Assembly: GCA_025350045.1 (NCBI GenBank)
Contig: JANXYM010000035.1
Span: forward strand, 1 to 39,338
Reading direction: 5' to 3'
Origin: Methanomicrobiales archaeon
GTDB taxonomy: Archaea > Halobacteriota > Methanomicrobia > Methanomicrobiales > Methanospirillaceae
Length of the DNA stretch: 39,338 nucleotides
Shown here: positions 1-39,338 of the stretch, one piece after another
Layout of the letters: every line of letters starts with the position of its first letter
Numbering within the stretch: position 1 is the first letter of the stretch
Notes under the pieces: model-generated
The model's input: the letters and a program-made list of their open reading frames with translations, nothing else
Databases searched by the model: none
Told to the model about the DNA's origin: nothing
Translations under genes and position numbers: made by a program

Positions 1-65
1 ATGTCGGCTATGGCTTCCGGATTGGTTCTGCATAAATCCAGAAGCTCTTCGCGGTTGACTGCCAT
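1..65 (-). CDS. 5' end of a minus-strand gene, possibly an IS66-type transposase (partial)
   Basis: An open frame starts at the ATG at 65-63 on the minus strand and runs off the left edge after 21 codons. It begins MAVNREELLDLCRTNPEAIA. This acidic, helix-forming start with REELL and NPEAIAD resembles the N-terminus of many IS66-family transposases, but 21 residues cannot prove it. No strong ribosome-binding site is visible. If correct, an insertion sequence borders the window on the left. It could instead be any helical protein. Confidence 0.4.
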   Translation of the reverse strand, partial: MAVNREELLDLCRTNPEAIAD

Positions 66-264
66 CAATTTCTATGAAGAGTTATTAGTATTTTGATCTG
101 CCGGTTTGTTTGTCAGAAGATATCTGAATAGTTACAAAAAATCCATCATATTCCCCGCATGCAAACATCCTGTGTGGATGCCTTCTGCCGGTCGGATTTG
201 CAATCATGTTCTCTGGCGTTGCGATACCCAACGGTTTTTGCAATCTTTTTTTTTTTTGGAAATG

Positions 265-300
265 TTTTATATGGCAAAAACCCATTCTCCATGAAAGGAG
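265..300 (+). promoter_or_regulatory. TATA box and ribosome-binding site of the PEGA gene at 307
   Basis: TTTTATATG at 265-273 is a good archaeal TATA box. AAGGAG at 295-300 lies six bases before the ATG at 307, a well-spaced Shine-Dalgarno site. A transcript starting about 25 bases after the TATA box would have a short leader that includes this site. Confidence 0.6.
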
Positions 301-306
301 AACCCT

Positions 307-1626
307 ATGAAAAAACTGTTGTTACTCTGTTGTGTTGTTGTCTGCCTGTTTCTCGCAGCAGTGCCTCCTGCCAGTGCGATTGGCGGGGACCAGGGATGGA
401 TCGAGGTCCGCTGCAATGTGGATGGTGCACGGGTATATTTTGATGGCGTGGAAAAGGGCGTTATCAGCGGGGGCTCCCTCACCGTCCCGGTCTACTCTAC
501 CGCTGCCCCGTACCGTTCCTTTACGGTAGAAAAATCCGGTTACATTCCGGACAGCGGGGAACTTTCGATGCCTTCAGCCGGTGAGACAAGGACCGTGTAT
601 GCAACCTTAAATCCCGTGTCCCCGACCCCGGTCCCTCCGGTCAATTACGGCTCTGTAGCGGTTGAATCCTCCCCAACAGGAGCTGCGATCTATTTCAATG
701 GCAATTACCGGGGCACGGCACCCATAACCCTCACAGATGTCTGGCCCGGAAGTTACACGATCCAGGCAGAACTCAACGGGTATCGCACGTTCACAACTAC
801 CACGTCCGTCTCGCCCGGAACCCGTTCAAATGTCTATTGCTCCCTCTCTCCGATGGACACCTCGGGCTCCCTGTACATCCTTTCTGATCCAACCAGTTCA
901 AAAGTGGTGCTGGACGGCGTGTACCGGGGAACCACTCCTCTCACGCTCAACAACCTTGCATCCGGTACCCACATTGTAGAACTCGACCATGCGGGCTATT
1001 ATGACTGGAAGTCGACGGTGGATGTTCCGGCTGGCGGCACAAAAACCGTGTCCGGAACGCTCAATCCCCTGCCGGTAAGTAATGTGGGATGGGTGTATGT
1101 ATCCTCAAGTCCCGGTGGTGCCGCCGTGACCCTCGACGGGACAAATTACGGCCAGACTCCGGCAAGTGGTTCACTCAAACTGAATAATATCGGTACAGGG
1201 TCTCATACGGTCACAATCACCCTTGCCGGATATACGCCCTACACAACAACGGTCAATGTGAATGCAAATACCGTGTCGGAAGTCAATGCCCTTCTCCAGT
1301 CTACCGGCCCAAAACCCGGGATGGGTGCATTATCTGTCTCCTCGACACCTGCAGGAGCAAACGTGCTTGTGGACAATAATTTCGTGGGCATTACTCCCTT
1401 AACCTTACCGGAGATACCCGCAGGAAGCCATGTCGTGACTGTCCGTCTTGGCGGCTACCAGGATTACGAGACAACAATCTCGGTAAATGCCGGTGCGACC
1501 AGCACGGTCGCTGCCGGCTTGTCCCCGGTGCTTCCAACGACTCCGCAGAGATCCGGGACACTACCCCTGATGGCATGCGGTGCCCTTCTTGTGCTTGCAC
1601 TCTTCTCCCTTCGGAAAAACCCGTAA
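307..1626 (+). CDS. Secreted PEGA-repeat surface protein with C-terminal membrane anchor
   Basis: A 439-residue protein. Residues 1-25 form a signal peptide (MKK, then a Leu/Val/Cys-rich core, then PPASA). Five PEGA-type repeats of about 70 residues follow, at roughly 28-100, 112-180, 183-252, 258-330 and 335-404. Each has the pattern SSPxGAxVxxDGxxxGxTPLTL, then PAGxHxVxxxxxGY. The C-terminus (about 415-439) is a hydrophobic segment ending in RKNP, so the protein is probably anchored outside the cell by its tail. It resembles an archaeosortase tail (small linker, transmembrane helix, basic end) but lacks a PGF motif. PEGA proteins are common S-layer-associated proteins in methanogens; the ligand is unknown. 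Start supported by AAGGAG six bases upstream. Confidence 0.9.
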   Translation: MKKLLLLCCVVVCLFLAAVPPASAIGGDQGWIEVRCNVDGARVYFDGVEKGVISGGSLTVPVYSTAAPYRSFTVEKSGYIPDSGELSMPSAGETRTVYATLNPVSPTPVPPVNYGSVAVESSPTGAAIYFNGNYRGTAPITLTDVWPGSYTIQAELNGYRTFTTTTSVSPGTRSNVYCSLSPMDTSGSLYILSDPTSSKVVLDGVYRGTTPLTLNNLASGTHIVELDHAGYYDWKSTVDVPAGGTKTVSGTLNPLPVSNVGWVYVSSSPGGAAVTLDGTNYGQTPASGSLKLNNIGTGSHTVTITLAGYTPYTTTVNVNANTVSEVNALLQSTGPKPGMGALSVSSTPAGANVLVDNNFVGITPLTLPEIPAGSHVVTVRLGGYQDYETTISVNAGATSTVAAGLSPVLPTTPQRSGTLPLMACGALLVLALFSLRKNP

Positions 1627-1627
1627 A

Positions 1628-1635
1628 TTTTTTTT
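1628..1635 (+). terminator. Poly-T terminator after the PEGA gene
   Basis: Eight consecutive T residues start two bases after the TAA stop at 1624-1626, the usual archaeal intrinsic termination signal. The gap from 1636 to 1887 before the next gene shows nothing else recognisable. Confidence 0.5.
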
Positions 1636-1887
1636 AGAGATTCTATCGTTTTTTCCCGGATATCAGGGGGTTTCTGCATATCCCCCGGTCTTCTGGTATC
1701 GCTGTTTAGTGATAGTGAAACCTGCGGTCAGGAAACCCCCCTTAAAAAAACGGGGATCCCAGAGAAGTTCCCGCTGGCATACGAGAAAACGTGGTCCTCA
1801 AAACAGGTGAGAGGAAAAATGAAACCGGGATCTGCTTCAGAATCGAATTGAGCATTTCTTCTTTCTGGTCCGTAGTACCCAACCGGG

Positions 1888-2808
1888 TTACTCGCCGGAG
1901 TTCTTTCTTTTCTGGATTATCCTTTTCCCGAGGATGATACCACAGACTATGGCAAGACATGCAATTACCAGGCCGTACATGAGTACAGGAGAAACTCCCG
2001 ATGGTGCCATTTCCCGGGGTGCTACCGGCGGGAGGGAAACCATAATATTAGAAGTCCTGTCCGCAACGATCGTGACTGACTTTGTCACCGGCTGGTACCC
2101 GTCTTTTTCGAACAGGAAGGTATGCGTTCCTGCAGGAATACCGTACAATGTCTTCGGGGACTCACCGGCATAGGAACCATCGACAGAAATCCTGACCCCG
2201 GAAGGTGATGCGGTCACGTTTGCCATCCCTGTTTTACCGGGTGTTGCTGTACCCGGAGACGGTGCAGTACCTGCGGATGATGGTGCAGGTGCAGATTTTG
2301 AGGGATCTGTCACGATGTGGGAGAGTGCCGGGAGAACTGCGGAATTCTCAACCTGCTTTGTATAGGCATCGGGAAACGTGACCGTGATCTTTTCCGGTGA
2401 GAAATCTGCAGTTACTACATTGTTAAGCGCAGAGTTTTTCAGGGCAATCTCTGCTTTCTGGAAATTCATGGATGGAGTCCGGTATTCCGTACCCTGTTCC
2501 TTCTCCTGCTTGTCTGCAAATTTTTTCAGGAGCATGGTCACTCCTGTCCTGTCCGAAGAGAGAAGGACCGGGGGATCTGCACTGGTAGTAAGACCTTTTC
2601 TCAGTTCATCCTCCAGCAGGGACTGGGGGATCGCGTTTTCCAGAAACCCTTCCAGGGTGAATCTGAACACGGCAACTGCATCGCCGTTTTCATCGATTGT
2701 AATATCCAGAGAATTTGCCGTGAATGCATGAGCAGGCGCCATACACAGCACGATTATGCACGCGACAGAGAGGATGCGGAGCAGGTTTGTAGTAAAGGTA
2801 TGCGACAT
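1888..2808 (-). CDS. Exported protein with a single PEGA domain and C-terminal transmembrane helix
   Basis: A 306-residue protein. It has a signal peptide (about 1-28, ending APAHA), a soluble domain of about 140 residues that I do not recognise (DITIDENGDAVAVFRFTLEG onwards), and a Ser/Pro/Thr/Ala-rich linker near 170-195. One PEGA domain follows at about 197-262 (VTASPSGVRISVDGSYAGES, then GIPAGTHTF and KDGYQPV), then a transmembrane helix at about 275-296 and a basic tail KRIIQKRKNSGE. The layout indicates an extracytoplasmic protein anchored by its C-terminus. GGGGGA a few bases upstream supports the ATG. A TATA-like ACGTATATC lies near 2877-2886 on the minus strand. It is transcribed convergently with the PEGA gene on the left; the two share only the domain type. 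Confidence 0.85.
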   Translation of the reverse strand: MSHTFTTNLLRILSVACIIVLCMAPAHAFTANSLDITIDENGDAVAVFRFTLEGFLENAIPQSLLEDELRKGLTTSADPPVLLSSDRTGVTMLLKKFADKQEKEQGTEYRTPSMNFQKAEIALKNSALNNVVTADFSPEKITVTFPDAYTKQVENSAVLPALSHIVTDPSKSAPAPSSAGTAPSPGTATPGKTGMANVTASPSGVRISVDGSYAGESPKTLYGIPAGTHTFLFEKDGYQPVTKSVTIVADRTSNIMVSLPPVAPREMAPSGVSPVLMYGLVIACLAIVCGIILGKRIIQKRKNSGE

Positions 2809-2965
2809 CGTTACAAAATCCCCCGTACGGAACAGTCATATCGGAAAGAATGAACCTATTTTTGGTGCTGATACCCGATATACGTTTTTGGTCTGCGGGG
2901 CTTTAAGGTGTTTTTCCCTCATCCTGTAGTATTCATTTTCGGGAAATCAAAAAAATCAAATCATC

Positions 2966-2973
2966 TTAATATA
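2966..2973 (+). promoter_or_regulatory. TATA box of the DedA gene
   Basis: TTAATATA lies 29 bases before the ATG at 3002. No Shine-Dalgarno site lies between them, so the transcript is probably leaderless or nearly so. Confidence 0.5.
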
Positions 2974-3001
2974 GGCAACGAGCCCATAAATTTTTACAAT
3001 A

Positions 3002-3670
3002 ATGCTCGATTCTCTGATAACGGTTATTCTCCATCTTGACCAGAATATGGTCTCGGTTGTCCAGGAATACGGCATGTGGACCTACCTGATCCTGTTCTGT
3101 ATTATCTTTTTAGAGACCGGTCTTGTCATCATGCCCTTCCTGCCCGGAGATTCCCTGCTCTTTGTCGCAGGTGCGGCGGCAGCCAGCGGGATTATGGATC
3201 TCTCTTGGATTTTTATTGCCGTCATCCTTGGTGCTGTGCTTGGAGATACGGTCAATTACTGGATTGGAAATTATATCGGCCTGCATGTATTCCTTGAACG
3301 TTTCCCCACGCTGGTGAAAAAAGAGTATATCGATCGTACCTACCTGTTCTATGAAAAATATGGCGGAGCAACCATTTTTGTCGCGCGTTTTGTGCCGCTG
3401 GTCCGGACATTTGCCCCTTTCCTTGCCGGTGTCGGGTCTATGTATTACCCCCGTTTCCTGTTCTACAATGTACTGGGTGCTGTGGTATGGACCACCGGGG
3501 TTGTCCTGGTCGGATATTATTTCGGTGCATTTACGATAGTAAAAGAGAACATGAGCCTGTTGATCATGGCCGTAATCGCCATGAGTGTCATTACCATCCT
3601 GTTCATTCTCTATGGCATGATCTCCGGCTATCTTGAGAAGAGAACAACGGGTGAAACCCGGAAAGAATGA
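3002..3670 (+). CDS. DedA family membrane protein
   Basis: A 222-residue polytopic membrane protein of the DedA / SNARE-associated (VTT domain) superfamily. Characteristic features are ETGLVIMPFLPGDSLLFVAG near 38-58, GAVLGDTVNYWIGNYIG near 79-95, and the family signature ARFVPLVRTFAPFLAGVGSM near 127-146. Several long hydrophobic helices follow to the C-terminus. Length matches the family (about 200-220). DedA proteins are linked to lipid carrier recycling (undecaprenyl-phosphate flippases in bacteria) and membrane homeostasis; in an archaeon the substrate may be a polyprenyl or dolichyl phosphate, which is inference. It stands alone, with its own promoter and no ribosome-binding site. Confidence 0.92.
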   Translation: MLDSLITVILHLDQNMVSVVQEYGMWTYLILFCIIFLETGLVIMPFLPGDSLLFVAGAAAASGIMDLSWIFIAVILGAVLGDTVNYWIGNYIGLHVFLERFPTLVKKEYIDRTYLFYEKYGGATIFVARFVPLVRTFAPFLAGVGSMYYPRFLFYNVLGAVVWTTGVVLVGYYFGAFTIVKENMSLLIMAVIAMSVITILFILYGMISGYLEKRTTGETRKE

Positions 3671-3702
3671 GCTGGTTTTTTTAAAGGCTTATCTCCCCAA
3701 AA

Positions 3703-3925
3703 TGCTCTATTGAAACGCACATAAACCGGATAGGGATTAGACAAAAAAAATATGAAAATTCCTGATAATCCGGGAGTTCCTGCGCTTCATGGCGCCTTTG
3801 TGCCACGGTAAGGTAAGGTAGTTTAACGGTTTTTTGTTTTTTATCCGCCGCGGGGTGCCCCGTCAGGGACGTTGTCGTTTATCGTATCTGGGGGTGTGGG
3901 GCTCTCAACCTCCATCATAATTCCT
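3703..3925. repeat. Dispersed intergenic repeat R2, copy a
   Basis: This gap of more than 500 bases has no convincing gene. It starts with CTCTATTGAAACGCACATAA, close to segments at 24374 and 27174. A second block near 3793-3925 has GTTTAACGGTTTTTTG, a GC-rich stretch, then TTTATCGTATCTGGGGGTGT and TCCATCATAAT. This matches the order and sequence of the 27255-27375 block (TTTATCGTATCCGGGGGTAT, ATCCATCACAAAT). It is the most diverged of the three copies. Confidence 0.6.
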
Positions 3926-3988
3926 GGAAGGGATATTTTTCAGGAAAAAAAATTTCCTTGTTGGTTCAGCTCTTACCGATACGAGTAT

Positions 3989-4046
3989 GACCCCCTCTCT
4001 CCCCCAATGGGGGAGGCAGCATGCGGGGAGCACCCCCTTGACCCCC
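3989..4046 (+). repeat. Dispersed hairpin repeat R1, copy a
   Basis: Shares the order TGACCCCCTCTC, then GGGGGAGGCA, then GGGGAGCACCCCCTTGACCC with the copies at 20532 (same strand) and 7974, 17929 and 27504 (opposite strand). The first part folds as CCCCC-AAT-GGGGG; a second short hairpin follows around GGGGAGCACCCCC. The continuation seen in the longest copies is not clear here. Confidence 0.7.
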
Positions 4047-4187
4047 ATTTTCAACAAGGGTTTATTCCCATGGACCCCTTTTTTGTCCCTATTCCTCTGA
4101 GGAGATGTCATTGCGGCCGGGGGATTTCGAGTATGACCTGCAATTGAGCTTCAGGATACAATGCATGATGCATGATTTATCCGGAAC

Positions 4188-4197
4188 AAAAAAAAAA
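4188..4197 (-). terminator. Poly-T terminator of beta-RFAP synthase
   Basis: Ten A residues on the plus strand, read as T10 on the minus strand, directly follow the stop codon of the gene at 4198-5277. Confidence 0.55.
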
Positions 4198-5277
4198 TTA
4201 TTTTTTGTGAACAATCGTTAAGCCTTTGTTGTCAACTTTTGTGCTGATGGTCACGCTCAGGCCAAGGGGCTTGAGGAGTTTATCGAGAGATTTCCGGTCA
4301 AGCGCGGTGACAACGGCAATGGAAGGGCCTACCGAGCTCATGCCGACAAACTCAAGGTTCTTCTCCCGCATCTGGCTCATGTAATGATAGATTCCGTAGC
4401 TGTGGTGCTCCACTTCAGCCCGCTTGGATCCCCGGAACTCGATCTCCCAGATCACATCGCCAGCTTTTTTCAAGTCATCTTTTTCAAGTGCAGGTACAAG
4501 GTCCATTAAGAAAAAATACGCCTTGAGTTCGCGGTCCCGGTAGTCCAGGGTTCGTGCCTTGTTCATCAGGAGATCGAACTCCTGGGTTCCGGCCGAGGAG
4601 ATATCGGTCGGGGGAATGATGATATGGACATGCTTTCCTTCGGCAAACGGGTGGTGGTACACGAGCGAGAGTTCGTCGCCCATGATTGCCATGCCGCCAT
4701 AGGTGCTTACTGCCGGACCTACCCCGGTCTCGAATCCAAAGGCTACGTTGCCGTCCGTGGTCTCTTCTACATAGTTATGGCCAATCAGGTGCCGGAGCTG
4801 GGTGTTGGTGAGCGGGGAACCCACGGCAACATTCATTGCCGTGGCAACAGCGATGAGGACGGTGCTGGTGGATCCCAGTCCCACGTGCTTCTGCTCATGG
4901 TCGGTTGCAGTAATGGCAAATCCGCCGGTATATCCCACTGCTTTTTTGAATACCGCAACAAAGTTGTCGATGATAGGAGCGCGCCCGTAGACGATCGATG
5001 TCTCTTTTTTTGTACATTCCACACAAGCGGTGCAGTAACACTGGATGGCAAACCCGATGCCCCCGCCGCCCGGGTGATCCGGGGCAAACCGGTTCATATC
5101 CAGCACGGTCAGGTGGATGCGGGCCGGGGCATTGACCGTCACGGTGCCCTGTACCGGTACAAGATTGTACTTCTTCTTCTCAAGACCGAGTGTCTTTAAG
5201 ATGGTCTTTGGAGCGAATGACTTGAACTCGTACTCCACGAGATCCAGATCCCCCCCCCGGATTTTCATGATCGGCAT
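4198..5277 (-). CDS. mptG: Beta-ribofuranosylaminobenzene 5'-phosphate synthase family protein (methanopterin biosynthesis)
   Basis: A 359-residue protein of the GHMP-kinase superfamily, closest by eye to beta-RFAP synthase. That enzyme joins 4-aminobenzoate (or hydroxybenzoate) to PRPP with loss of CO2 and PPi, the first committed step to tetrahydromethanopterin. Visible motifs are APARIHLTVLDMNRF near 52-66, PGGGGIGFAIQ near 70-80, the GHMP glycine-rich phosphate loop HVGLGSTSTVLIAVATAMNV near 131-150, and GVGPAVSTYGGMAIMGD near 184-200. It is somewhat long because of about 45 extra N-terminal residues (MKIRGGDLDLVEYEFKSF). The first ATG gives MPIMKIRGG; the second ATG at 5268 is an equally plausible start. 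It lies alone, in line with corA upstream. Function is inferred from family. Confidence 0.8.
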   Translation of the reverse strand: MPIMKIRGGDLDLVEYEFKSFAPKTILKTLGLEKKKYNLVPVQGTVTVNAPARIHLTVLDMNRFAPDHPGGGGIGFAIQCYCTACVECTKKETSIVYGRAPIIDNFVAVFKKAVGYTGGFAITATDHEQKHVGLGSTSTVLIAVATAMNVAVGSPLTNTQLRHLIGHNYVEETTDGNVAFGFETGVGPAVSTYGGMAIMGDELSLVYHHPFAEGKHVHIIIPPTDISSAGTQEFDLLMNKARTLDYRDRELKAYFFLMDLVPALEKDDLKKAGDVIWEIEFRGSKRAEVEHHSYGIYHYMSQMREKNLEFVGMSSVGPSIAVVTALDRKSLDKLLKPLGLSVTISTKVDNKGLTIVHKK

Positions 5278-5401
5278 AGGTAACAGTCCCGTTTGGGGCG
5301 ATCCGAGAAAAATGCATCGATATCGGTCCTCTTAACTTGTGGACGGGGCAGATCGATGCAGAAATGCGGGGGATATGAAGAGGCAATTGTGATGGTGTTT
5401 T

Positions 5402-6463
5402 TCAGATCCACTTCTTTCTCCGGAAATAGGTGAGCATGCCCAGCACCATGACGGCCATCACAATCAGCACCGAATAATAGCCGAATTCCCAATCAATTTC
5501 CGGCATATTCTTAAAATTCATACCGTATAATCCGACAACAAAGGTGAGCGGGATGAAGATGGTTGCAATGAGCGTGAGCACCTTCATGATCTCGTTCATT
5601 TTATAACTCAGGCCGGAGAGATAGATGTCGATCATGCCCGATACCATATCCCGGAAGGTCTCAAGGGTATCGATCACCTGTATCGAGTGGTCATAGACAT
5701 CGCGCAGGTATATTCTGGTCGATTCTTTGATAAGCGCGGATTCCGACCGTTCAAGGTTATTGATCATCTCGCGGAGCGGCCAGACCGATTTTCTCAGAAA
5801 TATCATATCTTTTTTCAGGTGATTGATCTTCTGGAGGGAGTCCTGGGTCGGGTTTGTTACCAGTTCCTCTTCCAGGTCTTCTACCTGTTCCTCGAGTTTT
5901 TCCATAACGCTGAAATAATTGTCAACTATGGCATCGATAAGCGCGTAGGCAAGGTAATCCGGGCCAAACTTCCTGATCCTCCCGTCTTTTCGTATCCTTT
6001 CGCGCACGGGGTCAAAAATATCCCCGATATCTTCCTGGAACGAGATTAAGAAATTTTTCCCTATGACCATACTGATATGCTCGATTTTGATCTTCTTCTC
6101 CCTGGGGAGGTACGTGAGCATCTTTAACGTCAGGTAGATATACTGGTCCAGGTCCTCCATCTTCGGGCGCTGGCCGGTGTTGAAAATATCCTCAAGAATG
6201 AGCGGGTGGATGACAAAGCACTTCCCGAGATCCTCGATGATTTTTGGGTTTCCCAGGCCGTCAACATTGATCCAGGTCACGGTTTCCGTGTCCCTGAAAG
6301 GGAAACAGTCGCTGATCAGGTCAACCTTTTTTTCCTGGAAGTGGGTGTCATCATAATCGATTACCGTGATCAGGACCTGCGGGTCAGCGGGTGAACCATC
6401 CGGATGAAGAGTAGCCGGTAACGGTTCTTTCCGTTTCAGGAAGGTATGATGGTGGCGTGACAT
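5402..6463 (-). CDS. corA: CorA-type magnesium/cobalt transporter
   Basis: A 353-residue protein of normal CorA length. The large N-terminal cytosolic domain includes WINVDGLGNPKIIEDLGKCF and HPLILEDIFNTGQRPKMED. A long helical, coiled-coil-like part follows (about 180-290, with EKLEEQVEDLEEELV). Two C-terminal transmembrane helices flank the signature YGMNF (selectivity-filter GMN), and the protein ends in the basic FRRKKWI. CorA forms pentameric channels that import Mg2+ (and Co2+), gated by intracellular Mg2+. The gene follows DUF2148 on the same strand with a 63-base gap holding a T-tract, so it is probably transcribed separately. Confidence 0.96.
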   Translation of the reverse strand: MSRHHHTFLKRKEPLPATLHPDGSPADPQVLITVIDYDDTHFQEKKVDLISDCFPFRDTETVTWINVDGLGNPKIIEDLGKCFVIHPLILEDIFNTGQRPKMEDLDQYIYLTLKMLTYLPREKKIKIEHISMVIGKNFLISFQEDIGDIFDPVRERIRKDGRIRKFGPDYLAYALIDAIVDNYFSVMEKLEEQVEDLEEELVTNPTQDSLQKINHLKKDMIFLRKSVWPLREMINNLERSESALIKESTRIYLRDVYDHSIQVIDTLETFRDMVSGMIDIYLSGLSYKMNEIMKVLTLIATIFIPLTFVVGLYGMNFKNMPEIDWEFGYYSVLIVMAVMVLGMLTYFRRKKWI

Positions 6464-6518
6464 GAGAGTCCGTATTTATTGTAGTGAGATAGGATGACGG
6501 GGTGAATAAGAATATCGT

Positions 6519-6526
6519 AAAAAAAA
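6519..6526 (-). terminator. Poly-T terminator of the DUF2148 gene
   Basis: T8 on the minus strand immediately after the stop codon at 6527-6529. Confidence 0.5.
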
Positions 6527-7087
6527 TTATTTTGCAACCGCACGATCAAAGAAGATGTTTTTTCCGGTTGCAGAGAGGGGAATTGCATAGGCAACTGTAC
6601 ATTCCTTTCCCAGCAGCTTCAGATCTATGGCAGCAGCGCCCCCGGAATACATGATCCGGTTATCAACATTATGTATCTGGGCGGTTTTTACCGCAGACCC
6701 GAGGGCAATGCCGAGGTCAGCCATACGTAGTGCGCAGTTGGGCCCGGCAAAAAACGAACTCTTCTTCTTTTGTTTTTTGCATTCCTTTGCCATTTCGGCA
6801 CAGGTGCTGTACCCGCACGCCCCGCAGTTGACGCCAACGATGGTATCTCCCCGGGCGCCAATCAGGACACATGCATCGCTTGCGTCGATGTTCTTTGCAT
6901 CCCGCAGGAAAAATCCAATCCCGTGCTCTTCCCCCAGCCCGGCAAGCCGGGTGGCGAGTGTGGTCAATTCCTTTCCGCTCAGCACCCGGATGAGGATCGT
7001 GTCCACGCCTTTTCCTTTCGGTGCGGTGCGTGCGGCGAGTGCCATAAGGCCGGCAACGGTTATCACGGCAGTCTTTTCCGGAGACAT
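6527..7087 (-). CDS. DUF2148 family ferredoxin-like protein
   Basis: A 186-residue protein recognised as DUF2148, found mainly in methanogens and anaerobes. Its centre has a cysteine motif, NCGACGYSTCAEM near 88-100, and then GPNCALRMADLGIALGSAVK. CGACGxxxC plus a later GPxC is typical of a bound [4Fe-4S] cluster. The C-terminal part (SGGAAAIDLKLLGKECTVAY, LSATGKNIFFDR) is conserved in the family. The N-terminus has Ala/Gly-rich helices and no signal peptide, so the protein is cytosolic. The biochemical role is unknown; redox or sensing is inference. It lies between a small membrane protein and corA, all on the minus strand. Confidence 0.85.
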   Translation of the reverse strand: MSPEKTAVITVAGLMALAARTAPKGKGVDTILIRVLSGKELTTLATRLAGLGEEHGIGFFLRDAKNIDASDACVLIGARGDTIVGVNCGACGYSTCAEMAKECKKQKKKSSFFAGPNCALRMADLGIALGSAVKTAQIHNVDNRIMYSGGAAAIDLKLLGKECTVAYAIPLSATGKNIFFDRAVAK

Positions 7088-7210
7088 ACGGAACTATTGT
7101 GAAGAACAGGGGAAAAAGGTGATTATGCCTGTTGTTGATTTTTGTTTAAAAAAGGGGAAAACCCGTCCATCCAGTCCAATATTGTTATCGTATCTTCCAG
7201 GAATGGGATT

Positions 7211-7474
7211 TTACAGGTCATTTTCCGATGAGGGGGTATTCCATACCTGCCAGCACAGGGCGCCAATGCTGACGAGAATGAACAGGACCATCAGGATTGC
7301 ACTGAAGATATTCTCTCCTATGAGCAGGTTAATGGGAATCTGCATGCCCATCTTATCGTTTACTATCCCGATACCCAGGGCAACGATGAGAAACAAAATT
7401 GAGCCAACGATAAAGCCAAGGATTACTGCTGCTGCAAGACGCAGCATGCCCGGTCTTTCTGCATTTTGTGACAT
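7211..7474 (-). CDS. Small two-helix membrane protein
   Basis: An 87-residue protein starting MSQNAERPGMLRLAAAVILG. The ATG at 7474 is chosen over an upstream ATG at 7582 because GGTGA lies about ten bases before it and the upstream extension reads as untranslated leader. It has two hydrophobic helices, about 11-36 (LAAAVILGFIVGSILFLIVA) and about 50-75 (NIFSAILMVLFILVSIGALC). Function unrecognised. The first 35 residues match the pattern of the 42-residue open frame at 7710-7838, suggesting a small paralogous family. Confidence 0.65.
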   Translation of the reverse strand: MSQNAERPGMLRLAAAVILGFIVGSILFLIVALGIGIVNDKMGMQIPINLLIGENIFSAILMVLFILVSIGALCWQVWNTPSSENDL

Positions 7475-7709
7475 GATGTCAGTTTCACCTGCCAGATATT
7501 TAGTAATTGGCAAAAAGATCAATAATTTTTTTAATGCAAGAGGTTTCCCCATCATCCTGCCGGGGTTTTTAAAAAAATTCACGGTTCAGCGGACGGTAAT
7601 GCACCAGCCGGCATCGGTTGGGAAAAACAAAAAGAATAGAATGAAACATCAGGATTTCATAAAAAAAGGTATTTCCCTGAGGAGCTTTACCGGCACCTGC
7701 ATCCTTCTT

Positions 7710-7838
7710 TTATGGTTTACCACACCAAAGTCCCGTGGCCGCTGCTATGAGAAACTGGGCCGTGGCGATGAAACCGCCAAGAATTGCTGTTGCCGTCCGG
7801 TGCAGCAATCCGGCTTTTTTTTGCTTTTTTTGACCCAT
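7710..7838 (-). CDS. Possible 42-residue membrane miniprotein, paralogue of the product at 7211-7474
   Basis: A short frame on the minus strand begins MGQKKQKKAGLLHRTATAI and has one hydrophobic helix (ILGGFIATAQFLIAAATGLW), ending CGKP and a stop. It has a TATA-like ATAAATATC about 20 bases upstream (near 7857-7866) and AAGGAA about eight bases before the ATG. It aligns with the first helix of the neighbouring 87-residue protein: MxQ, then (A/P)GxLxR, then A-ILG-GFI. It is either a real miniprotein or a truncated duplicate. Confidence 0.45.
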   Translation of the reverse strand: MGQKKQKKAGLLHRTATAILGGFIATAQFLIAAATGLWCGKP

Positions 7839-7973
7839 GAACCGTTTTCCTTGCCCGATATTTATTCATGGTGGGTTAATTGAACTGTGTGACGAATAAA
7901 AAAAATTGCAGCTCTGTTGAAACCCTTAAGAGAAATATGCAGTCGCTCCTGGAGACTCATTTCACTTAGTGCA

Positions 7974-8098
7974 TTTTGCCCCCGCCGCTTCAGGTATCCC
8001 CCAGTACTGCGATAGCCCGCAGAATGTTGATGAACGGGGGGTCAGGGGGATGCTCCCCTTCTCGTTGCCTCCCCCTCTTGGGAAGAGAGGGGGTCACC
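7974..8098 (-). repeat. Dispersed hairpin repeat R1, copy b (long form)
   Basis: Read on the minus strand it runs GTGACCCCCTCTC, then AAGAGGGGGAGGCAACG, then GGGGAGCATCCCCCTGACCC. After a spacer come TTCTGCGGGC and GGGGGATACCTGAAGCGGCG. The copy at 20532-20665 has the same blocks in the same order, so the full element is about 125-135 bases, not just the hairpin pair. The rest of the 7839-8185 gap shows only TCTGTTGAAA near 7913, a weak echo of repeat R2. Confidence 0.75.
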
Positions 8099-8185
8099 CT
8101 CGTTGTGCCAGGAAGAGAATAAGCAAATAACAGAATTTCTCAAGACTCAAAATTTAAAGTAAAATCCCCTTAAAAGATCCTTATT

Positions 8186-8611
8186 TTACCGTGGAGGACG
8201 GCTGACCTGGAGAGCGACCCCGTCAAATTCGGCAATGATACGCTCTCCTTCATAGACCATCACCCTGAACGTGGAGTACCTGCCATTATCGGCGACACGT
8301 TCTGCGACCGCGACAAGCGTACCGGTTGCCGGTGCGATATACTGGATGTGCACGGATACGGCAACCCGGTCGACCGTGCCGCAGTTTGCCGCAATCCCGA
8401 ATGCCTGGTCCGCAAGGGCAAAGATCGCACCCCCGTGCGCTACATCGTGGGGATTTAAGGTATGGACGCAGTCCATCACGACCCGGGCATACCCGTCATG
8501 CGCTTCGGTGATGGTCATGTTGAGCAGCCGGGCAAACGGACTGTCGTTGAACGCAGCGATCCGGCATTGTTCATGCTTTTCTGTGGCATCCGGTTTTTTG
8601 GTGTGCTGCAT
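8186..8611 (-). CDS. PaaI-family hotdog thioesterase
   Basis: A 141-residue single hotdog-fold protein, typical length for the PaaI/YbgC-like acyl-CoA thioesterase group. The signature is LNPHDVAHGGAIFALADQAF near 52-71, in which the Asn/His and HGG-A-ADQA elements surround the catalytic Asp. Then come the central strand VAVSVHIQYIAPATGTLVAV and the end RYSTFRVMVYEGERIIAEFD. These enzymes hydrolyse small or aromatic acyl-CoA thioesters; the substrate here cannot be read from sequence. It is followed closely by GT2 downstream on the same strand, with no obvious functional link. Confidence 0.85.
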   Translation of the reverse strand: MQHTKKPDATEKHEQCRIAAFNDSPFARLLNMTITEAHDGYARVVMDCVHTLNPHDVAHGGAIFALADQAFGIAANCGTVDRVAVSVHIQYIAPATGTLVAVAERVADNGRYSTFRVMVYEGERIIAEFDGVALQVSRPPR

Positions 8612-8641
8612 AGCCAGATCCGGTTTTTACATGAGACGGGT

Positions 8642-8647
8642 AAAAAA
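8642..8647 (-). terminator. Short poly-T tract after the GT2 gene
   Basis: T6 on the minus strand directly after the stop codon at 8648-8650. It overlaps the leader of the thioesterase gene at 8186-8611. Confidence 0.35.
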
Positions 8648-9346
8648 TTATTTGTACTTCTTCTGGGAATAGGAATATTTCTCCGACTCCCCTCCCCTGG
8701 ATACGATATACACCCATTCGTAGAGTGACTGCAGGGTGCCAAACTTCTGGTACCGCCGCATGGAAAAGCCCACTTTGAGCCGGTTGTCAAAGTATATCGT
8801 TCCTTCATCCTTCATCCTCATGGCAATCTCCAGGTCATCGCCAGCGTCAATGCAGCGGTACATGCCGGCCTTGTTAAATGCGTCTTTCCGGAATGCTGTG
8901 TTGCACCCGAGGGTATAGTAGAATGTTTTGCTATAGTAGCCGATGCGGGCAAAGGTGTTGGCAAGGAAGAGGGAGAAATGGTTTCCGATACCCTCCTCAA
9001 TGGGATAGACCGGCCCAAAGATCTGCACAATGGCGGGATCCTTGAAATCCTCGGCCAGGGTTTTGATCCAGTGCGGCGGAAGAATGCAGTCCGCATCCGT
9101 TGTTGCGACAATATCGCCTTTTGCCACTTTGACACCGTCATTGCGGGCCCCCCCCACCTTCTTGCTGGTCTGGGTAAAAACCTTGTCGGCATACTTCTTT
9201 GCGATCTCGCAGGTGGCATCCTTTGAACCGCCATCCACAACAATGATCTCGTACTCGGCCCGGGGTATATTCTGGTGCGAGAGTGAGACGAGGCACTGGG
9301 CAATATTCTCTTCTTCGTTGAACGTGGGAATGATGACTGATATCAT
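8648..9346 (-). CDS. Family 2 glycosyltransferase
   Basis: A 232-residue GT-A fold enzyme. It starts with the family hallmark MISVIIPTFNEEENIAQCL, then YEIIVVDGGSKDATCEIAKK. The metal-binding DxD appears as TTDADCILPPHW near 96-107. The GT2 acceptor-site ED motif appears as DAGDDLEIAMRMKDEG near 168-183. There are no transmembrane helices apart from a hydrophobic patch near 125-145, so it is a short cytosolic or peripheral enzyme. It probably transfers sugar from a nucleotide or dolichyl-phosphate donor during glycan assembly; the actual sugar is unknown. It lies just downstream of the mutase-like flavoprotein on the same strand, at the edge of a glycan gene cluster. Confidence 0.9.
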   Translation of the reverse strand: MISVIIPTFNEEENIAQCLVSLSHQNIPRAEYEIIVVDGGSKDATCEIAKKYADKVFTQTSKKVGGARNDGVKVAKGDIVATTDADCILPPHWIKTLAEDFKDPAIVQIFGPVYPIEEGIGNHFSLFLANTFARIGYYSKTFYYTLGCNTAFRKDAFNKAGMYRCIDAGDDLEIAMRMKDEGTIYFDNRLKVGFSMRRYQKFGTLQSLYEWVYIVSRGGESEKYSYSQKKYK

Positions 9347-9622
9347 TAAAGGAAATACTCCAGTACCATTTTCACGTTTGCGGATTATAAGCGTGATGTA
9401 AAAAGGGAGTCCTTCTGGCTTTTGTGGGTATGAAGATGAACTCCAGGTTTAAAAAAAGCACTCTACCTGACCCGTGCCAGGCTCTCCTGCGAAGCATGAA
9501 ATGTATCTGCACATTTTCACGGCCTGGTGATTTGTGGGGTTGAGAGGGCATCAGCCCCCCTCTGTATAACATGGTGATTCTCTCCATTATTCACGTAAAA
9601 AAAGATACAAAAAAAGTGAGTA

Positions 9623-10939
9623 TCAGCAATCCGTATATCCTGCAACAAAATCCATCACGCTGCGGAGGCAGCCATCCATGTTCAGGTACTCGAATTGCGA
9701 GAACCTTCCCACGAGCGGGATCCCGATGGAGGTGCAATAATCCTTTACCCTCGCGACATTTTTCTGGTAATCGAGGTCATAGACCACGTAGGCAAAGGGC
9801 TGGCGTTCAACCGAGGTATAGACAACCTGTTCCCGGGTCAGGATGTGCATGGCCTCCAAAGTCGCGATCACCTGTTGGGTGAGTGCTGCATCATCCATGC
9901 GGGAGACTTCATCGCCGGGCAGGTGGGTGATCTCGGCCAGCACGGACCCGCATCCCCCGGGGGCCGCATGGGCACTGTAATTGGAGGGAAACGAGATGCG
10001 GTTGGTCATGCCAAGCGCAGTCTCCGGGATATAGAGCCACGAGATGTCCGGCACGGCTCCCCGGATCCCGATATTGACGCAGACAATGGCATTGTACCTG
10101 AGGGCATCACATGCCGCCTTTACGCTGTCCGGCACCCCGTCAAGCGCAGCAATGAGATGCTGCACCGGCATCGTGGAGATGCACTGTTCTGCCCTGATGA
10201 CCTCACTGCCATTGCTGATCTCAAAGACGCCCCCGTTCTTCCGGACCGAAGTAACGCGGAACCCGGTCCTGATCCGGCCCTGGATCGGCCGGGCGATTGC
10301 TGTTACCACTGCCTCAATTCCCCCGTCGAGGGGATAGGAGAAGACCGACTGGTGGGTGTAGCCTTCCGTGGAGATGCCAATGGCAGATTTGATCACATCC
10401 TCAACCGGCGGCCGGGGAATGCGCCCGTCCACCCAGTGCAGGGACATCTTTTCGGTGGGAAATTTCCAGATCTTTTCATTGTACGGGACCATGTAGCATT
10501 CGGCAATCCCTTTGCCGAAGGTATAGTAGATCCATTCCCTGAAATTTTCCGGCGCCGGCAGTTCGCCTTTCTCAACGGCCACATGGGTCCTGACAAACTC
10601 GTTGATGCAGAAGAAACGGTCTTCCTGCGGGAGGTCAGACAGCCCGTTCTCGAACGGGTATTTCACATACCGGTCCTTATAAAAAATCTTGGTATTCCGG
10701 TCATTGCGCTGCTCGTTTCCAAGAACCATCTGCCGCATGAACGCGAGCACTTCTTTGTCCCGCGAGAAGATGATATGCGAACCGCCGGTATCGAACGTGA
10801 ATCCCTGCTCATTTTTCGAACGGCAGAGCCCGCCACAGGCAGCTTCCGCTTCAAGAACTATCACGTCCCTGCCTTTCTCCTGCAGGAGGCGGGCCAGTGC
10901 AAGGCCGGAAAGTCCGCCACCCAGAATTGCAATTGTCAC
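9623..10939 (-). CDS. FAD-dependent UDP-galactopyranose-mutase / protoporphyrinogen-oxidase-like protein
   Basis: A 438-residue flavoprotein. The N-terminal Rossmann FAD motif is MTIAILGGGLSGLALARLLQ, followed by VIVLEAEAACGGLCRS and TFDTGGSHIIF, the usual second and third FAD/substrate segments of this superfamily. MVPYNEKIWKFPTEKMS near 155-171 resembles the substrate-domain region of UDP-galactopyranose mutases and related glycan flavoproteins. The C-terminus, VGRFSQFEYLNMDGCLRSVM, is the typical closing FAD motif. The neighbouring glycosyltransferases favour a nucleotide-sugar role over porphyrin chemistry (inference). A poly-T run on the minus strand between 9598 and 9616 may terminate it. 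Confidence 0.8.
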   Translation of the reverse strand: MTIAILGGGLSGLALARLLQEKGRDVIVLEAEAACGGLCRSKNEQGFTFDTGGSHIIFSRDKEVLAFMRQMVLGNEQRNDRNTKIFYKDRYVKYPFENGLSDLPQEDRFFCINEFVRTHVAVEKGELPAPENFREWIYYTFGKGIAECYMVPYNEKIWKFPTEKMSLHWVDGRIPRPPVEDVIKSAIGISTEGYTHQSVFSYPLDGGIEAVVTAIARPIQGRIRTGFRVTSVRKNGGVFEISNGSEVIRAEQCISTMPVQHLIAALDGVPDSVKAACDALRYNAIVCVNIGIRGAVPDISWLYIPETALGMTNRISFPSNYSAHAAPGGCGSVLAEITHLPGDEVSRMDDAALTQQVIATLEAMHILTREQVVYTSVERQPFAYVVYDLDYQKNVARVKDYCTSIGIPLVGRFSQFEYLNMDGCLRSVMDFVAGYTDC

Positions 10940-11021
10940 GGAGCTTATGTTGTGAGCCGGAATTTATATTATTGAGGGTAAGAAAGGGAGTACCTTTCCC
11001 GCCGTATTTTCATCCCTCCCG

Positions 11022-12062
11022 TTACTGGGGAACCGGCATGGGAGTGGCCGGTGAATCGCATCTGCCCATAAAGCAGATGAGTCCATTGGGACATGCAGTG
11101 TCGCAGGAACCACAATGCCTGGCATGAGTGTTTATGTTAAAACAGCCGTCCGGACAACTGGTCTGGTCTGCAGAACAGGTGACCGTGCAGGTACCCCCGA
11201 GGCAGAATTTTCCGGCAGGGCAGGAAATTCCGCAATCCCCGCAGTTGGTATTGTCCGTTAAGAGATCCGTGCAGTTGGCACCACATGCGCGGAGATCGGA
11301 TGGACAGATAAGGGCAGTTGTTATGGGTGCGGGAGTGCGGCCGGCAGAAGACGTTGTTACCGGAGTGATGGTCAGGACAGGAATAGTGGTATCAGTGCCC
11401 GTGAGCGCAGCAGTTGTCCGGGTGAGTGCCGGGGGCATTCCTCCCACCTCTGCGGACAGGAGCACCTGTCCCCCGGCATCCATGGTGCTGCCGTTTTTCA
11501 GTATTATACCGTCCTTTACAATTTCCACAACCAGGGGATGGCTGGCTGAACTGTCGAGTTTCCCGGCCGCCAGCTCGATCTTCCCTGCGGCATTGGGGAT
11601 CTCAAAATACCGTTCTCCGGAATTCTCTGTGGTCTGAAGGGCTCCCGGCATACCGTACGTGGCATTCCAGCTCCCGAGGTACCTGATATGCACCCAGACT
11701 CCGGAGGGGGGGACTTTCCAGGGTTCGGTCTCCCGGGGGATGACAAATGTGGCCGGGGGAGTTTCGGTTGTCGGACCCGGGAGCATCTGTGTTGAGGATG
11801 GCTGCGTGACACCGGACCGGTTTAGTTCCGGGAGAAAAAGCAGTGTGCCAGCGGCAATGATAAGGATGATAACGATGACTGCGGCAATGGCAAGTTTTCT
11901 ACCTTTTGTCATGGAGGGTACGGCAGCTTTTGGGTAATCGGGTGCGGGTACAGTTTCGGGTGAAACAGTTGTTTTGCGATCGGGAATTAAGGATCTTCCG
12001 CAACTGGTGCAGAACTGCTTATCCGGATCCACAGGTTTTCCGCATTGCGGACAGAATTTCAC
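11022..12062 (-). CDS. Zinc-ribbon membrane protein with extracellular Cys-rich repeats
   Basis: A 346-residue protein. The N-terminal double-CxxC zinc ribbon is MKFCPQCGKPVDPDKQFCTS followed by CGRS. One transmembrane helix lies near 56-77 (LAIAAVIVIILIIAAGTLLF). Next is a Thr/Pro-rich stalk and a beta-rich domain near 115-215 (WVHIRYLGSWNATYGMPGAL and onwards) that resembles lipoprotein-like outer domains in methanogens. The C-terminal cysteine-rich part holds two repeats with the pattern NCGxCGxxCPxGxxCxxGxC, like Cys-rich repeats of surface proteins in several phyla. The ribbon should be cytosolic and the repeats outside. It sits between glycan genes but shows no enzymatic motif. Confidence 0.75.
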   Translation of the reverse strand: MKFCPQCGKPVDPDKQFCTSCGRSLIPDRKTTVSPETVPAPDYPKAAVPSMTKGRKLAIAAVIVIILIIAAGTLLFLPELNRSGVTQPSSTQMLPGPTTETPPATFVIPRETEPWKVPPSGVWVHIRYLGSWNATYGMPGALQTTENSGERYFEIPNAAGKIELAAGKLDSSASHPLVVEIVKDGIILKNGSTMDAGGQVLLSAEVGGMPPALTRTTAALTGTDTTIPVLTITPVTTSSAGRTPAPITTALICPSDLRACGANCTDLLTDNTNCGDCGISCPAGKFCLGGTCTVTCSADQTSCPDGCFNINTHARHCGSCDTACPNGLICFMGRCDSPATPMPVPQ

Positions 12063-12344
12063 GAGAACGACTCCTGCAGAAACATGATTACCCTTTTTTA
12101 ACCGGTATGGGGGAAAAAGCTTCCCCGTTAAATAGGTCCCGGTGATCGTTTCTTGTATCCTGTGCAGGTTAAAAACGATTCAGAACTACCCGCAGGTCCG
12201 GGCCCGGCCGGGCACTTTTTCTATTCTGTCATGAATTCCCGGGAGAACTCCTCCGGGGAAATGTATCGGAGTTTTTTTCCTTATTCCCGGGTATTATCAA
12301 AAAGCTAAGCATATGTAAGAATATATCCATGTATTACTATTGCC

Positions 12345-13427
12345 ATGCCAGAAAAAGTGCTCCCCCCTGGAGAAAAAACCGTGGAGAATTCTGCAGAAGG
12401 TGAGGATCCTGACCTGGTAGCATATATCGAGAACATACGCAACCGTCGCATGGAGGCTGTACGTTCCGGTGCCTGCGACTTGTATCCGCAGAACCCGGTC
12501 AGCAAGCAAGCTTTTCTCCGGCGGGTGGTTTTTCCTGATGGCGTGATCCGCAACCGGGGGTACCGGATCGAATCCGATCGCCCGGTCATCGGGAGCCTGC
12601 TGGTGAAGGGCAGAACACTCATCCATGAAGAAGTCTGCCGTTATGTGGATCCGGTAATCAGCAGCCAGGAATCGGTGAACCTGAATGTTGTAGAAAACTT
12701 CCGGATGGTCATGGAGATGATCGAACGACTGGAAAAGAGGATGGATGCCCGTGACCCGGGCTCTGGCAGCGCAGCAAAACCTGTCAGTACCGAAACAGCC
12801 TCCCGGGCCGGCACACCGGCATTATCCTGGCCCGGGTCTGCCGGCACACCGGTCTCTTCAGAGGCGGTGGATGAACCGGACCTGATCGGGACCATTGCCT
12901 GTCATCAGCCATGTACTGACCTGGTCCGGCGCATTGCAGAAAAAAACTCAGCCGGAAGAGTTCCCCGCATCCTGGGAATCGGTCCCGGGCAGGCTCTCCT
13001 GTCGGTATACCTCTCGCGGGGGAGCACCTGTGACATCCGGGGTATCGATCATGACCTCAAAAGGGTGGAATCCTGCCGGAAACAGAATGCACGGCTGGGC
13101 GGGCATGTCCGGTTTCTTGTCATGGATGTCTTCGATCCTGACCTCTTAAAAGATGGCTGCTTTGATGTAGCCTTTTCTGTAGGATTCCTCCCGCAGTTCG
13201 ATAACGATGCCATCATTGCGCTCGTACAGCAGCAGCTTTCCGTAGCGAAAGCGGTGGTCCTCTCGGTACCGTCTGAACATCAGCGCGAGACTACCCTTCC
13301 GGGCGAACGAATGCGCACTCCTGATGACTGGAAACGGATCCTCTCTGACGGCAACTTCTCTGTTGAATCACTCGCGTATTACTGCAATGGTAAGCATATT
13401 GCCGCAGTGATCATCGGCAAATCCTGA
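12345..13427 (+). CDS. SAM-dependent methyltransferase with an N-terminal extension
   Basis: A 360-residue protein. The C-terminal half has a class I methyltransferase fold: motif I ILGIGPGQALLSVYLS near 208-223, acidic loop GIDHDLKRVE, and motif-IV-like CFDVAFSVGFLPQFD. The first 200 residues contain ENIRNRRMEAVRSGACDLYP and VVENFRMVMEMIERLEKRMD, similar to helical leaders of surface-polysaccharide methyltransferases, then a low-complexity Ala/Ser/Thr/Gly/Pro linker. The start at 12345 has no Shine-Dalgarno site. GCATATG and AATATATCC lie within 35 bases upstream, so a leaderless transcript is likely. It is followed 12 bases later by a GT4 gene, probably one operon, so the substrate is presumably a glycan or nucleotide sugar (inference). 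Confidence 0.75.
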   Translation: MPEKVLPPGEKTVENSAEGEDPDLVAYIENIRNRRMEAVRSGACDLYPQNPVSKQAFLRRVVFPDGVIRNRGYRIESDRPVIGSLLVKGRTLIHEEVCRYVDPVISSQESVNLNVVENFRMVMEMIERLEKRMDARDPGSGSAAKPVSTETASRAGTPALSWPGSAGTPVSSEAVDEPDLIGTIACHQPCTDLVRRIAEKNSAGRVPRILGIGPGQALLSVYLSRGSTCDIRGIDHDLKRVESCRKQNARLGGHVRFLVMDVFDPDLLKDGCFDVAFSVGFLPQFDNDAIIALVQQQLSVAKAVVLSVPSEHQRETTLPGERMRTPDDWKRILSDGNFSVESLAYYCNGKHIAAVIIGKS

Positions 13428-13439
13428 GGAGCCCGGGAG

Positions 13440-14552
13440 ATGATCATCGGAATCGATCTGCTGCCATTAAAAACCGGTTCTTACCAGAGAGGTATTGGAA
13501 ATTATTCTGCTGAGCTGGTACGGGCTCTCCTGCGGCTGGACCCGGTCAACCAGTACCATCTTTTCAATGTGCCTTTGGCCCTGCAACACCTGTTCTCCGG
13601 GTGCAATGTCACCCGGTATGAAGAGAAAGCCTCAGGAGATGCGCTCAGTACCCTGGATGCATTTCTCATTCTCAACTACTTTGAACTTTTTGAAGAAATC
13701 CCGTACCTTCCCTGCGAGATCCCCTGCCGGAGTTTCCTTCTTGTCCACGATTTAATCGGGGTGATCTTCTGGGAAAAAACCCTGGTGGTAAAGGAACGGC
13801 GATTGGAATACTTCTCGCGTTTAATCCATGTCCGGAATTTTGATCTAATCTTCGCAAATTCAAAATCCACGATGAGGAACGTTACACACCTGCTCGACAT
13901 TCCCCGTAAAAAAACCCGGGTAGTGTATGCCGGCCTGGATGAAGGCTACCTTCAGCCTGCATCCGGTGAGACTGCTCTCGGGAAAGTGCGGGAGCGGTAT
14001 GCAATAAAGAAATCCTATATCCTGAGTATCCTCTCCATAAATTTCCATAAAAATATTTCCGGTCTTTTTGAGGCATTCAGTATTCTTCCCCCGGAACTCA
14101 GGAACAACCTGTGCCTTGTTCTCGTATGCCGCATGAGCCGGGAGGAAGAGCTCACCCTGCGCAGCATCTGGGCTGAACGTGCCCTGCCGGATCAGGATCT
14201 GGTACTCACACATTACGTGGAGATCCAGGACCTGATCCCGTTGTATGATGGCGCCTCGCTCTTCTGTTTCCCCACCCTGTACGAAGGCTTCGGGCTTCCC
14301 ATACTAGAAGCAATGGCCCGTTGCTGCCCGGTCGTTACCTCCACTATCTCGGCCTCTGCTGAAATTGCCGGTAATGCAGCAGTGCTGGTCGATCCCTATG
14401 ACCCAAAGGCCATTGCTGCAGGAATCCGTTCCGTGCTTGAGGATGACGGGCTCAGAGAACACCTGGTCCGGGCCGGGAAGATCCGGTGCAGTATATTCCG
14501 CTGGGAATGCGTGGCCCGGCGGGTACTGGCAGAGATCGAACACCCCGCATGA
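13440..14552 (+). CDS. Family 4 glycosyltransferase
   Basis: A 370-residue GT-B fold enzyme. The N-terminus MIIGIDLLPLKTGSYQRGIG, with GIGNYSAELVRALL, is the usual GT4 acceptor-site start. C-terminal donor-site motifs are ILSINFHKNISGLFEAFSIL, then FPTLYEGFGLPILEAMARCC, whose E-x7-E pair is the hallmark of the family. STISASAEIAGNAAVLVDPY and ALEDDGLREHLVRAG-like text complete the fold. It resembles mannosyltransferases in archaeal glycan clusters. GGAG immediately before the ATG serves as ribosome-binding site. The 12-base gap to the upstream methyltransferase indicates co-transcription. Confidence 0.92.
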   Translation: MIIGIDLLPLKTGSYQRGIGNYSAELVRALLRLDPVNQYHLFNVPLALQHLFSGCNVTRYEEKASGDALSTLDAFLILNYFELFEEIPYLPCEIPCRSFLLVHDLIGVIFWEKTLVVKERRLEYFSRLIHVRNFDLIFANSKSTMRNVTHLLDIPRKKTRVVYAGLDEGYLQPASGETALGKVRERYAIKKSYILSILSINFHKNISGLFEAFSILPPELRNNLCLVLVCRMSREEELTLRSIWAERALPDQDLVLTHYVEIQDLIPLYDGASLFCFPTLYEGFGLPILEAMARCCPVVTSTISASAEIAGNAAVLVDPYDPKAIAAGIRSVLEDDGLREHLVRAGKIRCSIFRWECVARRVLAEIEHPA

Positions 14553-14792
14553 GCAAACCTTTCACACGCAGGTACTATCCCCCGTTTTTTGACGTATTTC
14601 TGTCTTTCTCATCCGGCAACAGTAATTTCCCCGCTTTATCGTGGTAAGAGTGCTGACGGCAATGACATTCCCCCGTATCATTTCTGGATAGCCGGCGGGT
14701 ACCAAGGTCCCTTTCACTATCCTGCTGATACATTTTTGGCAATAAGAGGATTATATGAAGACGACCCATATGAGTGATACGGGAGATCGGTT

Positions 14793-15323
14793 GTGAGTAT
14801 CCGGAAATTGAACCTCGGTTGCGGGACAGATATCCGGGAAGGATGGATTAACCTGGATTGTGCCCGGTTACCCGGTGTGGATATTGTTCATGATCTCAAT
14901 GAGGCAACTCTTCCTTTTAAAAGCGATATATTTGATGAAATTGTCTGCGATGATATCCTTGAGCATATTTTCCGGTACGATCGGGTTCTTCGGGAATTGC
15001 ACAGGATACTCAAACCCGGTGGTTGCCTGACTATCCGTGTACCCCATTTCAGTTCCTTTGCTGCATTTACCGATCCCACGCATGTACGATTTTTCGCGGT
15101 ACGGACATTCGATTTCTTTGTGCGGGGAAATCCACGATCCTATTATTATGATTTTTCTTTTTCTTCCATGGAAAAACGCAGGATTATTTTTAACAAAGAC
15201 CGTTTTAAGGTTCACCGGATCCTTGAACACCTGGTCAATGCAAGCGCCCAAACCCAGGAATGGTATGATGAAAGGGTCAGGCTGTTTCCTGCCCTCAATA
15301 TCGAAGTGGTGCTGATTAAATAA
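14793..15323 (+). CDS. Small SAM-dependent methyltransferase
   Basis: A 176-residue class I methyltransferase. Motif I is RKLNLGCGTDIREGWINLDC near 4-23, then DIVHDLNEATLPFKSDIFDE, DILEHIFRYDRVLRELHRIL and KPGGCLTIRVPHFSSFAAFT. This pattern is typical of methyltransferases in glycan and lipopolysaccharide-like clusters. Translation most likely starts at GTG 14793, because GGGAGAT lies seven bases before it and no in-frame ATG fits upstream. A TATA-like GATTATATG near 14749 could drive it. The 240-base gap before it has no gene. The short C-terminus suggests a small substrate, perhaps a sugar (inference). Confidence 0.82.
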   Translation: MSIRKLNLGCGTDIREGWINLDCARLPGVDIVHDLNEATLPFKSDIFDEIVCDDILEHIFRYDRVLRELHRILKPGGCLTIRVPHFSSFAAFTDPTHVRFFAVRTFDFFVRGNPRSYYYDFSFSSMEKRRIIFNKDRFKVHRILEHLVNASAQTQEWYDERVRLFPALNIEVVLIK

Positions 15324-15500
15324 CGGGGATTTAAAAAAAAAACGTGCCTGTTTTATTTCTCAATCCCCGGGTAACCGGGCTCATTGCCTCCGGACAGACT
15401 ACAGCCATTCCCCCCGGGCAATAGATGTACCATTATCGAATCAACAAAAATTGTGCAAAATAGTTTTTACTCTTCCGACTCAATAATTCAGCAGAGTGCA

Positions 15501-16259
15501 ATGAAAGGCCTCAAAGCTTTTATCGCAAACCATCTCGGTGCGTTTATCTCCATGGACTGCCTGGAATTTTTAGTCCACCTGAAACGGGCAGAGGAAACAA
15601 CTTTTTTATTCAATGAAGTGACCCTGGATTACTTCTTTAATTCCTATAATAATTTCCGGCTGACAGAACGCACAATCGAAATTCCCATTACCGGCTGTTT
15701 TCTGAAAAAATATTCCCCGGAAGAAATCCTGGAAATTGGGAATGTGTCCAGCTATTATTATGACTATTTCAGGGAATTATTCAAAAGACCGATAGAAATC
15801 GTGGACAAGTATGAAAAAGGGTTCAATGTTACCAATACCGATATCTGTAATTATTCCCCCCATAAAAAATTTGATCTCATCTTTTCGATCTCAACTTTTG
15901 AACATATGGATGAAGACCGGAAAAACCCGGATGAGCCCTCTTTTTTGCCGGAAACCTGCTGCACGATAGAGAACATGAAGTATGTTATTGAAAACCTGCT
16001 CAAACCCGGGTGCCCTTTTATCCTTACCATTCCTCTCGGGCAGAACCCCGTATTCGATCGCAGATTTACAGCAGGGGAACTTGCAAAAATTCCCTGCACC
16101 TCAATGAATATATTTCTGTTCAGGAGGATACGGGAATTACAGTGGGTGCAGGTACCTATGGAAGGTACCAGGATTCCCAAAACCCCAGAAACCCTGCATG
16201 ACACGGCATTTCGCGGGGCAGACAGTGTATTAATCATCGAAATTGTGGCGCTGGAATAA
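15501..16259 (+). CDS. Methyltransferase-like protein of the glycan cluster
   Basis: A protein of about 252 residues from the ATG at 15501 (MKGLKAFIANHLGAFISMDC). Alternative GTG 15453 and TTG 15384 starts lengthen it to 275 or 291 residues; no ribosome-binding site decides. The middle has a weak SAM fold: EEILEIGNVSSYYYDYFREL (motif I like, but GNVSS replaces GxGxG), then EIVDKYEKGFNVTNTDICNY, FDLIFSISTFEHMDED, and LLKPGCPFILTIPLGQNPVF. The degenerate glycine loop may mean weak or lost SAM binding. Similar proteins occur with glycosyltransferases in methanogen surface-glycan loci. It lies between another methyltransferase and a GT4, all on the plus strand. Confidence 0.65.
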   Translation: MKGLKAFIANHLGAFISMDCLEFLVHLKRAEETTFLFNEVTLDYFFNSYNNFRLTERTIEIPITGCFLKKYSPEEILEIGNVSSYYYDYFRELFKRPIEIVDKYEKGFNVTNTDICNYSPHKKFDLIFSISTFEHMDEDRKNPDEPSFLPETCCTIENMKYVIENLLKPGCPFILTIPLGQNPVFDRRFTAGELAKIPCTSMNIFLFRRIRELQWVQVPMEGTRIPKTPETLHDTAFRGADSVLIIEIVALE

Positions 16260-16372
16260 CCTTACTGTTCCGGTCTCTCCGGTTTGTCCTCTAAGACCTC
16301 ATCACCGCAACCGGTACCGGGCCAAACCGTTATCAGCGGAAAGCGCAAAATTTACCTCAACCGGAGCAGAAC

Positions 16373-17695
16373 GTGCGGGTACTCCTGATCAGTCATCCAT
16401 TTCCCTGGATTACCGGGGGGTTTAAAAGGAGTTACGAAGTGCTGCGGAGATCCCGGGAGCCCGGCTGCGAGATCACGCTGGTGCTCTCGCCGGCCATGGC
16501 CCTGGATCTTGTCCATGATGTTCTAAAAGAGCAAAAAGATCCTGATGTTGTATACGCTGTTTTCCGGGAATTGCAGGAAGAGGGTATCAGGATCCATCCG
16601 GGGAGCCTGCGGTTTATCGATGACCTTTTCTCCCATGGATCCAAAGAAACCGCGAGTGCCCGCAGGACATTTATCTCGCTTATCGCCCCTGTTATACCAG
16701 CCCATATCGGAATGAACCGGCTGCTCTTACGGTACCTGCGGAACTATCTTACGGACCCCGGCTCCTACGACCTCATCTACTCCCACCACGAATGCCTTGA
16801 TACGGTCATGCTGGCAGAGCGTCTTTCAGACCAGCTCCGGATTCCCTTTATCATCCTGCTCCATAACGAACCCTTCCCGCCGTTACGCAGGATCCCGAAA
16901 CTCCGGCCGTTATTGTCATTGAGGGATATTGGTGCACTGGTCCCTGCGCTGAACGTGAATCTCTCGGTCCGGTATATCTATCACCGGATTATTACCTCTT
17001 CCCGCTTCCGCAAATTTCTCGCCATCTCTCCTGCGCCCCTGGTGATTGCCGGCTTAACATCGGCTCCGCATACGATCCTTAACCCTGCCAATGCCCTCAA
17101 CGACGGCCTGCTGCCGGAATCCGGAAGAACCCGGCAGGAAAAAGGAAATTATGCCCTCTGTGCATCCCGGTTTGCTGATGAAAAAGGCATCTTCGAGCTC
17201 CCGCATATCTGGAAAACAATCCATGAAGAGATGCCGGACATGAAGCTGATCGTGTACGGGAATGCACCCGAAGAAGCAGTAAAAAAATTCCGGGATCTCG
17301 TCCATCATTTTTCCCTTGAGGATTCCATCTCTGTGCAGGGATATCTGCCCGACGACCGGGAATTTTACGCTATGGTTTCCCGGGCAAGGGTGCTGATTCA
17401 CCCTTCCCACTCGGATGGTTTTTCGATGATCATTTTAGAAAGCCTGGCTCTCGGGACTCCCGTAGTTGCCTATAACCTGCCTGCATTTACCCACCTCTAC
17501 AAGGATTTCCCGGCTGTCGAACTGGTGCAGGAATGGGACCGGCCGGCACTCAGTCAGGCTGCACTACGGATCCTGAAAAACAAAGACAGGTATGCCGGGC
17601 ATTTAGAAACCCTCCCGCTGCAGGAATTTATCCACCATCATAGTTCATGGGAACGGGTTGCCCGGCATGAACTTGACGTCCTGATGTCATCGTAA
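16373..17695 (+). CDS. Family 4 glycosyltransferase with long N-terminal domain
   Basis: A 440-residue GT-B enzyme. It begins MRVLLISHPFPWITGGFKRS at GTG 16373, with CCGGAGCAGAAC immediately upstream as ribosome-binding site. The N-terminal acceptor domain has YDLIYSHHECLDTVMLAERL and IPFIILLHNEPFPPLRRIPK. Donor-domain motifs are LCASRFADEKGIFELPHIWK, DMKLIVYGNAPEEAVKKFRD, SVQGYLPDDREFYAMVSRAR, and IHPSHSDGFSMIILESLALG, the E-x7-E-like end of GT4. It is longer than the 370-residue GT4 upstream because of an extended acceptor domain. It closes the plus-strand glycan run; after it comes a 390-base gap holding repeat R1. Confidence 0.88.
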   Translation: MRVLLISHPFPWITGGFKRSYEVLRRSREPGCEITLVLSPAMALDLVHDVLKEQKDPDVVYAVFRELQEEGIRIHPGSLRFIDDLFSHGSKETASARRTFISLIAPVIPAHIGMNRLLLRYLRNYLTDPGSYDLIYSHHECLDTVMLAERLSDQLRIPFIILLHNEPFPPLRRIPKLRPLLSLRDIGALVPALNVNLSVRYIYHRIITSSRFRKFLAISPAPLVIAGLTSAPHTILNPANALNDGLLPESGRTRQEKGNYALCASRFADEKGIFELPHIWKTIHEEMPDMKLIVYGNAPEEAVKKFRDLVHHFSLEDSISVQGYLPDDREFYAMVSRARVLIHPSHSDGFSMIILESLALGTPVVAYNLPAFTHLYKDFPAVELVQEWDRPALSQAALRILKNKDRYAGHLETLPLQEFIHHHSSWERVARHELDVLMSS

Positions 17696-17928
17696 TTGCA
17701 GGAAAAAACCTGCAGCGCCACTTTAGGATAGTGACGATACGGCTGTTCTTACCTTTTCGCACGTTTGCAATGCATGTATCCTGAACTGTTTCAATACCGT
17801 ACCATACCCTTAGAGACAAAAGTCCTCCGGTTCAGAGCCACTACGCGGCATTTCAGGGCAGGAAGGTGGTATCCGTCACTTCGACCGCTCCGGAAGTGCC
17901 TTTCCCGGGAAAAGGGAGGAGGAAAAAA

Positions 17929-17989
17929 GGGATCAGGGGATGTTTTCCCCCTGGGCTGCCTCCCCCTCATCCCCCGTGAGGAAGTGGCA
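17929..17989 (-). repeat. Dispersed hairpin repeat R1, copy c (degenerate)
   Basis: On the plus strand it reads GGGATCAGGGGATGTTTTCC, then CCCCTGGGCTGCCTCCCCCT, then ATCCCCCGTGAGGAAGTGGC. This keeps the order of the 8034-8098 copy but lacks a perfect first hairpin. It is the only recognisable content of the gap from 17696 to 18075. That gap otherwise has no reading frame that I can support. Confidence 0.5.
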
Positions 17990-18075
17990 CGAATGAGTGA
18001 AAGACAGAATCCCTGGAGTGCGTTTAAAAAAGAGAATTCCCTGGTAAGAATGAAGAAATCTCCGGTCGGGTTGGT

Positions 18076-18084
18076 AAAAAAAAA
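18076..18084 (-). terminator. Poly-T terminator of the symporter operon
   Basis: T9 on the minus strand immediately after the stop codon at 18085-18087. Confidence 0.55.
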
Positions 18085-19608
18085 TTAATCTTTCGAGAAA
18101 TACCAGCCGGTCTGGGTCTCGTCAAGCACCTTTTCTGCGGTCTTTCTGGTGAGCAGGCTGACAATTACCATCGCAAGGATGGCAATCACAAATGCATAGA
18201 ACGAGAAGTGCATGGGTATCTTTGCAAAATCAATGCCCATGGCAACGGTCTTGAAATAGTTCAGGAATCCGACAACCAGCGATGAGACCAGTCCCAGCGA
18301 CATGGCGGCAAGCGCACCTTGCCGGGTTGCACCGCGCCAGTAGAGGCCTGCAAGGAGCGGGACGGCAAAGGTTGCGAGCATGACGCCGATCCCCATCCAG
18401 ATGAGGCTTGCCAGCATCTCGGGCGGGCTGATGGCAAGGAGCATGGTGCCAAAGGCCGAGAGCACGACCACAATTTTCGAGAGCAGGAGCACGGATTTGT
18501 CATCTGCATCGGGTTTCAAGACTTTCTTGTAGATGTCCCACGAGAACATGGCGCCGATCGTCAGCATCAGCCGGTCGGTCGTGGACATGACTGCTGCGAG
18601 CACGATCACGGCAAAGACTGCCCAGAATGCCATGATAGGCAGGGCATACTGGATCCCGTAGAGGATGACAAAATCCCCGGCATTCGGGACATTGGGGAGG
18701 GTGAACACCCCTTCCTTGACCATGGTGAGCCCGGCAAAGCCGGTAAACTTCAAGAGGAACATGGTTGCCAGGTAAATGAGGAAGGCAATAAGGGGAGCCC
18801 ATTTGAAGTACTTGACATCCTTGATTGCCAGCACATTGTTGATGACGTGCGGGGCGCAGGCGAGCCCGACCATCAGGAGAATGGCAAACGAGAAGATGTA
18901 GGGTATGGCAAATGCCCCGCTCGGCATCCAGGGCTGGACGAGACTCGGGTTGACCGATGCCACGAATTCATTGACATGGGTAAACCCGCCGGCATAGAAG
19001 ATGATGATGGGCGCCATGATGAGCACGCCCACGATCAGGATGATGGACTGGATGAGGGATGCCCAGGCAACTGCATAGAGGCCGCCAATCGCGGTATAGG
19101 CCATGGTCACGATAGTGGCGATCAGCAGGGCCAGCCAGAGCGGGATCTGGAAGAGCCAGATGAGCACGATGGCAATCGCGGTATACTGGCCGACAAGGTA
19201 GATCAATGAAACGATGATACCGGCCACAGCCGCAAGCGTCCGGAGCGCAGTCGGGCTCTCGTACCGGTGGGCGAGATAATCCTGCACGGTCACATACCCG
19301 GCCGTTTTTGCCACATTATGGAGCTTTACGCCAAAGAAGATGATACAAAACGCGATCGAGAGCGGGACAAAGATCTGCTCCCACATGGTGGGCCAGCCCA
19401 TCTTATACCCGAGGCCCGAGACCCCGAGCAGCGACATGCCCGAGCAGACCGTGCCAATCATCAGGAGGATGAACATCCAGAACCCGAGCGATCGCCCGGC
19501 AACAAGATAATCCTCGGTGCTCTTGATCTTGGTCGAAGCCCAGAACCCGATCCCGAGCATGGCAACGAAGTAGAGGCCAACTACGGCAACGGTAATAATA
19601 TCTGCCAT
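18085..19608 (-). CDS. Sodium:solute symporter (SSS family)
   Basis: A 507-residue protein with about 13 transmembrane helices. Family motifs include FWASTKIKSTEDYLVAGRSL near the N-terminus, MIGTVCSGMSLLGVSGLGYK, AYTAIGGLYAVAWASLIQSI (the SSS signature region), and the central VIVLAAVMSTTDRLMLTIGA, whose AxxSTxDxLL-type element contains Na+ site residues. It ends with a short cytosolic tail. It imports a solute with Na+; the substrate (for example acetate, proline or pantothenate) cannot be told. The ATG at 19608 (MADIITVAV) is preferred because AAGGGG lies nine bases upstream; ATG 19617 is also possible. It is one base downstream of the 34-residue hydrophobic gene, and this pairing is a known arrangement. 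Confidence 0.9.
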   Translation of the reverse strand: MADIITVAVVGLYFVAMLGIGFWASTKIKSTEDYLVAGRSLGFWMFILLMIGTVCSGMSLLGVSGLGYKMGWPTMWEQIFVPLSIAFCIIFFGVKLHNVAKTAGYVTVQDYLAHRYESPTALRTLAAVAGIIVSLIYLVGQYTAIAIVLIWLFQIPLWLALLIATIVTMAYTAIGGLYAVAWASLIQSIILIVGVLIMAPIIIFYAGGFTHVNEFVASVNPSLVQPWMPSGAFAIPYIFSFAILLMVGLACAPHVINNVLAIKDVKYFKWAPLIAFLIYLATMFLLKFTGFAGLTMVKEGVFTLPNVPNAGDFVILYGIQYALPIMAFWAVFAVIVLAAVMSTTDRLMLTIGAMFSWDIYKKVLKPDADDKSVLLLSKIVVVLSAFGTMLLAISPPEMLASLIWMGIGVMLATFAVPLLAGLYWRGATRQGALAAMSLGLVSSLVVGFLNYFKTVAMGIDFAKIPMHFSFYAFVIAILAMVIVSLLTRKTAEKVLDETQTGWYFSKD

Positions 19609-19609
19609 G

Positions 19610-19714
19610 TTAGTCATGCCCCTTAAACGTAATTCCCCAGTAAACAAGCGCTGCTATGGCGATGATGGTGACAACACCAAAGACCATGATTGTGATATCC
19701 GGTAATCCGAACAT
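19610..19714 (-). CDS. Symporter small accessory protein, 34 residues
   Basis: A short frame from ATG 19714 to TAA 19610-19612. It starts MFGLPDITIMVFGVVTIIAI and ends YWGITFKGHD. It is one transmembrane helix with a short polar tail. Its stop codon is followed by one base and then the symporter ATG, so the genes are translationally coupled. Such 30-40 residue helices encoded just before SSS symporters are described in archaea and bacteria as symporter small accessory proteins; the pattern MFG-D followed by a Val/Ile-rich helix and YWG fits. The role is probably assembly or regulation of the transporter. It is below the size normally annotated. Confidence 0.75.
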   Translation of the reverse strand: MFGLPDITIMVFGVVTIIAIAALVYWGITFKGHD

Positions 19715-19740
19715 AGTACCATGTTAGATTGTAGCATGCT

Positions 19741-19750
19741 AACATATAAC
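19741..19750 (-). promoter_or_regulatory. TATA box for the symporter operon
   Basis: GTTATATGTT on the minus strand lies about 27 bases before the ATG at 19714, with a near-palindromic GTTAGCATGCTAC directly after it that could bind a regulator. A leaderless transcript is likely. Confidence 0.45.
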
Positions 19751-19980
19751 ACGATCGAAAATGTCCGGGGTTGCATCGGGTCTGAACGATATTGTCCAAT
19801 CCCTGCGGGTATGACGCAACATCCCCGGGTTTCCGGATGCCCGGGGTTTTGGTAAAAAAATCCCTGCTGTACCGGTCGATCGTTTCAGGAAACCTCCTCA
19901 TTTTTTCCCGGAGAGATAATCCCCGGACCGGACGAGTTTATTTATCATGCGAACGTGTAATCTCCCTACCAGGTACCAGC

Positions 19981-20499
19981 ATGCACGCGATCTGTCCGCA
20001 CTGCGGCAAGGAATCGGCAGAGGAGTCCCCGCGTTTCTGCAGCAACTGCGGTGCCCGGATGGATGGAAGCGTTCCGCCCGGGTTTCCGGGTGCTCCTGCC
20101 CCGGCAAAGGAACTGAAAAATACCCAGGTTGCCGGCTTCTGCTCCTCCGTACTTCCCGGTCTCGGGCAGGTCTATAATGGCGAGACCGTAAAGGGCTTTG
20201 TCCTCTTTCTTCTTGCCATTGCAGGGTTCTGCCTCTTCCTCCTTCCCGGCTTTCTCGTCTGGTTTTATTCCCTGTACGATGCCTATGCCGTGGCAGGAAA
20301 GATGAATAGCGGAGAGATGGAATTCCAAAAAACCCATACGCTTCACCTGGTCCTGTTCATCGTGTTTGCGATCCTGGTGATCGCTTTCGTGCTCGTGTTC
20401 ATCATTACGCTTCTCATAACGAGCCTGACCCCCCGGCTGGGGATCATCGGCACCGGTAATTACGACTGGATGTTCAACAAGAGCTTTACCCTTACATAA
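19981..20499 (+). CDS. Zinc-ribbon protein with TM2-like membrane domain
   Basis: A 172-residue protein. The N-terminal double-CxxC zinc ribbon is MHAICPHCGKESAEESPRFC followed by SNCGARM. A Pro/Gly/Ala linker follows. The TM2-type region (VAGFCSSVLPGLGQVYNGET, VKGFVLFLLAIAGFCLFLLP) has two transmembrane helices around a Gly/Pro/Asn/Tyr turn. Helix 3 is near 118-145. A short extracytoplasmic tail ends NKSFTLT. TM2 domains (GLGQxYxG) are widespread with unknown function. The ATG at 19981 is chosen because upstream in-frame codons read as noncoding leader and GTTTATTTATC near 19935 is a plausible TATA box. Confidence 0.8.
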   Translation: MHAICPHCGKESAEESPRFCSNCGARMDGSVPPGFPGAPAPAKELKNTQVAGFCSSVLPGLGQVYNGETVKGFVLFLLAIAGFCLFLLPGFLVWFYSLYDAYAVAGKMNSGEMEFQKTHTLHLVLFIVFAILVIAFVLVFIITLLITSLTPRLGIIGTGNYDWMFNKSFTLT

Positions 20500-20531
20500 A
20501 ACCGGGCTCAGATCCGACGGCTGCCATGAGA

Positions 20532-20665
20532 GTGACCCCCTCTCCCCAAAGAGGGGGAGGCAACGCAAAGGGGGAGCATCCCCCTGACCTCGTTTAAGCG
20601 GAATTTTCACTAACCTTCTGCGGCCCTGTCCTTTATGGGGGGATGCCTGAAGCGGCGGGGACGGA
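20532..20665 (+). repeat. Dispersed hairpin repeat R1, copy d (long form)
   Basis: Reads GTGACCCCCTCTCCCCAAAG, then AGGGGGAGGCAACG, then GGGGGAGCATCCCCCTGACC, and after a spacer TTCTGCGGCCC and GGGGGGATGCCTGAAGCGGC. The same sequence of blocks occurs, inverted, at 7974-8098. The first block folds into a strong hairpin around CCCCAAAGAGGGG-like arms; the second folds around GGGGGAGCATCCCCC. It fills most of the gap between the zinc-ribbon gene and the kinase gene. Confidence 0.8.
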
Positions 20666-20789
20666 GGCATCAGATGCCGCAGCCCCCAGGAGCGGTCTGT
20701 GATAAAAACCGATGATTTCACCAGACCTGAAAAAAACGAATGGGGTGAATTCATCGGGATTTCCGGCTGCCGGAATAATAAATCTCCTG

Positions 20790-22808
20790 TTACCGCCGGT
20801 TTTTCTGCGGACGGATGATCCCCTCGATCTCCCGCCGGATCATCTCCTCCGGGGTCCGGCTGAAGACCTCGAAGTCCGCCTCGGCCTGGGCGAGTTCCCG
20901 GGCGCGTTTTTCAACTGCGGGGCGGAGCGTAATCCGTTTCTTTATGATATCTTCCTGTATCCTGCGCAATGCCTGTGTGCCCTGCACCAGTTCCCGCTCC
21001 ACGGGCTTTATCTGCGGCTGGTATTTCCGGATGAGGGTCTGGAGATCTGACTGCTCTATGCCCCGGGAGGGATCGAAGAGGAAATTTCTCTCCATCTTCT
21101 CCCGCCACGCGAGGAGTTCGTTTGCCAGGGTGTTGTCGAGCTGGGGAACGCCCGATAACCGGTCCTGCGTGAAGTCGGCAGCCGTCCGGATCCCGGCGTA
21201 CTTCAGGGTATCCCTGAGCCCGGGCGTGAGCCGGGGTACGGTGCAGGTGTCTATACTGCAGCGCTCGAGAAAGGTCCTCTGCTGGCGCTCCTTTCGCATG
21301 CGTTCCAGAAAGAGGAGACCGGCCCGGTACTCCCGGTCAATGCTCTCGTATTTCCATTTGAGCTCCCGCAGCTGGTTCTGCCGGGCACGGAATGCTGTAT
21401 CACCTGCCTCTTGTGTCCATTTCCGGTTCCCGAGCTCCCAGAGGTACCGGGCACTGTCAAGGGCCTTGCGCCTCCTTCTCTTCTCTTCTGCCGCATCTCC
21501 CGGGTACAGGAAGAGGACCGCAACGAGTATCCCTGCCAGGAGGAAGATGAAATAATCAGTCAGGATCTCCCCGAGTGCCAGCACCGTGCAGATGGCGATG
21601 ATGACCATACCCGCGACCTGCCGGATGCTCCGGTAGTCAAGGGATCGTTCGAAATCCTTTGCAAGGGCAACCCGGTGGGGGATGAAATGTCCGGGGCTGA
21701 TTTGCGGGACCGGCCCGGGCGACGCGATCGCTTCCACCTTCTGCCACTCGCGCCGGAGATCGATCTTTGAGATCTGGTCTGCGCTTAAGAACAACAGGAG
21801 ACCGGAGTTCTCCTCAAGCCGGCACCACGGGCATGCAGCAAGTCCCGAATAGTAGCTGTGCACGGAGTCTGCGCTGCACTGCCGGATTCTCGTCTCCAGG
21901 GCCTCGAGTGCATTCCACCAGTCCCCGGCAGAGGGGCGGCTGCCGTCCTGTGCCCCCGTTTCAGAGAATGCCCGCTCGAAGAACGCGGCCACCTCGCCGG
22001 GAACGACCGAGAGCCCCACGGAGTTTGGCGGGGGGGCAATGGATTTGAGGGGGGAGTTTTTGCCATAGGCAAACCGGAATTCGGCAATTGCCTTTTCGAT
22101 GGGCATGTCCTCTTTTCCTGCATAAACGCCGGAGTAGGGATGCCGGCCAAAGAAGAGCAGCTGGAAGATCAGGATCGAAAGCCCGAAATTGTCATGGTTT
22201 GGCGTCCGCTCCATCCGGAAATGTTTCGAGTTCTGGATCTCGGGCGGGGTGAACTGGGCCACGCCCACTTCGCAGTAGTAGAGCCGGTCGCCCGAACGGA
22301 CCTGGAACGAGTCACAGTCGATCAGCCGGACACAGGCTGTTTTGTTGACGAGAATGTTCCCCTCGTTCACATCCCCGATCACGTACCCGAACTTGTGCAG
22401 CACAAAGAATGCGGCAGCCAGGTTTTTTGATGTGCGCACCAGGAAGCGCCAGTCCGCATGGGGGAAGTGCTCTTTCCGGTGCGTGGGCCCGTACACCTTG
22501 TGCACGGGTTCGTAATCGCTGATCTTCGGCATCAGGAAACCTATGACCGGCCCGCCTTGCCGGGCATGGAGCACATCGGTGGGCCAGGCCGAGATGCTCT
22601 GGAGCTCCTCATTGCATCCCCGGGCCATCAGGAGCAGTTTCTCCTGCTTCTGCAGATCGAGCGGCTTGTGGTAGATCTTGGCAACACTGTTCCCGTGCGG
22701 GGGAACGATCTCGTACACATCTCCTTCGCCACCGCTCCCGATCTTCCTGCCGAGGTGGATCCGGGTGCCGGTACTGTCAAAGAACGGCCTTAAGGGAACG
22801 GATGCCAT
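20790..22808 (-). CDS. Membrane-associated Ser/Thr kinase with helix-hairpin-helix tail (TerY-P triad kinase)
   Basis: A 672-residue protein. The N-terminal kinase domain has a glycine loop (GRKIGSGGEGDVYEI near 21-35), lysine (SVAKIYHK near 41-48), catalytic loop (FGYVIGDVNEGNILVNKTAC near 139-158) and magnesium loop written DCDSF instead of DFG. A short CPWC ribbon-like segment follows near 323. Two transmembrane helices lie near 395-440, then a basic coiled region. A helix-hairpin-helix near 540-590 reads TPGLRDTLKYAGIRTAADFT and VPQLDNTLANELLAW. The HRD motif is altered to IGDVNEGN, but the catalytic Asp and Asn remain. The gene begins three bases after PP2C, forming a tight operon. Kinases with an HhH tail next to vWA and PP2C match the TerY-P triad of chemical-stress or defence systems. 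Confidence 0.87.
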   Translation of the reverse strand: MASVPLRPFFDSTGTRIHLGRKIGSGGEGDVYEIVPPHGNSVAKIYHKPLDLQKQEKLLLMARGCNEELQSISAWPTDVLHARQGGPVIGFLMPKISDYEPVHKVYGPTHRKEHFPHADWRFLVRTSKNLAAAFFVLHKFGYVIGDVNEGNILVNKTACVRLIDCDSFQVRSGDRLYYCEVGVAQFTPPEIQNSKHFRMERTPNHDNFGLSILIFQLLFFGRHPYSGVYAGKEDMPIEKAIAEFRFAYGKNSPLKSIAPPPNSVGLSVVPGEVAAFFERAFSETGAQDGSRPSAGDWWNALEALETRIRQCSADSVHSYYSGLAACPWCRLEENSGLLLFLSADQISKIDLRREWQKVEAIASPGPVPQISPGHFIPHRVALAKDFERSLDYRSIRQVAGMVIIAICTVLALGEILTDYFIFLLAGILVAVLFLYPGDAAEEKRRRRKALDSARYLWELGNRKWTQEAGDTAFRARQNQLRELKWKYESIDREYRAGLLFLERMRKERQQRTFLERCSIDTCTVPRLTPGLRDTLKYAGIRTAADFTQDRLSGVPQLDNTLANELLAWREKMERNFLFDPSRGIEQSDLQTLIRKYQPQIKPVERELVQGTQALRRIQEDIIKKRITLRPAVEKRARELAQAEADFEVFSRTPEEMIRREIEGIIRPQKNRR

Positions 22809-22811
22809 AGA

Positions 22812-23576
22812 TCAACCCGGGATGCGCACCGCAAGCACGAGCGTCTTGTCGTCATCGCTGCGTGTACTGATATCCTCGCGAGAGAGGAACTCTTCGAGCC
22901 GTGCGGAGAACTCAGAAAATCCGTTCTCCGGGTGCTCCTGCAGGGCTGAGAAGAGCGGCAGGAAAAACCCGGCATGGGCCTTTTTTAAGGCAAACGAGAG
23001 GACCAGGTTCTGCAGCCCGTCCGTGAAGAGGGCGATCTGGTCCGGTGAGTCCTCGTGGAGAATGTGCAGGTGGTCGAGGTACTGATCGTCGGTGATGAAA
23101 TACGTGGTATTGGCGTACTCTCCCTGTTCCGGCCAGAAGATAGTCTGGTATTCTGCACCCGTACCGGTCACGATAGCGCCATCGCCCACCTGGAAGAAGA
23201 TCGCCCCTTCTTTTCCGGCAACCGAGCCCAGGATCGTGCAGGCATACTCCCGCAGCCGCTTCCCGTTTTCACCAGCTTCTGCGCTGACTGCTTCCCGGGC
23301 TGCCGTGATCCAGCCCTTCACCGCCTCGTCCGTGATTCCCGGCAGGCCACCTGCCTCCTGCACCGATTCTGCTATCTTCGTATAGAGCGTTCCGCAGGCA
23401 ATATCGGCCCCCCGTCCCCCGTCCGTGGTGCTGCCTGCGCCGTCAGCAGCAATCCCGATAAAAAATTCATTGTCGGATATCCGGACCGTACCGGCCCGGC
23501 ACGCGTCCTGGCCGTCCTCACCCCGCCCGGTGTGGGCCCTTCCGGTTACCGATGCGCAGCTGTACTTCCATCTCAT
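22812..23576 (-). CDS. PP2C-type protein phosphatase
   Basis: A 254-residue PP2C (PPM) phosphatase. Metal-binding motifs are FIGIAADGAGSTTDGGRGAD near 40-60, FFQVGDGAIVTGTG near 126-139, IALFTDGLQNLVLSFALKKA near 182-200, and near the end STRSDDDKTLVLAVRI. It removes phosphate from Ser/Thr, presumably countering the kinase encoded directly after it. Its ATG at 23576 overlaps the vWA stop codon (ATGA), so the three genes are translationally coupled. Length is short for PP2C but normal for the TerY-P type. No membrane segment is present; it is cytosolic. Confidence 0.92.
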   Translation of the reverse strand: MRWKYSCASVTGRAHTGRGEDGQDACRAGTVRISDNEFFIGIAADGAGSTTDGGRGADIACGTLYTKIAESVQEAGGLPGITDEAVKGWITAAREAVSAEAGENGKRLREYACTILGSVAGKEGAIFFQVGDGAIVTGTGAEYQTIFWPEQGEYANTTYFITDDQYLDHLHILHEDSPDQIALFTDGLQNLVLSFALKKAHAGFFLPLFSALQEHPENGFSEFSARLEEFLSREDISTRSDDDKTLVLAVRIPG

Positions 23577-24265
23577 ATCTCACTCCAGCCGATGGGAGGA
23601 GCGAGCTGGATCCGGTCGCCGGGATTGGACCGGGAGGCGGATTTCATGGAATTGGAGAGCCACTGGAAGAATTCCCGGAATTTCAGGCCCTGGAGTTTGA
23701 CCGGGTCCCGCACCGAGATCTGCCGGAGGATCTTCATGTCTGCCTTTGCTACACCAATGGCAAAGAAGGCAAAGGATTTGGCCTCCTCGCCTTCGCGGAC
23801 CATGGCTGCTGCCGCCTGCCAGTTGTCGGTGGGAGCCCCGTCTGTTATTAAGAAGATCCAGGGCCGGTAGAACGAGATCCCGTTGGCCCGGTACTGCTCT
23901 TTCCGGGTTTTGATGAGTTCGATCCCTTTCCTTATCGCCTCGCCCATGGGCGTGTCGCCAACTGCTTCGAGTTCGGGGTCGAAGAAGCATTCTGCGGTAT
24001 TGAACTCCGAGATGATCCGGACCGGGCCAAACGAGAGGAGGGCGACTTCTACCCGTTTTATCGCGAGCGAGTCGTTCTGCAGCTCGTTATAGAATTCCCG
24101 GATGCCGGCATTCAGTTCGGCAATAGGCTGGCCCGCCATGGATCCTGAGGTATCGAGCAATAAGAGGCAGGGGCACCGCGGTTCAGGGTTCTCTGCAAAG
24201 GTCACTGCCCCGAGGGGCTGCTGATCGGGGAGCATATAGGGGGTATTGTCACTCATCGGTTTCAC
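23573..24265 (-). CDS. von Willebrand factor A domain protein, TerY-like
   Basis: A 230-residue single vWA protein. A perfect MIDAS site is visible: LLLLDTSGSMAGQPIAELNA near 34-53 (DxSxS), GDTPMGEAIRKGIELIKTRK near 107-126 (the Thr), and FLITDGAPTDNWQAAAAMVR near 139-158 (the Asp). TerY proteins of tellurite/stress systems have this short single-domain form. It is the first gene of the coupled triad vWA-PP2C-kinase. No operator is clear in the 100 bases upstream. By analogy the vWA protein binds a partner in a metal-dependent way while its phosphorylation state is set by the kinase and phosphatase. The partner is not in this window: no TerC or TerD gene is seen nearby. Confidence 0.9.
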   Translation of the reverse strand: MKPMSDNTPYMLPDQQPLGAVTFAENPEPRCPCLLLLDTSGSMAGQPIAELNAGIREFYNELQNDSLAIKRVEVALLSFGPVRIISEFNTAECFFDPELEAVGDTPMGEAIRKGIELIKTRKEQYRANGISFYRPWIFLITDGAPTDNWQAAAAMVREGEEAKSFAFFAIGVAKADMKILRQISVRDPVKLQGLKFREFFQWLSNSMKSASRSNPGDRIQLAPPIGWSEI

Positions 24266-24373
24266 CGCAAAATGTCGGTAGTAACACTATCGGCTGTAAT
24301 GGTACTTAGCGTTCTTCTGTCTTAAATTAAATTTTTTCCCTCTCGGGCGGCATGGTCAATTGTCCGGCTCCGG

Positions 24374-24510
24374 GCTCTGTTGAAACGCACATGAACACAG
24401 AGTTCGCACCCGAAGCATGAAAATCGTATTTTACTTTTGTTCCCCCGTATCAGGGCCTCTCTTTAGGCAAAGCGGTTTCTTTGCATTTTTCTTTTACGTC
24501 ATTGATCCGC
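24374..24510 (+). repeat. Dispersed intergenic repeat R2, copy b
   Basis: Begins CTCTGTTGAAACGCACATGA and GAGTTCGCACCCGAAGCATG. This first block is nearly identical to the one at 27174 and recognisable at 3703. Next come CAGGGCCTCT and CGGTTTCTTTGCATTTTTC, in the same order as in copy c. It leaves off before the Pro/Gly-hairpin stretch at 24511. The flanking gap 24266-24822 has no convincing gene. Confidence 0.65.
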
Positions 24511-24640
24511 TGCGGGAGCGCCCCCGACGGGGCTTCCTGTGCGGCGGTTTAGGCTCCTTTCTTTTAAACCGATTTGCCCAGCGAGGCCCCGACGAGGCGG
24601 CCGAGCGACCCCCGAAGGGGGTGGGTTGGCTCTTAAAATA
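24511..24640. other. GC-rich stretch with stable hairpins, possible structured RNA
   Basis: Contains GCCCCCGACGGGGC (near 24520) and CCCCCGAAGGGGG (near 24608), both tight stem-loops, plus GGAGCG and GGCTCCTTTC. It lies between repeat R2 and an AT-rich run (TAAAATACTGAGATAAATAT) before the archaeosortase gene. No reading frame looks like a protein. It could be an RNA gene or a repeat unit without other copies in the window. Confidence 0.25.
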
Positions 24641-24822
24641 CTGAGATAAATATTGTAATGATTTTCATGCTTTGGGTTTGAACTTCCGTTCATGCCCGGT
24701 TCAACAGAAGCGTTTGTTTTTGTACACCCCGTTCCGGGGCAAATTTAAGGGTATTGCCTTCCTGTCACAGCCATTATACGCAGGCAGGAGAGAGGATTAG
24801 GAAAGAGTTCTCCGGTGACTTC

Positions 24823-25638
24823 ATGAGCGATCTCATTGTTCTTTTGGCAGCTCTTGCGTTTGCCATATTTCTCATCTTCCGCGAGCAGAAGTTTGCAGCC
24901 ATTGCCGGCTGGGCGTGTATGGTGCTCAATCTCTGGTCGGAGCTGCCGGCATTTCTCCAGGAAGGCAATTTCCTGTACCCGGCGCTGGTCCTGCTCTCCC
25001 TGCCCTTTCTTGCCATTACGGCAGACCGTCTTTTCCATTCGGATCCGGCCGTGCTCCAGCTCTCGCGGACTGCTGCAATAGCCACGCTCATCTATGTCCC
25101 GTTCGCCCTGATTCCGCCACTCCGCGACGTATTGATCTCCTTTGTCGCAGGGCTGGCATTCTGGCTTATCACGGCTCTCGGCCACCACCCTTACCGGGTG
25201 GCGTGGGACGTGTTTGCCGAGAACGTCTTTTCCAACCAGATCATTCTCGGGTGCACGGGCATTACGGCAATTGCCCTCATGCTCGGCATTGCCTGGGGGG
25301 CAAAGCCTCTCTCCCGGCAGCAGGCCGTGCGCTCGTTCCTGCTCGTGGTCTTTCCCATTGCCGTACTGAACCTGCTGCGGGTGGTCGCAGTTTTCATTGC
25401 AGTATCCGACCAGTGGTTTGCCCGGTTTCCTGATCCCACGGGTACCGGCGATGCAAACTTCTTCTGGGCCCATAATGTGATAGCAGAAGGCTTAGCCATC
25501 CTCTTCCTGCTGGCTCTCGCGTGGGGACTGGTCCGGATCATCCCGGGGCTTGCGGTATTCTTCAGAAATGTACTGCTGATGTACTACCACCGGTGTTGCC
25601 TGCCCTTCACCCGGCTCCAAAAGAGCCTTTTCCCGTGA
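24823..25638 (+). CDS. artA: Archaeosortase A-like transpeptidase
   Basis: A 271-residue polytopic membrane protein of the exosortase/archaeosortase family. The catalytic triad-like residues are visible: Cys in LGCTGITAIALMLG (near 142-155), Arg in AVLNLLRVVAVF (near 181-192) and His in NFFWAHNVIAEGLAI (near 214-228). Eight or so hydrophobic helices surround them. Archaeosortase A cleaves C-terminal PGF-CTERM tails of secreted proteins and links them to archaeal lipid. No PGF-CTERM protein is encoded in this window, so its targets lie elsewhere. The ATG at 24823 is preferred (GGTGACTTC just upstream) over an upstream in-frame start at 24754. A TATA-like AAATTTAAGG lies near 24740. Confidence 0.85.
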   Translation: MSDLIVLLAALAFAIFLIFREQKFAAIAGWACMVLNLWSELPAFLQEGNFLYPALVLLSLPFLAITADRLFHSDPAVLQLSRTAAIATLIYVPFALIPPLRDVLISFVAGLAFWLITALGHHPYRVAWDVFAENVFSNQIILGCTGITAIALMLGIAWGAKPLSRQQAVRSFLLVVFPIAVLNLLRVVAVFIAVSDQWFARFPDPTGTGDANFFWAHNVIAEGLAILFLLALAWGLVRIIPGLAVFFRNVLLMYYHRCCLPFTRLQKSLFP

Positions 25639-25894
25639 CCCGTAACGTGTCCTGGAAGAGGAACAATTCCCGATCGAACGGGTGTTCTCTCCCTTCACCT
25701 TCCCGGCAGGTACCCCGTATCACAGGGGCGGATGAAAGGGTACTTTAGCAATATCCGTTTTTCACTGCCGTAAAAACCGCATTGCTCCCGCCGGCATGCG
25801 CGGGGTTTTCCGGAAACCAGGAAACCCGTGGTTTCACTCCTGTCGTGACAATACCTGAAGCAAAAAAAAGAGAGATAATTAACCGCAAACGCAC

Positions 25895-26074
25895 TCAGAA
25901 GCGGGGCTTCCGGTGTTTCGGGAGGCAGTCCCTGCAGTAGACGGGCCTTCCCTCAGTTGGTTTGAACGGTACTTCGCATTCTTTTCCGCAGTCTGAACAG
26001 ACTACTTTTGTCATTTCACGGGGACCGAAGTCGCGGGGACCGCGGTTTCCACCAAAATTTGATTCTCCATACAT
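25895..26074 (-). CDS. CxxC-type zinc-ribbon miniprotein
   Basis: A 59-residue protein starting MYGESNFGGNRGPRDFGPRE, followed by a zinc site VVCSDCGKECEVPF and, 17 residues later, VYCRDCLPKH. The two CxxC pairs with this spacing fit the CxxC-x17-CxxC family, common in methanogens and other bacteria and archaea. It ends KPRF. The Gly/Arg/Phe-rich head suggests RNA or nucleic-acid contact (inference). A TATA-like GTTTATAATC lies near 26095-26104 with the ATG at 26074, so the gene is probably leaderless. It is cytosolic and stands alone in its own transcription unit. Confidence 0.8.
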   Translation of the reverse strand: MYGESNFGGNRGPRDFGPREMTKVVCSDCGKECEVPFKPTEGRPVYCRDCLPKHRKPRF

Positions 26075-26224
26075 AATGATTACTCAAACAGTCTGATTAT
26101 AAACTGTGCTATGTAACATGTGCCCTGAGTATAAGAGCCTCTGCATTGGGAACCCCGGTTCTGATACCCCGGAAAAATGACGGAGGGGCAGCCGGCACCC
26201 TTTTTTTGGAATAAAAAAAGACGA

Positions 26225-26980
26225 TCAGGTCTCTCCGGTGATTTTTGCCGTGGTGCGGATCGATAACCATCCGATCACGATGAGCGAAAGACCTGCGGAT
26301 ACGAACGTGCCGATGACCGGTAAGACCGGGTTATCTGCAAAGAAGAGCTCCCGGAGCGGATAGATCATGAATGCGATGGCAAAGAGGAGTGCACCGGCAA
26401 GGATCTCCCGGTATGCGGGTAACGAGTGATTCAGGCCCATGACCAGGAAAGATCCGCAGGCAAAGAAGTAGGCGAGCGTGATTATGGAAGATGCGTTGAT
26501 GCCGGTGATAACCATCACGCCCGCCGGGATGATGAGGCAGACGGCAAGGATCGCGACCAGGAGATACCCCGGGACCTGTTTCCGGGGCAGGCCGCTCCTG
26601 AATGCCCGGGACAGGAGCAGGAATGATGCGATCATTCCCAGGTCGATGATGCTGGGAAAGACAAGAGCCCTCTGGCCCGTGAGGACGACGGCGTACCACG
26701 CGATGTTCGAGCATCCCCAGAGCCCAAATCCCCCGGCGGCATAGAGAAAACCTTCTTCCCCCCCGCTCCGGCGCCACGCGTACAGGAACGCGAGTGCTCC
26801 TGCTATTGCCGCGATGATCTGGAGATAGTTGCTGATCGCAAGAAAGACCTTGTCGGGAAGAAGGAGGATCACCAGGGCGAGAACAACTGCTCCTCCCCCT
26901 ATCGCCCAGAAGAACCCGGTGATCAGGTTCAGGGCCGGGCCGTCAGGGCACACGGCCGGTGTTACCGGAGTATTCATCAT
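26225..26980 (-). CDS. Uncharacterised membrane protein with about eight helices
   Basis: A 251-residue hydrophobic protein from ATG 26980 (MMNTPVTPAVCPDGPALNLI). CAGGAAA lies about eight bases upstream; an in-frame ATG at 27280 would add 100 residues that read as noncoding. Hydrophobic helices are spaced along the chain (for example FFWAIGGGAVVLALVILLLP, YLLVAILAVCLIIPAGVMVI, and the last near 220-240). The end RTTAKITGET is short and polar. The pattern resembles sensor-type 7TM/8TM membrane domains, but no output domain is attached. Function unknown. Confidence 0.7.
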   Translation of the reverse strand: MMNTPVTPAVCPDGPALNLITGFFWAIGGGAVVLALVILLLPDKVFLAISNYLQIIAAIAGALAFLYAWRRSGGEEGFLYAAGGFGLWGCSNIAWYAVVLTGQRALVFPSIIDLGMIASFLLLSRAFRSGLPRKQVPGYLLVAILAVCLIIPAGVMVITGINASSIITLAYFFACGSFLVMGLNHSLPAYREILAGALLFAIAFMIYPLRELFFADNPVLPVIGTFVSAGLSLIVIGWLSIRTTAKITGET

Positions 26981-27173
26981 ACGGGTATTTCCTGTGCAAT
27001 CCGCAAAAAAGATTGTGAAATTTCCCTGGGGGGGTGCCGGGAATAAAAAAAGAGGAAGCAGGCCGGTATCTATCCTGTCTCCACGTCGGGAACCGGAGTA
27101 GTGCTGCCTCTGCCCATACCGGGGCCGGGAGAAAAAGGGGAAAAACCGTTCCTGTCCTTTTTTAAATTTCCCC

Positions 27174-27380
27174 GGTTCTGTTGAACATGCATATGAACAG
27201 GAGTTCGCACCCGGAGCATGAATATTCCTGGTACTGCGACGGTTCCCCGCCCAGGGCCTCTTAGTGGCACGGCGGGGCACGGTGTTTTAGCATTTTTTCG
27301 TCACCGAACCCCCGCGGAGGCGGAGTTTATCGTATCCGGGGGTATGGGGGTGACAACATCCATCACAAATCATGAAATGT
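27174..27380 (+). repeat. Dispersed intergenic repeat R2, copy c (most complete)
   Basis: Begins GGTTCTGTTGAACATGCATA and GAGTTCGCACCCGGAGCATG, a near match to 24374-24428. Next come CAGGGCCTCTTAGTGGCACG, GTGTTTTAGCATTTTTTCG, CCCCGCGGAGGCGG and TTTATCGTATCCGGGGGTAT, in the order of the blocks at 3703-3925. Repeat R1 follows about 120 bases later, as at 3989. The gap 26981-27682 otherwise shows no gene. Confidence 0.65.
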
Positions 27381-27503
27381 ATACTTTTCATGAGAACCCC
27401 ATCGGTGAACTAATCAAACGTTCCCGGGGACTCCGGCAATCGTGCAGATCTGGCATCCTCCTGGTGCAATGAACTCCAGAAATATTGCGGGAAAATCAAA
27501 AAA

Positions 27504-27563
27504 AGGGGGTCAGGGAGTGCTCCCTTTGTGCAGCTTCTCCCTTTGAGGGAGAGAGGGAGTCAC
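27504..27563 (-). repeat. Dispersed hairpin repeat R1, copy e
   Basis: Plus strand: AGGGGGTCAGGGAGTGCTCC, then CAGCTTCTCCCTTTGAGGGA, then GAGAGGGAGTCACC. On the minus strand this is the GTGACTCCCTCTC form with both hairpins kept: CTCCCTCAAAGGGAGA and GGGAGCACTCCC. The extra TTCTGCGG tail of the long copies is absent. Confidence 0.7.
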
Positions 27564-27682
27564 CATCCCCCCTGGTGTAAGAGAATAATTTAACCTTTGA
27601 GAAAAAGAGGATTTCAACTGAGCCGTTTTTCCCCACTTTCTCCGCATGCTCCGGGAAAAACCGGCCCGGCAGCACCGTATGG

Positions 27683-28591
27683 CTACGGGCCGTGCCTGAA
27701 CTGGAACTCGGGCGCTTTCCGGAACTCGCCGAAATAATTTCCCCTGAGATCGTTTTCCCTCTCCCGGAGCTGGTGCGGGAGAACGGTTCTTTCAACACAG
27801 CTAAACGAGAACTTCAGCTCCCTTCCCTCCCATGCCTTCTCACTGAGCTCCTGCAGCCGGCCTGCACACTGCCCGGACTGGCCGATCATGCAGATCTCGT
27901 CTGAAACGGCATCGAGCAGGAGATACAGGCCCGGGCCTGCGGGAACCGTTTTGAGGGTTTCTGGTGCCAGTATGGCATGAGGGCTCCACACCAGTCCCAT
28001 CCAGCCCGGTGCCCCGGGCGTTCCGGTCGCCGTCAGCGGGGACTGGCTCGCACCTGCGGCGGGATTGTCCTTCTGGCCTTCTGCGAGTTTACCGCCCCGC
28101 AGGTGCTCTTTTCTTGTGGTGGACTTCCGGTAGCGCGGGTGGAAGCGGCCGAAGTTGCAGGCCGGCGATCCGCCGCTCTCCTGCCGGTAGCGGTACAGGA
28201 GATAACTCTCCATGATCCGCCGGCTGCTGAGGGAGGCGTCGAGCGGGGTGGCCGAGCACTCGTATTCGCAGGCATCTGCATCCTGCCAGGCACAGAGGGC
28301 CGGGGCTTCGGCATGCGGATCGCTCCAGGGCATCAGGTTGCGCCCCCTGAGCTCCATGCGGAGGTCCTGCAGGCGCTGGTGGAGCGCCCGTTTCGTTTCG
28401 CCGATGTACATGAGCTCGTCCCTGCCCGCAGCCCGGATGCGGTAGAGCCCGGGCTCTTTTGGGATCTGCCGGAATTCTTTTTTGTCTGCGGAGAATGGGA
28501 TCCACGGGGTCCAGGGAAGGGTGGCCCAGTTTTCTGAGAAGTATTCCCATTTCGGGAGTTCTGCGGTGAGCTGGTCGGGGTCGGGTGCCAT
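27683..28591 (-). CDS. Protein with two GIY-YIG-like domains
   Basis: A 302-residue protein. The first domain has GLYRIRAAGRDELMYIGETK near 48-67 (GIY-YIG type), then RALHQRLQDLRMELRGRN and a candidate metal-binding glutamate in RRIMESYLLYRYRQESGG. The second domain near 215-290 has GPGLYLLLDAVSDEICMIGQ, then SGQCAGRLQELSEKAWEG and RENDLRGNYFGEFRKA, with YIG changed to MIG and no clear catalytic Arg. A low-complexity linker lies between. GIY-YIG proteins are nucleases of repair, restriction or homing systems; the second copy is probably inactive or binding-only. A TATA-like TTTTTATAAAAAC near 28663-28672 may drive the gene. Confidence 0.75.
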   Translation of the reverse strand: MAPDPDQLTAELPKWEYFSENWATLPWTPWIPFSADKKEFRQIPKEPGLYRIRAAGRDELMYIGETKRALHQRLQDLRMELRGRNLMPWSDPHAEAPALCAWQDADACEYECSATPLDASLSSRRIMESYLLYRYRQESGGSPACNFGRFHPRYRKSTTRKEHLRGGKLAEGQKDNPAAGASQSPLTATGTPGAPGWMGLVWSPHAILAPETLKTVPAGPGLYLLLDAVSDEICMIGQSGQCAGRLQELSEKAWEGRELKFSFSCVERTVLPHQLRERENDLRGNYFGEFRKAPEFQFRHGP

Positions 28592-28732
28592 AGCGTAAGT
28601 AGGTGATTTGGCCGGGTGGGAGATTAAGGATTGGGGGGAGGGAGAGTTCGTTACGGATCTCGTTTTTATAAAAAAACCCGGGCACGCTAAAAAAAATCAT
28701 CTTCCTCGTGAAAAAAATCGTAACCTGTGTTA

Positions 28733-29128
28733 TTATTTCCGCATCAGGAATCGCACGCTTTTCCGGCCTTTGAAATGCAGGTCCCCGGTCACGACGACAA
28801 GATCGTTCTCTTCTGCAGTTGCCAGGATCAGCCGGTCTGCCATACCGCCTCCGAATTCAGCCCGGGTATACAAACCCGCACGCAGTGCTATAGCTTTGTC
28901 AACCGGGATGATGCTGCTCAAAGCGTACATTGCATCAATGGCTCTTCGTGCGTCAGCTGCCGTGAGTCTCCGTCTGAATACATTTGCCACCTCCGCAATA
29001 GTAATAATAGACGTGTACGTGGTATCCGCACTTTCGACCAGATCGATGAGCCCGGGATCCGGTGCATCGAAATACTCTATCCAGGCCCAGGTGTCAAGCA
29101 GGTGAGCGATACGGATCATCCTCCTCAT
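28733..29128 (-). CDS. PIN-domain ribonuclease toxin (VapC-like)
   Basis: A 131-residue PIN protein from the ATG at 29128 (MRRMIRIAHLLDTWAWIEYF). A second ATG at 29119 (MIRIAHLL) lies right after AGGAGG and is equally possible. Acidic catalytic residues are visible: D in LLDTWAW, E in TIAEVANVF, D in GGMADRLILATA and D in VVTGDLHF. This is the usual VapC set for Mg2+-dependent RNA cleavage. Its start overlaps the end of the upstream antitoxin-like gene (stop at 29094) by about 35 bases, the classic toxin-antitoxin arrangement. T-tracts near 28690-28720 follow the stop codon. Confidence 0.85.
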   Translation of the reverse strand: MRRMIRIAHLLDTWAWIEYFDAPDPGLIDLVESADTTYTSIITIAEVANVFRRRLTAADARRAIDAMYALSSIIPVDKAIALRAGLYTRAEFGGGMADRLILATAEENDLVVVTGDLHFKGRKSVRFLMRK

Positions 29129-29384
29129 CACGCTCGAAGGGTCCGATGCCGGCAAATGCTCCCGCACTCGAGGGAATGCTGTTCTTCCATTGCCGGAACA
29201 GGAACCTGATGGCATCGTTATATGTCCTGACATCAGGCTGGCTCTGTTTGATAATATCGAGTTTCCCCTTTGCATCCGCGTCAAGCTGGACGGGGTTTCT
29301 GGGAGCCGCAACTACCGGTTTTTTGGGACGCTCCTTTCGTATCCCCGCAGGATGTTGTGCAGCTTTTTGTTTTGAAATTGCCAT
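29094..29384 (-). CDS. VapB-like antitoxin partner of the PIN toxin
   Basis: A 96-residue protein starting MAISKQKAAQHPAGIRKERP at 29384. It has a basic, Pro/Ala/Lys-rich head, a VQLDADAKGKLDIIKQ helix near 34-50, and an acidic end PFERDEEDDPYRSPA likely to block the toxin. It does not match a known VapB family by eye (no clear AbrB fold). Position, size, polarity and the overlap with the toxin gene support an antitoxin. The ATG at 29384 is chosen because a TATA box lies 26 bases upstream; a longer upstream frame exists but lacks coding character. Confidence 0.7.
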   Translation of the reverse strand: MAISKQKAAQHPAGIRKERPKKPVVAAPRNPVQLDADAKGKLDIIKQSQPDVRTYNDAIRFLFRQWKNSIPSSAGAFAGIGPFERDEEDDPYRSPA

Positions 29385-29414
29385 ACAGTATACAGTATGG
29401 TGTAAGTATAAATC
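29382..29414 (-). promoter_or_regulatory. Promoter and direct-repeat operator of the VapBC-like pair
   Basis: GATTTATACTT at 29404-29414 (minus strand) is a TATA box about 26 bases before the ATG, so the transcript is probably leaderless. ATACAGT repeats twice in tandem (ATACAGTATACAGTATG) across the start, a plausible autoregulatory operator. Confidence 0.5.
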
Positions 29415-29470
29415 AGTTTCCCGGCTTTTCTGCTGACGCTGGCATTGTGCCAATTCTGGTGGGAAAGTGA

Positions 29471-29504
29471 GGGGATTTGATGCTGTCAACCGAGGTTTAT
29501 TTCG
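29471..29504 (+). repeat. Junction motif, copy A
   Basis: GGGGATTTGA, then TGCTGTCAACCGAGGTTTAT. Shares the core with the copies at 32485, 33849, 34486 and 36125, and its flank GTCAACCG(A/G)(A/G)G-TTTA with the copy at 36125. Confidence 0.6.
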
Positions 29505-29524
29505 CCACAGCCAGCGTGTAATCC

Positions 29525-29604
29525 TATACATTACCCATGGTTGATCTCTGCATTTTCTTTACATTAGTAATGTACAAAAATATATTTGTGCCATTGCGGG
29601 GAGG
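29525..29604 (-). repeat. Leader L3 relic without its gene
   Basis: TATACATTACC, then CTGCATTTTCTTTACATTAG, TAATGTACAAAAAT and GGGGAGGA match the leader of the DUF4143 ATPase gene (32361-32441) block by block. The first dyad is broken (TACATTACCCATGG); the second, TACATTAGTAATGTA, is intact. No ATPase coding sequence follows; the VapB-like gene lies downstream instead. Confidence 0.6.
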
Positions 29605-29715
29605 ACCAATGAAAGGGAGCGAACCAAAAGCATTGCCGGGCGACACGATTGTCATTTGTACATAATTGCTGCCTGCACACGAATCAAAAAAATACGCACT
29701 ATCCCTGAACCTTCA

Positions 29716-30207
29716 TCAGAGGACATCCATGATTTTTTTGACACATGTTTCAAAATCATCGTGTGAACAGTCGATCGTTATATCGGCATACTGTTCATAC
29801 AGGGGAATCCTCTGGGTGTACATAGCGAAGAGACCCTGGCCCGCAACCAGCACAATTCCCCGCGTAGTGATGTTCCTGAGTCTTTTTTCCATCTTCTCAA
29901 AGGAGATCTTCATGTAGAGGACAATCCCTTCGGATTTCAGGTGTTCCATTGCCCGCCCGCTGAACACAACACTGCCCCCGGTCGCAATAACCGTATGGTG
30001 ACACCGGATGGACATGATCGTCGTCTCCTCGATCTTTCTGAACCCATCGGGCCCATCCGTGTCAATAATTTCCTGCAAAAGCCTCCCGGTCGTTTCCTGA
30101 ATCACGATATCGGTATCGATAAACTTCATTCCCCGGATTTTTGCGAGGATCACACCCACGGTGCTCTTGCCTGCGCCGGGCATGCCAATGAGGATGATGT
30201 TTTTCAC
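29716..30207 (-). CDS. Shikimate-kinase-like P-loop kinase (AroK type)
   Basis: A 163-residue AroK-like protein. The P-loop LIGMPGAGKSTVGVILAKIR (near 5-24), IDTDIVIQE (shikimate Asp), DGFRKIEE (Arg of the shikimate site), IATGGSVV (GGG-like loop) and PLYEQYADITI (adenine-side end) are all kept. Only the lid differs: TTRGIVLVAGQGL replaces the usual RPLL. In bacteria this enzyme phosphorylates shikimate, but archaea generally use an unrelated GHMP-type shikimate kinase, so a bacterial-type gene in this island suggests horizontal transfer and perhaps another substrate. No ribosome-binding site is strong. It is separated by 70 bases from the upstream P-loop gene. Confidence 0.72.
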   Translation of the reverse strand: MKNIILIGMPGAGKSTVGVILAKIRGMKFIDTDIVIQETTGRLLQEIIDTDGPDGFRKIEETTIMSIRCHHTVIATGGSVVFSGRAMEHLKSEGIVLYMKISFEKMEKRLRNITTRGIVLVAGQGLFAMYTQRIPLYEQYADITIDCSHDDFETCVKKIMDVL

Positions 30208-30277
30208 AAAGGGGATCCCCGATTTTGTTTTACGGCTGTGTGTATATCAAATGTCCGGGGAGATCATGCCGGAATCG

Positions 30278-30856
30278 TTACGTCTCCCTTATACGCGCTA
30301 ACAGATCTCTTGTGATGACAGAATACCTGTCCCCAACGGAAGTTGTACTCCTGGATTCCTGCCGTGTTGCATGAAAACCTGGTTCCCTGCTCCAGACGCT
30401 ATCCCAGGCACATCCGATTGAGTCGTGAATAGCCGGAACCGAATATTCGATCGGTCCCCAGGGAAACGGCGCGGGAATATTCTTCTGCCTCTGCAGGGCC
30501 CGGGTTATACAGGTGTCCATTGGAAGCACAAGCCAGATTACCCATACCGGGATTGTGGAGCATAGAAGGTTTTTCCGGACTTCATCTACGTGGATTCCTC
30601 CTCCGGAAAATTCCAGAATTGCCGGTGTGGAGCTGCCGCATATCTCAAGAAAGTGGTCCCAGGCGCAATCCTCTCCGGAGATTGTACCGTCTCCATAACG
30701 GATCCGGCATTCATCAATCGATGCGTACGGGAAACCGGTATCCCGTACCAGGAGTTCTGCAAGAGTTGTCTTTCCGGATCCCAGCGTCCCGATTAGCAGG
30801 ATTTTCCAGGGGCTGATTGCGAGTCTCTTCATGTTAGAAAAATCAAGCGGGTCCAT
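30278..30856 (-). CDS. P-loop nucleotide kinase of unknown type
   Basis: A 192-residue protein beginning MDPLDFSNMKRL. The Walker A ILLIGTLGSGKTTLAELLVR lies near 19-38; a candidate substrate Asp-Glu sits in YASIDECRIRYGDG; the lid-like RALQRQKNIPAPFPWGPIEY is near 118-137. Adenylate, gluconate or zeta-toxin kinases share parts of this layout; no class is decisive. The start at 30856 is supported because its leader is nearly identical to that of MntA (39171), whose ATG is at the same position; an internal ATG at 30832 (MKRL) is weaker. It precedes the AroK-like gene. Confidence 0.6.
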   Translation of the reverse strand: MDPLDFSNMKRLAISPWKILLIGTLGSGKTTLAELLVRDTGFPYASIDECRIRYGDGTISGEDCAWDHFLEICGSSTPAILEFSGGGIHVDEVRKNLLCSTIPVWVIWLVLPMDTCITRALQRQKNIPAPFPWGPIEYSVPAIHDSIGCAWDSVWSREPGFHATRQESRSTTSVGDRYSVITRDLLARIRET

Positions 30857-30934
30857 ATCGGTTCCTGTTACCAGATGGGTATACCGTTTGGATAATGGAT
30901 GCCTTGACCCGGTAATTCCGGTAATCAGATATGA
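30852..30934 (-). repeat. Shared leader L2, copy 1 (P-loop kinase)
   Basis: GTTCCTGTTACCAGATGGGT, then ATACCGTTTGGATAATGG, then CCTTGACCCGGTAA match 39167-39247 with few changes. The start codon and even its first codon ATG-GA(C/T) coincide; similarity ends inside codon 3. The matching region includes GGTATACC. Confidence 0.75.
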
Positions 30935-32367
30935 TCTGTTTTCCTGCCGGCCGGTTGAGATGCTTTACTCTTGTAATGTTTCTGGATTCCTGCCTTGGCC
31001 TTGTGATCGAGTGCGATGGTATCATTCTCGTTTTCCTGATCCATGGTATCGACAAGCGCTGTATTGTTACCATTCGCCGGTCTGATCGCAGCATCCGAAG
31101 GGTACCGTGTCACGTCCCGGTATTCGACGAGCCATTTCCAGACCGGCAGCACCCGTATGACTGCGGTACCGAGCGAAATCGCCTCCTCCTGGTGATACGT
31201 GAGGATCATACCCTCATCCAGATTATGCGTAGTCATCGCTCCGGCAAGGCCGCCGATTTCCCGGTCCCGGTTCTCCCGCGTGAGTTCATAACAGACCTGG
31301 ATCGCCCCGGTAATCTTCCCCTTCTCTTCCATGATAAAATCGCATTCTTTGGGATTCTTAAAGAAATATACGGATTTTCCCCTGCGCAGGAGCTCAATGA
31401 GCACGAGATTTTCCAGTATCCTGCCTTTGTCATCCGAAAACCGGAATGCGACGGCATTTCTCATGCCCGTGTCGATGCAATAGAGTTTCTTCTCGTTGAC
31501 GTACTGTTTTTTTAAGGAAAAATCGTACCGGAAGATCTCGAAGATAAGGTACGCTTCTTCTAAAAAACCGACATAATCCCGGACCGATGCAACACTCTTG
31601 AACCCCAGCGTGTTTTTTAAGGCATTGTAGGTTGCCGCGTTTGCCGTATTGGTAAAGAGGTAGTGGGCAAGGTGCCGGAACCCCTTAACCTCCCGTATCT
31701 TAAACCGGCTGATGATGTCCCGGTACAGGATGTCATCGTAGCACCGCTTGAGATATTCTGTATCCCCGTATTTCAGGAATTCGGGAAAGCCCCCGCCAGC
31801 GAGATACCGGTCGAACTCTGCGAGGATGGCGGCTTTCTTCTTTTCTGTGATGCGGTCCTTGTCAATCGACCTGAACTCAAGGCATTCCCGGAATGAGAAC
31901 GGGTAGAGAGTAATCTTGGTATACCGCCCGGTAAGGTGAGTCCCGAGTTCCGCAGAGAGGAGATTGGCATTGGAACCCGTGAGGAAGATTTTGTATCCCT
32001 CATCATGGATCCTGCGGATGAACCGCTCCCAGCCCGGGACATTCTGGATCTCATCGATAAAGAGGATCTTGATTCCCGGAGAGGTCTTTTCGAATACGAG
32101 CATCAGGGAGGGAAAATCTGACACGGAAAAGTCCATGAGCCGGTCATCATCGAAATTGATGTACAGGAAATCGCTGTATTGCGCTGACACCTGCCGCATG
32201 AGCGTTGACTTGCCGCAACGCCGTATCCCGGTGATCACGACAATCGCATCGGTCTTTATGAAGCGTTCGGTTGCGATCTCCCGGGGTATACCGGGATCCC
32301 GGGAAAGGAACGAATCTTTCTGGGTGAGTACCAGTTCTTCGAGTTGAGGGGCCAGGATCATATACAT
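30925..32367 (-). CDS. ATPase with AAA domain and DUF4143
   Basis: A 480-residue protein of the common archaeal/bacterial DUF4143 ATPases. Walker A (VVITGIRRCGKSTLMRQV) lies near 43-60 and Walker B (KILFIDEIQNVPGWERFI) near 98-115. FLTGSNANLLSAELGTHLTG near 128-147 is the sensor-like segment; the DUF4143 end reads GRILENLVLIELLRRGKSVY and KECDFIMEEKGKI. It may regulate transcription or another complex; function is unknown. About 60 extra residues after VWKWLVEYRDVTRY lack family character and may be read-through sequence. The start is ATG 32367 (MYMILAPQ) or 32361; the longer 32373 start begins with TTG. A dyad operator lies in the leader. Confidence 0.85.
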   Translation of the reverse strand: MYMILAPQLEELVLTQKDSFLSRDPGIPREIATERFIKTDAIVVITGIRRCGKSTLMRQVSAQYSDFLYINFDDDRLMDFSVSDFPSLMLVFEKTSPGIKILFIDEIQNVPGWERFIRRIHDEGYKIFLTGSNANLLSAELGTHLTGRYTKITLYPFSFRECLEFRSIDKDRITEKKKAAILAEFDRYLAGGGFPEFLKYGDTEYLKRCYDDILYRDIISRFKIREVKGFRHLAHYLFTNTANAATYNALKNTLGFKSVASVRDYVGFLEEAYLIFEIFRYDFSLKKQYVNEKKLYCIDTGMRNAVAFRFSDDKGRILENLVLIELLRRGKSVYFFKNPKECDFIMEEKGKITGAIQVCYELTRENRDREIGGLAGAMTTHNLDEGMILTYHQEEAISLGTAVIRVLPVWKWLVEYRDVTRYPSDAAIRPANGNNTALVDTMDQENENDTIALDHKAKAGIQKHYKSKASQPAGRKTDHI

Positions 32368-32410
32368 TACCAATGTATGCTTTATGCATTTTATTTACAT
32401 TACTAATGTA
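32363..32410 (-). promoter_or_regulatory. Paired TACATT-N3-AATGTA dyads in the ATPase leader
   Basis: TACATTACCAATGTA at 32363-32377 overlaps the start codon. TACATTACTAATGTA at 32396-32410 lies next to the TATA box (TTTTTATAC near 32408-32416, minus strand). Their centres are 33 bases apart, about three helical turns, so one protein on one DNA face could bind both. The same pair, with the first half damaged, occurs at 29527 and 29560 with the same 33-base spacing. Confidence 0.6.
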
Positions 32411-32484
32411 TAAAAATTTGTATGCGGCGTGATTGGGAGGATCTGTACTGGAGCGAAATGAGGTCCACGGGTCCGGCCTTTTTC

Positions 32485-32518
32485 GGGGATTTGACGCTTC
32501 AATAGGGGCTTTTGCCCC
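32485..32518 (+). repeat. Junction motif, copy B
   Basis: GGGGATTTGACGCTTCAATA, followed by GGGGCTTTTGCCCC, a small hairpin. It is nearly identical to copy D at 34486-34519. It lies just after the 3' end of the Fic gene on the minus strand. Confidence 0.75.
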
Positions 32519-32557
32519 GAGCCTGCGTTAGCCTGCCGGGACTCTTTAAAAAAAAGA

Positions 32558-33709
32558 CTATTGCCCGGTTCCCCGCTCGATAATCCGGAGATAATCGCTA
32601 AAAAGATATTTCTTGTACCTTTTTTTACCGGTAATCTCCCGGAGAATCTCGAGTTTTTCGAACTGGTTCACCAGATCATAGGCCGGCTGGTGACTGATAC
32701 CAAGTGCTGAACTGATATCCGCAACAGTGACTACCGGTTTTTTGAACAGGAGGTCGAGAAGCCGGACTGCATTGAGCCCCCCGGCATTATTTTTCATGAG
32801 GGTATCAACAAGTCGTTCCTTTAAGGAGATGATCTCCCGTGCATTGGCCAGGGCTTCATTGGATACTTCAATGATGCCACGAAGGAAAAATTTCAGCCAG
32901 GATTCCCAGTTCCCCTCGATTCGGATTTCCTGGAGAAGAGAGTAATATTCTTCCCGGTGAGTTTTTAAATATATACTTAGGTAGAGGAGAGGGCGGGCGA
33001 GAATGCCTTTCTGGCAGAGATAAAATGTGATGAATAACCGCCCCATCCGGCCATTCCCGTCAATGAACGGGTGAATTGTCTCGAACTGTGCGTGAACGAG
33101 TCCGATCTTGATCAAGGGGGGTATCCTGTCATCAGCGATAATAAACGATTCAAGGTCTGCTAATAATGCCGGCACTTTTTCCGGAGGTGGAGGAACGAAC
33201 GTTGCCGAATGCAGGTGCGAGCCAACCGGTCCGATCCAGTTCTGGACTGTGCGGATCTTTCCGGGCTCCTTTTTGCCGCCCCGTGTTCCTTTAAGGAGGA
33301 TGCGATGGATCTCCTGCAGGATCTCAACGGAAAAGATCTCGCGGCTTGTGTGTTTTAGTCCCTCATCCATTGCCCGGATATAGTTGATGACTTCTTTAAC
33401 TTCATTGATGTCATCTGCAGGAACCATATCTGCTTCAAACTCGAGTACTCCCTGGAGCGAGGCCTGCGTACCTTCAATCTGGGAACTGAGCAGTGCCTCT
33501 TTTTTCACGTACATTGCAACGAAAAGATCCGCATTGGGCAGAACGGTTGTCATGCCGTCGAGTCGGGCGAGGGCCCGGTCCGCTTCTGATAAAAGGTGAT
33601 GAAGTTCGTCATCAAAATGGAGCGGTGGATCCGGGGGGAGGGATTTGGGGATATATGCATGGTATCCTCCTTTCTGTCGTACCGTAACACCCATCCGGCT
33701 TTCCATCAT
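32558..33709 (-). CDS. Fic-family protein with inhibitory helix and wHTH end
   Basis: A 383-residue protein. The class II inhibitory motif SSQIEGTQASLQG is near 76-88. The Fic core HPFIDGNGRMGRLFITFYLC is near 217-236, with the complete HxFxxGNGRxGR needed for AMP or other NMP transfer. The C-terminus near 310-380 is a winged helix: VVTVADISSALGISHQPAYD and VNQFEKLEILREITGKKRYK. These proteins AMPylate target proteins; some act as toxins kept in check by the inhibitory helix, and the wHTH suggests DNA-linked autoregulation. It starts inside a repeat shared with 35937-36135 (MMESRMGVTVRQKGGYHAYI). A T8 run follows the stop. Confidence 0.93.
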   Translation of the reverse strand: MMESRMGVTVRQKGGYHAYIPKSLPPDPPLHFDDELHHLLSEADRALARLDGMTTVLPNADLFVAMYVKKEALLSSQIEGTQASLQGVLEFEADMVPADDINEVKEVINYIRAMDEGLKHTSREIFSVEILQEIHRILLKGTRGGKKEPGKIRTVQNWIGPVGSHLHSATFVPPPPEKVPALLADLESFIIADDRIPPLIKIGLVHAQFETIHPFIDGNGRMGRLFITFYLCQKGILARPLLYLSIYLKTHREEYYSLLQEIRIEGNWESWLKFFLRGIIEVSNEALANAREIISLKERLVDTLMKNNAGGLNAVRLLDLLFKKPVVTVADISSALGISHQPAYDLVNQFEKLEILREITGKKRYKKYLFSDYLRIIERGTGQ

Positions 33710-33859
33710 AATTCTTCGTCTCCAGAAAATGGTTCGGGATTTCGCTTCTAATTCTGGACAGCCAGAGTTACACGCGATTATGTTGTTTAAGTCTGTTTAT
33801 CCAGAATAAGGTTGTGGTGATGTGGGCCGGTACAGGGAATGGCAGTGTGGGGATTTGAC
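33652..33859 (-). repeat. Shared leader L1, copy 1 (Fic gene)
   Basis: Covers the first 20 codons of fic, the start and about 140 bases of upstream DNA. Matching blocks are ATATATGCATGG, ATCCTCCTTTCTGTC, TCCGGCTTTCCATCAT, CACGCGATTATG, TTTAAGTCTG and GGGGATTTGAC. The matching copy lies at 35938-36135. Copy 1 has about 14 extra bases before the final motif. Confidence 0.8.
33849..33859 (+). repeat. Junction motif, copy C
   Basis: GGGGATTTGAC at the outer end of the fic leader; continues ACAACAAATGACACCC, unlike the other copies. Confidence 0.65.
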
Positions 33860-34021
33860 AACAAATGACACCCTGGTACACAAAGCATGTGTCCTTTTTT
33901 CCTTTCCGGAATGCAAACAGAGGAGCGTGAAAAAATAATCAGGATATTTTACCCCATCGATCGAGTCAATAATGTTGTATCTATCGAGGCAATAAATCAC
34001 AAGGATGAATGTTAGATTCCT

Positions 34022-34205
34022 TAAGTCTTTTGCAACATCTTCAAAGTCACGGGATTTGACATTCTTTGCTTTTCCCTTTTTGATCTGTGCCATGACATCC
34101 CGATCCGCAAAGGACTTCGATAGTGCGGTTCATGGAATCATATCCATCTTTGGATATGGTCACCAATTCGGGTTCATGCCTGCCAGGAACGAGTTCTTTA
34201 TTCAT
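34022..34205 (-). pseudogene. Frameshifted RelB/YefM-like antitoxin
   Basis: From ATG 34205 the frame reads MNKELVPGRHEPELVTISKD, then GYDSMNRTIEVL, and derails. A one-base shift near 34109-34111 (a run of A on the plus strand) restores ADRDVMAQIKKGKAKNVKSR and DFEDVAKDL. This is the usual RelB/YefM-like ending: ILxDxxxMxQIKxGK, then FEDVAKxLG. No intact RelE-type toxin follows; the 150 bases after it show only fragments. It is probably a decayed toxin-antitoxin gene. A second, unrelated 68-residue frame at 34231-34437 was not accepted as a gene. The repair reading is mine and rests on one inferred base change. Confidence 0.55.
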
Positions 34206-34485
34206 TTCTACACAAGTGAATTCTCATTTTTCAGATAATAAACAATGAGGCAGCTCTCATTTGAAACCGGAGAAATGGGTAAGAATTATTTTGCATTTCC
34301 GAAATCCAGCCCCGTAGGTGGAGGGCAGGGCTGCAGAGTATGTCCTGGTGAAAAAGAATCCCGACATTAGCCCGACATTCTCTATTAATTTGAAGATATG
34401 TGCAGTTCTTGAGATCGCTCTTTTTAACTATTCTCAATTTACAAGAAGAAAAATCCGGATTTCAGGGCAAAAAAGTGGGAAATGT

Positions 34486-34519
34486 GGGGATTTGACGCTT
34501 CAATAGGGGCTGATGCCCC
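34486..34519 (+). repeat. Junction motif, copy D
   Basis: GGGGATTTGACGCTTCAATA, then GGGGCTGATGCCCC. Same arrangement as copy B, here after the 3' end of the HNH gene on the minus strand. Confidence 0.75.
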
Positions 34520-34586
34520 AGCCGCGTGGGCTTCCCCCGGAAGCGGATGACCGGGAATGAATCAAAAAACCGGAGTGTCAGATTTT

Positions 34587-35864
34587 TTAAAACCGGTTCT
34601 TCAGTCTCGCCACATCCGCTGGTAAATCCAGCACATGCATCTTCCGGTGGCAGTTCGGGCAGAGGAAAACGGTATTCTCCATCACATTCTCTCCTCCCCG
34701 GGAGAGCCACTGGATGTGATGGGTTTCCAGGTAGGGTTCCCCATTGCTGGTACTGAACGGAGCGGGCTGGTTGCAGAGCTGGCAGATTCCCGGGGATTGT
34801 CGTTGTGCATCTGCCGGAACGAGCGGTTCCTGCCGGGGTGCAAACGATGTTCCCTCGTGCATCCTGCGCCCCTGTAACCTATGTGGTGCCCGGGATCCGG
34901 GTGCTGCCGGGGAGAATGTGCCGGATTTCCTCCGGGCGAGTTCCTCTTTTGTCTCCTGCAGGTCCCGGTAGTGGAGGGGGGGACGCTTGTGCCCTACAAG
35001 TTTCAACGGGAAGATACAGACTTCCCGGATATTCTTTCCACTGTCGGACTGTCGCGACAGGAAGGGCTTGTCCGAGGGTTCCACTTCTCCCATGTAGACA
35101 TAGTGCCCCGCTTCAAACACCTCAAAGAGGCAGAGGCGGACCCCGTGGGTTTTTGCTTCCACGAGCATTTTGTTCTCCCGCAGCGAGATGCCCTGTTTGC
35201 CCCCCAGTCCCCGGCCGGTATAGTGAAAGAAGTTGTTCACCCAGGCGTCCTCGTAGGGGGACCGGGTGTGATCCGATACGATCACGAGACTGCCGGTCTT
35301 TGGCGAGTGCCGCATGATCCCCTCGGGACCGCAGTGGAAGATTGCCCGGAGGGTGTCGTTGTCAAGGGTATCGCCGGGCTTGAGCGGCACGGAGAACTCT
35401 GCGGGGACCGCTCCTGGTACTGGAGCATCTTCAAACGCCACGTCATAGTGGTGGGAATTGTGCCGGCGGGTGATGTACAGGGACGGGGTGTCGCCGGATT
35501 CGCCCCTGTTCGTTTTGAAAAACTCCAGCCACGTGGGATATGCTGCGTGGAGAACTGCGGCAAAGTCTGCTTTCCACATCATCCTCGTTTGTGGGGAGAG
35601 GTGACTGGTCTTTTCTATGAAGGCATCAAAACGCTGTTCCCCCAGCCAGAAGACGATTGCTCTTTTTTTACCCGGTTGTAAGTCCCCGATTTCGAAGAAT
35701 TCCCGGATCTTTTCAGGGATTATGGTTTCGCGGAACAGGAAGAACGGCCGGTCGGTTTTCTTTATTACTACGGGGCCGGGCTCTGCGGACCAGGAGAGGG
35801 AGTGGAAGTCTTCTCCGAAGGCTTCTTCTTCGGGAGATGGGGGGACCGGTGTGTGTTCGTGCAT
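34587..35864 (-). CDS. SRA-like plus HNH endonuclease, modified-DNA restriction (type IV-like)
   Basis: A 425-residue protein. Near 180-285 lies an SRA/YDG-like fold: FFHYTGRGLGGKQGISLREN, then AKTHGVRLCLFEVFEAGHYV and YMGEVEPSDKPF. This matches the SRA-type domain used by ScoMcrA-like enzymes to bind methylated or phosphorothioated DNA. The C-terminal HNH near 370-420 has CQLCNQPAPF, LETHHIQWLSRGGENVMENT and VFLCPNCHRKMHVLD, with paired zinc cysteines and catalytic His. The N-terminal 150 residues are unassigned. This domain order fits a nuclease that cuts foreign modified DNA. It starts about 70 bases after a fic 5' relic. Confidence 0.88.
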   Translation of the reverse strand: MHEHTPVPPSPEEEAFGEDFHSLSWSAEPGPVVIKKTDRPFFLFRETIIPEKIREFFEIGDLQPGKKRAIVFWLGEQRFDAFIEKTSHLSPQTRMMWKADFAAVLHAAYPTWLEFFKTNRGESGDTPSLYITRRHNSHHYDVAFEDAPVPGAVPAEFSVPLKPGDTLDNDTLRAIFHCGPEGIMRHSPKTGSLVIVSDHTRSPYEDAWVNNFFHYTGRGLGGKQGISLRENKMLVEAKTHGVRLCLFEVFEAGHYVYMGEVEPSDKPFLSRQSDSGKNIREVCIFPLKLVGHKRPPLHYRDLQETKEELARRKSGTFSPAAPGSRAPHRLQGRRMHEGTSFAPRQEPLVPADAQRQSPGICQLCNQPAPFSTSNGEPYLETHHIQWLSRGGENVMENTVFLCPNCHRKMHVLDLPADVARLKNRF

Positions 35865-35936
35865 GCTTTTTACTTCCAGAAGTTTGGGGTGAAGAGGGGA
35901 TAAGGATTATTGGTGAGGGTGGGTGGGGATTTATAG

Positions 35937-35996
35937 AATATATGCATGGCATCCTCCTTTCTGTCATCCTGTGATACCTGTCCGGCTTTCCATCAT
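35937..35996 (-). pseudogene. Relic of a fic 5' end
   Basis: On the minus strand, the ATG at 35996 starts MMESRTGITG, then a stop, then QKGGCHAYI. The same positions in the intact fic gene read MMESRMGVTV-RQKGGYHAYI. After about 20 codons the similarity ends and the HNH gene begins 70 bases later. So a second fic-type gene once stood here and was replaced, or the fic leader was copied. No other part of a second fic gene remains. Confidence 0.6.
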
Positions 35997-36135
35997 CATT
36001 CTTCTTCTCCGGAATACGCTCCGGGATCCCGGTTATTATTCTGGCCAGCCAGAGTTCCACGCGATTATGATGTTTAAGTCTGGTTATCCCGGATAAGGTC
36101 GTAGTGACGGAGGGGTGGCAATGGGGGGATTTGAC
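35938..36135 (-). repeat. Shared leader L1, copy 2 (in front of the HNH gene)
   Basis: Block-for-block copy of 33652-33859: ATATATGCATGG, ATCCTCCTTTCTGTC, TCCGGCTTTCCATCAT, CACGCGATTATG, TTTAAGTCTG and, at the end, GGGGATTTGAC. Most positions agree, with more changes in the former coding part. Confidence 0.8.
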
Positions 36136-36160
36136 TTTGTCAACCGGAGCTTACCCGTCC
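36125..36160 (+). repeat. Junction motif, copy E
   Basis: GGGGATTTGACTTTGTCAAC, then CGGAGCTTACCCG; the flank after the core resembles copy A at 29471. Confidence 0.6.
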
Positions 36161-36266
36161 CCCGGCCAGCATGGGCCTGCCCTGAAAAAATACCCGTTTT
36201 TCGTCGGGAAACGCAGGTATCGACCAGCAACCATTTAACAGTATATATCTTTCTTTTATTATTACC

Positions 36267-36542
36267 ATGCTCCGCGATTTCTGTATACCCATGACGATGA
36301 AGATCATGGCGCTTGACCGCTCGCTGTACGATGCAGAGTACCTGGCTGCCATCATCGTGATCGAATACCTGCTGGTTTACACGATTATGGGATACCGGTT
36401 CCCGGCCAGCGAACCTGAGGAGGATTTCTGCTTCCCTTTCGCCCCTGCCGGTATTCTTCCCGGAACAAAAGAGATCACGGGTTGTGCACCTTTCTATGGT
36501 GAAGCCCGGAATCGTGCATCCGCTCTACTGCTGCCGGCCTGA
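36267..36542 (+). CDS. Possible small protein of unknown function
   Basis: A 91-residue frame from ATG 36267 (MLRDFCIPMTMKIMALDRSL), with a hydrophobic stretch AEYLAAIIVIEYLLVYTIMG near 23-42 and a Phe/Pro/Gly-rich rest. GTATATATC at about 36241 is a good TATA box 26 bases upstream, so a leaderless transcript is plausible. No known family was recognised. It lies 70-110 bases before the coupled three-gene operon and could be its first member. It could also be an accidental frame. Confidence 0.4.
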   Translation: MLRDFCIPMTMKIMALDRSLYDAEYLAAIIVIEYLLVYTIMGYRFPASEPEEDFCFPFAPAGILPGTKEITGCAPFYGEARNRASALLLPA

Positions 36543-36650
36543 CGGGGTTGCCGGTCGCGGCCGGGATGCCGGGGGACCGGGCCTAATACTGTACTTCAGC
36601 TCTTCCCTTTTGTGATACTGTCCCTGACCGGCAGGCATCTGAATCTTTCG

Positions 36651-37100
36651 ATGAGCGAACAAGCGCTCTCACACGCTAAAAACAGCTTCCTGAACAAAAA
36701 AGACCATTACGAGGTGATTACTATAGAGAATCGGAATTTTCGCGGAACTATCATCCCCATAAAAGACAAGGCATTGTCCGGAACCCGTCCGGTAGTACCC
36801 GGGCTGGTGAATACCCCTGCGGGACCGGGTCCGTATATGCGTGAAGGTGCACGGGATCCGGTGACGGCCGGTACCGGACCGGGTCTCCGTCCGGCACTCC
36901 GGGATCCGGTGACTGCTGGTCCCGGATCCTCTGCGGATCTGGATCCAGCCCCGGCCTCAGAAAAGGATGAACCCGGCCGCACTGCTGCGCTCTGCACCCG
37001 GGTCAGCGACGGGCAGGCACACCTCTCCGGCCGGCTCCGGAAGAAGCGGGTCACATTTGACCGGCGGATAGCAGCATTCCATACAGGGGCATGGTCCTGA
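36651..37100 (+). CDS. First gene of a coupled three-gene operon, function unknown
   Basis: A 149-residue product from ATG 36651 (MSEQALSHAKNSFLNKKDHY); a GTG at 36612 would add 13 residues. It has a short mixed alpha/beta head near 1-40 (EVITIENRNFRGTIIPIKDK), a Gly/Pro/Ala-rich middle with a direct repeat (DPVTAGTGPGLRPAL, DPVTAGPGSS), and a basic end RLRKKRVTFDRRIAAFHTG. GC content is high. Its stop overlaps the next start as TGATG, so translation is coupled. I recognise no family. Low-complexity middle and basic tail fit nucleic-acid or protein binding (inference). Confidence 0.55.
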   Translation: MSEQALSHAKNSFLNKKDHYEVITIENRNFRGTIIPIKDKALSGTRPVVPGLVNTPAGPGPYMREGARDPVTAGTGPGLRPALRDPVTAGPGSSADLDPAPASEKDEPGRTAALCTRVSDGQAHLSGRLRKKRVTFDRRIAAFHTGAWS

Positions 37101-37315
37101 TGCCCCGGCGCCAGACCGAAAATGAAAGGAATGTCCCGCTCTGGCTCATCCCCCAGGTGATCCTGCAGGGAATCAAAAAATCCGGCGAGGAACTGGAATG
37201 GATCCGCGTGAGGAGGACAAATCATCGTTACTATACGGTGAGCATCCGTACCCGGCCCACAAAGCGCGAGTTTTACCGGCGGGACCGGGCTGCTGCCACC
37301 GGGAGGCAGGCATGA
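37100..37315 (+). CDS. Second gene of the coupled operon, function unknown
   Basis: A 71-residue protein from the ATG at 37100 (MPRRQTENERNVPLWLIPQV). An ATG at 37091 would add three residues. The TGATG overlap with the gene before favours 37100. It is basic, with LEWIRVRRTNHRYYTVSIRT near 35-54 and FYRRDRAA near the end. The stop overlaps the next start as ATGA. Small, basic and strictly coupled to both neighbours, it may be a DNA-binding or adaptor subunit (inference). No family recognised. Confidence 0.6.
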   Translation: MPRRQTENERNVPLWLIPQVILQGIKKSGEELEWIRVRRTNHRYYTVSIRTRPTKREFYRRDRAAATGRQA

Positions 37316-37974
37316 GCCGGGGGCTGCCATCCAAAAAGGCTCTTGCTGCGGCCGTGCCGGTGGCCCAGGCCCGGGGGCAGGTGATATTTCTCCGGCAGTA
37401 TCCCGGCACCACCTGCGACTTTCTCATCAGTGAACCGTGCGGGCTGACGGTTGTCAGTGTAAAACGGTCGCTCCGGATTCGTGCTTCCCCCGGTGAGATC
37501 TTCCGGCAGTTTTACGAGACGCTGACCGGTATCCGTTCAGCAGAACACCCGCCCGGCATAGCCCGGGAGTTCTGGCTCTGGTCAAAGTATGGTACCATGC
37601 GGTTCTTCTGGATCGATGGGGCGGTACTGATCGAGATTGACCGGCAGGGGGTACCGCTGAACCCGCCGGTTTCGGCAACTATTGCGTCACAAAAGGACAA
37701 CAGGGCAAACCCGGCGGGGAAAAAAGCTGATGAACCACAGGCCGGAAAAAATTCTGCAGAGCCGGAACCCGGGAAAAATAAATTCCCGGAAAAAAATCCG
37801 GTTCCGGGTGCCGGTGCGGAACCTCCGGGCGTTTCCGGCCCTGCTCCGGCACCGGGCCCGTCCGGCCTGCGTGAACCGGCCGCTGTCCGGTACCTGCGGA
37901 AAAGAGCAAAGGAGCGGCGGGAGGCAAAGGTCCCGCAGGCCGGTCCCGGCCCGGGGGTACCGCCCCCGGGTTGA
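37312..37974 (+). CDS. Third gene of the coupled operon, possible nuclease-like protein
   Basis: A 220-residue protein from ATG 37312 (MSRGLPSKKALAAAVPVAQA). The first 120 residues form a compact domain: GQVIFLRQYPGTTCDFLISE, VVSVKRSLRIRASPGEIFRQ and FWLWSKYGTMRFFWIDGAVL. CDFLI, then VVSVKRS, then conserved-looking Trp/Arg elements are reminiscent of restriction-endonuclease-like folds, but no complete catalytic motif is clear, so this is only a suggestion. Residues 130-220 are a low-complexity, Pro/Gly/Ala/Lys/Glu-rich tail (for example EPEPGKNKFPEKNPVPGAGA). It is the last gene of the run and is followed by a gene-free gap of about 580 bases. Confidence 0.6.
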   Translation: MSRGLPSKKALAAAVPVAQARGQVIFLRQYPGTTCDFLISEPCGLTVVSVKRSLRIRASPGEIFRQFYETLTGIRSAEHPPGIAREFWLWSKYGTMRFFWIDGAVLIEIDRQGVPLNPPVSATIASQKDNRANPAGKKADEPQAGKNSAEPEPGKNKFPEKNPVPGAGAEPPGVSGPAPAPGPSGLREPAAVRYLRKRAKERREAKVPQAGPGPGVPPPG

Positions 37975-38551
37975 TTTTTTTTACGAGATTTCCGGTGAAA
38001 TTTCTCGTTCCTGCCAGGATTTCCCTGGTGGTGGAATGAAAGACCTGTTGACCCGGTGCAGGGGTTCTGGTGAGAGCAGAATCCGGTGCCCCGTCGGAGA
38101 TATCACTTCTCCGTCGTAAGGGATCCTCCATTTTGAGGTGAGTCAATCAAAGCCGATTTCAGGCTCCGTTTGGTACCTCCGGGGGGTTTTGCATACCGCA
38201 TTCGCAAAAAAGCATCACCCTGTTTTCCGGGGAAGGTGATTTTGGGCCCGGATGGGGGAATTTACGGGTAAACTGTTCCCGGAAATATACCTCTTTAGCT
38301 CTCTTTGGGGGGCGGAAAAACAGGGTGCGGCTGGTTTTGGTTGTGGCGGGGGGTTGGTTTGGATCCGGAGGGGTGCTGTCGGGCGGCAAACGGGTGTGCG
38401 GGTTTTTACGTCGGAGAAATTATGTGGATTGCTCGTTTAATGCCCGGTTCTCATCCGGCCATTGGTGAGATCAGCTATGTGCAGGACTGCACTTCAGCTC
38501 CCTGATGATATCCTTGAAGCGATAGTGATAGCGAATAAGACACGGAAGAAA
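37975..38551. other. Gap without supported gene
   Basis: The gap before the HepT gene has no convincing frame. The stretch is GC-rich (GGCGGGGGGTTGG near 38345) and holds a 29-codon frame at 38473-38562 on the plus strand (MCRTALQLPDDILEAIVIAN), which begins a little like some VapB antitoxins but is too short to call. Confidence 0.3.
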
Positions 38552-38884
38552 TTATCCGTTTTTTAAAATAAGAGAGATCTTCTTCTGAAGTTGGGGAAGA
38601 TCCTGTTGTGCGGTACTCCAGACTTCGTCCAGATCAATGCCGAAGTACTGGTGAACGAGAAGATGCCGCATGGCAATGATATCTTTCCAGGGAATTTCCT
38701 GGTGCTGCTCCTGGAATTCCGGTGAGATTCCATTTGCCGCTTCTCCAATTACCTGGATATGGTAGAGAACCCATACCTGCAGCAGGTCTGACTGGATGAA
38801 CTCTTCTTTTGTGGAAGGGAGTTTTTCCCTGATCCGCTGAACTGCTTCATCAATATCAAGGAGCCGTGCACGATCACTTCTCAT
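38552..38884 (-). CDS. HepT-like HEPN ribonuclease toxin (DUF86)
   Basis: A 110-residue HEPN protein. The catalytic RNase motif R-x4-H is present in IIAMRHLLVHQYFGIDLDEV near 69-88. Preceding helices (LLDIDEAVQRIREKLPSTKE and LQVWVLYHIQVIGEAANGIS) match HepT. It degrades RNA when active and is held silent by the MntA antitoxin. It overlaps MntA by four bases (ATGA), so the two are co-translated. Its length is normal for the family. Confidence 0.92.
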   Translation of the reverse strand: MRSDRARLLDIDEAVQRIREKLPSTKEEFIQSDLLQVWVLYHIQVIGEAANGISPEFQEQHQEIPWKDIIAMRHLLVHQYFGIDLDEVWSTAQQDLPQLQKKISLILKNG

Positions 38885-39171
38885 AAGGGTACTGCTTCCT
38901 GGATCACCGAATGACGGATCTGTTCCTTAAGTCCATTCACTGATGCAACATCCACATCGCAACCAAGAAGTTCAGAGAGTTCCCGCTGGAAGGCGGCATG
39001 GGTAAGAAGAGATGTGCCTAAAGGAAACCCGACAAGGAAATCGATATCGCTTCCCTCACGGGCTTCGTGACGGGCTACTGAGCCGAAGAGACGGATATCT
39101 TTTATGCCGAACCGGGCTGCAAGTACGAAGATCTCATCCCGTTTTGCCGCGATCAATTCGTAGTGATCCAT
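38881..39171 (-). CDS. MntA-like nucleotidyltransferase antitoxin
   Basis: A 96-residue minimal nucleotidyltransferase. The active-site signature is RLFGSVARHEAREGSDIDFL near 27-46 (GS-x9-DxD) and a third acidic residue appears in CDVDVASVNG. MntA antitoxins AMPylate HepT on a tyrosine to silence it. The first gene of the pair, its leader is near-identical to that of the P-loop kinase at 30856, and AGGAA before the start is a possible ribosome-binding site. A TATA-like ATTAATAATC lies near 39213. Confidence 0.92.
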   Translation of the reverse strand: MDHYELIAAKRDEIFVLAARFGIKDIRLFGSVARHEAREGSDIDFLVGFPLGTSLLTHAAFQRELSELLGCDVDVASVNGLKEQIRHSVIQEAVPL

Positions 39172-39247
39172 GTTCGTTTCCTGTTACCTGATAGGTATAC
39201 CGTTTGGATTATTAATGCATTGACCGGGTATTCCTGATATACGACAC
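39167..39247 (-). repeat. Shared leader L2, copy 2 (MntA)
   Basis: Includes TTTCCTGTTACCTGATAGGT, then ATACCGTTTGGATTAT, then GCATTGACCGGGTA; matches 30852-30934. The final 91 bases of the window after it show nothing I can name. Confidence 0.75.
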
Positions 39248-39338
39248 TTACCTTTCGCATATTGCGGTCACGTCTGTTTTACCTGAATATGATTGAAGGG
39301 ACCCGGGGATGCGAAAAGACCGAAACGGGCTGGAGCAC

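Follow-up and report, generated by a model that had tools for sequence, protein, structure and literature searches.

A vWA-PP2C-kinase triad of a methanogenic archaeon matching the YegL-PphC-YegI set of Escherichia coli

In a stretch of 39,338 nucleotides from a Methanomicrobiales archaeon (contig JANXYM010000035.1, hereafter the window) three adjoining genes encode a vWA protein, a PP2C-type phosphatase and a kinase. The combination recalls the TerY-P triad, reportedly treated by Anantharaman (2012), and its anti-phage form, said to be that of Gao (2020), and raises the question of what such a triad does in a methanogen with no TerC or TerD gene nearby. All three genes are real and intact. 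The YegL/TerY-like vWA protein (230 aa) is encoded at 23573..24265, the PphC/YegK-like Ser/Thr phosphatase of the PP2C type (254 aa) at 22812..23576 and the YegI-like membrane Ser/Thr kinase (672 aa) at 20790..22808. The coordinates and the tight coupling given in the initial annotation are confirmed by a 4-base overlap of the vWA and PP2C genes, a gap of 3 bases between the PP2C and the kinase gene and the common minus strand. The vWA gene starts with GTG at 24265, with an in-frame ATG 9 bases further inside. The order vWA-PP2C-kinase is present in 70 of 80 named loci; among the ten without the full order, the kinase of seven lies at most 1.2 kb from a contig end. Genes neighbouring the triad were considered as a functional clue and rejected, the largest clusters comprising nine loci. 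Among 19 Methanoregula-type loci, the symporter of the window (18085-19647) recurs in two (L033, L034) and three further window neighbours each have a match in one locus, L034 for two of them and L048 for the third; since many of these loci are short, the absence of shared neighbours is weak evidence. A promoter and terminator scan provided nothing usable, the consensus being bacterial and the host an archaeon.

BLASTP comparison with E. coli K-12 reveals 60% identity of the vWA protein to YegL over 219 aa, 34% identity of the PP2C to PphC over 252 aa and 36% identity of the kinase to YegI over 644 aa (E 1e-133). The three proteins are homologous along their full length, both sets have the gene order vWA-PP2C-kinase, and we are nearly certain that the window triad is the archaeal counterpart of YegL-PphC-YegI. 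The unusualness which the initial annotation implied is not supported, as E. coli yegL-pphC-yegI is the same triad. The original papers on E. coli YegI and PphC are said to be those of Rajagopalan (2018, 2020). PADLOC and NCBIfam contain no model specific for this set, and a literature search gave no paper on its occurrence in archaea among the matches listed. A speculative reading is hence replaced by a named, experimentally approached counterpart, for which the kinase question is already answered in E. coli.

The protein kinase domain (residues about 18-300; 21909..22757, minus strand) was delimited by an alignment of 78 kinases of the family and by Foldseek. It comprises K44, G145-D146-V-N148, N151 and D164-C-D166. 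The AlphaFold2 model of the whole kinase is confident (mean pLDDT 89), and Foldseek ranks protein kinases first among its matches; a sequence search of solved structures retrieves nothing but distant kinases, with PknA (E 0.0013) as the best. A zinc-binding-type motif, C311-H317-C326-P-W-C329 (21822..21878, minus strand), lies between the kinase domain and the membrane part and is found in 78 of 78 aligned kinases; from its sequence, it would bind a metal, presumably zinc. This CHCC motif was absent from the features listed in the initial annotation. The two membrane helices named there are supported both by hydropathy (residues about 398-436; 21501..21617, minus strand) and by AlphaFold2, which predicts helices at 384-412 and 419-434; the basic stretch EEKRRRRK follows directly. 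Through the kinase, the proposed tie of the triad to the membrane is thus upheld, and the helix-hairpin-helix tail holds by fold. This (HhH)2 tail with degenerate hairpins (residues 500-582; 21063..21311, minus strand), assigned from AlphaFold2, Foldseek and hairpin counts, is modelled at a pLDDT of 88. Its Foldseek hits include Rad51, Y-family polymerases and the C-terminal domain of an RNAP alpha subunit, at probabilities of up to 0.98, yet with no E-value below 0.38. With Pfam HHH_5 the tail is recognised weakly in one copy from E. coli, at E 3.5e-4 and 21.4 bits (cut-off 27 bits), and the window kinase gives no match. In all 19 archaeal copies aligned the G-x-G of the second hairpin is missing and neither hairpin has a full G-x-G, an absence which is a new observation. 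The archaeal tail hairpins being unlike the bacterial ones, the target or partner may therefore differ.

The PP2C protein scores 152.5 bits against Pfam PP2C_2. Its residues D45, D132 and D186 are kept in 75 of 75 aligned copies, D24 in 74 of them and D241 and D242 in 74 as well, with one gap. The vWA protein scores 38.8 bits against Pfam VWA, and its MIDAS-type residues D38, S40, S42, T105 and D142 occur in 72 of 72 aligned copies. A loss of catalytic residues, which the initial annotation had named as speaking against its proposal, is not found, the alignments showing conservation in all three proteins.

Overall, the best explanation, and one we hold with considerable confidence, is an archaeal YegL-PphC-YegI counterpart that constitutes a self-contained, membrane-tethered phosphorylation switch; taken by itself, the switch as the mechanism of the set appears probable. 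Its basis computed here consists of full-length homology, gene order, catalytic residues, predicted fold and membrane helices and the absence of TerD, to which reports on E. coli add autophosphorylation, membrane location and dephosphorylation by PphC. The kinase would be tethered at the inner membrane face by its two-helix hairpin, presumably with both ends inside the cell. By analogy to E. coli it would phosphorylate itself, and probably also a separate target, while the PP2C encoded by the neighbouring gene would remove the phosphate. The vWA protein, whose metal site is intact, would most likely act as a metal-dependent adaptor coupling the pair to a presumed signal or target, and a TerD protein would not be needed. 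We infer that the set is active in this manner in the archaeon. Points weighing against the switch are the deviating tail hairpins, the dispensability of the set, the defence-type genes in its vicinity, the identity of only 36% between kinase and YegI and the Pfam Pkinase score of 29.8 bits, which is under the cut-off of 31.7.

The same score, together with a motif departing from DFG, might suggest a pseudokinase set, in which DCD has killed catalysis and the protein serves as a scaffold only; the title of a paper cited in PMC13232886 indeed calls YegI lacking in conserved motifs. However, K44, D146 and both D-x-D aspartates are kept in every aligned row with an unbroken frame at this point, and D-x-D is conserved in 77 of 78 aligned kinases, the sole exception (L050) belonging to a copy with its kinase divided between two frames upstream of it. 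DCD, which the initial annotation took to be altered, is present, but D-x-D is normal for the family and, as far as the alignment indicates, a family signature rather than an alteration or decay of DFG. Furthermore, PMC13232886 reports that E. coli YegI, which has DSD, is a membrane-bound protein able to autophosphorylate, and that PphC dephosphorylates it. With the catalytic residues kept and a DSD-bearing YegI reported active, we reject the pseudokinase as very improbable. Hardly credible is a tellurite or metal-stress switch that would work together with Ter proteins whose genes lie elsewhere, to which the intact MIDAS-type site of the vWA protein, the CHCC motif in every aligned kinase and one TerC-family gene on another contig could be referred. 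A profile search of the whole window genome gave no match for TerD, nor did any of 232 genomes searched in the order Methanomicrobiales; the TerC-family search also gives matches in 9 of 14 controls, E. coli among them, and therefore marks a general membrane family. On both grounds a ter-linked role is rejected. The initial annotation was right in proposing a triad that stands alone without ter genes, and the search of the remaining genome which it advised yields no TerD partner and only the one TerC-family match.

It had also suggested a role in defence. An anti-virus system akin to TerY-P and acting on its own, whose kinase-phosphatase pair would sense infection and block the virus by phosphorylation, seems unlikely to us. 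According to PMC7699616 and PMC10889362 related triads shield bacteria from phages; presence in the genus is patchy (26 of 39 genomes), relatives of the kinase are found on 79 plasmid records and a partial mad2 match (77-78 bits) adjoins the triads of L036 and L038. In addition, PADLOC matches the window kinase to PD-T4-6 kinase models (24.8 bits) and detects defence-type genes 7-12 kb from the triad within the window, i.e. SoFic (32558-33709, 390 bits), a PDC-S01 candidate (30925-32373, 401 bits) and an mREase_IV-type HNH gene (34587-35864, 62 bits). Yet it gives no match at E 0.01 for the vWA protein, the TerY model included, or for the PP2C, and its TerY-P kinase model STK_OB reaches only 14.2 bits on the window kinase. 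Kinases of tested anti-phage triads carry an OB-fold, as stated in PMC11090510, whereas none is seen in the window kinase. Phage records hold only two weak relatives, and of the nearest neighbours of Methanoregula triads (20 scanned of the 29 listed) 17 match no PADLOC model. In E. coli, finally, the counterpart is core: 5342 of 5426 genomes carry 80% or more of its operon. The poor fit to the anti-phage TerY-P models and this core counterpart are the reasons why defence is not favoured, the nearby defence-type genes being what still speaks for it.

The set, which we prefer to read as a phosphorylation switch, is dispensable to its hosts, as the YegI-type kinase is found in the mentioned 26 of 39 genus genomes, one with a wrecked copy (G189) and one with a copy split over two frames (G170). 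Among the archaea searched, this kinase was met with in no genomes other than those carrying the name of Methanoregula or of a relative, and the archaeal kinases form one clade amid bacterial copies in the tree; both the restriction and the one-clade pattern are new here. A single transfer of the kinase into the archaeal group is probable. The trees, in which many deep forks are weak, single out no bacterial donor group. Only tentatively, and with more doubt than conviction, do we propose that the whole bacterial circuit moved once into the Methanoregula ancestor, works there without a bacterial partner and has lost its nucleic-acid-type hairpins, so that it would be a complete signalling unit whose tail acts on proteins or the membrane and not on DNA. 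If the transfer is true, comparison of archaeal with bacterial sets would show the essential parts, namely the kinase site, the CHCC motif, the membrane hairpin, the vWA metal site and the PP2C, while the HhH hairpins would be parts free to change.

In comparison with known systems, the window kinase has in common with E. coli YegI the kinase domain, D-x-D (DCD in the former, DSD in the latter), the CHCC motif, two membrane helices, a coiled coil and the (HhH)2 tail, although, in contrast to the E. coli tail, a full G-x-G is found in neither hairpin of the 19 archaeal rows. Like the window genome, E. coli is without TerD (no match in the TerD control). In E. coli K-12, however, yegJ sits between pphC and yegI, and the host of the window set is a methanogenic archaeon. 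The TerY-P triad, as described in PMC11090510, likewise consists of a vWA protein, a PP2C and a kinase followed by a zinc-type motif. In the broad sense (vWA, PP2C and kinase with C-terminal zinc ribbon) the window triad belongs here, provided that the CHCC motif binds zinc; in the ter-linked sense, with TerD-family genes in the genome, it does not, and its kinase differs by the membrane helices and the HhH tail. Anti-phage TerY-P comprises the same three protein types, as described in PMC11090510 and PMC7699616, but an OB-fold tail is not seen in the window kinase and the PADLOC TerY-P models fail to recognise the window triad. CoCoNuT systems with TerY-P would have genes for an McrB-type GTPase and a nuclease next to the triad; among 29 window ORFs chosen for Pfam search, out of 86 of at least 100 aa, none matches McrB/McrC or a HEPN family. 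Other Methanomicrobiales have TerY-P-like triads (L030 and L032 for instance), again with a kinase domain adjoining a vWA protein and a PP2C; their kinases have other tails, since the match to the query ends at about residue 373, and the vWA protein of L030 is 53% identical to that of the window, compared to 60% for E. coli. The set found in the window is a known one; its host is uncommon.

All three genes are encoded on the minus strand, at the place given in the initial annotation: 23573-24265 (vWA; Pfam VWA), 22812-23576 (PP2C; Pfam PP2C_2) and 20790-22808 (kinase; Pfam Pkinase with a score below the family cut-off). With a four-base overlap between vWA and PP2C and only 3 bases from PP2C to kinase, the genes appear to form a single transcription unit. 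Comparison with E. coli K-12 proteins retrieved by accession gives identities of 60% between YegL and the vWA protein (219 aa), 34% between PphC (YegK) and the PP2C (252 aa) and 36% between YegI and the kinase (644 aa, E 1e-133). Because the YegI alignment spans the kinase domain, the CHCC motif, the membrane part and the HhH tail, the triad is, judged by sequence, the same set as YegL-PphC-YegI beyond a shared mixture of domains. Next to the triad, an oppositely oriented gene (24754-25638, plus strand) encodes archaeosortase A (NCBIfam TIGR04125, 189.9 bits with the cut-off at 75); no archaeosortase A match was obtained beside other Methanoregula-type triads at the 19 loci searched.

For the entire kinase, AlphaFold2 yields a confident model (mean pLDDT 89, pTM 0.66), and its top Foldseek matches are protein kinases. 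Both hydropathy and the model bear out the two membrane helices noticed initially: two hydrophobic helices occupy about residues 384-434, and the markedly basic segment after them is consistent with a hairpin that would leave both ends of the kinase inside the cell. Modelled alone (pLDDT 88), the tail matches parts of Rad51, of Y-family polymerases and of the RNA polymerase alpha C-terminal domain, which we take to be HhH, at a probability of at most 0.98 and with no E-value below 0.38. Pfam HHH_5 gives no match to the tail of the window kinase and a weak one to that of an E. coli copy. In none of the 19 archaeal rows is a full G-x-G present in either tail hairpin (kinase residues 524-528 and 553-558), whereas 22 of 59 bacterial rows possess it in the first and 51 of 59 in the second, where four of the other eight have gaps. 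The last glycine of the first hairpin without the first one occurs in 6 of 19 archaeal compared to 30 of 59 bacterial rows. As the glycines of HhH hairpins touch nucleic-acid backbones, the archaeal tail may be unable to bind DNA.

The kinase alignment comprises 78 sequences (19 archaeal, 59 bacterial). The initial annotation had considered the DCD motif altered; D-x-D is, however, normal here, as both aspartates are present in 77 kinases with Cys (62), Ser (14) or Ala (1) between them. The sole exception, L050, is split over two frames and its row is out of frame at this site. K44 is found in all 75 rows with a letter at that position and D146 in 77 (gap in L050), while N151 is replaced by Ser in nine bacterial rows, including E. 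coli, and by Leu in two. The vWA metal-site residues are intact in 72 of 72 copies. Of the PP2C aspartates, D45, D132 and D186 are present in all 75 copies, D241 and D242 in 74 (one gap) and D24 in 74, the exception being Thr in L045, whose gene has a frame break. Hence, a loss of catalytic residues, which had been named as a result that would refute the initial reading, is seen neither in the window nor as a trend of the family.

With the kinase as query (E <= 0.001) some match was obtained in 72 of 232 genomes of the order. The YegI-type kinase occurs in 26 of 39 genomes of the window's genus, named Methanoregula after the submitters' record titles, and in one more genome of the family, itself recorded as Methanoregula sp. 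(G136). The vWA (E <= 1e-20) is present in 60 of the 232, 26 of them within the genus. Read off by hand, both occur in 25 genus genomes, on the same contig in 24 and on different contigs in G184; G183 holds the vWA only and G189 only a broken kinase. Outside the genus, 29 of 34 vWA-bearing genomes have a kinase domain on the same contig. Among 392 genomes drawn from the phylum, the membrane-HhH part, searched alone, is matched along most of its length only in the window's genus (nine genomes; in two pieces in G189), the six other matches covering 30-59 positions (E 4e-4 to 9e-4). In the G130, G200, G204 and G207 genomes (contigs C79, C16, C89 and C1), other kinases of the window's family, encoded in open frames of 1,189-1,428 aa, each show two matches to the kinase query in a single frame, as if they had two kinase domains.

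A scan of the genome collection found 84 relatives, of which 80 were kept: 19 from archaea, whose records all bear the title Methanoregula, Methanoregulaceae or Methanomicrobiales, and 61 from bacteria; as its patterns were built from a Methanoregula-rich alignment, distant relatives may have escaped. At 70 of the 80 loci the three genes are all in order; in four of these, over 100 bases separate the kinase from the gene preceding it. Seven of the remaining ten begin near a contig end, one has no partners (L079), one no vWA match (L098) and one is broken (L109). At a Synergistaceae locus (L072, 5842-7193) two tandem vWA genes precede PP2C and kinase. Rooted on an outgroup of our choice, two long-branched TerY-P-like triads of other Methanomicrobiales (L030, L032), the Methanoregula-type rows form one clade in both the vWA and the kinase tree (SH-aLRT 99 and 100). 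The window vWA is more distant from L030 (53% identity) than from E. coli (60%). The simplest reading is a single transfer, presumably from a bacterium; plasmids, 79 records of which carry relatives (36 covering at least 80% of the query), are a possible route. The set looks dispensable, since the fully assembled chromosome of Methanoregula sp. SKADARSKE-2 carries a broken triad (L029, about 1400-3340; also L109), with no PP2C match, a truncated vWA and a kinase in several frames, and since the kinase of L028/L050 and the PP2C of L022/L045 are each split over two frames; some breaks may be assembly errors.

The initial annotation had proposed a triad acting without ter genes. This holds for TerD, which has no match in the window's genome or in any of the 232 genomes searched in the order (of 14 control genomes, only Bacillus subtilis and Deinobacterium chartae respond in both searches). 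One TerC-family gene (37.6 bits) lies on another contig, but this family also responds in 9 of 14 controls. A role in defence was likewise suggested, and passages of two reports describe related triads as guarding bacteria against phages (PMC7699616, PMC10889362). The PADLOC TerY-P kinase model, however, scores only 14.2 bits against the window kinase, whose top match is to the kinase domain of PD-T4-6 (24.8 bits), and vWA and PP2C are without any PADLOC match at E 0.01; the picture for the E. coli set is similar. Defence systems are usually patchy, as is the set within Methanoregula, but of 5426 complete E. coli genomes, 5342 carry 80% or more of the E. coli operon. A further point for defence is the presence, 7-12 kb away from the triad (30925-35864), of three PADLOC-matched genes: a PDC-S01 candidate, a SoFic and an mREase_IV-type HNH gene. 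Yet when 20 genes closest to other Methanoregula-type triads were scanned, 17 had no match to any PADLOC model; two show a partial mad2 match (77-78 bits) directly 3' of the kinase (L036, 10512-11264; L038, 10422-11243) and L044 a weak one (22 bits). Within the window, a PIN-domain gene together with the AAA/DUF4143 (PDC-S01, 401 bits), Fic (SoFic, 390 bits) and HNH (mREase_IV, 62 bits) genes makes up an apparent small group of defence-type genes (28733-35864, minus strand).

The triad PP2C is the sole PP2C_2 match in the window's genome, which contains no PF00481 and three Pkinase matches; it may therefore be the cell's only phosphatase of its type and also serve other kinases. Most likely, the kinase would act at the membrane, phosphorylating a target as well as itself, and would be reset by the PP2C, while the vWA protein, as we infer, would couple this pair to a signal or target via its metal site. 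Both the self-phosphorylation and its reversal are proposed from the E. coli reports together with homology to the E. coli proteins, whose genes (yegL-pphC-yegI) stand in the identical order. For E. coli YegI, a location at the membrane, autophosphorylation and dephosphorylation by PphC are reported in one paper (PMC13232886), and the kinase assay proposed in the initial annotation is thus already answered for the bacterial counterpart.

What the first reader, a model, noticed from the sequence alone, without database searches (positions are those of the whole stretch)
36651..37974. Unrecognised three-gene operon coupled by TGATG and ATGA overlaps
Three consecutive plus-strand genes overlap by one to four bases in an otherwise minus-strand, toxin-rich island. 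They encode a protein with repeats and a basic tail, a 71-residue basic protein, and a protein with a compact nuclease-reminiscent head and a long low-complexity tail. None matches a family that I know. This is the best candidate in the window for an undescribed multi-gene system.
Basis: partly seen in the sequence, partly recalled or inferred. Interest (0 to 1): 0.75.

Follow-up and report, generated by a model that had tools for sequence, protein, structure and literature searches.

The report
Archaeal genes paired with scattered DNA repeats
The three small genes are real and belong to a previously unnamed, many-copy family in Methanoregula-group methane-producing archaea, in which a nuclease-shaped protein without the usual cutting residues travels with its own ~200-base DNA repeat, dozens of copies of which are scattered through most of the genomes checked.

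Summary
In detail: ORF1-ORF2-ORF3 lie at the stated coordinates with TGATG and ATGA overlaps, and ORF2/ORF3 are truly coding and conserved. A fourth gene (ORF0, 36267-36542), behind a TATA box, probably starts the operon. ORF3's head models as a PD-(D/E)XK fold (pLDDT 84; nearest Hjc-type resolvases), but the ExK motif is absent in all 85 relatives checked. ORF3 is a paralogous family almost confined to Methanoregulaceae (80 of 232 genomes of the order; up to 16 copies each) with no Pfam, NCBIfam, PHROG or PADLOC match. ORF1/ORF2 are optional. ORF3's usual companion is a ~200-bp intergenic element directly 3' of it (window 38138-38345): a hairpin plus co-varying direct repeats spaced 21 and 10 bp. 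Eight of nine family genomes hold 25-53 elements against 7-15 ORF3 genes (the ninth 5 against 3); most are solo. Two same-genome pairs (98% over 1.74 kb, 88% over 0.97 kb) with unrelated flanks show that gene and element spread as a unit. Related genes precede a primase-helicase-like gene elsewhere in the order. Best reading: a mobile gene-plus-repeat family that works like RAYT/REP but has no recognisable transposase. How it moves is not shown. It is not evidently a defence system.

The parts
36240..36249 (+). TATA-box-like promoter (AGTATATATC) about 20 bp before the ORF0 start
   Evidence: sequence; similar TATA and start context in L067 and L185/L186
36267..36542 (+). ORF0, 91 aa, one hydrophobic stretch (by eye); probable first gene of the operon
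   Evidence: 57% aa identity over 51 codons to L067, differences 10/12/31 at codon positions 1/2/3; weaker homologue in L063
36651..37100 (+). ORF1, 149 aa; low-complexity body, conserved C-terminal module LSGRLRKK..FDR.I..F...W
   Evidence: second trio copy in own genome at G000:C96 (L047)
37100..37315 (+). ORF2, 71 aa basic protein, PLYLIP..I......V+R......Y.VSIRT domain
   Evidence: model of low confidence (pLDDT 69)
37312..37974 (+). ORF3, 220 aa: PD-(D/E)XK-fold head (37312-37659) and variable basic low-complexity tail (37660-37971)
38138..38345 (+). 3' DNA element (member of the dispersed repeat family)
   Evidence: nhmmer E 1.2e-7; whole-genome search E 4.3e-9 at 38143-38345; no Rfam match
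38193..38225 (+). R1 (38193-38204) and R2 (38214-38225) sub-repeats, 21 bp apart; weakly alike in this copy (5/12)
38289..38308 (+). R3a/R3b tandem 10-bp sub-repeats ACCTCTTTAG/CTCTCTTTGG (7/10 alike)

Best explanation
The operon is one copy of a family of small mobile gene-plus-repeat elements of Methanoregulaceae. The core is ORF3, a PD-(D/E)XK-fold protein that lacks the canonical ExK motif, and the ~200-bp element directly 3' of it. ORF3, helped where present by ORF2 and the variable upstream proteins, is proposed to bind the phased direct repeats and hairpin of its own class of element as a site-specific DNA-binding protein. That element is the recognition end by which cassette copies, and shortened solo copies, are spread. 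Shown: family, predicted fold, absence of ExK, frequent 3' element, its co-varying sub-repeats, solo copies, dispersal of the unit within a genome, kinship of ORF2/ORF3 to genes preceding a primase-helicase-like gene. Inferred: the binding itself, that ORF3/ORF2 act in dispersal, and the mechanism (perhaps replicative, because of the primase-helicase kinship and the iteron-like sites).
For: ORF3 family in 80 of 232 genomes of the order, up to 16 paralogues per genome. AF2 model and Foldseek to Hjc, tRNA-splicing endonuclease, HincII and phage resolvases. Residue at the ExK glutamate position is mostly Arg, Lys or Ser, with no Glu among the residues listed, in 85 sequences. The 3' element follows ORF3 in 65 of 104 copies within 1.1 kb. 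25-53 elements per genome in eight of nine family genomes (5 in G016) against 3-15 ORF3 genes; at most one in six comparison genomes, four of other families and two same-family genomes without ORF3. Sub-repeat identity 0.58 at lag 21 and 0.50 at lag 10 against about 0.2-0.25 at most other lags, co-varying within an element (z 4.5 and 3.7). ORF3 and element distances correlate (Mantel rho 0.54, 0 of 500 permutations). Same-genome copies with unrelated flanks: L077/L084 97.7% over 1736 bp, L185/L186 87.6% over 968 bp. Solo elements share the cassette's 3' end with varied 5' breakpoints.
Against: No transposase, recombinase or conserved HUH motif found; no conserved terminal inverted repeat or target duplication; the empty-site search was uninformative. 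Binding is inferred only from repeat pattern and co-variation. A third of ORF3 copies have no detectable element. The window's own R1/R2 resemblance is weak.
Confidence: 0.58

Rival explanations
1. The cassettes are leftovers or satellites of the replication module of integrated plasmids or viruses: ORF3-like and ORF2-like proteins assist a primase-helicase, and the 3' element is an origin (iterons plus hairpin). The short cassettes would be replicated or spread in trans by such elements.
For: ORF2-like genes lie immediately upstream of a ~1000-aa protein in many Methanomicrobiales, and in L181/L182 the order is ORF3-like, ORF3-like, ORF2-like, big protein. Its N-terminal ~320 aa match a Bacteroides phage protein whose C-terminus is a DnaB/Twinkle-like helicase.
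Against: Genomes G018, G011 and G195 have many cassettes and elements but no copy of the large protein. No 3' element was looked for next to the primase-helicase genes.
Confidence: 0.2
2. A host-domesticated system: each ORF3 paralogue is a sequence-specific architectural or regulatory protein, and the solo elements are its chromosomal binding sites (operators or organising sites).
For: Solo elements keep conserved blocks and hairpin although about 20-25% diverged; helical phasing and co-variation fit protein-binding sites; absence of ExK fits a binding-only role.
Against: Solo copies carry the end of ORF3 and its stop region, so they derive from cassettes; copy number varies widely, tandem and broken copies are common, and near-identical dispersed copies exist.
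Confidence: 0.12
3. A defence or toxin-antitoxin operon with ORF3 as a nuclease toxin or effector.
For: PD-(D/E)XK fold; toxin-like neighbours in the window (Fic, HepT/MNT, HNH).
Against: No PADLOC match, active-site motif absent family-wide, partners not constant, and most elements have no gene.
Confidence: 0.08

Closest known systems
RAYT/REP (REPIN/BIME) systems of bacteria
   Same: A protein gene travels with a cognate hairpin repeat; many repeat copies in the genome lack the gene; gene and repeat co-evolve; lineage-restricted (PMC2817692).
   Different: RAYTs are IS200/IS605-related tyrosine transposases flanked by two inverted REPs; here the protein is an ExK-less PD-(D/E)XK fold and the ~200-bp element lies on the 3' side with phased direct repeats.
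Archaeal Hjc / phage Holliday-junction resolvases (PD-(D/E)XK)
   Same: Fold of ORF3's head.
   Different: No significant sequence match to solved structures, ExK motif absent, multi-copy, tied to a DNA repeat.
Insertion sequences with MITEs
   Same: Dispersed full copies and short derivatives in one genome.
   Different: No transposase and no conserved terminal inverted repeats or target duplications found; solo copies keep only one end.
Primase-helicase replication modules in Methanomicrobiales (A8 protein)
   Same: ORF2-like and ORF3-like genes lie directly upstream of it.
   Different: The window cassette and its kind lack the large protein.

Membership tests
RAYT/REP | HUH Y1 tyrosine transposase | tested here: not met
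   No significant Pfam/NCBIfam/PHROG match; ORF3 fold is PD-(D/E)XK; ORF2 H-x-H not conserved
RAYT/REP | gene flanked by two inverted REPs | tested here: not met
   element is on the 3' side in the same orientation; upstream copies in L045, L104, L106, L109 and L113 are direct repeats
RAYT/REP | many cognate solo repeats genome-wide | tested here: met
   25-53 elements per genome in eight of nine family genomes, most without ORF3
PD-(D/E)XK nuclease | alpha-beta-beta-beta-alpha-beta core fold | tested here: met
   (PDB matches with probability up to 0.99 but E about 1e-2; best viral match E 2e-4)
PD-(D/E)XK nuclease | D...(E/Q)xK catalytic motif | tested here: not met
   D36 kept in 64/85; ExK glutamate position R58 K9 S7, Q1, no E listed; lysine position M28 K27 R20
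Insertion sequence | encodes a transposase or recombinase | tested here: not met
   no significant family match to ORF1-3 in the libraries searched, nor to ORF0 and ORF-A in PADLOC and PHROGs
Insertion sequence | terminal inverted repeats / target duplication | tested here: inconclusive
   GATGC/GCATC at the ends of L077/L084 only; not in L185/L186; empty site not found
Defence system | match to known defence proteins or effector active site | tested here: not met
   PADLOC none, ExK absent
Structured RNA family | Rfam match or consensus RNA structure | tested here: not met
   (RNAalifold predicted no pairs on the MAFFT alignment; single copies do contain hairpins)
Iteron replication origin | replicates DNA in cis with its initiator | not testable with these tools
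   needs experiment

The most novel reading that the evidence does not exclude
A new kind of mobile element: a PD-(D/E)XK-fold protein without the ExK motif recognises an iteron-like, hairpin-bearing end and spreads it, with its gene or as one-ended solo copies, by a transposase-free, replication-coupled route derived from primase-helicase modules.
Probability: 0.25. Interest if true: 0.85.

Novelty: new variant of a known kind. Interest (0 to 1): 0.62.

Why it matters
Gene-plus-repeat systems such as RAYT/REP are known from bacteria with one kind of enzyme. A multi-copy archaeal counterpart built on a different, apparently non-cutting nuclease fold, whose paralogues vary their putative DNA sites in step with the protein, would give a natural set for studying how DNA recognition diversifies, and would account for a family of repeated intergenic DNA in Methanoregulaceae.

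Tried and rejected
Defence or toxin-antitoxin reading: no PADLOC match, active-site motif absent. Viral or plasmid origin of ORF3: no match in IMG/VR (subgroup query), phages or plasmids. RNA-gene reading of the 3' element: no Rfam match, no consensus RNA fold. Integron-like attC arrays: elements are spread over the genome on both strands, not pursued further. HUH motif in ORF2: HWH occurs in some members only. Empty-site search with the joined L077 flanks: no contiguous match. A profile of all ORF3 sequences was too divergent for the search for related loci, so a subgroup was used. ORF2 fold search: no convincing match. Literature searches found no description of this family (open-access papers only).

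Full report
Check of the observation. The three frames, their coordinates and their TGATG and ATGA overlaps are as described. The window is one whole contig of a 2.53-Mb assembly; the named relatives are Methanoregula and other Methanomicrobiales assemblies. ORF2 and ORF3 are coding: they have many homologues and differ from them mainly at third codon positions. ORF1 is conserved only in a C-terminal module. An upstream gene, ORF0 (36267-36542), follows a TATA box and has homologues in L067 and L063, so the operon probably has four genes.

What ORF3 is. No NCBIfam family and no significant Pfam family matches it or 57 relatives, and PADLOC and PHROGs give nothing significant. An AlphaFold2 model of the head (pLDDT 83.7) matches archaeal Hjc resolvases, tRNA-splicing endonucleases and HincII in the PDB at E about 1e-2 with probabilities up to 0.99, and a phage protein of unknown function at E 2e-4 followed by phage resolvases: a PD-(D/E)XK fold. 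In 85 aligned relatives the aspartate is kept in 64, but the ExK glutamate is not seen (Arg 58, Lys 9, Ser 7, Gln 1) and the lysine position is Met/Lys/Arg; R21, G22, E86, W88 and E108 are (nearly) invariant. Canonical cleavage is therefore unlikely; a DNA-binding role is inferred. The assignment of the ExK positions rests on fold topology and sequence pattern, not on inspected coordinates.

Distribution. A profile finds ORF3 in 80 of 232 genomes of the order, all but one in one family, with up to 16 copies in a genome; none was found in IMG/VR with a subgroup query, or in the phage or plasmid collections. Among 104 copies, ORF2 is present in about a quarter, a coiled-coil-like ORF-A in 14, the ORF1 module in 4. 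L185/L186 show a dispersed unit with ORF3 as its only recognised gene.

The 3' element. Downstream of ORF3 lies a conserved ~200-bp intergenic element, within 1.1 kb in 65 of 104 copies. It has a hairpin (GGGCCCGTAnnnGGGCTCC-like) and four short words: R1 and R2 21 bp apart and R3a and R3b 10 bp apart. Identity at these lags is 0.58 and 0.50 against roughly 0.2-0.25 at most other lags, and words agree better within an element than between elements (z 4.5 and 3.7 among 15 dissimilar elements). Spacing by one and two helical turns points to protein-binding DNA sites; no RNA family or consensus RNA fold was found. Gene and element distances correlate (Mantel rho 0.54; 0.33 below 60% protein identity).

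Solo copies and mobility. Nine family genomes hold 5 to 53 elements (eight of them 25-53; lower bounds, as only 150 candidates were scored each), the window's genome 29, against 11 ORF3 genes there; four genomes from other families of the order have none, and two same-family genomes without ORF3 have none and one. In G021 five solo copies of the L077 class share that cassette's 3' end, begin at different points near the end of ORF3, and hold no ORF2/ORF3 remnant detectable by profile. Two full copies in G021 are 97.7% identical over 1736 bp and two in G193 87.6% over 968 bp, each with unrelated flanks: the gene-plus-element unit disperses. Tandem and broken copies are common. Ends are sharp in L185/L186, but no shared terminal repeat or target duplication was found, and the empty-site search was uninformative.

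Wider kin. ORF2-like genes in other Methanomicrobiales families sit just upstream of a ~1000-aa protein, and in L181 and L182 two ORF3-like genes precede them. That protein's N-terminal ~320 residues match a Bacteroides phage protein (E 5e-47) annotated as a DNA polymerase, whose C-terminus is a DnaB/Twinkle-like helicase; its own middle carries a P-loop (GNSGKGK) with weak AAA matches. It is read here as a primase-helicase; this is inference. Several genomes with many cassettes lack it, so it is not needed in the same genome.

Interpretation. The family works like RAYT/REP: a gene with a cognate repeat, many solo repeats, co-evolution (PMC2817692). It is not a member: no HUH transposase and no inverted flanking pair. 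The mechanism of spread is open; kinship to replication genes and iteron-like sites suggests, but does not show, a replicative route. A defence role has no support here.

Noticed in passing
window 35938-36135 and 33651-33859: A second, unrelated dispersed repeat (80% identical copies; also in L086 and L057).
   Followed up: no
window 39174-39234 and 30858-30919: 62-bp repeat pair, 85% identical.
   Followed up: no
window 38552-39171: HepT/nucleotidyltransferase pair, minus strand; about 86% identical DNA in L098 (G029) at 1549-2231.
   Followed up: partly
L171-L177, L179-L182: ORF2-like gene directly upstream of a conserved ~1000-aa primase-helicase-like protein; L181 and L182 also have two ORF3-like genes in front.
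   Followed up: partly
L045, L104, L106, L109, L113: An extra direct copy of the element lies about 0.9 kb upstream of ORF3; in L045, L104 and L106 ORF3 lies between two copies, the other about 0.2 kb downstream.
   Followed up: partly
L079, L084, L100, L053/L054: The same downstream gene region recurs next to cassettes in several genomes, perhaps an insertion hot spot.
   Followed up: no
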